Of a DNA stretch of 64,000 nucleotides, positions 1 through 64,000 are shown piece after piece. A program made the translations under genes and the position numbers. How positions within the stretch are numbered: the stretch's first letter is position 1; each line of letters opens with the position of its first letter. The notes beneath the pieces are model-generated. The model was given only the letters and a program-made list of their open reading frames with translations. It was not told the DNA's origin and did not search any database. This DNA is from Craspedostauros australis (lineage: Eukaryota; Bacillariophyta; Bacillariophyceae; Mastogloiales; Achnanthaceae). Location of the stretch: the NCBI GenBank assembly GCA_026770025.1, contig JAMXDE010000007.1, positions 992,001-1,056,000 of the forward strand, given 5' to 3'.

Positions 1-3000
1 TTACATGGCCACGTCCGATCTGTGCGAGCTGCTGAAGCGGCAGGGCGACGCCTCCAGCGGGGGTCAGCCACGGCTGGACGCCTCAACGGAGAAGCGGATT
101 TGCACGGAGGTCCTGCGGCTGCTGCATGACAAGTCCAACGACGTCCAGGCCATCGCCGTCAAGACGCTCGGGGTCCTCCTCACCACTGTCCAGGAGGAGC
201 AGGTCATGCAGATCGCGGACTCCCTCACGGACCAGGTCCTGGACTCCTCCAAGAGCGAGCTCCGCGACGTCTACGCCATCGGCCTCAGAACCCTCATCAA
301 GACCATCCCTTCCACGCTCGGGGATGCGGCATCCTCGCGCCTTGTGGGACGTCTGCTCGAGGGCATCCGCAGCACGACGGAGGAGATCGTCCTGGCCTGC
401 CTGGACGTCCTGACGGATCTGCTGGGACGCTTCGGTGCCACTTCGCTCGCCGTCACGCGTCAGCATGAACCCATCCTTCACATCTGCCTCAAGCAGCTCT
501 CGAACAACGCGGCGCCTGTCATCCGCAAGCGCGCCGGAAACTCGCTCGGGTGCCTCTCGGTCGTCCTCAGCGACGCCCTGCTGGTCAGCATGGTGGAGCG
601 CTTGCTGGCGCAGATCGACATGGCGGACGGTCTTGGAAAGGCGGGAAAGCGCAAGGCCAAGGAGCAGAAGCAGGCCAGCGGCATTTCAGGTGAGGCCGGT
701 GACACCAGAGCCCTCATTCGCACCATGTGCGTGGTGTCCGGCGCAGTTGGCCATCGGTTGCAGCAGGCTCAGATCGATCGCATCCTTCCCATCTTTTTCC
801 GTTTCACTGACCCCGAGGACGCCGTCACTGGCGACGATGATTTCGACGATGGTGACGGCGACGACGACATGGACGACGGGTACGATCCGGAGGACGAGGC
901 TGCCATCGCATTGGCCAACGAACTTCGCGAATCCTGCTTCATGGGATTCGAGTCCTTCGTCTTGCGCTGTCCCACCCAGGTCCAGCCTCACCTGCAGTCC
1001 ATCATCGAGGCCTCCCTCGCTTACATGAGCTACGACCCGAACTACTCGTACGGAGTCGATGACGAGGAAGACGAGGATGGAGACGGTGGTGAAGACGATG
1101 AAGATGACGAGTTCGAAGTCGAGGACGACGATGATGAGTTTGAAGACGACGATGACGAAGAAGAGGATGACGACGACGACGAAAGCTGGAAGGTGCGACG
1201 CAGCGCCATCCGAGCGCTCAATGCCGTCGTCGATTCGAAGCGCCACGACCCATCGATGCTGTGGACGAAGGACTTCAACATCCGCAAGGGCAGATCGTCC
1301 ATTGTCGCCAAGGCGCTCGTGGATCGATTCAAGGAGCGCGAGGAGAATTGTCGCGTCGGTGTCCTGGAGTGCTTCAACCAGTTGCTCGATGTCACCATCC
1401 TCGCAGCATCACACAACGCGGTTTCCTTCGGAACGGAGGACGATATGGACACCTCTTCCTCGGGCGGCGTGTCCATCGACCTGCGCTCGAAGTACGTCCC
1501 GCCACTGGTGAAGGGATGCGAAAAGCTGCTCAGTGTGAAGAAAGGCGGCGAGCGATCCAAATCGCAGGCGATGTTCATTCTTTGCACTCTGTGCAAAGCA
1601 CCGGGAGGCATCGGCGGCGACGCGGAGCTTCTCGGCGTCTTCCAGCACGTGCAAACATTCCTCGCCGGTGCATCGGAAGGCGCCTCGCAGAAGGAATCAT
1701 CCAGCAAGACACTGCGTCTGGAGGCCCTGTCCCTCGTGCATTCCGTGCTCACTTGCGGCAACCACGATCCCGTCCATATCCGCAAGGGTCTCCGAACGGC
1801 CCTCCTGTCGCAGCTTTGCCAATCGGTACAAGAGAAGTGGTACAAGGTCATCGCTGAAGCCTTGCGTGCTCTGTCCGCCGTTCCAAGCTTCTTCGTGATT
1901 GGCTACACCGATGCAGACGATGATGCAACCAAAAAGACGGAGGGCGACGAAGTCTCCAATCTTCTCTTCGGGGCCATTGAACCCCTCCTCGCTGCTCACG
2001 ACGTTGATCAGGAAATCAAGGAATGCGCCCTGTCTGCGACAGCCGCGTTGCTCAGCAATCTGCATCAGTATCTGAATCCCGAGCAGACAAAGCGGCTGCT
2101 CGATCTCCTGTTGGAGCGTCTGCGCAACGAAACTACACGAATTCCCGCCATCAAGACGCTTTCGGCAATCGCCTCCGCGTCCGCCACCGAAGCTGAGACC
2201 ATGGCTGACGAGGACAAGATCAGCCTGGCCTCCATCTTCGAAGATTCGGTGTCCACCATGGCAGGCTTCCTGAAGCTCCAGAGCCGCAGCCTGAAGCAGC
2301 ATGCTTTGGAGGCGTTGGACGTCATCCTCACGACGCACGGGTCATCGGGCAGGACGGAGCTGTTCTCGGCGTTGCAATGCGACTTGGCACCGCTCGTCAA
2401 CGACAGCGATTTGCACCTGAGCCATCTCAGCTTGTAAGTGCGATACCTACAAATGCGATGCATACGCATGCGTGCATTTGCGTGCGCATGTGTACAATGT
2501 GGGCGAATGTGGACATGCATGGTTGCCGGCGAATGTGTCATTGAGCTTGTGCTCGTTGTACGAGTGCACGGGTATAGCCACACATCGACATCTCACTCAC
2601 ACGTGCATCTACCATATATGCATCTCTACATCTCTGATTCATCAATATTCCTTTCATGACATGGCATGGCATGGCATGCTCTGCAATATCGTGCAATACT
2701 TTGCTGTGCTACCTGCACTATCATTTTCTGTGCTTTACGATACAACACCACCACATTCTGTGTTGTGAATTGCATATTCGACGATTTGACCACCGTTCCT
2801 CACTTTTTGCCTTGCTATGTCATGCTGTGCTATGCTTTGCTTTCAGGCGAGTGTCGATCTCTGGTCTGAAGTCGTGCCCTGCCTGTGGTGAGGCTGCGAA
2901 GGCGCATGTGCTGCCAAACGCGCTGACGCTTTCGACTTCCACAATGCTCCAGGACCTGGCTCTGGATTCGCTGCTGGCCTTCTTCGAGCAAATTGTTTCC

Positions 3001-4443
3001 AGCAACGCAGTTGATTTCGCGGAGGTGTCGCAGATGCTGACCTCGCGCCTCTCCTCCAACTCCTTGGGCAAACACGCCACGTACAACCTTGCCAGATGCA
3101 TTGCCACCGTCGCGGCAGCAACGACCGCGGCCAATCGAGAAGCCATGCTGTCGACGACACTGACATCGCTGGAGTCCATGCAAACACCTCCGCAGGAGGC
3201 TGCGCTGAAGGAGGTTCAGCTGTCGTTGTTGATATCCGGAGATTTGGGCCGGTTAGTCGATCTGAGCACCATCGGCGGTGCGACGGATCGGTTGCAAACC
3301 ATCTACATGGGATACTTCCAGTCACCTTCGGAAGACCTGAAGCACGCGTCGTCCTACGCGTTGGGACGTGCCGCAGTGGGAGCGAGCTCCGTATTCCTAC
3401 CATCCATCGTTGGTGCGCTGCAGGAGAACAACCAGAAGAAGCAGTACCTGCTGCTGTCCGCGCTGAGAGGTTTCATCCAGTGCAGCTTCCAAGATTCCGG
3501 TGGCGAGGGCGTGGCTGCAAGTCTCCCAACAATTCTCCCACACCTGGAGAAGCACTGCGCAGACGAAGAGGAGGGCGTGCGCACCATGGTGGCGGAATGC
3601 ATGGGATCGTTGATTTGCATGAACCCGGCACCTATGCTGGAGAAGCTGCAGAGCATCATCGCAAGCCATTCGGCCATCGCCGCGCCGGGTGGGAAGATGG
3701 ACCCGGAGGATGCAACCTCGAAGAAGAACTCTTTGGCATGCTGGACCGTGGCCACATCCGTGAAGCTCTCCATCGCAGGCAAGGCGAGCGTGGAACATTT
3801 GGCCGTCGCCATGCCGAAGCTGCTGGAGTTACTGAAGGTGGAAGAGCTCGCGGTCCGCAATGCCGCGCTGCTGATGGTGTACTCCGCAGTCCATCACATG
3901 CCGCAGTTGCTGGCGGGATGCATGAAGGACACCATCGTGCCGGTGCTGCACGAGATTGCTGGATTGAAGATGGAACGCAAGGTCGATCTTGGACCCTTCA
4001 CGCACACCGTTGATGACGCGTTGCCATTGCGCAAGGCATCCATGAGCATCTTCGCCACCTGCCTGGAGAGCCTGCCAGGCAGTCTCGACATCCCGGCCTT
4101 CATGCCGGTACTGGCGAAGGCGTTGGCGGATGTGGAGGACATCCAGCTCCAGGCACATCACATCATCATCGCGATGAGCCAGAGGCAGCCAACCTTCCTG
4201 GTGCCCGCCATCGACACGTTCGTGGATCCATTGGAGAAGACGATGCACAAGAAGAAGGGCACGAAGACAGGCACGGAGCTCGAGCGTCTGAACGAGTGGA
4301 TCAAGAGCGCGCTGCGCGCTGCCTTCATTCTGAGCAAGGTGGAAGGCGTGACGAACTCCAAGAAGTTTGCCGATTTCTACGGACGCACCCGCGCCAACGT
4401 CAAATTCCAAGCCATGCTGGGAATGATCGAGGAGGAGCGCTAG
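1..4443 (+). CDS. CAND1: CAND1, cullin-associated NEDD8-dissociated protein (5' partial)
   Basis: HEAT-repeat protein that binds unneddylated cullin-RBX1 and exchanges substrate receptors of SCF-type ubiquitin ligases. Exons are <2..2433 and 2847..4443; the intron (413 nt, gtaagt...ttcag) splits a Leu codon and the joint restores the family sequence after 'DLHLSH'. The visible part is 1,343 residues. The ATG at base 5 is not the start: the codon before it (Tyr) continues the family match 'F/Y-MAT-x-DL', so roughly 20 N-terminal residues lie left of the window. Diagnostic stretches are 'SWKVRRSAIRALNAVV', 'ALVDRFKEREEN', 'FSSPSEE'-like 'QSPSEDLKHASSYALG', and the C-terminal TIP120 domain with 'GPFTHTVDDALPLRK'. 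Two very acidic Asp/Glu tracts (about bases 820-910 and 1060-1190) enlarge the acidic loop that animal and plant CAND1 also carry just before 'SWKVRR'. Confidence 0.93.
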
Positions 4444-6616
4444 AGAGGTTTGGTGTGAGCCAACCAGAAGGGGCTGGCATTGTGAGGAGGGTCAACTCGT
4501 GTGTTGCCATCGTTTGTGATGATGCTGATAACGATGAGGCAAATCCCAGCCAGCGTCACCGTCCAGACGATGTGAACAACACTTGAATCAGTGCACCTTC
4601 GCAGACACGGTGAACACAATAGTTCTAAAGTACTCTCTAGAGAGGCCACTTGGGCAAACAACAGACAAAAGCAGTCAACAAACCGTACTTGGAGGAAATG
4701 AAGCTCTGCCCTCCGCTGTGCCATCGGCCCGTTCCAAGTCCGTGTGAATTGGAGAGCGCCGTTTGGCGTGGTGTGCTTACAACCTTCTCGTAACTCCTGG
4801 TACTGTTCCGGCAATCACCGATACGAGTGGAGCAGAACCGCCGAAGCAAAGAAGCGCGCACTATCTTCGCTTCGGCTCCTGCTCTTTGTTGCCGCCCATG
4901 ATGGCGAGCTTCCGAGTGAATGGGATCGGAAGGACGGCCAAGAAGGGGGATTGGCGGCTTCGACGGACGCGGTTCTGATTGAAACAAGTTGGGTGGATGT
5001 GATTGGGTCCAGCAACGCATCCAACCAGCCCAATGTTGATAAAAGGAAGCAGAACGATGCGATGACAGGACCACCAACAACGGCATTGGTGGAGAAGAAG
5101 CCGGCGGGACAGAACTTCGCTTCGTGCTCCTCCTTGTTGGAAGGTTCGCGTCGCGGATGTTCCGGTTGGTCTGTTGCTCCGCTCCGACTTTGGATGTTCG
5201 CAGGACGTTCTCTTGATGTGTCCACATGGATCGGAATGTTAGCAGCTGCGGGTACTGGCATGCGCTCGTCGACGGTACGACCTACGACGACCTGGACACG
5301 CAAAGGGTCAAGGCGCAAACGAGAACAGCAATCATCATTGGCACACCCACACTCGCATGGCCTGCTCGTACTCGTCTTCATTCTCGTCTGCTAACGCCTC
5401 TGTGTGCCGATACAAGCGCGTTGTCCGATCGGAATTTGTGGTTGCCGCAAGTGATGATTTTCCGTCGGACGTTCTGCACCGCCTAAATGTTGTGGCGGTT
5501 TGGTATTCGACGCGCTACGCTTCCATGTCGTTTGCGACATCGGAATTGTCATCGGAGAATTCTTGTTTTGTGTGCGCTTGTCTCACATTTCCGAAATGCG
5601 TTTCCGCACCAAGAATACACAGCCACAATTCTGTTTGAGCTGTTGGTTGACACAGGCGAACACGATTGTGACAGAATTCTGAGTGCTCAACACTGTTTTG
5701 CTGAACAATGATTGGTCGCTTGTGGAGGGGCCAATTAGAATTCAGTATTTGAATCGAGCATTCGTCGTGAGGTCTCGTTACTTAAGGGCAGCATCAAGAG
5801 GTCGTCTTATTCCGAGACATTGGATGCGAACGCGCAGAAGGCGAGAATACTGTGGATCGAGACCTCGCGTCTCATTTGATGGCGTGAAATTGCGGGTGCG
5901 AGTTTTTGTTCTCGCTTGTTGTTGGTGGGGGTGGTGTTGCAGCGCAGCACGTGCGAGGTGAGGTCATCGTGACGCAGATGTTGCGGGACGAGCGCGAGTT
6001 TTTGCCGACTGATTGACTGTGCGTGGTTGCACGAGCAGGAGCGACACGCGGCCAGCATTGCATTTGCGTTTGTTGTGTGTGGATTTGTCGTAGTTGGGTC
6101 TGATTTTTGTTTGTTGCCCCCTTGTTGTGCCCGTTGATGTGGTCCACGAACAAAAGATTCGTTCCGACATGCCGATGATGGAATTCGCGATGATCCGATT
6201 ACAGACCTCGAACCCATCGTGGTGATCTTGCTCGTCGTATCGTGGCAGCGCAGTAGCAGAGATACGCCTGCAGTCACTCATCGGGTGAAAACACTGTGCC
6301 AGCACATGCCGACAATCACAACGACAACACACGGGGCGCTTCAGCAAAAATTGCCCTTGAGTTTTCCTCTTGTCTTGGTCCATCGCACCACCTTGCTTCA
6401 CTTCAATTCATTTCGCTCGCGCAAACACCAAGAGACACCACGACGAAGAGGAGCAACAGCAAGAACAACGGGCCACTTGGCACCACAATTCAAAACAAGT
6501 CGAATCGGAAACATCATCAACACCACTAACGTCAACAACAACAGCAACATTGACAGACACACTACTTCCTGCAATCCTCCACGCTCAACAACCGCACATC
6601 AACACCAGTAGACATC
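4444..6616. other. Intergenic, CAND1 3' flank to carrier 5' flank
   Basis: No gene can be supported in these 2.2 kb. Several open frames of 60-216 codons exist on both strands but none shows family motifs. Two minus-strand stretches translate as hydrophobic helices (about 4510-4570 and 5010-5070) but could not be tied into a convincing spliced gene. The part after about 6300 is A/C-rich with CAA-type runs and probably holds the carrier promoter and 5' leader. Confidence 0.4.
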
Positions 6617-8491
6617 ATGACCGACTGTACGTGCTTCAGCGGCGCTCGTGTGTAGCGCGCAAACTTCCCTTCTTCCTTGCACTTCAGCAATCACAGTCAG
6701 CTCACACCATCACACCCTCTCTTCCATCCCCTTCCTCCTTCCTTCTATCTCTCGTGCTCCACTGTCCTGTGTCGCTCACATCAAACGAAAACACTAATAC
6801 CATTATTATCGGCATCACCATCGCATGCATACAACTCAAATGAACTCTGACGCACACAGTCTCACTTCTCGCTGGACTGGTCGGATTGGCCCCAGGCGCC
6901 GTTGGAGGTACGTGCAACAGTAGCATCGCGCATAGCGCGCAACCAGCAACAACGCGAACGCTGTGCGATAAATCACACCGGCCTGTGGTGCTGCGCCTTG
7001 CCCTCGTCCTGCATTGTTTGAGGTGCCGTGTTGAGCGCCATGACTGGGGTGGCAGCAGGAGCCTCACGTCCATCCGTCCAACCTCATCCTCGCTTGAGGA
7101 CATCGCCGTGCAAAAGCCAACTCCAATTCATTTTGCTCACCGAATCTTGACCCCGCTCTCCGCTCCTTTCCACCTTCACTCCAAACAACTGCCGACTCAT
7201 TGTGACTGCGATCTTCTGGATTCAATTTGCGCTTCCCGATACACGCGATCATTGGCAACCGAAATTTATCCACAATCCCAAAAATGCAACCGCAAACGCG
7301 ATGCTCCGCCCTATCAACGTACTCGTTCTTGCACTCGCACTCTTACTTGGTTCATCCGCAATGACCGCACATTCATCACACAAAATGAAACCCAATGGTA
7401 CTGCAATGAAATGGAACGAAATCAAATCAAATCAAATGGCACAACCTGGCATGGTATGACATGGACTGACCACCAATGACAATGGAAATCACAATGGCAA
7501 CGCTAACCATAATGGTAACGGTAACGGCAATACCCATAACACTCGTACCACACTCGTACGAATATCACCACCGCCACCACCACCCGTGACGATGCTCGCT
7601 TGACGCAACATGAACATGACAGGCATCTGCAACGTCTGCGTTGGACATCCGCTTGACTTGATGAAGGTCAGACAGCAGACAGCGCCAAGAGTATCCCAAG
7701 CCGTCGGCAAGCAGGGATCCATGGCGCTGGGAAGCATGGCCACAGCCTCTGCTGGAGAATCAACCCTGGGCATGCTGCGAGGGGTGCTGATGAAGGAAGG
7801 TGTCACTGGATTGTACAGAGGGGTGAGCGCGCCGCTGGTGGCCGTCATCCCAGCCTTTGCCATCAACTTCTGGAGCTACGACAGAGCGGCCTGCAATCTG
7901 CGGCGGCTCTCCAACCAGGCACCAGGATCAGAGCTCTCCATCTCACAGGTCTCCATCGCCGGAGGCTGCTCCGGTGTCGCCCTTGCCTTCATCATCGGCC
8001 CCACCGAACGCATCAAGTGCCTGCTGCAGACCAACAAGAACCAGTACAGCGGCTTCCTTGACTGCGCGAGACAAGTCTACCAAGAGGGTGGCATGCGAAG
8101 CATCTTCAGAGGCACGGGCAGCGCCATCCTGCGAGACGTCCCAGGCAACGCCATCTACTTCGGCAGCTACGAATACCTGAAGAGGTTCTTCATGAGGGTG
8201 GAAGGCGCAGAGAAGGCATCCACGTCCTCAGTCCTCATGGCAGGAGGCTTCGCGGGCATCGCCAACTGGCTGTTCGCCATTCCGCTCGACACAATCAAGA
8301 CAAGATGGCAGACCGCGCCAATCGGAACCTACAGAAACCTCCTCGACGTCTTCCAAACACTCGTCCGCAACGAGGGTGTGCCAGCACTGTACCGCGGACT
8401 CTCCGCATCGCTGATGCGCGCCTTCCCTGCCAACGCCGCTTGCTTGTGCGGGGTTGAGACCGTCAAGGGAATGCTCGAGGAACGCAGATGA
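6617..8491 (+). CDS. Mitochondrial carnitine/acylcarnitine-type carrier (SLC25 family)
   Basis: Inner-membrane solute carrier of 308 residues with three tandem repeats of two helices. Exons are 6617..6626, 6860..6907 and 7623..8491; introns of 233 and 715 nt start gtacgtg and end cag/acag. The first coding exon is only 10 nt (Met-Thr-Asp plus one base), but the joined start 'MTDFSLLAGLVGLAPGAVGG' followed by 'ICNVCVGHPLDLMKVRQQT' gives an uninterrupted first carrier repeat. Signature motifs are PLDLMK in repeat 1, the variant 'GPTERIKCLLQ' in repeat 2, and PLDTIKTRWQTAP in repeat 3. The Glu-Arg-Ile-Lys form of repeat 2 and the ending 'RAFPANAACL' are typical of the carnitine/acylcarnitine (SLC25A20, CAC, BOU) group. 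Substrate is inferred; an ornithine or other basic amino acid carrier is the main alternative. Confidence 0.88.
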
Positions 8492-9578
8492 TGGCGGTTA
8501 TTCGAGCAGGATCATGAACAGCAGCAACAGTACGTACTCGAATAAGAAAGACGTACGTGCCATCCCATCCAGTACGGTACAGATTTGAAGACCGGACATG
8601 ACGCGTTGCATCAATCGTATCCATGCAGCAATGCGCAACTACCAACACGCAACCAGTCCCTTGAATGCAATTGGGGTTCGGCAGTAAACAGGTTTTGAAG
8701 GCTTGAATGTTGAGGACTGTATCCCACTCCATACTCCTTGACTCCTCATTGTGACATTGGCCATGGCCAGAAACAAGTGGGATACATCGAGTGCTCTGTT
8801 CTAGTCAACCAAATGTAAATGTAAACGCACAGTAACTCTCTATAGATGACATACACGCAAATGTACACACCAAACCTCCTGCTACACAGATGCAGTACTC
8901 GACGAAGAACTATCCTAGCCTGTGGATCCATGACAGATACAATCAGTCTCGGTGGCGACATCTCTCGTTGGTCCTCCCTCGCCCATGCATCCATCATGCT
9001 TTTTGGGTCCTTGTCCTCATCCTCGATGTCGTTCTCGTTCTCGTTGGTGAAAGGAGGAGGCTGATTTGGAGATGGGTGGATGGACACATCAACAGGAGCC
9101 AATCATTTGGCGCGTTTTTTTTGTGCTGGCACCAAACTGCCAAAAACGTGTCCCTTGCGTTGATTCGTTCCTTTTGCGCACAGAATCCTTCGGATCCGTC
9201 AAAATCCACACGGCTCGAACTCCACCAGCCAATGACGCAGAACTCACATCAACCCATCATCAGTTGTTCCGATTCCGGGTGTCACCTATTCGCCGGAACA
9301 GTCTCCGCTCCCTGTTCCGAAGCACCCGCATTGCGTCGGCGACAGCCTCTCCGCCACTCATCCCATGCCCAATCAAACGCTCCGCCATCACGAACATAAC
9401 GGTCACCAACGAGGCGCTACGAGCATTCCAGTGCGAGGTCTCCATCCACACCCAAGCATCATTCAAGCACCATTCAAGCACCATCCAAGCAAGGGCCGAC
9501 ACATCCGTGGACGTTGCCACCAACATCGAGAACAGGAGCAAGGGACAGTCGGAACAGCAACGACCGATTGCATCAACC
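8492..9578. other. Intergenic / 5' leader of the RRM-methyltransferase gene
   Basis: Carrier 3' flank and presumed promoter of the next gene. The frame of the downstream methyltransferase stays open back to an ATG at 9066, but the 171 extra residues are Ser/Thr/His-rich, show no domain and have the look of translated leader, so they are left out of the CDS. Nothing else is recognised. Confidence 0.4.
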
Positions 9579-11219
9579 ATGGCCACGGCGGAACCTGTGC
9601 AAATGTCGAGGAGCACAACAGCAGCAGCAGAAACATCCACAACTGCAGCCACCACCACCACCCGCATCTACTTGTACGGAATCGATAAATCCATTCCCAA
9701 GGAGGACATCCGCGATCGGCTGCTGCGACATTTTGCGGAGTATGGCAGCATCGCCGAGGTCTTCGTGCCAGATCGTACCGACAAGCCGTACGCATTCCTC
9801 ACCTTCGATGATGCAGCTTCTGCTCAGGAGGCGTTGAAGGCAGAGAAATCGAAACTTGCTCCTGCAACTGCTGCACCTGACGATGAGCCAGACACCACAA
9901 CGCCAACGTTAACGTCAGCGTCAACACCCTCGCGGCTGTTCGCAGAAATCAAACCTGCCAATGCAATTCGGCCACCAGGCAAGAGGAAACGAAAGCTGGC
10001 GGAGGACTGGCAAGAACGATTCGACCATGCCAAGCAAACGAACGTTCTCATTCAAGTATACCGGTCGCATTCAGAACGGCTGTCATCGTATTTGGAATCC
10101 AACGCAAAGCAGTACGGCACAGTTGTTGGCGTGCTGAAGACCAAATCCAAAACCGTGTCCATGCTGTACTTCCATTGCAAAAGCGACGACGACCAGCAGG
10201 CATTCGTGACATGGGTGGAAACGCACCCCATCATTTCGTCAGCCGTCAGCGCAACGTACGTCGTCGCGGATGGCATGCACCGCCATCGCAATGCGGAGGA
10301 AATCGCAGACAAGGCAGCGCAAATATTTCAAACGACGAAGGCGATACAGTCGGCGCTGCCAAAGCCCACGAAGATTCGTCTGAACATATTCCCACCGAGC
10401 ACGCGCACGATGATGATCGAATCAATCACCACCAAAATGGCGGAGCATGATGCGGCGGGCGCCAATACCTCGTCACAGATAGAGATCACGCCCAAGCAAG
10501 CGTCTCATGTGGCTAACGTCGTCTGCCTGGATGATACCGATGGCCCCGATGACCAAGGTCCTATCTACATGCTCGGTGTTTCGGAATGCATCGCACTGCC
10601 CGCCAAGGTTTCCACCACAAACGCAACTACAAACAAAAGGGATAGCAATAGCAATGACAATCGCATTGACAATCGTAACGACAATGATATCTGCCGGGCG
10701 TACTACAAATTACAGGAGGCCATGGACCGGTACCCGCATCCCAAACCCACCAAGAGTCTCGCAGCGTTGGATTGCGGGGCCGCGCCTGGTGGATGGACCA
10801 AGTACCTGTCGGAGATGTACGAAGGGGTGCAGATCTATTCCATCGATCCTGGCAAGCTGTCACCGACAGTGCTGCAACTGAATTCCGTCGAGCACATGGA
10901 AATGACGATCGAAAAGAGCATACCGGCTTTACAAGGACGAAAGGTCCAGATCGACGTGTGGGTCTCCGACATGTGCCTCAAGGAGATGGAGGGTCAGATC
11001 AATTGGTTCTTGGCGGCCAAGGATGCCGGGATACTGGCAAACAAAACCTTCTTCGTGCTCACGTTGAAGTGCGTGCTCGGCCACTCGACAGAGAGCCACG
11101 ACCGACAAGTCGAACAGCAAGCCAAGAGGCTGGAAGGTCGATCGAAGCATCTGCACATCCTGCATCTATTTGCCAATCGCAAAGGAGAGAGGACCATCAT
11201 GGGGTATCTCGTCAGGTGA
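9579..11219 (+). CDS. RRM domain plus FtsJ/RlmM-like 2'-O-ribose methyltransferase
   Basis: Predicted RNA methyltransferase of 546 residues using S-adenosylmethionine. Residues about 28-115 form an RRM ('TRIYLYGID', 'YAFLTFDD'). A middle region (about 150-330) is unassigned. Residues about 370-546 are a Rossmann methyltransferase: 'CRAYYKLQEAM', SAM motif 'LDCGAAPGGWTKYL' (about 397-410), 'IYSIDPGKL', catalytic-type Asp in 'WVSDM' and Lys in 'LTLK'. The order Asp, Lys and the motif spacing recall RlmM/FtsJ enzymes that methylate ribose 2'-OH of rRNA. The start at 9579 has a strong context (tcaaccATGG); the frame is open upstream to an ATG at 9066, so a longer form (717 aa) cannot be excluded and might carry an organelle presequence. 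Target RNA is unknown. Confidence 0.8.
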   Translation: MATAEPVQMSRSTTAAAETSTTAATTTTRIYLYGIDKSIPKEDIRDRLLRHFAEYGSIAEVFVPDRTDKPYAFLTFDDAASAQEALKAEKSKLAPATAAPDDEPDTTTPTLTSASTPSRLFAEIKPANAIRPPGKRKRKLAEDWQERFDHAKQTNVLIQVYRSHSERLSSYLESNAKQYGTVVGVLKTKSKTVSMLYFHCKSDDDQQAFVTWVETHPIISSAVSATYVVADGMHRHRNAEEIADKAAQIFQTTKAIQSALPKPTKIRLNIFPPSTRTMMIESITTKMAEHDAAGANTSSQIEITPKQASHVANVVCLDDTDGPDDQGPIYMLGVSECIALPAKVSTTNATTNKRDSNSNDNRIDNRNDNDICRAYYKLQEAMDRYPHPKPTKSLAALDCGAAPGGWTKYLSEMYEGVQIYSIDPGKLSPTVLQLNSVEHMEMTIEKSIPALQGRKVQIDVWVSDMCLKEMEGQINWFLAAKDAGILANKTFFVLTLKCVLGHSTESHDRQVEQQAKRLEGRSKHLHILHLFANRKGERTIMGYLVR

Positions 11220-11647
11220 TTGCCATGAACGCAGCACAAGATTGAAAAGGAAAGGAGCAGTGCAAAACCACGAACACGCATGGTTACGCCGATCGAATCA
11301 ACATCAACGCATGAACGAACAGTGGTTTTGGACAGGGCAGCCGACATGCTGACGGAGAGCGTAGCATTGTGTAATACAGCACAGGACGGCATAAGTAGAG
11401 TTGTGTCATATAATATGTATCTTGTTCTCCCTACAGGTTGTCTTGCTGTCGTGTTTAGGAATCCAAGCAAGCTTGCGCGTCCCAAACATCGTGCGATGCC
11501 TCGCTACATGGGTCAAACCGTGCTGGAGTACTATCACTTCATCCAACTAGAATCCAACGCCCCCCAAGGCAAAGAAAAGGCACGGGAAGCGCGACAACAG
11601 CAACAGCAACACTTGTGCCGTTGCAGTCGCAGGTGTTGCCATGATCA
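11220..11647. other. Intergenic between convergent genes
   Basis: 3' flanks of the methyltransferase gene (+) and the C2 protein gene (-). It contains a short CAACAG-type run at about 11592-11612. No gene is seen. Confidence 0.5.
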
Positions 11648-14299
11648 TTATCTCTCCAAGGAGCAGAAGATGGTGATGAACAGACCAGTGGCTTCGGTCT
11701 CCGATTTGCCACCCAGGAGCTCCAGATTGGCGGTTCCGCCAGAAAGCAAGACCTTTCCGACCCTCGTCATGGCATGGCCGTAGCAGTCGTCCTTGTCCAG
11801 CTTGCCTTTGTTCTTGTCCCATGCCTCCACGAGAAGCGATGTGGCATTGACATTGCTGAGATCGAAGATCTTCGATTCGTTCCATTCTGGTTTGATACTG
11901 TTCTTGATGACGCTGGTTTGCCATTTCTTCTCGGTGCCCACCTTGATCTTCAGGTAGACGTCGGGGATGTCCTTCTTCCTCAACGGTCCCTTGCGACGGA
12001 TGACGAAACCGCTGCCGCGCACTGCAATGATGCGGACCTTGCGGGTGGGCCCTCCAATATTGGAGCTTGACCCAGTCACTCCAAGCTGTGCCGCTGATAC
12101 GCCAGCACCGACCGATGGGATGTTGGTCTTGGTCGGTTTGAGATTTGGTGGCAGGCTGGAGATGCTCGATGAATGCGGATTCGCGGCCGTAAGCTTTGGC
12201 TTGATCGGTTTCGGCGATGTCGCCAGCACCTTCACTCCCGTTGGCTTCACCTTTGGCTCGCTAAAGCGAACAGACGCAGCACTCTCTACGAGCTTCCCCC
12301 CAACACCGGCAGCTGCGTCGGCAGCGACGTTGGAGATGACCGCAGCCACACCATCGACAGGATCGGCGACCTCCACGTTTTGCTCGCTGAAACCGGAGGC
12401 GCTGGTGCCGCGAAGGGTGACGTTGAATTCCAAGAAGATTCCGCTCTTGCTGATCTTGCGCTTCTGCTGAATGACCGGGTGCACCTGCAGCTCGTCCCAC
12501 GTGATGGTGGTGGATCCCAGCACGAGATTTTCCGTGACCTTGGTGGCATTCTTGGAGACTTGATAGAGCGTCAAAGTGACCGATGGCTTCGCCTTGACCA
12601 TCTTTGGCGACAACGGGACTTCGAAGACACCGTCGTACACGGGATCCTTCTCCAGCAAGGTAGACGAGACGACGGACTCGCCGGTGCTCAACTTCATATC
12701 CACAAAGGTACCGGCCTTCTGCGACGCGGTGGAAATTCCAGTGGCTTGAGAAACGAGGACATTGATCATGCCAGGATAGAGATGCTTGGTGATGAGACCA
12801 GTTTTGGGGTCTTCGGTCGCGGGCAGCGACGTTTCGACTGGCTCCACGGGGCTGAGGGGAAGGATGGCGCACTGCACGGTCACGAAAGCTCCCATGGATT
12901 TGGTGTAATCGGAGGAATCGAACAGCTCCAGCTCCATCGTGCTGTCCGGTGCCAGCAACAAGTCACGGATTCGGACGCTGCTGGAGATCTTGCCGAGGTC
13001 GTCATCGGGATCCAACGCCCCGCCGTCTTCATCCCACGCGTTGAGATTGAGGAATTCGTCGTAGTCGTGCAACACGAAGTCCATCGGCTCGTTCTCCCAG
13101 CTGGGGGCGAGGTTGTCGGGTACGGTCTTGGTGCGCACAGTCCTCGCGTTGCCAACGCTGACGTTGCAGTAGACGTCGGGGATGTCCGGCCTTGCCAAGG
13201 TGCGCTTCTCGACAACGAAACCGCGCGATGACACGATGAAGAGTCGCACAATTCCTTTGGGAGGGGTGTACATTTTGAGGATGTTGCAGGTTTCATCCAT
13301 CTTGTAGGCCATGCGGTGGGGCAGCACGATCATGCCATCCAGCGCGTCCTTGAGGGCCTGCTTGACCGTTCCGTCGAGGGCGCTGAATTCACCGATGGAG
13401 GCCAGCCCCGTCAGGTCGATGGAAATGTGGGGCGAGTTGATGAAGGTGTAGGTGATGCCAGCGATGCATGGCAGCTCCTGCGTGAGAGGCTTGAAGATCA
13501 CGGACATACGGCCGTACAGTTTGATGCTGCGCACACCGAGGTTGCTCTTGATCTTGGGGACGCGGATCTGGATGTCGCACAGGCCGTCCCAAAGCACGTC
13601 CATGTCGAATTGGCATGATGCGTTGCCAGCATCATCGTCCGTCGTCGAGACATCGTGGACGACGATGTTGTCGAGCTGCATCGGCGCAGGACCAAAATCC
13701 AGCTTGGTGACCTCCATGCCCGACAGGGGGCCTGTGGGGAAGGACTCCTTCAGCATGGGCCCCATCATTTCCTCGATCATGCTGCTGAGGGCTGGATTCC
13801 AACCAACGGTCCACAGACGCTGCATGATGCCCGAGATGAGATCCTCCGACCCCCCGAGTTTCTCGGCGAGCTTCGCTCTGACGCTCGCTGTTCCGAAGTA
13901 TTCCTCATACTCGATCTTGTCACGCTTGCGCTTGGCCTCTTGAAGGAGAAACATGAGGTACGTGAGACCTGATCCTATGGAAAACCCAAGGATGGTGTAG
14001 AACAGACGTCCTCCTCCCCCCATCTTGCGGCCGGTGTTCTGATTGTTGCTATTGCTACTGCTGCTGCTGTGATCTTCGATCGATGCGGAGGCGACGTCGA
14101 TGTTGCTGCTGTTGCAAGTGCCGCTGGTGTCACCGTTGAGGCAGGTCTCGCTGTTCTGTGCTTGCTTGGCTGCTTCCGCTTCGATCTGCACAGCACCGAC
14201 GTCCCCAACCACAGCAACGGCACCAGCAGTCGCGGGGACGAGTTGGAGGGAGGTTGCAAGGGCGAGGAGGGGAACGCAGCCGCGGAGTTGCAAACGCAT
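11648..14299 (-). CDS. SMP and multi-C2 domain membrane-contact-site protein (extended synaptotagmin/tricalbin-like)
   Basis: Single-exon gene, 883 residues. The start at 14299 opens a hydrophobic leader ('MRLQLRGCVPLLALATSLQL'); the frame is open 44 codons further upstream but that part is Asn/Ser/Gln-rich leader-like sequence. After a Ser-rich linker comes one clear membrane segment (about 98-119, 'LFYTILGFSIGSGLTYLMFL'), then an SMP-type lipid-transfer domain (about 140-345; 'GWNPALSSMIEEMMGPMLKESFP'-type entry, 'FGPAPMQLDNIVVHDV'). At least two C2-like beta domains follow, each with 'IPDVY' and Asp-rich calcium loops ('AWDEDGGALDPDDDLG', 'AWDKNKGKLDKDDCYG'), plus a more divergent one between them. 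The family tethers ER to plasma membrane or plastid envelope and moves lipids between bilayers. The location of this one is inferred. Confidence 0.82.
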   Translation of the reverse strand: MRLQLRGCVPLLALATSLQLVPATAGAVAVVGDVGAVQIEAEAAKQAQNSETCLNGDTSGTCNSSNIDVASASIEDHSSSSSNSNNQNTGRKMGGGGRLFYTILGFSIGSGLTYLMFLLQEAKRKRDKIEYEEYFGTASVRAKLAEKLGGSEDLISGIMQRLWTVGWNPALSSMIEEMMGPMLKESFPTGPLSGMEVTKLDFGPAPMQLDNIVVHDVSTTDDDAGNASCQFDMDVLWDGLCDIQIRVPKIKSNLGVRSIKLYGRMSVIFKPLTQELPCIAGITYTFINSPHISIDLTGLASIGEFSALDGTVKQALKDALDGMIVLPHRMAYKMDETCNILKMYTPPKGIVRLFIVSSRGFVVEKRTLARPDIPDVYCNVSVGNARTVRTKTVPDNLAPSWENEPMDFVLHDYDEFLNLNAWDEDGGALDPDDDLGKISSSVRIRDLLLAPDSTMELELFDSSDYTKSMGAFVTVQCAILPLSPVEPVETSLPATEDPKTGLITKHLYPGMINVLVSQATGISTASQKAGTFVDMKLSTGESVVSSTLLEKDPVYDGVFEVPLSPKMVKAKPSVTLTLYQVSKNATKVTENLVLGSTTITWDELQVHPVIQQKRKISKSGIFLEFNVTLRGTSASGFSEQNVEVADPVDGVAAVISNVAADAAAGVGGKLVESAASVRFSEPKVKPTGVKVLATSPKPIKPKLTAANPHSSSISSLPPNLKPTKTNIPSVGAGVSAAQLGVTGSSSNIGGPTRKVRIIAVRGSGFVIRRKGPLRKKDIPDVYLKIKVGTEKKWQTSVIKNSIKPEWNESKIFDLSNVNATSLLVEAWDKNKGKLDKDDCYGHAMTRVGKVLLSGGTANLELLGGKSETEATGLFITIFCSLER

Positions 14300-15618
14300 C
14301 GTGCGAGATGGCAGTCGGCAGTGGCAGGTGTTCGTATAGAGTTGAGTTGGGAACAGTAATGGAGAAATGCTGCAATTTGACTGTGAGTTGCTGCTTTGTG
14401 AGTTGAATTGAGTTGAATTGGGTTGTGTCAAGATGAGTTGAGCTGGGAGTTATCCGAAGTGTTGTCGAAGGATCAATACATTCCGCTCTTGTTGTGCATG
14501 CGGCTCGTAGCCGTATGTCGTCGGAACAGCAGACTGCCACAAAGCCGAACGACAGCAACACACAAAGGCAGAGCGGGTGATTTGCAAGGGTATGGGAACG
14601 ACACCATCTCCATCCACCATCGAACGCACTAGCAGGATCGTTGGTGATTGCGGCGTTTGGATCCGAACTCGCAGCGACCCGCTCTTGCCCAAACTCTTGT
14701 CGGCCACGCACCTCTGAAATGCAAATAGGGGCGCTCGACCATTAAATGTGCCTTTCGACGCTCTTTGTGATCTGCACTGGATTTGCGCGGCTGGAGTGGA
14801 GTGCGAGCAACGGGTATGGCACGACACGGCGTTGATCGTGGAGTTCTCTGCCCTCTCCGTTCAAGTCCTTGTGGAGTTGGTTGTGTGTTGCGCGCGATTT
14901 TGCCGTCTCGCGGAACATGGCGAACAAGCCTTCGCTTCCGAAAAGGCACAAACCACCAAAGGAGGGAGAAACGATGGATCCAAAAAGATTCCTTTGACCG
15001 TTATTTAACGTTGCGCATTCTCCCGCTGTTCATATGGAAGACCATGGAAAATAACAAAAACGTTACTTTGTCTCGCGAGACATGTTTGGGGAGCAGATGG
15101 AATCTTGTCTTTTGTTGACCAATGAAGAAGTGGAAACAGTCTGCTGCGATCTTTTGCTTGCCAAACTGTGCAAAGTATTGTGAACCTGTAAAGCCCCATT
15201 CCAATCGCAAGATATTAGATGAGACCTCGTCCTATTGTCCCAAGGACGCCTTTCTACGAGTTTGAAAGATTGGGCAGAGAGTATTCGCTATCCACGGACG
15301 ATACATGTTGCTTTTCAGTCTTGTGGAATAGAATAATACCCTTTTCACAATGCTGTCTGTCCTATTGTTCGCTCTGCTGATGTCGATTCTGTTGTGTTCA
15401 ACTTTGCGTTTGCATTTGCATCTGCCATGACCTTGCACAGTACTGGCACGCCGCGAGTTCTGTGTCATTCATTCCAATGGAGTAGCTCGCATTATGCTTT
15501 GGAGAACAGAGCTCTCTACTATACTCTGGTCGACGTCGATTTCACATTCTCCACGGAGGTCCACCTCCGGCTGTTGTCGGTGCTCCACTGTTCTCATCTT
15601 GCATGCTGTCCAACGAAT
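14300..15618. other. Intergenic: C2-protein promoter side and LRR-A 3' flank
   Basis: 1.3 kb. It holds the 5' leader and presumed promoter of the minus-strand C2 gene next to 14300, with a short GAGTTGAATT-type repeat at about 14395-14425, and the downstream flank of LRR-A. Open frames here show no family resemblance. Confidence 0.4.
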
Positions 15619-18600
15619 CTACGCTTCGGTCGGAACGCAATTCTCTCCGTTAACGCAGCAGTGAGAGCAGCAGGTGCATCCCACCTCGCCGCAATCAGAG
15701 TAGAATCGATTCAACGGCAGCTCGCAAAGTCCCAAAGGCAGCGGACCGACCAGATCGGTGCCGTCGATGTACAGTTGCCGGAGCCCGTTGAGGTCTTCGT
15801 ATGTGAATGGAACTGTGCCCGTGAGCGCATTATTGTACAGGGAAAGGATGCCTGTTCATCGAAAGAGCAGCCGTCGTGGGCGTGGGCGTTATTCGTGTTG
15901 CAGAGGAGTTCATTGATGATTGATTGAGCGCAACATGAAGTGGCACCACCCAACATGCAACATCCAAATCCAACACACAACATGGTGCAATACGTTGCGA
16001 TTGTAAGAAATAATGGAGATATGCGTAAGATAGATGTAGGATGGGTGTGAGTCATTCGAAGCACCATAAGCCAGTGTATGGTACGATAGTCACAGCAACC
16101 GAAACAGCTCATAGTACATGCAACCTTGTGCGTGCGCGCATGCTTATCCTCTTCCTGTCACCCCGGACGTTCTGTCGCGAATCAACTTACTCATTTGACT
16201 CAGTCGTCCAATCTCTGTTGGTAGACCACCGACGAAAGAATTCGAAGCCAGATCAAGAAAGTTGAGATTCACCAAGCTGCCCAGATACGAGGGGATGTTA
16301 CTCGAGATCAGATTCTCTTGCAACTCCAATTGTTCTGCGTTTGGCGAGTAGGTTCCAGTATTGGTTGATAGCGAAAGGGCAAGTGTGAGCATTATTAACA
16401 TCGGACAAAGGGAAAGCAAGCGAGGCGGCGAAGCCATCAATCGACAGATAGCCATACGAGTGCGCGCAGCATCGGAAATGTACATGCGCAGGATTATTGG
16501 ACACATCCTGTTCAAATCCACGTTCAGACTTACCAAGCGGCGATATTGTGCCAAGCCAAGTCGGAATCGACCCATCGATTTCGTTCTTGGAGAGATCAAG
16601 AACCTCTGCAAGATGTGGAAGCGTGGCATGATGCAGAGTAGAGTATGTAAAGCAGAGTAGATCATGACCATTGATTGTAGGCGCACACATGCGTACATGC
16701 ACATGGACGAGTACAAACGTGCAACAGCAAAAACAGTATTTGGGTTAGAATGCAGTTCGTAGATCACGTGCTCGTGTGACACACAGTTAGAACAAGGCAT
16801 GAATGTCAAGATCAGAAGCAAACCATGGCAATACAAGTAAGATCCAAGCGGATCGGGGCCATGGGGCCACAGATTGCTCGCTTTTCTTCTTTTGGAATAC
16901 CTCGCGATAGAATGACTTACGGAGATTCTCCAGCAGAACAAGTTCTTCAGGGATGGTACCACGCAGTCGATTTTCAGACAGGTTGAGCTGTTGGACCCTG
17001 CCATCATCGTCGCACCCGGCGACACCAAACCAATTGCATTCCGAAGCGCCTGTCAGCCAGTTCTGCTCCGTCACCCAATCTTCCCCTTGCGAGCTGTAGT
17101 ACAGCACGGCGAGGGCATACCGTTCCAAAAATCGTGCATCACTGCGAATGCTCCCGTTGAATGGCTCTCGGACCCATTGCATTGCGGCAAATTGCGGCGA
17201 ATTCACATCTGCGAGCGACGCACCACCATCTGGCACTGCATTCGATATTAGCTGCACCAACGGATCCGGCTCGTTCGGCACGATCTGCTGGGTTGGGATC
17301 ATCGTAGGCAAGCTGGTTTCAGGGACTGTCGGCTGCGATTGTGGTTGCTGTGTCGGAGACACCACGGGTGCTATCGCTGGAGCTACCGTCGATTGTACGA
17401 TAGGCGACGCCCGTGTGGGATCCATCGTTGGAGCAAACGTGACTTCTTCCGTGCCATTGAAGCTCGATATCCCACGATCGCTGCCATTGTCGAACCAATC
17501 AAAGAGTAAGATGCCTACTACGAAGGTTGCGGCACCTGCCAGCAGCAGAAGGATCGCGACGATGACGCAGATTGCGCAGCATCGCCCTTTGCTCCCAGCC
17601 GTGCCCGCCTTTTCTCTCCTGCTATTTTCAGTCCTTCTGGAACCGTTCCTCGCAGCATTGCGAGACGCAGCCGTGGATCTGGCGCCTCCACCTCCACCTC
17701 CACCTCCAGTGCTACTGTTGCTGCTCGCCGCGCTAGTTGCTCTTCCCGTGGATGATCCTGCCGCTGCCGCGCTTCTATTGCCACCTCGTTCGAGATCAAA
17801 GTCATCGATGCTATCCATCGATGGGGTGTGCGGTGGTGCCGGGTTACGCGCTGGTGGTGACTGCATTACCGATTGCACAACGAGTCTGGAATTGCTCGTC
17901 GTTGAGTACGCAACCTCGTTCGTTTGCGAAAACCGAACGCTGTGCGATGAGTTGGACATAGAATCCTTCCTCGGTTGCGTGGAGCCATCTTTCTTGCCGC
18001 CCTTGCCGTCGTTGTCGTCGTCGTCGTCGTCGCCACCGTCGTTGAATTTCATCGACACCTCGTAAGATGTGGATGAAACGTCGCTGACGTCGACGCTCTC
18101 TACCTCGCTGCCCTGGGTTGAGGTGTGAACCGGATGCTTGTTGTCTGTGACTGTGCTGTTGCTAGGATCTGCCAAACCTGTGCCTTCATTGGCAGAACTT
18201 GAATTGGAGTTTGAACTTGAACCCGAGTCCGAACTGGATCCTGACCCAGATCCTGACCCAGACGAAGTGCTCCCAGAACTACTGAACTCGCTGCCGTTGC
18301 CTTCTATCTCTGTGGCTGATCTCTCTTCGTTAGACGAAGAAGATGATGATGACGACGATGACGACAGGTGGTTGGATATGGACACAGACGCTGATCCGGA
18401 CTGAGAGTTGTCGTTGCTGTCGCCGTCACCATCGTCTGCGGAGTCCGAGTCCGAGCCAAGGGTCTGCAATGGAGGTGCGTTCCACATCGTGCCATCTGAC
18501 TGGTTTTCGCCTTTCTTAATCACCGATCCAGAAAAATCGATCCGCGAGAATCTTGCCTTTGTTTCCCTAGGCACCCAGCTTCCGTTGCTCCCCGTGGACG

Positions 18601-21600
18601 ACGTCGATGGAGATGTCGGTGCCACAGATTCGGACGTTTGCGGCGCCGCCTTTTCAATAGACCTTGGGATGGGACGCGAAGGCAACGGCAACCAATCATC
18701 GCTTTTGGAATCGCCAGTTGGAGCACCACGATCGCTGTTGCTTATCTGAACTCCAGCGATTACGGCCGCGCTCGTGTCAGCTTTCGAATCGCCCCAGCTC
18801 AGCTCCGACGAGGGCTGCGTTTGGGTTCGGGCGGAAGCCACAATGATGCTGGAAGCTGCTTCGGTTGGAGTCACGGCAGCATTCTCTGGTGTTCCAGGTT
18901 CGTTCTTGTTCCGACTGATCACGGAATCGATCAGCGGCACCCAGGAGGAGTCTTTCTGCGGTATGAATTCTGATTCGTACTTGGACTGCATGGTGAAGTT
19001 ATTCCGAAGATTCGTCCACTGTTCCTGCGACGGCGTTCGTTTCTCCTTCTCCAGCTCAGAATGGGCCGATGGCGCGTAGCTCTGCCTCACGGTGTCCCAG
19101 TGTGACCTCTTCTCTTGCTCCTCTCTCAAGGATTGCTCAAACAGTTCCTGCTCAAACTCTGCACCTGCTGAGGGAACGAATTTCCGCTTGACCATATCCC
19201 AATGTGATGTTGGGACAGGAGCTGGCGGCTTCTCGGTCGTCTCTGCAGTTCCCACTCGCTGCGAATCAGGCGCCGTCTTCATCGCTCTCGCCACGAACGC
19301 CCAATCGTAATTGTGGTCGCTGTCGCGATCCAATCGCTGTGGCTCCCTCTTCTCTTCTCCCCTCTTCTGCTTGTCACCCGTGAGAGCATCCGTCACAATC
19401 CCCCAGGAATTTGAATCTGACGTGACAGGCGGCCCATCGGATTTCCTTTGCGCCGCCATGAGCTGTGCGATTGATGGAGATAGCTTCCTCACGTTGGCAT
19501 GCAACGGCGTCTTCGTGCCGAACAGCGCTCCTCCATCTTGGTTGCTGCCGGTCTCAGCCGTTCGAACGCTCGTATGCATCGATCTATCCTGCTCCAAACT
19601 CTGATCTTCAGTGAGCAACGTGACCTGATCATCATCGCCTGTGTGTGTGATGACCATCGGGATGCTGTTGGTCCGTTTCGGAGTGGCGATGGAGCTCTCC
19701 TCGTCTTTTGCTGCTGATGAGATCTTTGGGAGCGCGCCTAACTCCTTCGCGTCTTTGTCATCATCGTCATTTTCATCTTCATTTGCATCCTTGGTGGTGT
19801 CGTCTTCCACTGTCTCTGCCTCATCGTCGTTGGACCTCCTTGTCTCCTGCCCCGCTGTTGATATTGCCGTGGCTTCTCCCTCGATGGTCGCTTCTTCAAG
19901 CGTGTCTCCGTCGCCATCGTTGATCGTAGTTGCTTCGCCTGCCGTTGTGGATGCTAGCTGTGACGCTGCTGTGGAACCACCTGCAGAAGGATCAGGCGAC
20001 TCGACGTCATCCCCGAATGACAACGTCTCCTCGCTCATTGCCGAAACAACTTCTTCTGACACAGTGAAGGTCTCTTCGGAGTACTCGGTGTGGAGGGAGA
20101 GGATGAAGGAGCCCGATTGGCTGCTTCGGTCGATTGGGGACCCACTTTCGTTGGAAGATGGTCCCTGTTGTCGGCCTGCGTCGCTGGGGCCTTGGGTGAG
20201 CAAGTTCGTGGCAGGCACGATGGGGAATTTCTCGTTGCGTGACGCACCTGATCCATCCTTCAAATTTGTTTCGTATTGAGAACCGAAGGATGTGTCGGTT
20301 TGGTCCTCCGTCACGGTCTCCACTAATATTTGGTTGGAATTTCTTGGTTTTGCGCTGCTACTCTTGCTGTAAGTTGATGCTGCCTTTTCCTCGTCGGCAT
20401 TGGAATTAGGAGTTGATGCAGCATCGTCGCCCTCTTGCTTCTTTGAGGCGACGTCGTCCTTTTCTTTGTCCTTGCCTGTGGCATCAGCACTCGCGCTACG
20501 TGGACCATTGTCGGCAGCATCATTTGCCGACTGCTGTTGATTTGCGCTTCCATTGGCCTTGTCACCTTGAGTGTCGCCACCATCGCTGCCGTTGCTGCTT
20601 TGCCTGTCATTCCTATTTTTGCCACCCTTTGCCCTGCTTTCACTGCTCCCCGATTGCGATTGCGATTGCGGACTGGGAACGGGGACGGGAAGAGCACCCT
20701 TATCTTGTCGAGCCGAATCGTCTGGTTTGGAAGTTTCGATCGCAAATGGTGGTTTGATGTCTTGCAATATCGATCTCCCCTTCTGGCTTGGCGCGGGTTT
20801 GGTCGGTGCATCCTTCGGTTTTGATGCGTTCTCCCGGCTTTTCTTGCCATCATCGTTGTCGTCGTTGTTGTTACCATCATCGTCTTCGTCGCCACATATC
20901 GTAATCACGACGTCGTCGTGCGGGCCTTTCAGCAGCATTTGTCCCTTGAATGTGATCAACTTCCGCTTCTTTGCCATGATCAATGTCCCCACCAGTGCCT
21001 CGTAGTACTGCTCGACCTGTGGATCATCAAACATCGCACCGAATTTGGCAGATTTGCCGTCGTCGCCGATACGTCGGATATCTGCAATGAGCTGGTCCAA
21101 TTCCTCCTCGCCCGTCGGTGGCTTGACTTGTTCATAAGCATTGCCAGCCACCATTTCGTCTTCGGAGCCTGACAGATATTGCACTGACTCAGGCTTTGTG
21201 GATTTGGCGGACCAGTTCTTCTTCTTCTTCTTCTTCTTTGGAACGTCTTTGATGGGCGCGCTGGATTGGCTCTTTTCGTCCTCTTCAAAGCTTGCGGCAT
21301 CATCATTCTCATCATCGTGATTGCCACCGACAATATCGTTGTCATCGTCAAATGAAGATTCGGCACCGATGTTGGCATACGCAGCAAATGCCGACTCACT
21401 CTCCACTGACTTGTTGAACTCCGTTTCTGCATCGTTAGCGTCACGAGGGTTGGGTGTCGCTGACGAGGACAGGCCTTCATTGTCACTGCTGCCCTGGGGT
21501 TTGGTGCCCTTTGACATCCATGCTGGTGCTTGCTTGCCGGGCTTCTTGCTCCTCCACTTTGGCCCGGTGTTTGTGGTGGTACTGGCCGGTGAATGCATGG

Positions 21601-23128
21601 ATTGCGACATGCGCTGCACGATGCCAGCCGGTACGGACTGGACCTGCGGATCGCCATGCGCGCTGTGAGGCATCATGTCGCCGCTCTGCGTCGACCATGG
21701 GCTTTGTGGGACGTGGCTCGATATTGATGATTTTCTGCTGGCTGTTGGCGATGTGGATGAACCGGGAGGGACAATCGGTCGTCTGGAATACGAACTGAAG
21801 ATAGAGCCGGAGTCATCCGATTCTCTGGCACCGACGTCTGATGATTGTCTGGCGAGTGCTGGTTCCTCCGCCGGATCAGCGCTACTGCTGTCCTTCTGAA
21901 GCCATGGTGGGAGCGCGACCTTTCGGATCTTCCTGTTCTTAGCCCAGTCGGGCGTTTTGCCCACGAGCGGAGCACCCGGCGGGTTGTTGGGTTGTTGATC
22001 AGGATCGGAAGCATCGGCGCTCTTCGTAGCAGCGGCAGCACTTCCCGATTTTTGTTTGAGGTTGATCTTCTGCCGCAGTTGCGTCAATTCTTTGATCTTG
22101 GACCGCGCGCTGGACATGCTCGTTGCGCTATGCACGCTTTCATGACCAACACTATGGTCCGAATGCTGACGATGCAGGGTGGAGTTGAAGGTGGTCTTGA
22201 GTGCCGATTCCATGGATGAGCTTTTGGCGCTGCCGTCGTCGCTGCTGTCAGCCGATTTAAGAAAGGCTGTTCCGATGGGTTTCTTACCAGTCGCAATGGG
22301 GCTGAGTATCGACTGGTTGTGGCTGGATGAATTCTTCCGTCGTGCGAATGCCGCCTTGCCTCTGCTCGATGAATGATTCGAGGATGACATCGATGAGACG
22401 GCGGAGGCCTTGCTATGCGTCGATGTGGTCTTCACCTGTCTTCGCGGTTGCTGCGTACTGCGCTTTGATGCGGAATGGTTGGATGTGGCGCCAATTCCCC
22501 CGGCATTTCTGTTGGACTGGGAGGACGCTGATATGGAACTGCTCTGCCGAAATGTTTTGGATGGCATCCGCGATGGTGTTTTTTCCACCACTTCATCATC
22601 CGTCGAATCCACCACAATCACCTCCTGGATCTCCATGTCCTCGTCGATGGCCGATTCCGAACTGGATGAAGGAGAGGAATGTGCCGATCGTCGCTGGTTT
22701 CTGCTCCTACCATCGCGCGAGGACATGGTGCTGCCCGAGTATGCCGATGGGTTTGACTCGTTCGATGAGCCGCCCGAGGATGAGCCGCTGGTCCCGGAGA
22801 GAGAGACGGATGATTCGGATCCAGACCTCGAGGAGCCTGACCCTGACGAACCTGACCTTGATGAATATGAGGAACCAGACGATGACGACGTGGAATATGA
22901 TCCGTATGTCATCCTGGAAGATCCTGAGTTAGACGACCCCCGTGAGCGCGTGGATGCCGAAGATGCAGATGTAGACGCAGATCCCGATGCTGACGAAGAC
23001 GAAGACGAGGAGCCGGATAAAGACGACGAGACGTCGGAGTGCGATCCTGATTGAGACTTCGGAGATGCAGTGCTGCGTGATGAAGAACTCTGGAAGAACA
23101 CAGTTGTCGGCGGTGGGGACTCTGACAT
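15619..23128 (-). CDS. LRR-A: type II membrane protein with long Ser-rich cytoplasmic tail and LRR ectodomain
   Basis: About 2,218 residues from exons 16921..23128, 16534..16605, 16191..16334 and 15619..15851 (all phase-1 introns, 315, 199 and 339 nt). Exons 2 and 3 are 72 and 144 nt, exactly one and two 24-residue LRRs; the joint 'LLENL|QVLDLSKNEIDGSIP' confirms splicing. No signal peptide. Residues about 1-1850 are disordered, Ser-rich, with poly-Ser runs and Trp motifs; one TM at about 1851-1880 (after Lys/Arg, 'CAICVIVAILLLLAGAATFV'); a Pro/Thr stalk; then the N-cap 'RYALAVLYYSSQGEDW', LRRs with 'GTIPEEL' style repeats and a terminal Cys cluster ('DCGEVGCTCCSHCC'). The start is the first ATG (23128) after an in-frame stop. 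This layout is known in diatoms; function is probably recognition or adhesion (inference). No kinase domain. Confidence 0.85.
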
Positions 23129-25044
23129 TAGCCGATCGATCAACGATTCGGTATGTTGTTGTTGTTGTCGCCGGTTTCGACTTGGACTTGGATGGTATGG
23201 TCCGAGGTTCAATGGTTCAGTACTCGAGGACCCTGGATTGCCTTTGGAGTGCTATGCTGCCAATGCGTGAATGTGTGGATGTGTGCGTGCACGTTTGTTG
23301 CTGATGTGGCTTGCCTTGTCACTCACTCTGTCGATGTGTGTGGAGGTCTGCGACTTGGATGCTGTGTCGGTTGCAACGACCCTTGGCTGCGCCTGTGGGC
23401 TCCGCCAGCGGTCAGTTGACGAAAGCCTCCACCGCTCGATGCTTCCTTCGCCTTTTCTCGCCACAGCGACGACAGCAGCAGCGACAGAGGTGAATACAGC
23501 AAGTCGACGATCAAGCGTTTCATGTATCAGTGGGATAACACCAGGCGGCCTCGTCGGAAACACAATGACATAGGGAACCGGCAGCCAACATCAACGACCG
23601 ATCGAATGTCTTCATCCACCACAGTGCAATGATGAAAGTGGCGAATATGGCCTCTCGGCGATGACGGCGATGAGATGATGATGATGATGCCGACACAAGT
23701 GCGCTGTTGCCATTCCCCAGCTTGCATGAAAGGCATCTGGACAATGCCTCTTCTTCCAGGCGGACGACGAACAAAGAAATCAAATCGACTGTCCAAATTT
23801 GGCGGAAGCAGAATGTCACCACAATTTTGTGCTCTGCGCAACAAATTTGTCACATCTTGCGCATTCGATACGGATGCGCACCCTAAATAACATTGCAATC
23901 ATGTCGCACAAGACACAAATACATATTGATACACATGAAATACTCACGTTGTTGTAACCGCCCTGTCTTGAGCCACATATACGCGGTCGTGACTGGAAGG
24001 AACAAAGGAGAAAATTGGCTCACTTTTTGCCATTTCTTTTTTCAGCACACGCGCTACAACAACGGTTGGTCAAAAAGTGTGCGCGCGATACGATGACTAG
24101 ACTTGTCGTTCACTGTGCAAACATCACTCACTTGCACGGCCGGCATGCCTATCTTTCACTCTGCTATATGCTGTACAATTCAGCACCATCAATGAGGCTA
24201 GAGTACTCCAACCCAGCCCATAGTACAGCAGAAATCACAGTGCCACTGCTGTCACTCTGTCTCGGCCATTCTAGTTCCATATGTATGTGTTTGTTCAATG
24301 GGCTAATACGATCGTTCGCTGCTTGGGTTTGGAGTGATCGATTTCTTGAGACAGCGAGACGTTGCTTGTGGAGAAAAAAGAATCTCCAGTCGGGATTTCG
24401 CTTGGGTCTGTGGTCGACTGACGAAGTGAATCGTTTGCACGTAACTGAATTGAGAGACGAAGCAATGCACCATGCTGCATGCCCAGATGCCGATACACAT
24501 CCTGAAGATCTTATTCTACCTGGAGTAGAGCAAGCGAGAGAGAGAGAGAGGTGGATTGCAGAGGCAAGGCTGGAGTAAGTTGCCCTGACCAAGACACCTG
24601 AGCAGGAGCCCCGACTGTTGCGCGCTGTGACTCAATTGACGGTTGAAGTACAGACTGACAATGACACATTCCCCAAATGGAGTTGCGGCGATTATTCAAT
24701 TGTGTAAAGAATGATCGAACTTCATATCGCACTAAAAACACTAGGTTCACGTCCGACGAAACACCATCCCAACACATTCGTTGGAAACGCTGGAGTCCTC
24801 CTGATACTAGAGGATGGCACATAGTACACCTACTTGTATCATTTCCGCTGAAGTGGATATTCGTGCACCAAGGTAGGTGAACACGGGTGAATCGACAACT
24901 AAAAGAGAGGTTCTGATCTGAATTTACCATATCAATGCTCCGCTCTACATGCTTTTTGTGCAACCGCAGACAGGCGCTGCTGGGTGGTTTTGACGTGTTC
25001 GTCTGTGAGGCTTCAACTTCTCGCTGTACTTCGCATATGCCTGC
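23129..25044. other. Spacer between tandem LRR genes
   Basis: 1.9 kb between the LRR-B stop and the LRR-A start, both on the minus strand, so it holds the LRR-B 3' flank and the LRR-A promoter and leader. A short GA run lies at about 24536-24552. No additional exon was found that joins either gene. Confidence 0.4.
24536..24552. repeat. GA microsatellite
   Basis: Short run of GA dinucleotides in the spacer between LRR-A and LRR-B. Confidence 0.8.
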
Positions 25045-28000
25045 TCATACGCAACCGAAATCGTCGATGCAACATGTCGTACAGCACAGGCATTGTGTTT
25101 CTTGGCAATCGGACCAGAAATCTCTGATGTCCAAATCACACACGCCGCCCGGAATAGGACCAACCAAGCTGGTTGCGTCCAAGTAGATCAGTTGCAGGTT
25201 GATTGCGTTCGCAAGCTGAGTGGGAATGTTCCCTCCCAATTGTTGGTTGTCGTAGACGGAGAGGCCCGCAAGGCTCGCCATGTTGCCGATCTCGCTCGGA
25301 AGCGGACCAACAAGATCGTTCGACCCAACATCCAGCATCTCCAGCTCCAGGAGCCGACCGAGCTCTGTTGGGATCGTCGATATTAGCTGGTTGTCATATA
25401 GGGAAAGGCGTTTCAGCAGGGATAGACGTCCGTACTCGGTGGGAATCTCCCCAGTAACTTCATTTGAACGGAGCTCCAACTCTTCGAGTGCTGTGAGACG
25501 CGACAATTCTGGAGCCAGCGATCCGGAAAGACTGTTCTCCAACAGCTCGATGGTACGGAGCTCCTCCAGTAACAGCACTTCCAATGGAAGCGTGCCATCC
25601 AAGTTGTTCTCGCCAAGATTCAGTTCGACATATTTGGCACCGCCGTTGCACACAGGGTCTTTCGTTTCGCTGGTGTACCAAAGACATTCATTGGAGGTGG
25701 ATAGCCAGGACTGTTTGTTTGTCCAGGAGCTACCACCTGTGCTGTAATAGATGGTGACCAAAGCATATCGCTGGATGAGCTGATCCTGATCTCCGATATT
25801 GTTGTTCGCTGCAGACTGCACCCAGCCGAAGGCGGTCCGTTGCGCGGTGCCCTCTGTTCTCAGGGCTTCGCCGCCATCAGCAGATATTGACTGGATCAGA
25901 GCGTATAGCGGATCGGTCTCATCAATGACCACTGGTGGGAATCCATTCGGCGCAGGTGTTGGGGATGGCGTATTGGCAGGAGATAACGTCGGTTGCACCA
26001 CCGGTGCGCTGGTGGACGGCGGGCCGGTCCCTGCGCAAACGCAGCACGAGCATTGGACTCGATCGCAATCGATTCTTAGAATGTCAAGCTGCAAATCGCA
26101 AAGTTCGGTCGGCACCGATCCTTTCAGGAGGTTTTCCGACACATCCAATGTGCGAAGCCCTGTCAGCAGTCCTAGCTCGCTTGGGATTGTGCCTACACCA
26201 TGTTGTTGTTGTTGTTGTTGTTTTTTGCAGAAGTTGGGATGTTGCGAGGGGGGCAATGGCAGCAACATTGACGGAAGTACAAGCAACGAAAGCAAAAAGA
26301 ATTGTGAGGGCCAGGTTTCTTCGATAAATAAGCGCTCACATGCATGATATCGCAAAGGATCGCCGCATTGGCCCACCGACGCGACGTACCTGAAATGAAA
26401 TTCGTATTGAGAAGCAAAGACTTTACCGATGTCAATTTTGACAGCTCGGTGGGGACATTCCCGGACAGTCTATTCTTCGACATATCAAGGTATTCAAGGG
26501 CCTCCAGCTGCCCCACTTCGCTGGGAATCATCCCGGTGATCCTGTTGCTGAAGAGGTCAAGCACCAACAAAGACGAGAAAGTCCCGATCGTTGGTGAGAT
26601 CTTCTCGGAAAGTGCATTCTCAAAGAAGTCAAGCACCAAGATTTGTGGGGCGATAATGCTCAACTCCGACCACGGAATCGGACCGGTGAGCTCATTTGAG
26701 TCGAGGTCGATCTCGTCTAGCTCTCCCTGCGCATTGCAAATGGCCGCGGTCGCTTCGGATGTGTACCACGTGCACTCAGACTCGTCGCTCAGCCACCTGT
26801 CATTGTTTGTCCAATCGTCACCTTGTGTGGAGTAGTACAAGGTGGCAAGCGCGAAGCGCTGGAACAGCTGCCTGTTGGAGTATGAATCAAGATTCGCATT
26901 GTCGAGGAGCCAATTGATGGCCATGCCGGAGGGAGTGTTTGGATCTGCCAAAGCATCCTGGTTGTCGGGCAAGACGGATGCAATCAGCTGAACAATGTCG
27001 CTTGCTGTTGGCATCGAAACCGTGTTTGGTGCCATGGTCGGAGGCGCAGGGACGAATATCGGACTCGGGGTTGGCTTCGTTGAATTGAAGGATGTCTCAC
27101 GGGGGCTGGATCCAGAATCCCTGGTTAGAATGATCGGGAGGATGATCACCACTGCGACGATCAAGCAGCAGACGAAGGCGGCCAAAGCTGCCAGGAGGAT
27201 TCTGCGAGATCCCCACTTCTCCTCACTTTCGTCAGAGCTCGATTCGGAAGCCTCGTCTCTGGCTTGGTCGTCGCCATCCTGGCTCATGCTCCTGTTGCTT
27301 TTATTGTTTGTGCCTTGCGACTCGTCGTTCAGCGGCATCTCCTCATCTGATCCAAACGTGAATCTTCCGGAGCTGTGTGCTTTTTTGCCACCTTGTGACC
27401 TGGAGGATTGCATTCTTGGGATGGAAGCTTCTTCGGCACTGTCGACGTTGGAGGTGATGATGTCTGGGAATCCCTGATCCCCAAAGAACCGATCCTTCGT
27501 TGCTTGGTTTCCTTCGCCAGCAGCAGCATTGGATGCATTGAAGACAAAATTGTTGTCGTTGATAGCATCATCTTCTCGATTCGATTGCGATACCTTAGCA
27601 GAGACGGAATACTCGCTGTACTCTTGTTCCTTGTCGCTGCTCTGCTCGGAAGAGCTCTCACTTTCTCCGCCAAACTCTTCGCCCGAAGTGGTATCAGACT
27701 CTGACTGTGACTCGAACTGAGATTGGGATTGAGATTGGGATGCGACCTCAGATCCAGACTTTGATGAACCTGATCTCGATGCAGAATCATCGCCATGCGA
27801 CGGTGAGTGGTTCGATTGCGAATGTGACGTTTCGGATTCGTCTGCCTTCCCCGTCAAGTGTCCGGATGACTGAGATGCAACAGAGGATGATACCATTCCA
27901 GTAAAGTCGATCCTTGCAGATCCAAGCGGCGGCATCCATTGTGAAAATGAGGACCCGCTGGATTTGCTCGATTGTGAATCATAGACCGCCTTGCCAGGCG

Positions 28001-31000
28001 GGGCCTTCCACGAGCCAAAGCTTCGCAAAGAGCCTTCTGGTGAAGCTTGTCGGATGACGCCCGGTGGTAGCCACTTGGAGTCATCCTTTGGTTTAGATGA
28101 TGCGACCGGGATGCTGTCGGGGAGGGACGCCTCCTCAGGGATCACTCGTTGCACTACGGGAGTCGGCGGTTCCCAACTCTCCAGTTCTTTCGTCTTGTGG
28201 ATGTTGCTGTAAAGAAATGCGTCAGAGTCTTGGTCTGCTTTTGGCGTGGTCTTCCACGAGGAAGCCAGGGTTGCAGGATGGCGCGGGACATATCTGGGAG
28301 GAAGACCTGCTGATGATGCTGATGCTCTTGTCTTTGGTGGTGCTCGCGGAATGGCCCTTGGCATGGCTTGTGTGGCTGCTTGTGGAACGGGAGTTGCTCG
28401 TTTTCTCGAGGAATCGGATTGACTGTGGTCGCTCGATCCCTCTACGATGACTCCAGATGGTGCCTTCTTGTGAGAAGGTATCGCTTTCGTTCTCGCTTTC
28501 GCTGAGTCTAGTCCGCCCCATCCGACGGCTGCATTGATCGCACTGTGGTTCGGCTCGACTCTCTTCTCACTGATTGCATCTGAGCCGTCCGTTGCAGTTG
28601 TCACAACGCTTACGCTCGCACTCTCGATTGCATTGGTACTTCTTCCAAGGCGATCGACAGCCCAGGACAAGACTGGAAGCGGACTTTTCGGCTTCGTCGG
28701 AGGCTTCTTGTCGTCCTTTTGGCTTGGTGTTTTGGATCGAGGCACCACGTAGGTTTCACGGTATGCGTATTGAGATGCGCCATAAGTGTTGTCTGTCTCC
28801 AAAGATGCAAGTGCAGGACCTGCGGATCCCTCTACCTGTGCTTCGATATCATTCGATCTGGCATGGCCTTGAATCGAGCGACCTGTTTGCTCACCGTGAT
28901 ATTGCGTTGCACTTTGAGACGTTGCATTCGCTCCAATCTGGGTGTCGACATTTGAAATGAGGTTGGTGTCTGTGCTTGCTGCTCTGCTGCTGCTTCCCGT
29001 TGAGGACTCTCGCAGGGGGCTTCCGCTGTTGGATTCTGCGCGAAAGAGTCGTCGCTTTGATGAAGCCTTCTCCTGACTCTTCGCCGTCGTCGAGAAAATG
29101 TTCATGAAATCCCACGATCCAACCGTGCTCGATCGCTCGGAGGAAGAATCGTCAGAAGCAGAAGATGCTTCGAGTGATGGCTGTGATCCCTCGAAGGCGT
29201 CCTCGACAATGACTTGATTTCGCAAAGAGGTGCTTTGCTTCTGCTTGTTTGAAGGCTTGTGTGGCGAGGCATTGGCTGATTCTGGGGAAGAGCCTACTTC
29301 GTCAGAGCCGTTGGGCGAATCGTTGCGTGTAGACACACTTGGTTCGATGGGTTCTGAGGTGGAGCCGAAGAACTGAGATGATTTGCTGCTGCCTCCTGAG
29401 CTTGGTTTGGAGGAATCAGGATCGCTGGTCACGAAGATACTTTTCTGTGGAGTGCTTCGCTTCGTTCTTGAGTCCGGACTGTTTGATCCTGACGATCCTG
29501 AAGACTCTGATGAGGAGGAGGATGATCGAGATGAAGCTGAAGCCTCCGGAAGAAGAGAAGGCGCGGAGGTGGGCGTAGACTTTGAAGCTTGAGATGCCGG
29601 CAGTAGGGGGAGAGATCTCTTGGATGAAGCCCGACTGGATGCTTTGCTGGAGGTATTGATTTTGCTCCCATCTGACGCCACGCTTGATCTTCCAGCGGAC
29701 TTGCCACTTTCATCGGTGGTGCTGCTACCACTACTGCGACTCACATTCAATCCTCGAGATCCCTTCGATGATGTCGATGCTGACACCGACACCGATGCAG
29801 ATGCAGCCAGCACTCCTCGATCCTTCACCAACGAAGTGTCATCAAATGCTGTGATACTGGGCACTCCAGCATCCCATGGCACATCATCGAAAGTCGGTAT
29901 GCTGATCTCAGAGTCGGATCCCAACAGACCGGATGATCCAGGAGCATCAGCAGCCATGTCAGCGTCACCGACGGCAGGCGTAGCATCCCAGGTTGGGAGG
30001 ACAGCAGGCTGTGGCAGACTTCCTTGTGTTGATGAGTTGGAAGATCTGGATTGGGCAGATGGCTTCGATTGAGCTGATGATCGGGTTTGGGCGGATGATC
30101 TAGATTGAGCGGATGACCGGGATTGAGCGGATGATCTTGAACCAGATGATGATCCAGATGATGATCTGGACGATGATCCAGATGACGATCCGGATGATGA
30201 TCCAGAGCTTGAGCCCGAAGTGGCACCAGATGCAGACCTTGATGAGTTTGATCCTGAGGATGATCCTGAGGATGAACCCGATGATGAACCAGATGAAGGA
30301 TCTGATGATGAATCTGATGACGAATCTGATGACGATCCAGAACCATGGTCGGTTTGCCACGGCATCAATCCATCATCCACATCAGGCCCTGATCTCGATG
30401 CGTCCTCAACAGACTCAGATCCATCAAATAGGCTTGATGCCTTTGGCTTCGAGGTAGCGCCTTTGCTTCCTCCTCCTGATACCGAGGTTGCTCGGCTTGA
30501 CTTGCTTGTTTTGCTGGCCACAGATTGGTCTCTCGATGTGCTAGAAGCGTGGCTAGAAGCGTGGCTGAAGGCGTGGCTGGAAGTGTGACTGGAAGCATGG
30601 CTTGCTGATGGAGATGTCGGCAAAGATGCAAACGAAGGTGCGACAACGTCACGAGCTTGTGCGCTTCTGTTGCTCGTGTTCGATGTCTTGCTGTGAGAGT
30701 CTCCAGACGACTCTGAATGAGGTTGTGAGCTGTGAGATCGTGAGCTGTGAGATCGGCCACTGCTATCTACGCCTCCTGTTTGACTCATGTTTGCACTTTG
30801 GTCCCCAGTGCTGGATAGATCTCCAGTCCTGGATGAGGCTCGGCTTGTGCTGCTGGAATGCGATGTGACGGAGCCTTGTGTGTTTGGTTGGGACTGGAGT
30901 TGAGATTGAGAGTGGCCCTCAGACTGTGACTGAGGGTGGGACCGAGATCCGTCTGATTGCTTTGAGCGATGTGATTGTTCTGAATGTGCTGAAGAATCAG

Positions 31001-34000
31001 ATCCATTGAATGAACGATGTGAAGATTCAGACACAACGGACCCGAGACCTTCAGCTGCAACAGATCTTGTCTTGGATTTTGAAGATCCAGATCCGCCCGA
31101 GTGCATCAATATTCCAGATTGGATCAGCCCTGCAGGTGTAGATCGGTTGCTCAGGCTTGCCTGCGACGATCGGGATGGTGACGCTGATGCGAAAGATGAT
31201 CTTGAACTCGATGTACCGTGCCCGGTCGATCTTTCTGATCTATTCGACGTACCAGACCTGTCTGATTTACCAGACCTACCAGACCATTCAGACCTGCCAG
31301 AAGTACCGAAAACACTGGAGCGAGTGCTGGCAGAAGCATCAAGATCAAATCCATCACCTCTGCTACGATCGCTACCACTGGCCTGACTCCCACTCGCACC
31401 CGTCCTGTCATCGCCACCAAGGCTGTTGAAACTTGATCCAAACGACCCGCGAGCACTGGCGAATGATAACGATCCATCTTCATTCGGAGTATCGTTGCGC
31501 GACGATCGATGTTGGATTCCATCTCTACTGATCTGACTCACGTTGCTGGTCTTGCTGCCGTTACTGGCGTGACTTGGTGCTGTACGAGATGCTTGAGATT
31601 GGTTAGAGTACTGAGATGTCTCAGATTGTCGCGATGACTGTGATGATTGCGATCTCTGTGACTGACTGCCACCCATCATCGAGCTTCCAAGTGATTGGCG
31701 TGTAGACACAGATCGACTAGATCTAGATCTGCTGCCGTAGTCACTGTCATGATCACTATCAACAGGAACTTGCTGCTCTGTCTGTGGTGACGGAACCATG
31801 ATGTCTGAGATGGGGAGTTGATGAGCGGAGTTTGCACTGGTTGCGCCCGATCCCGATCTTGATCCCGATCTTGACTTGGAGCTGTCGCTGTTGCTCTTGC
31901 TTTTGCTTTGACTTCTACTCGCACTTCCTGCGAGGTTGCCACCATGGAAGGCTTCGCCACTTGTTGATGTGATGATGTCTGGTTGTGAATGACTGGCATC
32001 ACCACTGGCCCTTGATCCAGATGATCTTGATGAAGAGGATGGACTTGATGAAGAGGATGAGCGAGATGAAGCTGAGACCTTTGGAGGACGGGTCGGCACA
32101 GAAGAGGGCGCAAAAGAAGTTTGAGGTTCTGATGGCACTGGCACTGGCGATGGCTTTGGAGATGGTGGGGGGAGAGATCGCTTGGATGAAGACTTCGCCG
32201 CAGCCTTCGACGAGATCCTGCTCGATGATCCTTTCGATGATCCCTTTGATGAAGCTCTGCTGGATGCTTGGCTGCTTGGTTTACTCCTGTCTCCGTCAGA
32301 CTTCACGCTTGATCTTTCTGCAGACTTCCCGCTCTCGCCACTGCCGCTGCTACTGCCAGTCTGAGCGCTACTGCGACTCACATTCGATCCTCGAGATCCC
32401 TTCGATGATGTCGATGCTGACACCGACACCGATACGGACGCCGGTGCAGCTGCAGGCGAAGACACGGGCGTCGATGCAGATGCAGATGCAGCCAGCACTC
32501 CTCGATCCTTCACCAACGAAGTGTCATCAAGTGCTGTGATACTGGGCACTCCAACATCCCATGGCACATCATCGAAAGTCGGTATGCTGATCTCGGAGTC
32601 GGATCCCAACAGACCGGATGATCCAGGAGCATCAGCAGCCGTGTCAGCGTCACCGACGGCAGGCGTGGTGTCCCAGGTTGGGAGGACAGCAGGCTGTGGG
32701 AGACTTCCTTGTGTTGATGAGTTGGAAGATCTGGATTGGGCAGATGATTTGGAAGACTTGGAGGATCTGGAAGAGTTGGATGGTCTGGATGATGCCGATG
32801 ATCCAGATTGAGCTGACGACCTGGATTGAGTGAACGATCTGGATGATTGAGATGAATGAGATGACTTGGATTGGACAGATGATCTCGATGACCCAGAGAC
32901 AGAGCCTGGTCCGACTGACGCTGCTGACGCCACAGATCCGGTTGGAGGTCGGTCTGGCTTGTTGGAATACGATCGTACCGAATCTTGTGTCCGTGATTGA
33001 GACTGAACGTCAGCCTGAGACTGGGCTTCAGACTGAGATCGAGAGTTGGATCGGGATCTATCTGATTCTTCTGACCCCAGTGATCTTTTTGAGTTTGTGG
33101 AACCTGCAGACGCGCCAACTGACCGGTGGGATGATTTGGACGAGGCGGAGCTTGACGGGTGGGATACCCGAGAAGCACCAGACTGTAACTTTGACCTGGA
33201 CGATGTAGATCTAGCTGAGTACTCTGATACGGCTGATCGACTTGATCCTGCAGATACGGATGTCGATGTTGATGCTGATGCCGACGCTGATGAGAAAGAT
33301 GATCGCGATCTTGAACTCAATGTGCTAGATCCGGTCGATCTGCCAGACCTTCTGGATGTACCAGATGCATTGGAGTGCGTGGGAGACTGGGGCACTTCGC
33401 TGTCATGGCTCCCTGATCGCTGACTTTCATCAAAGCTGTGGGTGTCACCGATCTGGTCCGATGGGTACGGATCAGTTTGAGTCTCCACCACCGATGATTC
33501 CTGTACTCTGCTGCTGTTGTCTCCAACTGGAGATGCAGCATCTCGTGGTGGATTCGCCTCATATGGGGATGTAGGTGGATCCAGTCGCCGCTGCAGTTGT
33601 GGATCTGATCCAAAAGCTGATTCAGACCCTGATTCTGATTCAGACCGTGACTGTAACCGTGAGTGTGACTGTGAGTGCCTGGATCGCGAGTGAGAACCAG
33701 TGGCGGTAGCACGACTGCTGGCAGAAGCATCAAGATCAAATCCATCGCCTCTGTTACGATCGCTCCCACTACCACTGTTATTGTCAACACTGTGATTTGC
33801 ATTGCTGCCATTGATGTTGCTGCTGCTGTGACTCTGTCGTGTGTGAGATGATTGAGAGTGCTGCGTGTGTTGGGATGTATTGGACTGCTGCGATGAGTGC
33901 GACTGTGATGATGCGCGAGACTGTGGAGAAATGAGTGATTTGTTGGATGCACGAGACTGCTTCGACGTGTATGAGGCTTGCGATCTCTGTGACTGACTGC

Positions 34001-37000
34001 CACCCATCATCGAGCTTCCATGTGATTGGCGTGTAGACACAGATCGACTAGATCTGGATCTGCTGCCGTAGTCACTGTCATGATCACTATCAACAGGAGC
34101 TTGCTGCTCTGTCTGTGGTGACGGAACCATGATGTCTGAGATGGGAAGTTGATGAGCGGAGTTTGCACTGGCTGCGCCCGATCCCGATCTTGATCCAGAT
34201 CTTGACTTGGAGCTATCGCTGTTGCTGTTGCTCTTGCTTTTGCTTCTGCTTTGACTTCTACTCGCACTTCCTGCGAGGCTGCCACCATGGAAGGTTTCGC
34301 CACTTGTTGCTGTGATGGCGCCTGGTTGTGAATGGCTGGCATCACCACTGACCCTTGATCCAGATGATCGTGATGAAGAGGATGAGCGGGATGAAGCTGA
34401 GGGATCGGGGAGAGTAGTCGGCACGGACATGGGTGCAGATGTGGAAGTATGCGATACTGATGGCGCTGTTGATAGTGCTGACGATGGCGCTGACGATGAT
34501 GGAGGCCGGGATGCGTTGGATGATCCTTTCGATGATCCCTTTGATGAAGCTCTGCTGGATGTTTGGCTGCTTGGTTTACTCCTGTCTCCGTCAGACTTCA
34601 CGCTTGATCTTTCTGCGGATTTCCCGCTCCCACCACTGCCGCTGCTACTGCCAGTCTTAGCGCTACTGCGACTCACATTCGATCCTCGAGATCCCTTCGA
34701 TGATGTCGATGCTGACACCGACGCCGACGCCGATGCCGATGCAGCCAGCACTCCTCGATCCTTCACCAACGAAGTGTCATCAAGTGCTGTGATACTGGGC
34801 ACTCCAGCATCCCATGGCACATCATCGAAAGTCGGTATGCTGATCTCAGAGTCGGATCCCAACAGACCGGATGATCCAGGAGCATCAGCAGCCGTGTCAG
34901 CGTCACCTATAGCAGGCGTGGTGTCCCGGGTTGGGAGGACAGCAGACTGTGGCAGATTTCCTTGTGTTGATGAGTTGGAAGATCTGGATTGGGCAGATGA
35001 CTTCGATTGAGCCGATGATCGGGTTTGGTCGGATGCCGATGATTTAGATTGAACTGATGACCTGGATTGAGCGGATGATCTTGAACCAGATGACGAACCA
35101 GATGATGATCTCGATGACCCAGAGACAGAGCCTGGTGTAACCGACGCTGCTGAAGTCACAGATCCGGTTGAAGGTCGGTCTGTCTTGCTGGAATGCGATT
35201 GAACTGAATATTGTGTCCGTGACTGGGACTGAACGTCAGACTGCGCTTCGGAATGAGATCGAGAGTCGGGTCGGGATCCATCTGATTCTTCTGAGTGTCC
35301 CGATCTCTCTGAGTTTGATGACATGTCTGATCGACTTGATCCTGCAGATACGGATGCCGATGCGGATGCCGATGCGGATGCCGATGCCGATGCGGATGCC
35401 GATGTGTTGCTGAAGCTCCCTTGTGACGATCGCGATGCGGATGCTGACGCTGATGCGAAAGATGATCGTGATCTTGAACTCAATGTGCTAGATCCGGTCG
35501 ATCTGCCAGACCTCCTGGATGTACCAGAAACATTGGAGTGCGTGGGAGACTGGGGCACTTCGCTGTCATGATTCTCTGGTCGCTGACTTTCATCAAAGCT
35601 GTGGGTGTCACCGATCTGGTCCGATGGGTACGGATCAGTTTGAGTCTCCACCACCGATGATTCCTGTACTCTGCTGCTGTTGTCTCCAACTGGAGATGCA
35701 ACATCTCGTGGTGGATTCGCCTCATATGGGGATGTAGGTGGATCCAGTCGCCGCTGCAGTTGTGGATCTGATCCAAAAGCTGATTCAGACCCTGATTCTG
35801 ATTCTGACCGTGTGTGTGACTGTGAGTGTCTGGATCGCGAGTGAGAACCAGTGGCGGTAGAACGACTGCTCGCAGAAGCATCAAGATCAAATCCATCGCC
35901 TCTGCTACGATCGCTACCACTGACCTGACTCCCACTCGCACCAGTCCTATCGTCGCCACCAAGACTGTTGAAACTTGATCCAAACGACCCGCGAGCACTG
36001 GCGAATGATAACGATCCATCTTCATTCGGAGTATCGTTGCGCGACGATCGATGTTGGATTCCATCTCTACTGATCTGACTCACGTTGCTGGTCTTGCTGC
36101 CGTTGCTGGCGTGACTTGGTGCTGTACGAGATGCTTGAGATTGGTTCGAGTGCTGAGATGTCTCAGACTGTCGCGATGACTGTGATGGTTGCGATCTCTG
36201 TGACTGACTGCCACCTATCATCGAGCTTCCATGAGATTGACGTGTAGACACAGATCGACTAGATCTAGATCTGCTGCCGTAGTCACTGTCATGATCACTA
36301 TCAACAGGAACTTGCTGCTCTGTCTGTGGTGACGGAACCATGATGTTTGAGATGGGGAGTTGATGAGCGGAGTTTGCACTGGTTGCTCGTAATCCCGATC
36401 TTGACCCAGATCTTGATCTCGAGCTGTCGCTGTTGCTTTTGCTTTGACTTCTGCTCGCACTTCCTGCGAGGCTGCCACCATGGAAGGTTTCGCCACTTGT
36501 TGATGTGATGATGTCTGGTTGTGCATGACTGGCATCACCACTGGCCCTTGATCCAGATGATCTTGATGAAAAGGATGGTCTCGATGAAGCCGAGGCCTTT
36601 GGAGGATGGGTCGGCACAGAAGAGGGCGCAAAAGAAGTTTGAGGTTCTGATGGCACTGGCACTGGCGATGGCTTTGGAGATGGTGGGGGGAGATATCTCT
36701 TGGATGAAGTCCGACTGGATGCTTTCCTGAAGGTATTGATCTTGCTTCCATCCGACGTCGCGCTTGATCTTCCTGTGGACTTGCCACTTTTATCGCTGAT
36801 GCTGCTACCACTACTGCGACTCACATTCGATCCTCGAGATCCCTTCGATGATGTCGATGCTGACACCGACGCCGATGCAGATGCAGCCAGCACTCCTCGA
36901 TCCTTCACCAACGAAGTGTCATCAAGTGCTGAGATACTGGGCACTCCAGCATCCCATGGCACATCATCGAAAGTCGGTATGCTGATCTCAGAGTCGGATC

Positions 37001-40000
37001 CCAACAGACCGGATGCTCCAGGAGCATCAGCAGCCATGTCAGCGTCACCGACGGCAGGCGTAGCATCCCAGGTTGGGAGGACAGCAGGCTGTGGGAGACT
37101 TCCTTGTGTTGATGAGTTGGAAGATCTGGATTGGGCAGATGACTTGGAAGACTTGGAGGATCTGGAAGAGTTGGATGGTCTGGATGATGCCGATGATCCA
37201 GATTGAGCTGATGACCTGGATTGAGCTGATGATCTGGATGAATGAGATGAATGAGATGACTTGGATTGGACAGATGATCTCGATGACCCAGAGACAGAGC
37301 CTGGTCCGACTGACGCTGCTGACGCCACAGATCCGGTTGGAGGTCGGTCTGTCTTGTTGGAATACGATCGTACTGAGTCTTGTGTCCGTGACTGGGACTG
37401 AACGTCAGCCTGAGACTGGGCTTCAGACTGAGATCGAGAGTGGGATCGGGATCTATCTGATTCTTCTGACCCCAGTGATCTTTTTGAGTTTGTGGAACCT
37501 GCAGACGCGCCAACTGACCGGTGGGATGATTTGGACGAGGCGGAGCTTGACGGGTGGGATACCCGAGAAGCACCAGACTGTAACCTTGACCTGGACGATG
37601 TAGATCTAGCTGAGTACTCTGATACGGCTGATCGACTTGATCCTGCAGATACGGATGTCGATGTTGATGCTGATGCCGACGCTGATGAGAAAGATGATCG
37701 CGATCTTGAGCTCAATGTGCTAGATCCGGTCGATCTGCCAGACCTTCTGGATGTACCAGATGCATTGGAGTGCGTGGGAGACTGGGGCACTTCGCTGTCA
37801 TGGCTCCCTGATCGCTGACTTTCATCAAAGCTGTGGGTGTCACCGATCTGGTCCGATGGGTACGGATCAGTTTGAGTCTCCACCACCGATGATTCCTGTA
37901 CTCTGCTGCTGTTGTCTCCAACTGGAGATGCAGCATCTCGTGGTGGATCCACCTCGAATGAGGATGTAGGTGGATCCAGTCGCCGCTGCAGTTGTGGATC
38001 TGATCCAAAAGCTGATTCAGACCCTGATTCTGACCGTGTGTGTGACTGTGAGTGCCTGGATCGCGAGTGAGAACCAGTGGCGGTAGAACGACTGCTGGCA
38101 GAAGCATCAAGATCAAATCTATCACCTCTGCTGCGATCGCTACCGCTACCACTACCACTGTTATTGTCAACACTGTGATTTGCATTGCTGCCATTGATGT
38201 TGCTGCTGCTGTGACTCTGTCGTGTGTGAGATGATTGAGAGTCCTGCGTGTGTTGGGATGTATTGGACTGCTGCGATGAGTGCGACTGTGATGATGCGCG
38301 AGACTGCTTCGACGTGTATGAGGCCCGCGATCTCTGTGACTGACTGCCACCCATCATCGAGCTTCCATGTGATTGGCGTGTAGACACAGATCGACTAGAT
38401 CTGGATCTGCTGCCGTAGTCACTGTCATGATCACTATCAACAGGAGCTTGCTGCTCTGTCTGTGGTGACGGAAGCATGATGTCTGAGATGGGAAGTTGAT
38501 GAGCGGAGTTTGCACTGGTTGCGCCCGATCCCGATCTTGACTTGGAGCTATCGTTGTTGCTTTTGCTTTGACTTCTACTCGCAATTCCTGCGAGGCTGCC
38601 ACCATGGAAGGCTTCGCTACTTGCTGCCGTGATGGTGCCTGGTTGTGAATGGCTGGCATCACCACTGGCCCTTGATCCAGATGATCGTGATGAAGAGGAT
38701 GAGCGGGATGAAGCTGAGGGATCGGGGAGAGTAGTCGGCACGGACATGGGTGCAGATGTGGAAGTATGCGATACTGATGGCGCTGTTGATAGTGCTGACG
38801 ATGGCGCTGACGATGATGGAGGCCGGGATGCGTTGGATGATCCTTTCGATGATCCCTTTGATGAAGCTCTGCTGGATGTTTGGCTGCTTGGTTTACTCCT
38901 GTCTCCGTCAGACTTCACGCTTGATCTTTCTGCGGATTTCCCGCTCCCACCACTGCCGCTGCTACTGCCAGTCTTAGCGCTACTGCGACTCACATTCGAT
39001 CCTCGAGATCCCTTCGATGATACCGACTCTGGTGCAGGGGTTGATGCAGATGCAGCTGCAGGCGAAGACACCGGCGTCGATGCAGATGCAGATGCAGATG
39101 CAGCCAGCACTCCTCGATCCTTCACCAACGAAGTGTCATCAAATGCTGCGATACTGGGCACTCCAGCATCCCATGGCACATCATCGAAAGTCGGTATGCT
39201 GATCTCAGAGTCGGATCCCAACAGACCGGATGATCCAGGAGCATCAGCAGCCATGTCAGCGTCACCGACGGCAGGCGTGGCATCCCAGGTTGGGAGGACA
39301 GCAGGTTGTGGCAGACTTCCTTGTGTTGATGAGTTGGAAGATCTGGATTGGGCAGATGGCTTCGATTGAGCTGATGATCGGGTTTGGGCGGATGCCGATG
39401 ATCTAGATTGAGCTGATGACCTGGATTGAGCGGATGATCTTGAACCAGACGATGATCCAGATGATGATCCGGACGATGATCCAGAGCTTGAGCCCGAAGT
39501 GGCACCAGATGCAGACCTTGATGAGTTTGATACTGAGGATGATCCTGAGGATGAACCCGATGAAGGATCTGATGAATCTGATGACGATCCAGACCCATGA
39601 TCGCTTTGCCACGGCATCAATCCATCATCCACATCAGGCCCTGATCTCGATGCGTCCTCAACAGACTCAGATCCATCAAATAGGCTTGATGCCTTTGGCT
39701 TCGAGGTAGTTCCTTTGCTTCCTCCTCCTGATACCGAGGTTGCTCGGCTTGACTTGCTTGTTTTGCTGGCCACAGATTGGTCTCTCGATGGGCTAGAAAC
39801 GTGGCTAGAAACGTGGCTAGAAACGTGGCTAGAAGCGTGACTGAAGGCGTGGCTAGAAGCACGGCTGGAAGCACGGCTGGAAGCATGGCTTGCTGATGGA
39901 GATGTCGGCAAAGATGCAAACGAAGGTGCGACAACGTCACGAGCTTGTGCGCTTCTGTTGCTCGTGTTCGATGTCTTGCTGTGAGAGCCTCCAGACGACT

Positions 40001-43000
40001 CTGGATGAGGTTGTGAGCTGTGAGATCGGCCACTGCTATCTACGCCTCCTGTTTGACTCATGTTTGCACTTTGGTCCCCAGTGCTGGATAGATCTCCAGT
40101 CCTGGACGAGGCTCGGCTTGTGCTGCTGGAATGCGATGTGACGGAGCCTTGTGTGTTTGGTTGGGACTGGAGTTGAGATTGAGAGTGACCCTCAGACTGC
40201 GACTGAGGGTGGGACCGAGATCCGTCTGATTGCTTTGAGCGATGTGATTGTTCTGAATGTGCTGAAGAATCAGATCCATTGAATGAGAGTGCCTCGAGTT
40301 GCAGTTGCTGTTGTATCGGTGACTTGATTGAAGACTGCGAGTGTACGGAACGAGAATGGGAGGGGCTGGTCCGACTTGCCCGACTGATTGCACTCGCATT
40401 GCTGTTGTGACTTGGTGCCGTACGAGATGCTTGAGATTGGTTCGAGTGCTGAGATGTCTCAGACTGTCGCGATGACTGTGATGGTTGCGATCTCTGTGAC
40501 TGACTGCCACCCGTCATCGAGCTTCCATGAGATTGACGTGTAGACACAGATCGACTAGATCTAGATCTGCTGCCGTAGTCACTGTCATGATCACTATCAA
40601 CAGGAGCTTGCTGCTCTGTCTGTGGTGACGGAACCATGATGTCTGAGATGGGAAGTTGATGAGCGGAGTTTGCACTGGTTGCTCGTGATCCCGATCTTGA
40701 CCCAGATCTTGATCTCGAGCTGTCGCTGTTGCTCTTGCTTCTGCTTTGACTTCTGCTCGCACTTCCTGCGAGGCTACCACCATGGAAGGCTTCGCTACTT
40801 GCTGCCGTGATGATGTCTGGTTGTGAATGGCTGGCATCACCACTGACCCTTGATCCAGATGATCTTGATGAAGAGGATGAGCGAGATGAAGCTGAGACCT
40901 TTGGAGGACGGGTCGGCACAGAAGAGGGCGCAAAAGAAGTTTGAGGTTCTGATGGCACTGGCACTGGCGATGGCTTTGGAGATGGTGGGGGGAGAGATCG
41001 CTTGGATGAAGACTTCGCCGCAGCCTTCGACGAGATCCTGCTCGATGATCCTTTCGATGATCCCTTTGATGAAGCTCTGCTGGATGCTTGGCTGCTTGGT
41101 TTACTCCTGTCTCCGTCAGACTTCACGCTTGATCTTTCTGCAGACTTCCCGCTCTCGCCACTGCCGCTGCTACTGCCAGTCTGAGCGCTACTGCGACTCA
41201 CATTCGATCCTCGAGATCCCTTCGATGATACCGACTCTGGTGCAGGGGTTGATGCAGATGCAGCTGCAGGCGAAGACACCGGCGTCGATGCAGATGCAGA
41301 TGCAGCCAGCACTCCTCGATCCTTCACCAATGAAGTGTCATCAAATGCTGCGATACTGGGCACTCCAACATCCCATGGCACATCATCGAAAGTCGGTATG
41401 CTGATCTCGGAGTCGGATCCCAACAGACCGGATGATCCAGGAGCATCAGCAGCCATGTCAGCGTCACCGACGGCAGGTGTGGCATCCCAGGTTGGGAGGA
41501 CAGCAGGCTGTGGCAGATTTCCTTGTGTTGATGAGTTGGAAGATCTGGATTGGGCAGATGATTTGGAAGACTTGGAGGATCTGGAAGAGTTGGATGGTCT
41601 GGATGATGCCGATGATCCAGATTGAGCTGACGACCTGGATTGAGTGAACGATCTGGATGATTGAGATGAATGAGATGACTTGGATTGGACAGATGATCTC
41701 GATGACCCAGAGACAGAGCCTGGTCCGACTGACGCTGCTGACGCCACAGATCCGGTTGGAGGTCGGTCTGTCTTGTTGGAATACGATCGTACTGAGTCTT
41801 GTGTCGGTGATTGAGACTGAACGTCAGCCTGAGACTGGGCTTCAGACTGAGACTGGGCTTCAGACTGAGACCGAGAGTGGGATCGGGATCCACCTGATTC
41901 TTCTGAGTGTCCCGATCTCTCTGAGTTTGATGGCATGTCTGATCGACTTGATCCTGAAGATACGGATGTCGATGCGGATGCCGATGTGTTGCTGAAGCTC
42001 CCTTGTGACGATCGCCGTGCTGATGCTGATGCCGACGTTGATGAGAAAGATGATCGCGATCTTGAGCTCAATGTGCTAGATCCGGTCGATCTGCCAGACC
42101 TTCTGGATGTACCAGATGCATTGGAGTGCGTGGGAGACTGGGGCACTTCGCTGTCATGGCTCTCTGATCGCTGACTTTCATCAAAGTTCTGCTCAGGACC
42201 GGGAATATCGGTGACCGGAGCAGGGATTGACATCTGGCTGCTTTGGCTCCCGTTTCTCGCGTCATCTGTATGATAGTAACTATGCGGATCAACTCGGCTT
42301 CCTACCATCGATGGTGCCCGTGTCATGCTGCTGTTGTCTCCAACTGGAGATGCAGCATCTCGTGGTGGATTCGCCTCATATGGGGATGTAGGTGGATCCA
42401 GTCGCCGGTGCAGTTGTGGATCTGATCCAAAAGCTAGTTCAGACCCTGATTCTGATTCTGACCGTGTGTGTGACTGTGAGTGTCTGGATCGCGAGTGAGA
42501 ACCAGTGGCGGTAGAACGACTGCTGGCAGAAGCATCAAGATCAAATCCATCACCTCTGCTACGATCGCTACCACTGACCTGACTCCCACTCGCACCAGTC
42601 CTATCGTCGCCACCAAGGCTGTTGAAACTTGATCCAAACGACCCGCGAGCACTGGCGAATGATAACGATCCATCTTCATTCGGAGTATCATTGCGCGACG
42701 ATCGATGTTGGATTCCATCTCTACTGATCTGACTCACGTTGCTGGTCTTGCTGCCGTTGCTGTTGTGACTTGGTGCCGTACGAGATGCTTGAGATTGGTT
42801 CGAGTGCTGAGATGTCTCAGACTGTCGCGATGACTGTGATGGTTGCGATCTCTGTGACTGACTGCCACCCATCATCGAGCTTCCATGTGATTGACGTGTA
42901 GACACAGATCGACTAGATCTGGATCTGCTGCCGTAGTCACTGTCATGATCACTATCAACAGGAACTTGCTGCTCTGTCTGTGGTGACGGAACCATGATGT

Positions 43001-46000
43001 CTGAGATGGGAAGTTGATGAGCGGAGTTTGCACTGGTTGCGCCCGATCCCGATCTTGACCCAGATCTTGACTTGGAGCTGTCGCTATTGCTCTTGCTTTT
43101 GCTTTGACTTCTGCTCGCACTTCCTGCGAGGCTACCACCATGGAAGGCTTCGCCACTTGCTGATGTGATGATGTCTGGTTGTGAATGGCTAGTATCACCA
43201 CTGACCCTTGATCCAGATGATCTTGATGAAGCTGAGGGATCGGAGAGAGCAGTCGGCACGGACATGGGTGCAGATGCGGAAACCTGCGATTCTGATGGCG
43301 CTGGTGATAGCGCTGACCATGATGGAGGCCGGGATGCGTTGGATGATCCCTTCGATGATCCCCTCGATGATCCATTGGATGAAGCTCTGCTGGATACTTG
43401 GCTGCTTGGTTTACTCCTGTCTCCGTCAGACTTCACGCTTGATCTTTCTGCAGACTTCCCGCTCTCACCGCTGCCGCTGCTGTTGCTGTTGCCAGTCTTA
43501 GCGCTACTGCGACTCACATTCGATCCTCGAGATCCCTTCGATGATGTCGATGCTGACACCGACACCGACGCCGGTGCAGCTGCAGGCGAAGACACGGGCG
43601 TCGATGCAGATGCAGATGCAGCCAGCACTCCTCGATCCTTCACCAACGAAGTGTCATCAAATGCTGCGATACTGGGCACTCCAGCATCCCATGGCACATC
43701 ATCAAAGGTCGGTATGCTGATCTCAGAGTCGGATCCCAACAGACCTGATGATCCAGGAGCATCAGCAGCCGTGTCAGCGTCACCGACGGCAGGTGTGGCA
43801 TCCCAGGTTGGGAGGACAGCAGGCTGTGGCAGATTTCCTTGTGTTGATGAGTTGGAAGATCTGGATTGGGCAGATGATTTGGAAGACTTGGAGGATCTGG
43901 AAGAGTTGGATGGTCTGGATGATGCCGATGATCTAGATTGAGCGGATGGCCTGGATTGAGCTGATGATCTGGATGGGTGAGACGATCTGGAAGATCTTGA
44001 GGCAGGTGATGATTCGGACACTGACCCAGAAACAGAGGCAGAAGCAGACGCTGATCCTGAGGACGACGTGAACACAAAAATAGACGGTTTGGATGACCGC
44101 TTCGTGTTTGAGGCACCATCTACAGAGCTGTGTTCGCTGTCGGAGCTACCGCGCTTCTCAGACTTGTGGCTGGCAGCTGAGCTGTCCGAGCTGCTCTGTG
44201 CACGTGATACCAAAGAAGGTGCAGCTTGTTGGTCGGGTTCCGCAGCTTCTTGGCGCATGCCAATTTCTTTGTTGGCTTCCCCTGCATCTGCATCGCCTGG
44301 ATCGTGCCGCTCTTCCGATTGAGGATCAGAACGTTCTTCGTTGCTGTCAGCATCTTGAGATGACACTGGAGTTGACTGCCCAGACACTTCATGGATTTCT
44401 TCCTTCTGTTCATCTGGCATTTGAAGGGATGGTGCCGTCACATCGTTGTCATTTGGCTGGCTGGTGGCTTTGCTGAGGTCATCACCATCATTTGCCTCGG
44501 ACTCATCTTGCATCTCCCACGGAAAGCGCGCTGGCTTGGCGACCTCGTCTTCACTCGAAGATGAGTTGTACCCGTACGGATTGTTGTAGGCGTGATCATC
44601 GCCTTCAATGTCGCTCATTTCAGAATCAAAGTCCATCGGCCGGTATGAACTCGACGAGCTCGATGACCTTGATGGCGACTTTTCCGATTGGCTGCCTTGA
44701 TGCTCGCTCTGGCTGGCCGTCCCCAAAGACTTCACACCCATTTGATCCGAGTCGTCGTCTCCTTCCACCGTGGATGCCTTACTCGAGTCCGCACTGTCCA
44801 GAGATTTCACACCGTAATCATTTGACTCGTCATCCGAGCCTGGCGGTGATACGACAACTGCGCTCTCCGAGTCTTCGGACGCATAACTCCGTTGGCTGTT
44901 GTACGGCGACTCGTTGCTACTCGTCTCTCGGAAGTAATCATCGTCGCTACGGGTCCCTTCATCGCTTCCATAACTCACACCCTCATGTTCGTACGTTTCG
45001 GGGGAGAGGTCCGAGTCAGATCGTTCAGTCCCCTCACTAATGCTGCGTTCGGTGTCTCGATCCCGTGATTCGGTTGGAAACGCACCGCTGGATTCGTCGT
45101 ACCCGTTGGATGAATAAGATCCGTCTGACGAAGCGGTTCCAGCCGATCGTGGCGCTGGTGGGTATGACGAATCGGCATCTGCAGTTTCGTTCCCAGCACT
45201 CTCGCTGGGTTCCAAGCCCGATTCTCCTCCTTCAGAAGGAAGCGGACTCTCCTCCGATGAGGAGGAGACGCGGTCCTCGGAGGAGGAGATGTCGTCCTCG
45301 TCGACTTCTTCGATGGGTTCCAGGAAGGCTCCTTCAAATTCGCCATCTTCGTCGCTGTATTGGTAGGAATGGTCCTCGTAGTGAGACTGGTACAGGTCCG
45401 AGTCATCATCGCTGCTGCCGGACTCTGCGCTTTTCGATTCCCACCAAGGTTTGACAGCATCCGAGCCGTAGCTTTCGTCTGAGTTAGACCGCGTGTCATC
45501 GTCTATCTCCATTATCGTCTCCAAGGGATGTCCAAAGCCATCGTTGTTGAAGGAATCGAAGAAGGAAAGGTTGTCGTAAGAATCGTTGGATTCGTCAGAG
45601 AAGTCATTGTCCCCGTAGGAATCGTACTGCCGATGCTCGGTGTGATCGATGAGGTCCCTGGCTTCTTCCTCCGCGTCGTCGTCGTCTTCTTCTTCCTGAC
45701 GCTCTCCGACAGGTGGAGGTTGACCTCCAGCCTCCTTGACTTCCCACCATGGCAGCACATCCCCAGGTGTTGCAACGAGCGGAGAGCTCTGCTCGAGTTC
45801 TGACTGCGTGTCCACGTTTCTGTTCTGGACAGGGGGTGAGTTCTGGGGAGCTGGTTCATGCAGATGATCGGCATCTCGGTCCGCTGCAACGTCATGCCAA
45901 TCACCATCCGAATGCGGCGAAGTGGGGGACGCGGACGATGCGTACTCGATGTCATCGACGTTGATATTGACCATGTCCGCAGTGTTCAGTCTGTGGCCGC

Positions 46001-46490
46001 TTCTATCGCTGGGACCATTGCTACCGCTATCGCCATTGATGTCGCCACTACTGTTGCTATTGCTGGGGCTGTTCTCATGGTAGTTCTCCACAATGGTACC
46101 TCCTCTATCGCCGTCGTTACTGTCATCATGGTAGTCATTGTGCGTTGGGAACGCTGCGTCTCTGTGTCGGCTCTCCTCCGAATCCGAGCTGGAGGTCATC
46201 ATGATCGCAGGGTTTTGAACGCTCCGCGACAATTCAGTTTCTTGGTGCGGGACAGAAGCCTCCATGGTTCCCCAGTCGTCTACAGGTGCGGACTCTGGTT
46301 CTGGCTCTGCCTCCACTTCAGGCTCTGTTTCCCTTGCGGGCTCTGGCTCTTGCGTAACTTCCACGGGGACTTCCACATGGACGCCACTATCGTTGCTATC
46401 GGCACTGTCCATAGTGATTTTTGTGTGCCTTCGAAGGCACTTTCTCCAGCGGAGGTGCTTCCGAAGGCCGTTTCGGGCCCATCCCCCCAT
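25045..46490 (-). CDS. LRR-B: giant membrane protein, repetitive Ser/Arg-rich tail plus two tandem LRR ectodomains
   Basis: Two exons: 26390..46490 and 25045..26192, intron 197 nt (gtacgt...gtag, phase 1); the joint reads '[17 protein letters not shown]'. Length 7,082 aa from the ATG at 46490, or 7,056 aa from 46412, which has a better start context (A at -3, G at +4). No signal peptide. Residues about 1-790 are acidic and Ser-rich; about 790-5600 hold seven mosaic super-repeats; about 5600-6400 hold unique Ser-rich sequence and a Trp-motif train ending 'ARIDFTGMV'. One TM lies at about 6403-6428 (bases 27120-27205, '[22 protein letters not shown]'). A Pro/Thr stalk and LRR ectodomain 1 end in a Cys cluster ('[12 protein letters not shown]'); a second stalk and ectodomain 2 end '[14 protein letters not shown]'. 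Orientation N-in/C-out is inferred. No enzymatic domain is visible. Confidence 0.83.
26201..26222. repeat. TTG/CAA trinucleotide microsatellite in the LRR-B intron
   Basis: Seven or more TTG units just inside the acceptor of the LRR-B intron (on the minus strand CAA repeats directly before the acceptor). Length change here could affect splicing efficiency. Confidence 0.85.
29600..44030 (-). repeat. Seven-copy coding super-repeat in LRR-B exon 1 (period about 2.1-2.7 kb)
   Basis: A conserved core starting 'STQG[NS]LPQ' and running through '[20 protein letters not shown]' to '[12 protein letters not shown]' occurs seven times, near 43619-43856, 41305-41538, 39103-39338, 36887-37118, 34742-34978, 32491-32722 and 29811-30030. 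A second block ('HQLPIS[DN]IM[VL]PSPQTEQQ', '[15 protein letters not shown]') occurs six times, near 42865-43035, 40510-40670, 38347-38510, 36217-36375, 34005-34165 and 31675-31830. Between them lie variable Ser/Arg/Gln modules present in only some copies. All copies keep the same reading frame. Confidence 0.95.
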
Positions 46491-47342
46491 CTACTCACAC
46501 TCTCGCCCCCAACCGCCACCTGAACATCCTCTCACATTATCCTTCGCCGCATCCGCCTCTTCGCGCGCACGTAGCTGCGCGGCTGACCATTTTCTCCATT
46601 TTTGGCTTTCTCGGAACCGGAAACAGCACATTTTCTTGTTTCGTGGTTGCCTCGAAGGTGCGAACAGGGCTCAGTCAGGTCACGAGCGTTGGGAAATTTT
46701 CGCAAAGGTGCGCCACAACACAACTTTGCACACGACTGCCAACAAGGGCGGATTGAATCGATTGGGTCGATTTTGGGCGCTTTCAGATGTTCTTTTCAGG
46801 CACTGTGCCATGTCGTAGTTCGGAAAAGAACCTCGGTGCGACAATCGTACGTGTGCGCATTGATTAACCTCGATTCTGTCATTTCAAACGCACACGTTGC
46901 TCACATTATGCGGACCTCCGTTCGAACGCTTTCTTCACCTTCGTTCCACCCCATCGAGTTCCCTTTGCCCAAGACAGCGGGTTGCGTTGTGATGTTCCTG
47001 TTCTTCTATCATTCTTCCATCCACCCATTCCTCTCTTCTTTTCTCGTGCGTGTGCATGGTGTGTGATGTGTGGAACGCTTGATGTGTTCCACACTTGTCT
47101 TGAAGCTGTTCGTCGGTGGAGTAGTCTTCGGCTCGCCGGGTCCCTTGACTCTTCGCTCTTGGCACCATGCAACGTCGTGCGGCGTGTGATGGGTGAAGGG
47201 GGTCGGAGCACCCATGAGTCTTTCCTCACAAAGCAGCAACAGCACAATCACAATCATCAGCCGCAGCAACACCAACAGCATCACCAACAGCAGCATCGTC
47301 AGCATCGTCAGCATCAACACCCTCGGCAACTAGTCTTCCACA
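46491..47342. other. Divergent intergenic region, presumed promoters
   Basis: 850 bases between the start of LRR-B (-) and the hypothetical gene at 47343 (+), so it must carry the LRR-B promoter and probably a shared bidirectional one. A CAG/CAT-rich stretch at about 47230-47325 lies just before the plus-strand start. No conserved promoter element could be named with confidence. Confidence 0.4.
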
Positions 47343-48101
47343 ATGAGAATCATCATGGATGCCCCGATGAAGATGCGAGATGGTGTCACAAGCCACAGTG
47401 ACCACACAACGAAGCAGATGCACCAACGTGAATGTTGCTCCGCCCCATCCACCACCGTGCACCCCGCTCTGCCATCAGGACGCGATTCGCCGGATGATGC
47501 CGCGCAACATCCTCCGACCAGCGAAGCCATCGCCGACGGCTACATTGCCGATTCCGAGGACCGTGCGACGGCCACGCTTCACGGGTTCCCCCGCAAACGA
47601 GCTCGCAGATCGCTGCGTCCGACCATTCAACGCGGATGCCGATTCCTACCCCACGACGGTTCCTGGATTCAGCACATTTACGCCAACACGCCGTTGGCGT
47701 GCGTGCGGGATCATCCCGCGGACGATGATCCCTGCATCCTGGTTGCCAACAAGCGCAAGAGGTCGCATCCGCACGTCGTCGATCGCCCGTCGTGTTCGCA
47801 GCGATGGAGGTTGGATTGGGATGCAGCAAATATGACCAACCGTCGGCGGGATGATACGATCAACAGCAACACCAAGAGCAACAGTAACACCCATGTGAAC
47901 AGCGCAAACGAGGACAGTGACGCTTCAGGCGCGGAGGACGAAGAGTTGGAGGCGGATTTGCAAGAATGGCAGGCATTGTGCCTGCTCTCGATGGCCAATA
48001 GGCTGCGGGATGACTGGCAACGAGCCAAGGATGGATATCGGTTCCAGCAGTATCACGACGCGCTGAGTTTGCAAAAGGTATCCAGACTAATGTCATCATA
48101 A
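47343..48101 (+). CDS. Hypothetical protein with basic centre and acidic Glu/Trp C-terminal part
   Basis: Open frame of 252 codons, product not recognised. It has a basic patch 'FPRKRARRSLRP', an Asn/Ser/Thr-rich linker and an acidic helix 'SGAEDEELEADLQEWQALCLL'. Initiation at 47343 or at the ATG 12 bases later. An alternative model splices out 48078-48228 (gtatcc...tttag, phase 0) and continues to 48456, adding 76 codons with a hydrophobic stretch ('TDIAVASAIVIASTVWYMY') and an acidic end; that exon would overlap the 3' end of the ATG6 coding region on the opposite strand by 54 bases, which makes it less likely. The gene is supported mainly by open length and composition, so it is tentative. 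Confidence 0.42.
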   Translation: MRIIMDAPMKMRDGVTSHSDHTTKQMHQRECCSAPSTTVHPALPSGRDSPDDAAQHPPTSEAIADGYIADSEDRATATLHGFPRKRARRSLRPTIQRGCRFLPHDGSWIQHIYANTPLACVRDHPADDDPCILVANKRKRSHPHVVDRPSCSQRWRLDWDAANMTNRRRDDTINSNTKSNSNTHVNSANEDSDASGAEDEELEADLQEWQALCLLSMANRLRDDWQRAKDGYRFQQYHDALSLQKVSRLMSS

Positions 48102-48402
48102 CAGAGAAGGTGCGCTTGTGTGTGCACATAAGAATTGGCGGCGCAGCACACATCTTCATACGTACTCGTGGAGTAGTCGGTACAGTACGATCGACGTGTA
48201 ATAGTCTTCATTTCTTTGCACAGTTTAGTGCAATAGATTCTGGTTGATTGTCTATCGTCTCAAGTATGCGTTCGACGAGTATCAACAGCGACACACTCGA
48301 AATGACGCCTTCTCGATTGCTACTGGTATGCCGCATCTTGGCACCGACATCGCTGTTGCCAGTGCCATTGTCATTGCGAGTACCGTATGGTACATGTACG
48401 CA
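48102..48402. other. Intergenic between convergent genes
   Basis: Short spacer between the hypothetical gene (+) and ATG6 (-). It may instead be the intron and last exon of the hypothetical gene (see that entry). Nothing else is seen. Confidence 0.35.
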
Positions 48403-49842
48403 TCATCGGACGCACTTGACGACGGTGCCGAGGAATTGCGCCGTGAGCTCAGCTGAACATTGCGACAACCATGAGAGATTGGATGTCATGCAATGGATGA
48501 CCTTGGACCAGGTGGCGTTGTCGGCTTGGCTGAGCGTAGTGAGGTTGATGGACCCGATGGAGGTGGGTGACGTCTGGAAGGGAGGTGGCGGCATCGACGT
48601 GGCCTTCGTCTTGGCATGCCGCACGACCTGATCGAGCAGGGCGTTGAAGGCCAGCAATCCTCTGCAGTTGCCGGGAACCAGATTGTAGATCTCCTTCTTG
48701 TAAATGAGCTTGGCGCAATCCGTGAGAGGCACGAGCTTCCATGCCTTTGATTTGAAATCGAGGAGTGTCCCCACGAAGAGCAGCAGCTGCGTGGCCAAGG
48801 ACCACGCCACCTGTATCTCCTTCGAACTGAGATCGCCCTTGGGCAAGAAACCAAGGCGCAGCTTGTTGATGAGGGGGTACCGCAGGCCGCGGTCGTCCAC
48901 CTGCAGGTCGAAGAGTGCTTGCGGGAGGTTGACGTGGGCGAGCTGGTCGATTTCCTCATTCATCCGCGAGCACTCCTCCGTGAGCAGCTGCAGGGAGGAA
49001 TCGAAGGTCTGGGATCGCCACTCCAGCACGTTGAGATCTTCTCCCATCTGCTCCTCCATGAGATCGATCTGCTCCTTGATCCGCAGCTGCTCGCCGTGTA
49101 CCTGATCGAGGTTGGCAAGCTCCGCCTCCCTCGCCTCGACTTCGTTCCTCAGCATGAGTATCTCGCTGACGTACGCATCGCGCGTGTTCTGCTGCGATGT
49201 ATTCTGCGCGTAGTGCGTGCCATCCTCCTCGTCCCGCTTGTGCTCGTTGATTGACGGTTGGTCGGCGAATCCGCTCGTGAGCGTGTCCAAGGTCCTCGCG
49301 CGTTGCTTGGAGACCTTGGCAGCCTCCTGATACGCCGCCGTCTCCGTGAACAAGCGTTCCGTGTCCGCTTCCAGCGCCGCCACGACCCGATCGATGCATT
49401 CGTTGCAGAGTGACACGGTGGAATTGGGATCCGTCGCCGCGGAAAGCAACCGCGACAGGTGCTGGTGCGATTCCAGATACCCGTGACACGGATGCGTCTG
49501 CACGTCAAAGTTGGAGAAGGTGGACGATGAGCCAGGCTTCATGTGGCTGGGCGGTGCGAGAAGATGCACGAAGGAAGACTCCAGCCACGATGGTCCCGCG
49601 CGCGATGAAGCGGGCGGATGGTTGGACCCCGCGTGCCCACGTCCATTGCGCGCCGCTCCCGATTTCTTCGTCTGGCCATGATTGCCATGATTGCCATGTC
49701 CGCATGTGCAGAGCGGAGCCACGACATCGTTCTCCTCTCCGTCCGCATGATCGTCGACGAGAACCTCGCTGCGATCTGCCTCCGTTCGGCTCGATATCGA
49801 CTTCCTCCCGCTGCCCCTTCTCTCCTTGCGCGTTGCAGACAT
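48403..49842 (-). CDS. ATG6: Autophagy protein ATG6 / Beclin 1
   Basis: 479 residues, single exon. ATG6 is the Beclin subunit of the class III PI3-kinase (VPS34/VPS15) complexes for autophagosome nucleation and endosomal sorting. Visible parts: a poorly conserved N-terminal region with His/Gly/Cys 'CTCGHGNHG'; a Cys pair 'LCNECIDRVVAALEAD' at about 145-158, matching the family's 'LCEECTD' position; a coiled coil (about 220-305, 'REAELANLDQVHGEQLRIKE'); and the C-terminal BARA domain (about 313-465: 'EIQVAWSLATQLLLFVGTLL', 'SKVIHCMTSNLSWL'). The usual N-terminal 'FVCQxC' double-Cys motif is not evident. The start is at 49842 ('MSATRKERR'); the frame is open 76 codons upstream, but those codons translate a 12-bp microsatellite and are taken as leader. 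Confidence 0.87.
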   Translation of the reverse strand: MSATRKERRGSGRKSISSRTEADRSEVLVDDHADGEENDVVAPLCTCGHGNHGNHGQTKKSGAARNGRGHAGSNHPPASSRAGPSWLESSFVHLLAPPSHMKPGSSSTFSNFDVQTHPCHGYLESHQHLSRLLSAATDPNSTVSLCNECIDRVVAALEADTERLFTETAAYQEAAKVSKQRARTLDTLTSGFADQPSINEHKRDEEDGTHYAQNTSQQNTRDAYVSEILMLRNEVEAREAELANLDQVHGEQLRIKEQIDLMEEQMGEDLNVLEWRSQTFDSSLQLLTEECSRMNEEIDQLAHVNLPQALFDLQVDDRGLRYPLINKLRLGFLPKGDLSSKEIQVAWSLATQLLLFVGTLLDFKSKAWKLVPLTDCAKLIYKKEIYNLVPGNCRGLLAFNALLDQVVRHAKTKATSMPPPPFQTSPTSIGSINLTTLSQADNATWSKVIHCMTSNLSWLSQCSAELTAQFLGTVVKCVR

Positions 49843-50738
49843 GGTCCAACTCTGTTCTATGTCGTGTGGTGTCGTATCGTATCGTGTGGTGTCTTGTTGT
49901 GTGTGGGTATCCACAGAGTCTGTATTCGCAATGGGTTGTGCTGTGTTGTGCTGTGTTGCGTGTTGTGTTGCGTGTTGTGTTGCGTGTTGTGTTCTGTGAT
50001 GGGTTGTTCTGTGCCCAGATTTTCGCGTGCGGATACTTGTTGATGTGTTTGTCACGTGTTTGCGTGTCACTTCGTGTCACGTTTGCACGAGTTTCTGTCG
50101 TTTTCCATGAAGGACATATGGGGATCACCCGGTGAATTAACCATTATCTTACATTTCGAAATGATCAGAAACTACAACACAAGTACTCTCAATATCCTAG
50201 ATAAGGTACCACCGGATGACGGACATACTGGATCTGGTTGAGCCAAAGATACGCTCAACTACCACCTACGCGGCGTTTTACCGCGTGAGTGAACGCCGTG
50301 ACTGTATCGGCGGTTGGCGGTGTCGTCAGTCTCGATGGCGACGGTCTGGATCCCACGCACTTGCGCATGGCCCAACCCAAAGTGACGGAAGAAGGGTTCG
50401 GTTGGCTATTGTTGCGTGCCATCAACAGGAATCGGTCAAGAGGAGAGAGACAGACGCACGAAGGAAGAGCAGCGTCCGGAAGGATCTTACAGGTCACGCA
50501 TCACCATCCAACTGCCTTTGCTGTAGTCGTAGCTGTGGAATACGACTAGTAGATTGCACTCAGCTGCATCTGCATCTGCATCTGCACCATCGCATCTCAT
50601 TGCAATCGTTCTCGAATTCGCATCTGAACTCGTCCCCAGCCACAACAGCTCTCAAGCAACCCTCCAACAGACCCCAACCAGGCAACCACATCACACTGCA
50701 TCACAGCGCATCACAGCACACCACAACAAACCAACACA
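49843..50738. other. Divergent intergenic region between ATG6 and the plastid protein gene
   Basis: About 900 bases holding both 5' flanks. It includes the microsatellite at 49936-49996 in the ATG6 leader and a short GCATCT run at about 50560-50590 in the leader of the plastid protein. Open frames here lack family signals. Confidence 0.45.
49936..49996. repeat. 12-bp minisatellite (TGTTGCGTGTTG type) in the ATG6 leader
   Basis: About four imperfect copies of a GTGTTGCGTGTT-like unit. On the minus strand it reads as repeated Thr-Gln-His-Ala codons upstream of the chosen ATG6 start, in the same frame. Confidence 0.8.
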
Positions 50739-53091
50739 ATGAAGTTCTCCCAAGTTGCCGTCATCGCTGCCATCGCTCCGTTCGCGTCCGCATTCGCGCC
50801 AAGCCCAAGGGCCTTCGTGGGCCACAAGGTCGCCGCCCTGCAGGCCAAGACCAACGAGTTCAGCTCGCTGGAGGAGAAGCTCTTCGCCCCACAGCCAGTG
50901 GAGGAGGAGAAGAAGGGATTCTTCGGAAGCTCCAAGGAGGCGGAGCCAAAGAAGGAGCGCAAGGGAAGAAAGGCGCCGAAGCCAGAGCCTGTGCCAGAGC
51001 CGGTCCCAGAACCAACCCCAGCTCCGGCCCCTGTTCCAGAGCCAACCCCTGAGCCAACTCCAGCCCCAGCGCCATCGAAGAAGAAGTCCTCCGGAAAGAA
51101 GGGAGCCTACGACCTCGATGTGCCAGCTGAGCCAAAGGCCAAGGCCGCCCCAGCGCCAAAGCCAGCTCCAAAGGAGAAGAGGGTCGTCGCGAAGAAGCCA
51201 GCCCGTGAACCAAAGAAGGAGGAGCCAAAGAAGGACGTCCCAGTGCAGAAGGATGCCGCTGCCGTCCCAGCCGGAATTGCCCTCGGAGCCGCGCCGCTGA
51301 TCGCCGCTCCAATCGTTGCCCTCACTGCCGGACGTGGACTTCTCGCCAACACGAAGGCCCGACGTGAGAAGATTCAGGAGGAGATCGCCATCGCCGAGGC
51401 TGCCAAGCAGAAGAAGATCAGAGATTCGGAGGTTGATGGAGGCGGCCTCCTCACCGCAGGTGTACGTTCTCCCCCATTGTCCTTGTCAATGTCACTGCGA
51501 GCATGCCTGTTCCTGCTCTTCTTGTCACGCCGTACTCTGCGACCAGTGACTTTTGTACTCTGCTGGACCATACTCTACTTGATGTTGATTGAAACGAATC
51601 ATTTGAGCGATGCGAACGGCAACCTCGATCCGTCATAATCAGTGATGAACGTTGTCACAATGGATTGAACACGAGCAGCACAAGGATGCATGCAACATGA
51701 AATGCGGATCTCGCAATATCTCTTCCACCCTACAACATGCACATATCACACGATGATGCTCCGAAGGCCACACTGCAGAATCCAGAGCGAGTGTGCAGAT
51801 ACGCAGTCCTTCTCTTTCATGCACAAAGCAGGAGCGCTTTCTCACACACATCGCTTCCTCATCTGCTCATTTATTCCTCTGCATCTTACCAACATTCATT
51901 CATCCCAAATCACCGCCGATATCTATCCACGTCATGCATAATGCACGATACTATGATACGTCACTACTCTGCTCGTGTGGCATGTCCTCGTCTGACCCAT
52001 CAAACAACAACGCCATTCTCTCGCACTTACACCCACACATCAACGAACATGACAACACCCGCACCTGCATACATCCATACACGCATCCATACATACAACA
52101 GGGATTTTTGGGAGGTGCCCTTGCTTCCGTGGCACTCATCGTCTCGTCTCCATTCTCCAACATCGAGGCACCAGCCCCATCCGCCAAGCCAGCCGTCCAG
52201 AAGGCCGCCCCAGCCAAGAAGGCCGCCACCAAGACCACCCAGACTGCCGCACCATCCGTGACCAAGGTCGTCGAGAAGAAGGCTGTCAAGAAGTTCAAGG
52301 ACACCAGCGGATACGACCTCGACCTCTCCGCTGAGGTCAAGCAGGCCGAGAAGAAGGCCACCAAGACCGCCGCCGAAGCCAAGACGGATGCCGTGGCTGC
52401 CAAGAAGGCCGATGAGGCCGCCAAGGAAGCCGCCGACAAGGAGACCAAGGCCGCTGAAGCCGAAGCCAAGGCCACTGCCGAGAGAGTCAAGGCAGAGAAG
52501 GAGGCGGCCAAGGCCAAGGACGAGAAGGCAAAGGCCGAGGCAGAAGCCAAGGCTAAGGCCGCCGCTGAGGACGAGAAGAAGGCAAAGGCTGCTGAAGCTA
52601 AGGCAAAGGCCGAGGCTGATGCCGCGGAAGAGAAGGCCCGAGCAGCCGAGAAGAAGGCGGCTGAGGAGCAGAAGGCCGCTGACAAGGCCGAGGCTGAAAA
52701 GGTCAAGGCCGAGAAGGAGGCCGCACGCGTCAAGGCAGAGGAAGAGAAGATTGCCGCAAAGAAGGCCGCCGCTGAAGAGAAGGCTGCTGCTGAGGAGAAG
52801 GCTGCTGATAAGGCTGCTGCCGAGAAGAAGGCCGCTGATGAAAAGGCTGCTGCCGACAAGGCCGCAGATGAGAAGGCTGCTGCAGAGAAGGTAGCTGCCG
52901 ACAAGGCCGCAGATGAGAAGGCTGCTGCAGAGAAGGTTGCCGCCCCCGCCCCAGCTGCTGCTCCAGCTGCTGATGCTGCCGCCGCCACCAATGGATTGGG
53001 AGTCGTCGACGGAAAGCCAACTGGTGGACGCGTCCTTCCAAAGGAGGAGGTCAGTGCCGATCTCCTCCAATCGCTCAAGAAGTACAACTAA
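50739..53091 (+). CDS. Plastid-targeted Ala/Lys/Glu-rich protein of unknown function
   Basis: 570 residues from exons 50739..51461 and 52102..53091 (640-nt intron, gtacgt...acag, phase 0). The N-terminus 'MKFSQVAVIAAIAPFASAFAP' is a signal peptide with the diatom ASAFAP cleavage motif (residues 16-21), placing the product in the secondary plastid. A Pro/Glu/Lys-rich region (about 65-170) follows, then a hydrophobic stretch ('AGIALGAAPLIAAPIVALTAG', about 184-204), a short charged helix, a second hydrophobic stretch across the splice joint ('GGFLGGALASVALIVSS'), and about 220 residues of nearly pure Ala/Lys/Glu/Asp heptad-like coiled coil. The C-terminus is 'LPKEEVSADLLQSLKKYN'. A 'G-x-YDLD-x-x-AE' element occurs once in each exon. 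The two hydrophobic stretches suggest membrane association; role unknown. Confidence 0.8.
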
Positions 53092-53736
53092 ATGCCTTGA
53101 TGACCGCGTGGATGGCGGAATCAAACCGGCATTGTGCAGCACGGATCGGAAACACATCGCAGCCTTGTCCGGAACGAGGTACGGTCGATTCGTGTTGCGC
53201 AAGGGTGATGGATCGCAGATTTGGCGATCCGCTGTGTTGTACAGGATGACGACGATGGTGGTATCGCCGTCGTGGTTGTCGCTGCTACTGCTACTGTTAC
53301 TGTTACTGCTACTTCTTCTGGTGTTGCGGGTGCTGCTGGCCTCACCGATGCTATTGGCGACAATATCGACTGCAAGCACGGCAACGAACGCAAGGGCGAT
53401 GGCGACCATGATGATAGCTACATACGATAGTGGAGATTGGTGGAAGCATGCTATTGGGATGGAGAAAGAGAGGACGACAGAACGAATGAAGGAAGGAAAG
53501 AAATGCGCGAAGACCAATGAATTGCACACGTGTGCATTGAACAGGATTGCCACGTTTATATTAACATGAATTTTACTATCGATCACATCAGTCAGTTACT
53601 TTCCATTCGGTTAGTTGGAGCTGACATTTCAGGGGCGCACTTGAGCACTCGGAGAGAACTAGAGTGGTGAATGCTCCGAAGGCGCATGGCACACGAGAGT
53701 TCAGATAGCACACTAAGTACTAATGCTGCTGCTGCC
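53092..53736. other. Intergenic between convergent genes
   Basis: 645 bases of 3' flanks. A run of (CTGCTA/CTGTTA)-like repeats sits at about 53278-53325. The minus-strand frame through here is open only as an extension of the antisense of the Ala/Lys-rich gene. No gene is supported. Confidence 0.45.
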
Positions 53737-55052
53737 TCAGACATCGTCGAGCACGTCATCAGCTTCGTCGTCGCTGTTCGCTTCTATCTGATTGACCCTG
53801 TCCTGCGCTCTCTTTTGCTGCGCATGCGCAAATTGGATTGCCTGCGCCGCCTTCCACCGGAACGTGATGTTGACAGACGCAAGAAAGCATATCCAGGCCG
53901 CAAAGTACAGGTTGGAGCCGGGGATTTGACGAGGGAACAGGTCGCAGTCGATGATCTCTACAGACTGATCCTTGTTGTCGATGAACGCAACCACGTACAC
54001 CGTGCAATTGTTCTCACTGAACAAGTTGCTGCGCACTTGGCCAAGCTGCGTTCCTGTGACTGTGGCAGCGATGCCCTCGTCCTGCGTCATGATGGCGACG
54101 GAGACGACCCAAAGCAGGATGAGGAAGAAGCTGGTCGAAAGCTCCAGCCAACCGCCTTCCTCCACCTGCGGGAAGAAGTCGTAATGCACGAAGATCCAAA
54201 ATGCCGCGGTGATGGTGGAGATGACGCCGATGGCAACTCCGAAGGACGCGTCGTTCCTGTTGTGCGAATCCAGATACCGATGCAGGTCGCAGGCGGTGCC
54301 CAAGACGACGAGGCTGGCGAGAAAGAGCGTGTACCACGTCTTGAGAGTCGCTGAAAGCCCCGTCAGTTCCGAAATCGAGAGAACGTCCATGTCTTCCGAC
54401 CATCTATTGAGCGTGTACACTGCTCCAATGAGGCAAAGCCACGAAGAGAAGTATATGTTGAATGCTCGGTACGCGATTCCGTTGACTTGCGTTGTGTACC
54501 CAACTCTGTTGCGCAGTCCGTATTTCGCATTCCGTGGTTTACGTTGTTGGATGGGAGGCAATGGATAGTTGAGTCAACAGCGAGATACCGCACTCCCTTC
54601 GAACGAGCACGCACTCCGCCGTGATGTCATAATGTACAGGTGCAGAGTGTGCGAAAAGCATGAATTTGAACGAGGGAACGCACGATCACAGCAAGGAGGA
54701 CTTACCCCACCACCCACCAAATCGTGTTGAACAGGAGGGTGTAGCCTTCGAGTTTGCCATCCCAGGCCTTGTTGAAGCTGAACTTGTCCACGAACCACTG
54801 GCTCCGATCGAGAGTGAGGACCGTGAGGGTGAGGAAGAAGGTGAAGATCCCAAATATCATGCTGGCGATACCCAGACCACTCGCTTCTTCAGCCTGCACA
54901 TTGGAGATGGAGGCGAAGTTAATGAGGCTGCTGAGCGCCATGCACAGGTAGCCCCGCCATCTTGGATTGTAGTCCCGCGGTTTGTTCTCCTTGACGGCTT
55001 CCGAGCCGCCGTTGCTGTCCTTGTTGTCGCTGCTGGCTGCAGCGTCTACCAT
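53737..55052 (-). CDS. Eight-helix membrane protein made of two related halves, unknown function
   Basis: 371 residues from exons 54706..55052 and 53737..54505 (200-nt intron, gtaagt...acag, phase 2); the joint completes helix 3 ('LLFNTIWWVVG|VGYTTQ'). Hydrophobic segments are at about 34-52, 60-80, 103-118, 130-147, 173-191, 205-224, 236-255 and 315-332. The halves repeat: 'NIYFSSWLCLIG...LNRW' (132-151) against 'NLYFAAWICFLA...TFRW' (314-333), and 'WWVVGVGYTTQVNGIA' against 'LWVVSVAIMTQDEGIA', showing an internal 4+4 duplication. N-terminus acidic/Ser, C-terminal tail polar and acidic. No transporter or enzyme signature and no plastid presequence seen. The family is not recognised; similar proteins may exist only in stramenopiles (inference). 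Confidence 0.82.
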
Positions 55053-56282
55053 CGTTTGCGTTCTTATTCCTGCGAGACGCAGTGATCTCCTACGACGACG
55101 CCCACCCGCAGCCAGCCGCTCCTCCTTTGGATCAAATTTTCACTTTGCCGCTTGTCCTTAGATCGCTATCTCTCCCGCTCTCGCAATTGCTTTGTCGGGC
55201 GTGTGGGCGTCTCTCTCTCGTTTCCTTGTTTGTTGTTGTCGTTCTTGTGAGTTCCTTTTCTTTCTGCTCCCATGGAGCATGGTGCATAGTACATGTACGA
55301 TAGCCATCAGAACAGCTCCACCATGCCGCCATCACATCTCCGTGTCTCGCCATGGTTTTGTGGAATTTGTTCGTGGCGCCTCGTTCGTGTTTCCTTCCCG
55401 TGTTGTCGATCGTTGCGTTCGCCTTTTGCTATTTTTGTGGAACACGAACTTCGCGAAACAAGATGCCTCCACTTCCGAATAGTCCGACCCAAAGTCGCTG
55501 CCGCCATCGCCCTATTCATGATTTGGTGCGTGTGCTAATGAAACAAACGAATCAAACTGCGTCACACGCTCACCATCCGAAATTCTTCGGACGAAAACAG
55601 TGAGGGCAAGACAACGAGCCTCAGAACCCATCAAAGGCCCAGAACAACACGGAGTAATGCGAGAGGTGCCCGTACCCACCTTGCGTGGAGGAGCAGATGC
55701 CATCAAGTTTTGGTGTGCCCCTCGCGCGCAAAAATGGAGACAGAGAGACAGACGATCTGATTCATCCCAAATCAGACCAAGAAGGTGTGGCCACGAAAGA
55801 AGACGACGCCAGGCAACGCGATCCACCATTACTCTGGTTTCTGTGCCGGGACCTTGCTTCATTATTCTCATTGCCGTTGTCATCGTCGCTGTCATCGTTC
55901 TTGGACGATAGAGCTCCACCTCTCCGACTCAATCGAAGTCCCGATCAGTTGGCAGTGAGTGCGCTGCGGTGGTGCGAGCCAATCAACCGAGCTGCGAAAG
56001 AAACAAGGAACAAAAGAAGCCAGACAGCAAGCAGCCAAGACAGCAAGAAACCAAGCAAGAAGGAACCCTCTCCGGCAATCAAAGAACACGTGGAGCCAGG
56101 CAAGGAAAGGCAAGGAAAGGCAAGGATAGACAAGGCAGACCATCACCACAGCATCGCATCGCGGCCATCGACTTTCCCATCCTGAATACCAATACAATCA
56201 CGATTCCACTGCCAACATCAAATCGAGCACAGACCGAAGCACCGATTGGAGCAGCCACGCAGCCTCCTATTGCCACTCCACC
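55053..56282. other. Divergent intergenic region, presumed promoters
   Basis: 1.2 kb between the 8-TM gene (-) and the NUMOD3 gene (+), containing both leaders. An AGGCAAGGAA-type short repeat lies at about 56095-56125 close to the plus-strand start. No gene or named promoter element is supported. Confidence 0.4.
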
Positions 56283-58262
56283 ATGAGGCAAAGTCAATTG
56301 GGCGCGATGTCTTCCTCGGAATCCACAGAACCGGTTCGGCGCAATTGCCGTCGTGAGAGGCGCCAGAAACGACGCCTGCCGGATGCCACCACTTCGCTGC
56401 TGCTCCTGCTTTGCACCGTTCCCTTGGTCTCCACATTCTCCCTCAACAGCGGAAGGGCGCTTTCGTTGTGGAAGCCGAAACTGCGGGGCAATGGAGGCAC
56501 CTACTTCTGCAGAAGGGACAGCGCCAGCAACATCCAGTGCTGGGCCTTCCAACGGATAGGAACTCCCTCCTCTGCTTCGGCAGTAGCGCCAATATCAGCA
56601 TCATCGTTGTCGCCGTTGTCGCCGTCGTCGTCTTTCGCTGCATACAGATCGGCGTATCAGACCAGGCTGTTCGACAGCGCGGGCTTGGACACCACCTATC
56701 TGGATTCACCGCAAATGGAGCAGGGAGGAACCGAGGCCACCAGCGGTGATTCCGTCAATGGTGGCTCCATGAATGGTAGCTCCATCAACGGTAGCTCCAT
56801 CAACGGCAAACATGACACCGCGGACACTTCCGACGTGGCGGCGAAACGCCAATCTCTCGATGGCGGCATCATGGATCAGATTGCGCCATCCAACATTCCG
56901 GACATTGAAGACATTCCACGTCCGACGGAAAACGGGGGTTTCTCCCACACCAACGCCAGCAGGGCCAAAATCAGCGCGGCCAACAAAGGCAAGGTCCCGT
57001 GGAACAAGGGAAAGGGCCGCAGCGAAGAGACGAAGGCAAGGATTGCCGCGGGCGTGCGTGCGCGCAACCGCGAACGATTCCTCAAGAAGCTCGAGGATCT
57101 GGGCCTCACGGAGGAGGAGTACGAGATCAAAAAGAAGGAGGATCGAAGGCGAAAGGATGCCGAACGCCGTGCCAGACGGACCGCCAAGGGTGGGTACCGA
57201 CCCACGGAGGAGACGAAGCAAAAGATTTCCAAAATCCTCAAGGAAAAGCACGCCAACGGGGAGATCAAGCGCAAACCGGTCGACCCAAGCAAGATCCGCC
57301 GCGGTTTCACGCACACCGCCGAGACCAAGCAGAAAATAGCGGAAGCGCTGCGCAACAAATGGAAGACCGATACCGAATACCGAGAGTTGATGCAGAACAA
57401 AACGGTAGTGTCGAACACCACCCCTGAGATTCGCAAGAAGATATCGAACACCCTCAAGAAGAAATGGGAGGACCCGGAATTCCGCGCCAAGATGATGGAG
57501 AAGATGTCGGCGCGGGCTCCAAGTGGAGGAACTTCAGCTGCGCATCGTCAGAAGATCTCCAACGCCATGAAGGCCAAGTGGCAGGACAAGGATTACCGAC
57601 AAAAGACCCTGGATGCCATCTCGAAGCACCAAGAGGAACAGAGGCGTCTCGGCCTCATGCGACCAAAGGTGCCACGAAAGAAGCGCAGTGTTGCCAAGAA
57701 AAAAAGGAAGAAGATGAAGAAGATGAAAAAGAAAAAGAAGAAGGTCATCACCCTCGTCAATGCTATCACGCCGATGGAGGTGGCCCAGCGCGCAGCAGGA
57801 GCGACGTCGGTGTCACCGAACGGTGCTGCCGCCAACAAACGAAAGAGGGTGCGCAAGAAGAAAACGGCTCGCAAGGCCAAACCAGCAGCACCGACGGAGA
57901 TTGAAGTAAATGGCGCCGGCGCATCCCCCGAATTGGTGGTCGCCGCCAAAAAATCCAGACCTCGGAAGAAGGCTGCGGCCAAGAAAAAGAAGAAGAAAAA
58001 GGAGCCCGATGGCAGCGTGGATCGATTACGCGAGGAACGACGAGACTTGTTTGATCTGCTTTACGGTGACGAAGATCCATCGAGCAACGCCCGCATGATG
58101 ACGAACCTGAACCCCGGTGGTGGTGATGATGACGACGACGACGATGATGATGACATTATGGTTGGCAGCCGACCCGTGACAGCCTCGAGCAGTTCCATGT
58201 TCGCACGATTTGAAGATGAGAATTTGGATGATTTTGACCCGTACGGATTAGATGATTACTGA
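56283..58262 (+). CDS. NUMOD3-repeat DNA-binding-type protein, probably plastid-targeted
   Basis: 659 residues, single exon. A hydrophobic leader at about 36-52 ('TTSLLLLLCTVPLVSTFSLN') followed by basic/Ser-rich sequence looks like a bipartite plastid presequence with Phe after the cleavage site. A variable region with repeated 'NGSSI' units follows. Residues about 220-445 hold five NUMOD3-type modules, the first with the classic 'ISAANKGKVPWNKGKGRSEET' and later ones 'TEETKQKISKILKEKHANGE', 'TAETKQKIAEALRNKWK', 'TPEIRKKISNTLKKKWED' and 'AAHRQKISNAMKAKWQDKDY'. NUMOD3 modules bind DNA in GIY-YIG and HNH homing endonucleases; here there is no nuclease domain. The C-terminal third is Lys/Arg-rich with poly-Lys, ending in an acidic Asp tract. 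A role in organelle nucleic-acid binding is inferred. Confidence 0.8.
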   Translation: MRQSQLGAMSSSESTEPVRRNCRRERRQKRRLPDATTSLLLLLCTVPLVSTFSLNSGRALSLWKPKLRGNGGTYFCRRDSASNIQCWAFQRIGTPSSASAVAPISASSLSPLSPSSSFAAYRSAYQTRLFDSAGLDTTYLDSPQMEQGGTEATSGDSVNGGSMNGSSINGSSINGKHDTADTSDVAAKRQSLDGGIMDQIAPSNIPDIEDIPRPTENGGFSHTNASRAKISAANKGKVPWNKGKGRSEETKARIAAGVRARNRERFLKKLEDLGLTEEEYEIKKKEDRRRKDAERRARRTAKGGYRPTEETKQKISKILKEKHANGEIKRKPVDPSKIRRGFTHTAETKQKIAEALRNKWKTDTEYRELMQNKTVVSNTTPEIRKKISNTLKKKWEDPEFRAKMMEKMSARAPSGGTSAAHRQKISNAMKAKWQDKDYRQKTLDAISKHQEEQRRLGLMRPKVPRKKRSVAKKKRKKMKKMKKKKKKVITLVNAITPMEVAQRAAGATSVSPNGAAANKRKRVRKKKTARKAKPAAPTEIEVNGAGASPELVVAAKKSRPRKKAAAKKKKKKKEPDGSVDRLREERRDLFDLLYGDEDPSSNARMMTNLNPGGGDDDDDDDDDDIMVGSRPVTASSSSMFARFEDENLDDFDPYGLDDY

Positions 58263-58779
58263 GTAGGCTGTAATCGTAATCGTGCGAATATCGATACTCG
58301 TCCATACTCTCTGCATGTATACTGTGTGCTCTTGATCATTGTGCTCTCTGGCAATGAAGCAGTATGACATGGTATGGTACAAATGTGTCAGAGACGGGAT
58401 CAAACAAGATGTACGGGCTAGGCCTGTGATATAAACTAGGACAAGACATCGAAATGCACGCGATTTGTCAAATGACAAAGCGAAACGGCATGCTTTGTCG
58501 GGTGTATCCGAGTGGTGGGAGGCAAGCACAGTCGTACTATTAGTATGCGTGGATCAGTTACCTGTACATCATTATCCCGGGTACTTGCAGACGCTCTCAT
58601 TGCATACGAGTAGCTTTATTCCACACATTCGTTCACCCTCTCTTGTGTGTTGCACTGTGCTGAACAAATATTTCCGAATGGGCACTGCAAAATCTATTAG
58701 AGTATATTAAACTCTCCAGGGAGATTGCGAGGATCGCAGAGTGATGAAGATCCAATCGTAGCCGTTCTGCCCACATAAT
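58263..58779. other. Intergenic between convergent genes
   Basis: 517 bases of AT-richer 3' flank between the NUMOD3 gene and the translocator gene. No gene is seen. Confidence 0.5.
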
Positions 58780-60790
58780 CTACCTGTTCTTCTTGGCACC
58801 CAAGAATCTGTTCTTGCCGAGCTTCGGCAATGGTCGGAAGATCTTGTTGGCGGCCACGGCTGCCTCTTCCTTCTCCTTGGCCTCCACTGCTTCGTAGTGC
58901 TGCTTCGTGAGACTGTACAGCAGAACACCGGAGATTCCGACAGCTGATCCGATACCTGCCTGCACGGAGATTGGGTTTTGGAAGACGATGATGGATGCCA
59001 CCATGATGAAGACACGCTTCATGGTGTTGCCGACGGCCAGTGTCACGGGGTGGACGCTGCCCAAGGCCAGGTACATAACTTCGTTGTTGAGATAATGGAG
59101 CAAGCCCGAAATGAGGATGGAGACGAGGAAGTTGCGCTTGTTGTCGACCTTGTCGAGCGCCGCAGTCAGCAGCTTCATGATGCCACCACCTTCGGCGATG
59201 ATCGCCAAAGGGAGGGACAGGAGGAAGGCAGCCCATGTGACGACGCCGAACATGTTGGGCGGTGTCAGGTCAGTTCCGGCGGCACGTCCGGATTGCATGG
59301 CGATCTTGGAGACGACCGCGCGCAGGGCGAAGGCGACGTTGCTGAACATGGCAGCGCTGAATGCCAGCCACGAAAAGTGGCGTTCCTTGAGGCAGGCGTA
59401 TCCCACGCCGCCCACGACGGGGATCAGCGTGGAGTAGACCTGCGGTCGCATCCACTTGGAGAAGTAGAATCCAGAAACGATGGCACTGAAGAATGGTTCC
59501 AGAGCCTTGACGATGTGAGTGAATGACACCGGCCCCGCACCCAGGCTCATGGTGGACGCCAGCTGTCCGAGGGAGTGGTAGAGACCGACCTGGGTGATCT
59601 TGGACTTGCCCTCGGCTGTGAGCTGGGGGGTCGGGCGCAGGCGAAGGAGCCACATGAGGCCGACGTACACGGCGCCGATTCCCAACTGCACCGTTCCGAC
59701 CATCAACGGAGCTGGGAGCTTCTGCAGGACCTTCTTGTTGACGATGTTGTACATGACGTTGAGCGCGTACCAGACGAAGAAGTAAAATCCGACTTTGAGG
59801 CGTTCCTCCAGCGCGGTATTGGACGATTGACCACCGCGCATCATATTGCCGTCCATGAACGAGTTGAGGTCCGAATCCATCATCTCGACCTGGACGTTCG
59901 GCTGCTCGCTGGTGGGGACCTCCATGTAGGGATCGCAGGCCTCCACGACGACCTGTTCAGGCCGCTGGGAGTAGACAGGTGGTTGTCCCATGGAGGCACT
60001 CAGCCTTTCATCAAACTCGGGCAAAGGGACATCAATGTTCATGATGTCACTGAGGTCAATGTCGATGTCCACATCGCCAAGGTTATCGGCGTCGACATGG
60101 ATGTCCACGTCAACATCCATATCACTGACCATGGCAGCATCTGATCCATCCAAGGAGCGGACGTTGACACCGGGCGGATTCTCCAGTCCTGCGATGGCTC
60201 GTCTGGCACGTGCTGTCAGTGTCGGTGTCATTGTATCGCGGGCGATCATCGTCATCGTCATTTGTTTTGCAGCAAATATGTATGATAGGTTGAATAGAGT
60301 GGAATAGAACTGAAATATGTGAGGACTGTGATGAGCCTGTTGCATTGCATTGCCACAGAAATCCAAACTCAAATGCGCACACACATATGCACATATGTAC
60401 ATTCCAAAATCACCGGAACGTACCATTGCGAACGAGCCACGCAGCATACCAGAGTCCGACGCAAACACCAAGTTCCACGCGACGCGTCGAAATGGCGGCG
60501 GCGACGAGCTCCAATGGATTGGCGTCTCGACTTTCCGACTCCTGACGAGTGTTGGTCTTGGCTCTTGTCCCGATGGATGGTCGGATGGCCTTCTTGCCCT
60601 TGCCCTTGGATGGTTCTGCAGATGCGGCTGCTGCAGCAGTGGTGGAAGCCGATGCCGCGGACTTTTTGGATGCAGCCTTCGGAATCGCAGCATCGAGGGT
60701 GAAAGGTCGCGGGGATTTGGCAGCATCGGCGGTGGCGGCAATGCTGCCGATCAGCAGCGCCAGCAGAGCTTGGTGCTTGGAGATCTTCAT
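58780..60790 (-). CDS. Triose-phosphate/phosphate translocator family (TPT, nucleotide-sugar/DMT fold)
   Basis: About 599 residues from exons 60424..60790 and 58780..60212 (211-nt intron, gtacgt...acag, phase 1). Exon 1 gives an ER signal-like start ('MKISKHQALLALLIGSIAATADAA'), an Ala/Ser/Lys-rich segment and a hydrophobic end ('LGVCVGLWYAAWLV'). A long acidic stretch rich in Asp-Val/Ile (about 150-245) precedes the TPT domain (about 258-560): 'LKVGFYFFVWYALNVMYNIVNKKVL', 'HSLGQLASTMSLGAGPVSFTHIVKALEP', 'SILISGLLHYLNNEVMYLALGSVHPVTLAVGNTMKR'; Lys and Arg of the last motif are the family's substrate-phosphate residues. The tail is 'NRFLGAKKNR'. Such carriers exchange C3 phosphates or PEP with phosphate across plastid membranes. 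The exact membrane is uncertain, as ASAFAP is missing. The first exon assignment is less certain than the domain. Confidence 0.82.
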
Positions 60791-61608
60791 GGTCGTTGCT
60801 TGTCTCGGTCGTACCGAACGGATTGATCAGGCAATTGCACGAATACGGCTAGCAGGGTACTGATAGTGAACTATAATACTCTCCACCAATACTCATGGAG
60901 GGAGAGATAGCTTTGTGGGTGCAGTTGAGGGGTTGTGGTGGGAGAGCGTTTGATGGTGGGCACCGCGACGATCTTTCGATTGATGATTCGTGATTTTGCG
61001 TTGGGTTCCGATTTCCACACAGTTTTCGTCTTGTGTTGTTGGTGGCAAAAGACACTCGTGATCAGTCCACCCAACAATTTTGGTGTCAACTTTGTCGACT
61101 CGACAACCAAACAAGTCCGCCCAATTATATTGCTAAACTTTTCGCACGTCGCGATACGTAGACTATGAGTGGTGAGCGTAGAGAGTACGCTATGAGAGAG
61201 AGAGTACGTACATTCTTCGCCATCAGAATTTTGGCAAATCGCAGCCGCTCCTACCGTTGGAAACGTGATCTGTGAGAGCGTTGAACATGATGCGCCCATT
61301 GGATTGCCTGCATCGTGACTGTGATGAAGGACGAACGAATTGTCTTCATGTTTGGGGAACGGGTTGAAAGCTATCCATGTTAGGGCTGACCATTGTGCAG
61401 AACTAGTTCGTTCACAACAGTCGTGTATACGCGTGTGACTAAATCGCAACCCAGAGTCACTAAGAGGTCCTGTGCTCTGTCTGCTATAGTGCATGGGTAG
61501 ACGGGTCTCCTATATTCGTTCTGCTTGCCAGGGGTGTCGTTGCTGATAAAGTGGCCAGGAGTAGAATCGAGCAATACGCTCTAAAGTGAATGAGTATACT
61601 ACTTCATC
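60791..61608. other. Intergenic: TPT promoter side and ferredoxin-fold gene 3' flank
   Basis: 818 bases. Minus-strand frame 60871-61494 is open for 207 codons but shows no motif and runs into the translocator's own 5' flank. A short GAGAGA run occurs at about 61193-61206. No gene is supported. Confidence 0.4.
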
Positions 61609-62481
61609 TTAAGGATTGGTGTCGTCAATTCGTGGTGGGACGTAGACGATCATGCCATCCATCGCGCCAGTCAACTTGATCTCCGTTGCCAGACGGCTCT
61701 CTGGGAAGATCTCGTCGAAGTCCCAGTAATGCTCGATCATGCGCTCCTCCGATCTTGTCATTGGTGCCGCAGTGTCGACACCCGCTCCGCTCAGGACGAC
61801 GTGGTCGAATCCCGATGTTGGTCCGTCGCCGAACACTGGCTCCGTCCATTCGTCGCTGCGGACGACCTCGGAGACGCCGCAGGTTCCGGCCGGTCCCAGC
61901 TCAACCTCGTTCGTTTCGCAAGCTTCGTACAGAGATGTACCTGTTGGATGAGATCGAGTATAGTATGTGTAGAGTAGAATAGGATTGAGTGGAATACAAT
62001 ACAATGCAATACAATGGGACAACATCAAATTAGCGGCATATCCGTGATTACGGATATTCGTGGGTCGTGAGATGGGCTTTGATAGAGAGTAGAAATGTTT
62101 GTGACGGATTGGTTTCGAGTCTACCCGTGTTCGTACACGGGCACAGAAGCAGTCGCAAACAGCACACGAAGAAAACATGAACAACAGTATCAGCATCAGC
62201 ACCAGCGTCAGCGCCAGGAACTGAAGGAACGAGAGGGTAACTGGACGCCATCCCATGCATCTCATCGCATGACATCGTCCGGCATGACATAGATCGCACG
62301 TACCAACCAGGCCCGGGATTTTCCGCCGGGCTCCGCTTGGGTCGACGATGGTGAGGGAGATCAGCTTGTCGAAGACGGAAGGTGCCGCGTCGTCCGAGGC
62401 TGGGGCCGCGCTGAATGCGCGCAACGCCGTGCGCTGGACGCTCTTCGAAACGGCGCGCTGGATGGCAAGCTGGAATACCAT
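61609..62481 (-). CDS. Mitochondrial ferredoxin-fold protein, probable complex I bridge ferredoxin (C1-FDX-like)
   Basis: 169 residues from exons 62304..62481 and 61609..61940 (363-nt intron, gtacgt...acag, phase 1; joint 'PGLVG|TSLYEAC'). The N-terminus 'MVFQLAIQRAVSKSVQRTAL' plus 'RAFSAAPAS' is a standard mitochondrial presequence. The mature part starts like adrenodoxin-type ferredoxins ('ISLTIVDPSGARRKIPGLVG') and ends 'SRLATEIKLTGAMDGMIVYVPP', where functional [2Fe-2S] ferredoxins have Cys in 'SRLxCQ'. Only two Cys remain (67 and 80), so the canonical four-Cys cluster cannot form. The pattern fits the plant/algal complex I ferredoxin that bridges peripheral and membrane arms as a structural subunit. 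The alternative is a degenerate electron-transfer ferredoxin. Confidence 0.72.
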   Translation of the reverse strand: MVFQLAIQRAVSKSVQRTALRAFSAAPASDDAAPSVFDKLISLTIVDPSGARRKIPGLVGTCDLCHAGRCHAMRCMGWRPVTLSFLQFLALTLVLMLILLFMFSSCAVCDCFCARVRTRVDSKPIRHKHFYSLSKPISRPTNIRNHGYAANLMLSHCIALYCIPLNPILLYTYYTRSHPTGTSLYEACETNEVELGPAGTCGVSEVVRSDEWTEPVFGDGPTSGFDHVVLSGAGVDTAAPMTRSEERMIEHYWDFDEIFPESRLATEIKLTGAMDGMIVYVPPRIDDTNP

Positions 62482-63105
62482 TGTAATTCTGCTATCGGAG
62501 CTGCAGATAGAAAGAAGGGTGGAGAGATAGACAGAGAGGAAGATACGTCTGGGAACCGACGGAGGTGATGGGTGCTGTTGTTCTTGCCGATCGTCTCCCC
62601 TGGTTTGATTTGGTTTGGTGTTGCGTGTTGTTCTGATCTGACAGTACTTTCTCTTGTTGTTGTTGTTGTTGTTGTTGGCATTTGCTACGACGTTTTTGTT
62701 GCTGTTCGTGTTGTTGCCGATCTTGGTGTACTATCAAATACCATGTCATAGTATCCGGTTTTCATGATATCCTTAATGTATGGTATACTTATAATTTCTG
62801 GAATCTGTGGAGCCATGAACCCGAGTGGTCATCTGTCTCTCCAACGTACGACTACGAGTACTCACATGGTACGAGCTAGGAGTGGAGTGGTCAGCTTGAG
62901 GATCCAGCCAGTGAATCACCAAACGCTATAGGAGATATCTAATGCCTTACTACATGAGACATACAGAATGGTACTGCTCTGTATGCGACGGGATTGCGAA
63001 GCTCCGAACAAGAGATCGATTTTCTCGCTGATTCAGGTTGGAACGCTCCACTCGAGTCTGCTTTGCCTTCCTCTCCTCGTCTTCACAGCGCTTTGGAAAA
63101 CACAC
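62482..63105. other. Intergenic: ferredoxin-fold gene promoter side and cyclophilin 3' flank
   Basis: 624 bases with a TTG trinucleotide run at 62654-62677, close to the start of the ferredoxin-fold gene. No gene is supported. Confidence 0.45.
62654..62677. repeat. TTG trinucleotide microsatellite
   Basis: About eight TTG units in the 5' flank of the minus-strand ferredoxin-fold gene. Confidence 0.85.
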
Positions 63106-64000
63106 TCAGTGCCGATCTCTTCTGCTGCTGCGACTTTTGCTACGATGCCGATGTTTCGATGACTTGCGTTCGTCATGGCTGCCGGACTTTCGCTTTTTTC
63201 TGTCTCTCCTCCGATCCCTTGAGCTCAAAGAATCTGAGTCGGAATCATCGGATGGCAGTTTGCGATGGTGCTTGCGCCCTTTTCGTTTCCTGCTGCCTTC
63301 ATCGTCGCTGCTGCTTGATTCACTGTCACTGCCGTCATCCTTGTTGTCATCGTCGTCGCTATTAGACTCATCACGCGATCTTCGCTTGCGTTTCTTTTTC
63401 TCGTTCTTGCTACTGCTGCTCTTCTTTTTCTTCTTCTGCTTCCTGTCCTTCTTATCTTTGTTTTTCCTTTTGGAGGAAGACTTGCGAATGCCTTCATCGC
63501 TGTCTTCATCCTCTATCTTGTTGCCTTTCGTTGGCTTCTTGCCAATACCGCAATCGGTGATGATGATTCGCTGCATCATGGTCGGACGGTCACCCTCACG
63601 TTCCACCTTGGCCATTTGATGGACAGCATCCATCCCATCCACCACTTGACCGAACACCACATGCTTGCCATTCAGATGCGGCGTTGCCTGCAGAGTGATG
63701 AAGAACTGGCTCTTGTTGGTGTGCTTGCCCGAATTGGCCATGCTGACAACGCCGGCCTGGTTGTGCAACCGCCGGAAGGATTCATCCTTGAAGACCCCGC
63801 CTGTGGCAACTGGCGAGTAGCCGCCGGTGCCGTCGAAGCGTTCAAAGTCGCCCGTCTGGACCATGAAGTTGGGAATGACACGGTGGACCAAACATCCTCG
63901 GTAGGTTGGCTGCGGTGATGATTTGGTGGTGACTGTATCTTCGGGTGTGTCGCAAAGGGTGGTGAAGTTGCGGCATGTCTGCGGGCACGTGTTGGGAAAG
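63106..64000 (-). CDS. SR-type cyclophilin (peptidyl-prolyl isomerase with Ser/Arg/Lys-rich tail), 5' partial
   Basis: Open to the right edge of the window; about 298 residues are visible and the N-terminus is missing. At the edge, 'CPQTCRNFTTLCDTPED' corresponds to the cyclophilin 'PKTAENFRALC' helix, so only about 25-30 residues of the domain are absent. Active-site features are present: 'HRVIPNFMVQTGDF' (Arg, Phe, Met, Gln), 'GVVSMANSGKHTNKSQFFIT' (Ala-Asn, Gln, Phe), and 'TPHLNGKHVVFG', where His replaces the cyclosporin-contacting Trp, as in NKTR/PPIG-like cyclophilins. After the domain comes a tail of about 120 residues of Lys/Arg/Ser/Asp with SR dipeptides, ending 'SRSSRRDRH'. This architecture is found in nuclear-speckle cyclophilins that act with the splicing machinery (known for the family; inferred here). 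Confidence 0.88.
   Translation of the reverse strand, partial: FPNTCPQTCRNFTTLCDTPEDTVTTKSSPQPTYRGCLVHRVIPNFMVQTGDFERFDGTGGYSPVATGGVFKDESFRRLHNQAGVVSMANSGKHTNKSQFFITLQATPHLNGKHVVFGQVVDGMDAVHQMAKVEREGDRPTMMQRIIITDCGIGKKPTKGNKIEDEDSDEGIRKSSSKRKNKDKKDRKQKKKKKSSSSKNEKKKRKRRSRDESNSDDDDNKDDGSDSESSSSDDEGSRKRKGRKHHRKLPSDDSDSDSLSSRDRRRDRKKRKSGSHDERKSSKHRHRSKSRSSRRDRH

Follow-up and report, generated by a model that had tools for sequence, protein, structure and literature searches.

A predicted 728-kDa LRR membrane protein with a long repetitive serine-rich tail in the diatom Craspedostauros australis

Diatom transmembrane LRR proteins without a recognisable kinase are already known, for example MRP2 and MRM2 of Pseudo-nitzschia multistriata. 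In the accessible parts of the source, both are mating-type-biased and a role as pheromone receptors or as adhesion molecules is hypothesised for them; diatom proteomes are said there to contain the LRR motif commonly (PMC6261938). A second described system is the Costars family, including ABRACL, Costars of Dictyostelium and the C-terminus of ABRA/STARS. According to the accessible parts of a further paper, Costars has a size of about 9 kDa and is related to the C-terminus of ABRA, and ABRACL interacts with cofilin and, in vitro, inhibits the actin disassembly that cofilin stimulates; direct binding of F-actin by ABRACL is weak (PMC7922284).

The DNA analysed is a stretch of 64,000 nucleotides of the C. 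australis genome (the window), which contains the gene of a giant LRR membrane protein and an adjacent paralog. Similar to MRP2 and MRM2, the giant combines a transmembrane region and an LRR domain with the absence of a recognisable kinase; unlike them, as far as the domain plans given in the accessible parts of the source can be compared, it has a repetitive tail of 6,430 residues and two tandem ectodomains (PMC6261938). Its LRR ectodomain resembles those of the plant LRR receptor kinases MIK2, GSO1, ERL and RGFR1 in both sequence and fold, but in the giant the tail comes first and the LRRs last, and neither a signal peptide (by hydropathy) nor a kinase in exon 1 was found. Identity as an LRR receptor-like kinase was rejected, since no protein kinase domain was detected in exon 1 at E 0.1 (Pfam) and exon 2 reads as LRR to its stop. 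Among the open-licence literature matches listed, seen in part, no giant-tailed or Costars-bearing diatom LRR membrane protein is reported; it is the size of 728 kDa and the Costars domain inside such a protein, rather than the kinase-less plan, that were not met there.

Gene model and predicted topology

The gene of the giant is located on the minus strand and is represented by a predicted two-exon model (46490-26390 and 26192-25045), encoding 7,082 aa. Translation is taken to begin at the first ATG in frame, with M27 as the alternative; the open reading frame 26193-46490 extends for 6,765 codons from the ATG, and the 21,249-nt coding sequence, with the splice computed, contains a single terminal stop. 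The main features are as follows.

26390..46490, minus strand: exon 1 (tail, membrane helix and first part of LRR ectodomain 1), 20,101 bp, from the open reading frame and splice model
26193..26389, minus strand: sole intron in the model, inside LRR ectodomain 1, GT..AG, 197 bp, computed from sequence
25045..26192, minus strand: exon 2, with the rest of LRR ectodomain 1, a linker of Pro, Thr and Ser, LRR ectodomain 2 and the stop, from the splice model
43893..46490, minus strand: N-terminal stretch of the tail (residues 1-866), acidic and rich in Ser, with a net charge of -0.15 per residue
29571..43889, minus strand: array of super-repeats (residues 868-5640; 33% Ser), with six units full and a seventh partial
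27897..28175, minus strand: juxtamembrane module, residues 6106-6198 (four W..P motifs, then RIDFTG), by motif pattern
27126..27200, minus strand: membrane helix, residues 6431-6455, with KWGSRR just before it, by hydropathy
26037..27023, minus strand: LRR ectodomain 1 with its N-terminal flank, split by the intron, from the gene model and Pfam LRR
25045..25920, minus strand: LRR ectodomain 2 with Cys-bearing caps, from sequence, alignment and structure model

The exon junction falls within an LRR. The five other frames across the tail contain from 73 to 533 stops, with open runs of at most 277 codons; the open frame of the giant accordingly exceeds chance. The order of parts is the tail (residues 1-6430), the helix, and then a stalk and two LRR ectodomains. 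The helix is the sole strong one in the protein, with a hydropathy of 3.28, whereas the tail reaches at most 0.87 and the ectodomains at most 1.31. An earlier sequence-only reading had described an LRR membrane protein of about 7,060 aa, with a coding exon of about 20.1 kb preceding a single membrane helix, and the spliced model bears out all of these points. The predicted architecture, i.e., coding continuity, one helix and two Cys-capped LRR ectodomains, is well supported.

The two ectodomains are 36% identical to each other. Together they contain 18 cysteines, against a single one in the tail. Those at C81, C93, C263 and C274 of ectodomain 2 do not vary across an alignment of four rows. The predicted structure of ectodomain 2 is an LRR solenoid (mean pLDDT 78), and plant receptor ectodomains are its nearest solved structures by sequence and by fold.

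Topology was assessed on 30 rows of the family; L011 and L036, which match genes that had been counted before, are not among them. Within 15 residues of the helix, Lys and Arg total 121 next to the tail and 34 next to the LRRs; 27 rows have more of them towards the tail, none has fewer and three are equal. About ten rows are close copies from one cluster and two more form a pair, so the rows are not independent. The helix of the giant taken alone has a weak bias (three tail side, two LRR side). With the distribution of cysteines, the family bias agrees with the N-in orientation that had been assumed earlier, placing the tail inside the cell. A cytoplasmic location and a disordered state of the 6,430-residue tail are strongly supported by these predictions.

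Two other readings of the tail were discarded. An extracellular tail was rejected on topology. Identity as a silaffin-like silica protein was rejected on the N-in topology and on the lack of a hydrophobic N-terminus (the best window among those starting within the first 60 residues is -0.04); we take the silaffin-like family to be defined by a secretory signal peptide and a tail in the lumen.

Super-repeats of the tail and constraint on their sequence

Serine makes up 30.1% of the tail (1,935 of residues 1-6424), which also contains 58 Tyr. Its array is built around a core of about 80 residues, present in seven copies spaced 714-895 aa apart; the core query search located the copies as follows.

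43491..43877 (C5:1035491-1035877), minus strand: core copy 1 of 7, containing SLVKDRGVL
41175..41561, minus strand: core copy 2
38967..39356, minus strand: core copy 3
36807..37142, minus strand: core copy 4
34650..35000, minus strand: core copy 5
32355..32747, minus strand: core copy 6
29724..30059, minus strand: core copy 7, in the partial unit, also from repeat comparison

The units are mosaic: a second half is common to units 2 and 6 and absent from units 1, 3, 4 and 5, while the seventh retains the first part alone. Seven imperfect super-repeats through which the frame stays open had been described from the sequence; the seven cores and the kept frame stand, with six units full and the seventh partial. 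About 780 tail residues separate the end of the array from the helix. A 130-aa core query against the whole 75-Mb genome gave seven matches, all within the open reading frame of the giant.

Differences between the copies point to constraint on the protein. Three copy pairs that do not overlap were aligned as nucleotides. Their dN/dS is 0.44 when read in the coding frame and 0.93 and 1.03 when the frame is shifted; 23 and 119 stop-containing codon pairs were excluded from the two shifted readings. Differences at codon positions 1, 2 and 3 number 88, 72 and 135 in three independent copy pairs (p 1.8e-5), and 495, 443 and 809 over all 21 pairs, which are non-independent. The pooled pN/pS from a codon alignment is 0.50, computed on blocks with at least 60% identity, a filter which favours low values. 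Of 194 gaps between copies, 140 are multiples of three, and the other 54, possibly alignment noise, are not. The core appears to be the best conserved part of the repeat alignment. A dN/dS of 0.44 in frame and of about 1 in shifted frames indicates that the protein sequence of the repeats is constrained, in agreement with the earlier suggestion of selection on the protein rather than junk; on this comparison of copies, it is constraint on the protein that keeps the reading frame open.

A Pfam scan of exon 1 detected no domain in the tail above the cut-off, in keeping with the proposed absence of an enzyme domain; a match to Orf78 below the cut-off (E 0.0025) lies over the helix region. RS and SR dipeptides are in excess, with 455 against 251 in shuffles, while S-x-x-D/E (150 against 202) and S/TP (82 against 137) are depleted. 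The description of the tail as highly phosphorylatable thus holds for the RS/SR excess and fails for the other two site types. Identity as an SR protein was rejected, because exon 1, although enriched in RS/SR, contains no RRM; SR proteins are presumably defined by an RNA recognition motif together with an RS domain. As a disordered chain, the tail would have a contour length of about 2.3 um and a random-coil span of about 90 nm (from scaling constants).

The LRR family, its Costars domains and a shared juxtamembrane module

A query with the ectodomain of the giant gave at least 195 matches in the genome; of the 631 first-look candidates, 138 were scored. Among the matches listed, 98 family frames have a median length of 949 codons; six exceed 2,000 codons and two exceed 6,000. 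The nearest paralog of the ectodomain among these matches is 39% identical (E 3.8e-43). The family plan, found in the giant, consists of a charged tail, basic residues, one helix, a Pro/Ser/Thr stalk and a C-terminal LRR domain. Four of the nearest paralogs, as read in frame, share it, with tails of about 1,100-1,660 residues (L055 and L056 are cut at the LRR end). An N-cap pattern of the type QR(Y/F)ALA.LYYST.G..W is present in 22 of 30 family rows, including both ectodomains of the giant; the other eight rows, not fitting this pattern, were dropped from the ectodomain tree, in which the giant is not placed beside the Costars-bearing paralogs and its position is not resolved. By its predicted plan and sequence matches, the giant is a member of a large family of long-tailed LRR membrane proteins. 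Silicon transporter genes are also numerous in this genome.

A second giant of the family (C14:50184-84860) has a frame of 11,558 codons and is longer than the first. Like the first, it has a long repetitive tail, a helix (weak, hydropathy 1.82; one Lys or Arg on each side) and an LRR ectodomain at the C-terminal end, but its tail contains 7% Ser and three unrelated repeat types with 129, 23 and 17 motif copies.

Outside this genome, the giant's ectodomain was searched against proteins 0.55-1.75 times as long as the query (about 3,721-11,839 aa), which yielded eight LRR-rich matches (ena, jgi, lgn) and none from EukProt in this length range. A search with the paralog ectodomain gave three matches, one of them from a diatom, Nitzschia sp. 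Nitz4 NITZ4_000935 (P0011, 1,193 aa, EukProt). Similar to the giant, P0011 has a charged tail, a helix, LRRs and W..P motifs with RIDFAG; unlike the giant, its tail is about 830 residues long, without a repeat array, and it has one ectodomain. With P0011 included, shorter tails, of about 830-1,660 residues, are present in the family.

The paralog adjacent to the giant has the following features.

16787..23212, minus strand: first exon (Ser-rich tail, helix and start of the LRR ectodomain), 2,141 codons, first ATG at 23128
20897..21109, minus strand: Costars domain (PF14705), lying within the tail at residues 702-772 of the frame, by profile, sequence and fold
18527..18544, minus strand: RIDFSG of the juxtamembrane module, by motif pattern
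17501..17581, minus strand: membrane helix, from sequence

The Costars match in the tail of the adjacent paralog scores 61.4 bits (cut-off 24, E 9.5e-17), and the tail of a paralog on contig C25 carries another (60.5 bits, E 1.7e-16). The six-frame search of the genome found three Costars domains in all, the third being a stand-alone frame of 79 codons, 68% identical to the domain of the adjacent paralog. Two solved structures match the latter in sequence, namely ABRACL (2L2O, the best) and the actin-binding domain of ABRA (2KRH); the same two are the best folds for its predicted structure, in this order, at a modest mean pLDDT of 70 and with E 0.069 for 2KRH. The domain, known from the accessible parts of the literature as a small protein (PMC7922284), is here part of a predicted single-pass LRR membrane protein. 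It was absent from P0011 at E 0.1, and a search of proteins of about 916-2,915 aa found it in none of 52 candidates at E 0.01. The presence of Costars in the tail of the adjacent paralog makes the family a candidate link between the diatom exterior and the cytoskeleton. In the tail of the giant, PF14705 was not found by the six-frame genome search or by Pfam on exon 1, and the link of the giant to actin therefore consists of kinship and a short motif.

This motif belongs to the juxtamembrane module. All four W..P motifs of the giant, by the pattern used, are at residues 6106-6185, with RIDFTG directly after them at 6193. W..P motifs with R(I/V)DF(S/T/A)G stand 169-324 residues before the helix in the giant, the adjacent paralog, the C25 paralog and P0011. 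In 2,000 shuffles of the giant's tail, the six-letter motif occurred in two, and the motif with its position and W..P in none, a result to be read as a guide and not as a formal test, since the motif was defined after it had been sighted. When seven tails were compared with one another by BLAST under the low-complexity filter, the Costars block was recovered (E 1e-23), and P0011 matched the two Costars paralogs weakly in the RIDF module (E 0.026 and 0.010); the comparison gave nothing for the tail of the giant, whose module is accordingly assigned by motif and position. A DNA pattern for R(I/V)DF(S/T/A)G, blind to Ser written AGY, has 11 matches genome-wide, eight of them coding for R: three are the three module genes, two lie on C40 near LRR matches and three are in short frames. 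The same pattern, with the same blindness, has no match in the three nearest C4 paralogs.

Proposed function and alternatives

The main reading, to which a probability of about 0.42 is given, is that the giant is an adhesion- or receptor-type diatom LRR membrane protein, with no kinase found, whose tail may serve as a long multivalent tether, probably near actin. Outside the cell, judged by their fold, the two LRR domains would bind a wall, mucilage or cell-surface ligand. Inside, a disordered tail would provide a flexible tether of long reach. The W-x-P-P / R(I/V)DF-G module, being conserved, may dock a cytoplasmic partner common to the Costars paralogs; by kinship with these, the docking site would most likely be cortical actin. 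The seven repeated cores could supply many equal binding sites, and phosphorylation may tune the RS/SR-rich linkers. Both the number of sites and the reach would have been set as a unit of about 2.2 kb was duplicated in tandem. A scaffold or tether had been proposed earlier as the natural class for so long a tail, and the data support it as a class; the function is inferred.

A possible but less probable alternative is that the size is simply tolerated: a disordered spacer would have grown cheaply by unequal crossing-over, only the juxtamembrane module and the LRRs would matter, and the repeats would need just to stay soluble and open. The restriction of the repeat core to this one gene, the second giant with its unrelated tail repeats, the mosaic units with a different second half in copies 2 and 6, and the existence of relatives whose tails measure about 830-1,660 residues all fit such growth. 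The conservation of the core and the dN/dS of 0.44, against controls of about 1, argue for constrained repeats, although this constraint could act on disorder and composition only.

It is unlikely that the giant is a receptor of pheromones or microbes, in which the LRRs sense ligands and the tail is a kinase-less phosphorylation platform, as suggested for MRP2 and MRM2 in the accessible parts of the source. The plan common to these proteins (PMC6261938), the plant receptor ectodomains as the nearest solved LRRs and the excess of RS/SR dipeptides are consistent with this role; the absence of any signalling or adaptor domain above the cut-off in exon 1 and the depletion of S-x-x-D/E and S/TP sites speak against it.

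An artefact, either a misassembled copy number or a 20-kb exon that represents several transcripts, is highly improbable: tandem repeats are a classic assembly risk and copies 3 and 5 are close (dS 0.046), but most other copy pairs differ at many sites, the frame stays open in every copy and the constraint is specific to it, the ATG and the array share a single frame with the conserved module, the helix and the LRR, the contig extends for at least 2.8 Mb, and the second giant lies elsewhere in the genome.

A predicted 728-kDa single-pass protein with a tail under constraint at the protein level, together with a second giant bearing unrelated repeats, raises the question of why one receptor family lengthened its tails more than once. 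Such genes may often be broken by annotation and could thus be overlooked.

A bolder extension, quite improbable at present, is that the gene pair and the C25 relative form an integrin-like diatom system, with LRR adhesins outside, control of actin inside via Costars and the shared dock, and the giant as a long elastic tether. Models of diatom gliding couple secreted strands to actin and myosin via hypothesised membrane-spanning components, for which no protein is named in the accessible parts of the sources (PMC11962607, PMC13104615, PMC11420354); a rival model without a membrane link, based on raphan synthase, is mentioned in one of them (PMC11420354). If the extension is true, these proteins would be candidates for the membrane-spanning link required by the adhesion motility complex model of gliding, a link expected to sit at the raphe and to connect actin with extracellular polymers. 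LRR membrane proteins that carry an actin-regulator domain in their predicted cytoplasmic part would offer a concrete and testable candidate for it.

Second giant and a possible motif shared by the tails

The assembly to which the window belongs (GCA_026770025.1) contains a second giant of the LRR membrane family at positions 50184-84860 of contig C14 (loci L046-L051), which spans 11,558 codons from stop to stop, or 11,544 when counted from the first methionine. Its architecture is represented by a tail of repeats of three types, a weak helix and an LRR ectodomain. In the tails of the focal gene, of L056, one of its nearest paralogs, and of the C14 giant, inspection by eye showed recurrent P/N-W-(W)-E (PWWE, NWWE, PWE) with acidic residues after it; this combination is possibly a further short motif of the three tails.

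Costars domains elsewhere and window neighbours

Two further loci with Costars domains were found in the genome, and two domain-bearing regions were annotated in the window by domain matches:

C25:797989-802986 (L057), second Costars-tailed LRR membrane protein
C9:1843221-1843439 (L058), stand-alone Costars frame of 79 codons
window 11651-14431 (-), SMP domain and two C2 stretches
window 56283-58259 (+), NUMOD3 motif within a frame of 659 codons

The SMP/C2 gene is located beyond the Costars paralog, on its far side, and its layout resembles that of an extended-synaptotagmin lipid transfer protein. NUMOD3 motifs usually accompany homing endonucleases.

An LRR gene cluster and the silicon transporters

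On contig C13, LRR membrane genes that differ little from one another, each about 1,100 codons long, are clustered at about 1.57-1.78 Mb, with further copies on C3 and C41; the cluster apparently represents a recent expansion.

The silicon transporter family is represented by 88 match rows in the organism's own genome, 32 of which cover at least 480 of 513 positions (in-frame stops in four of the 32), a number uncommonly high for a diatom.
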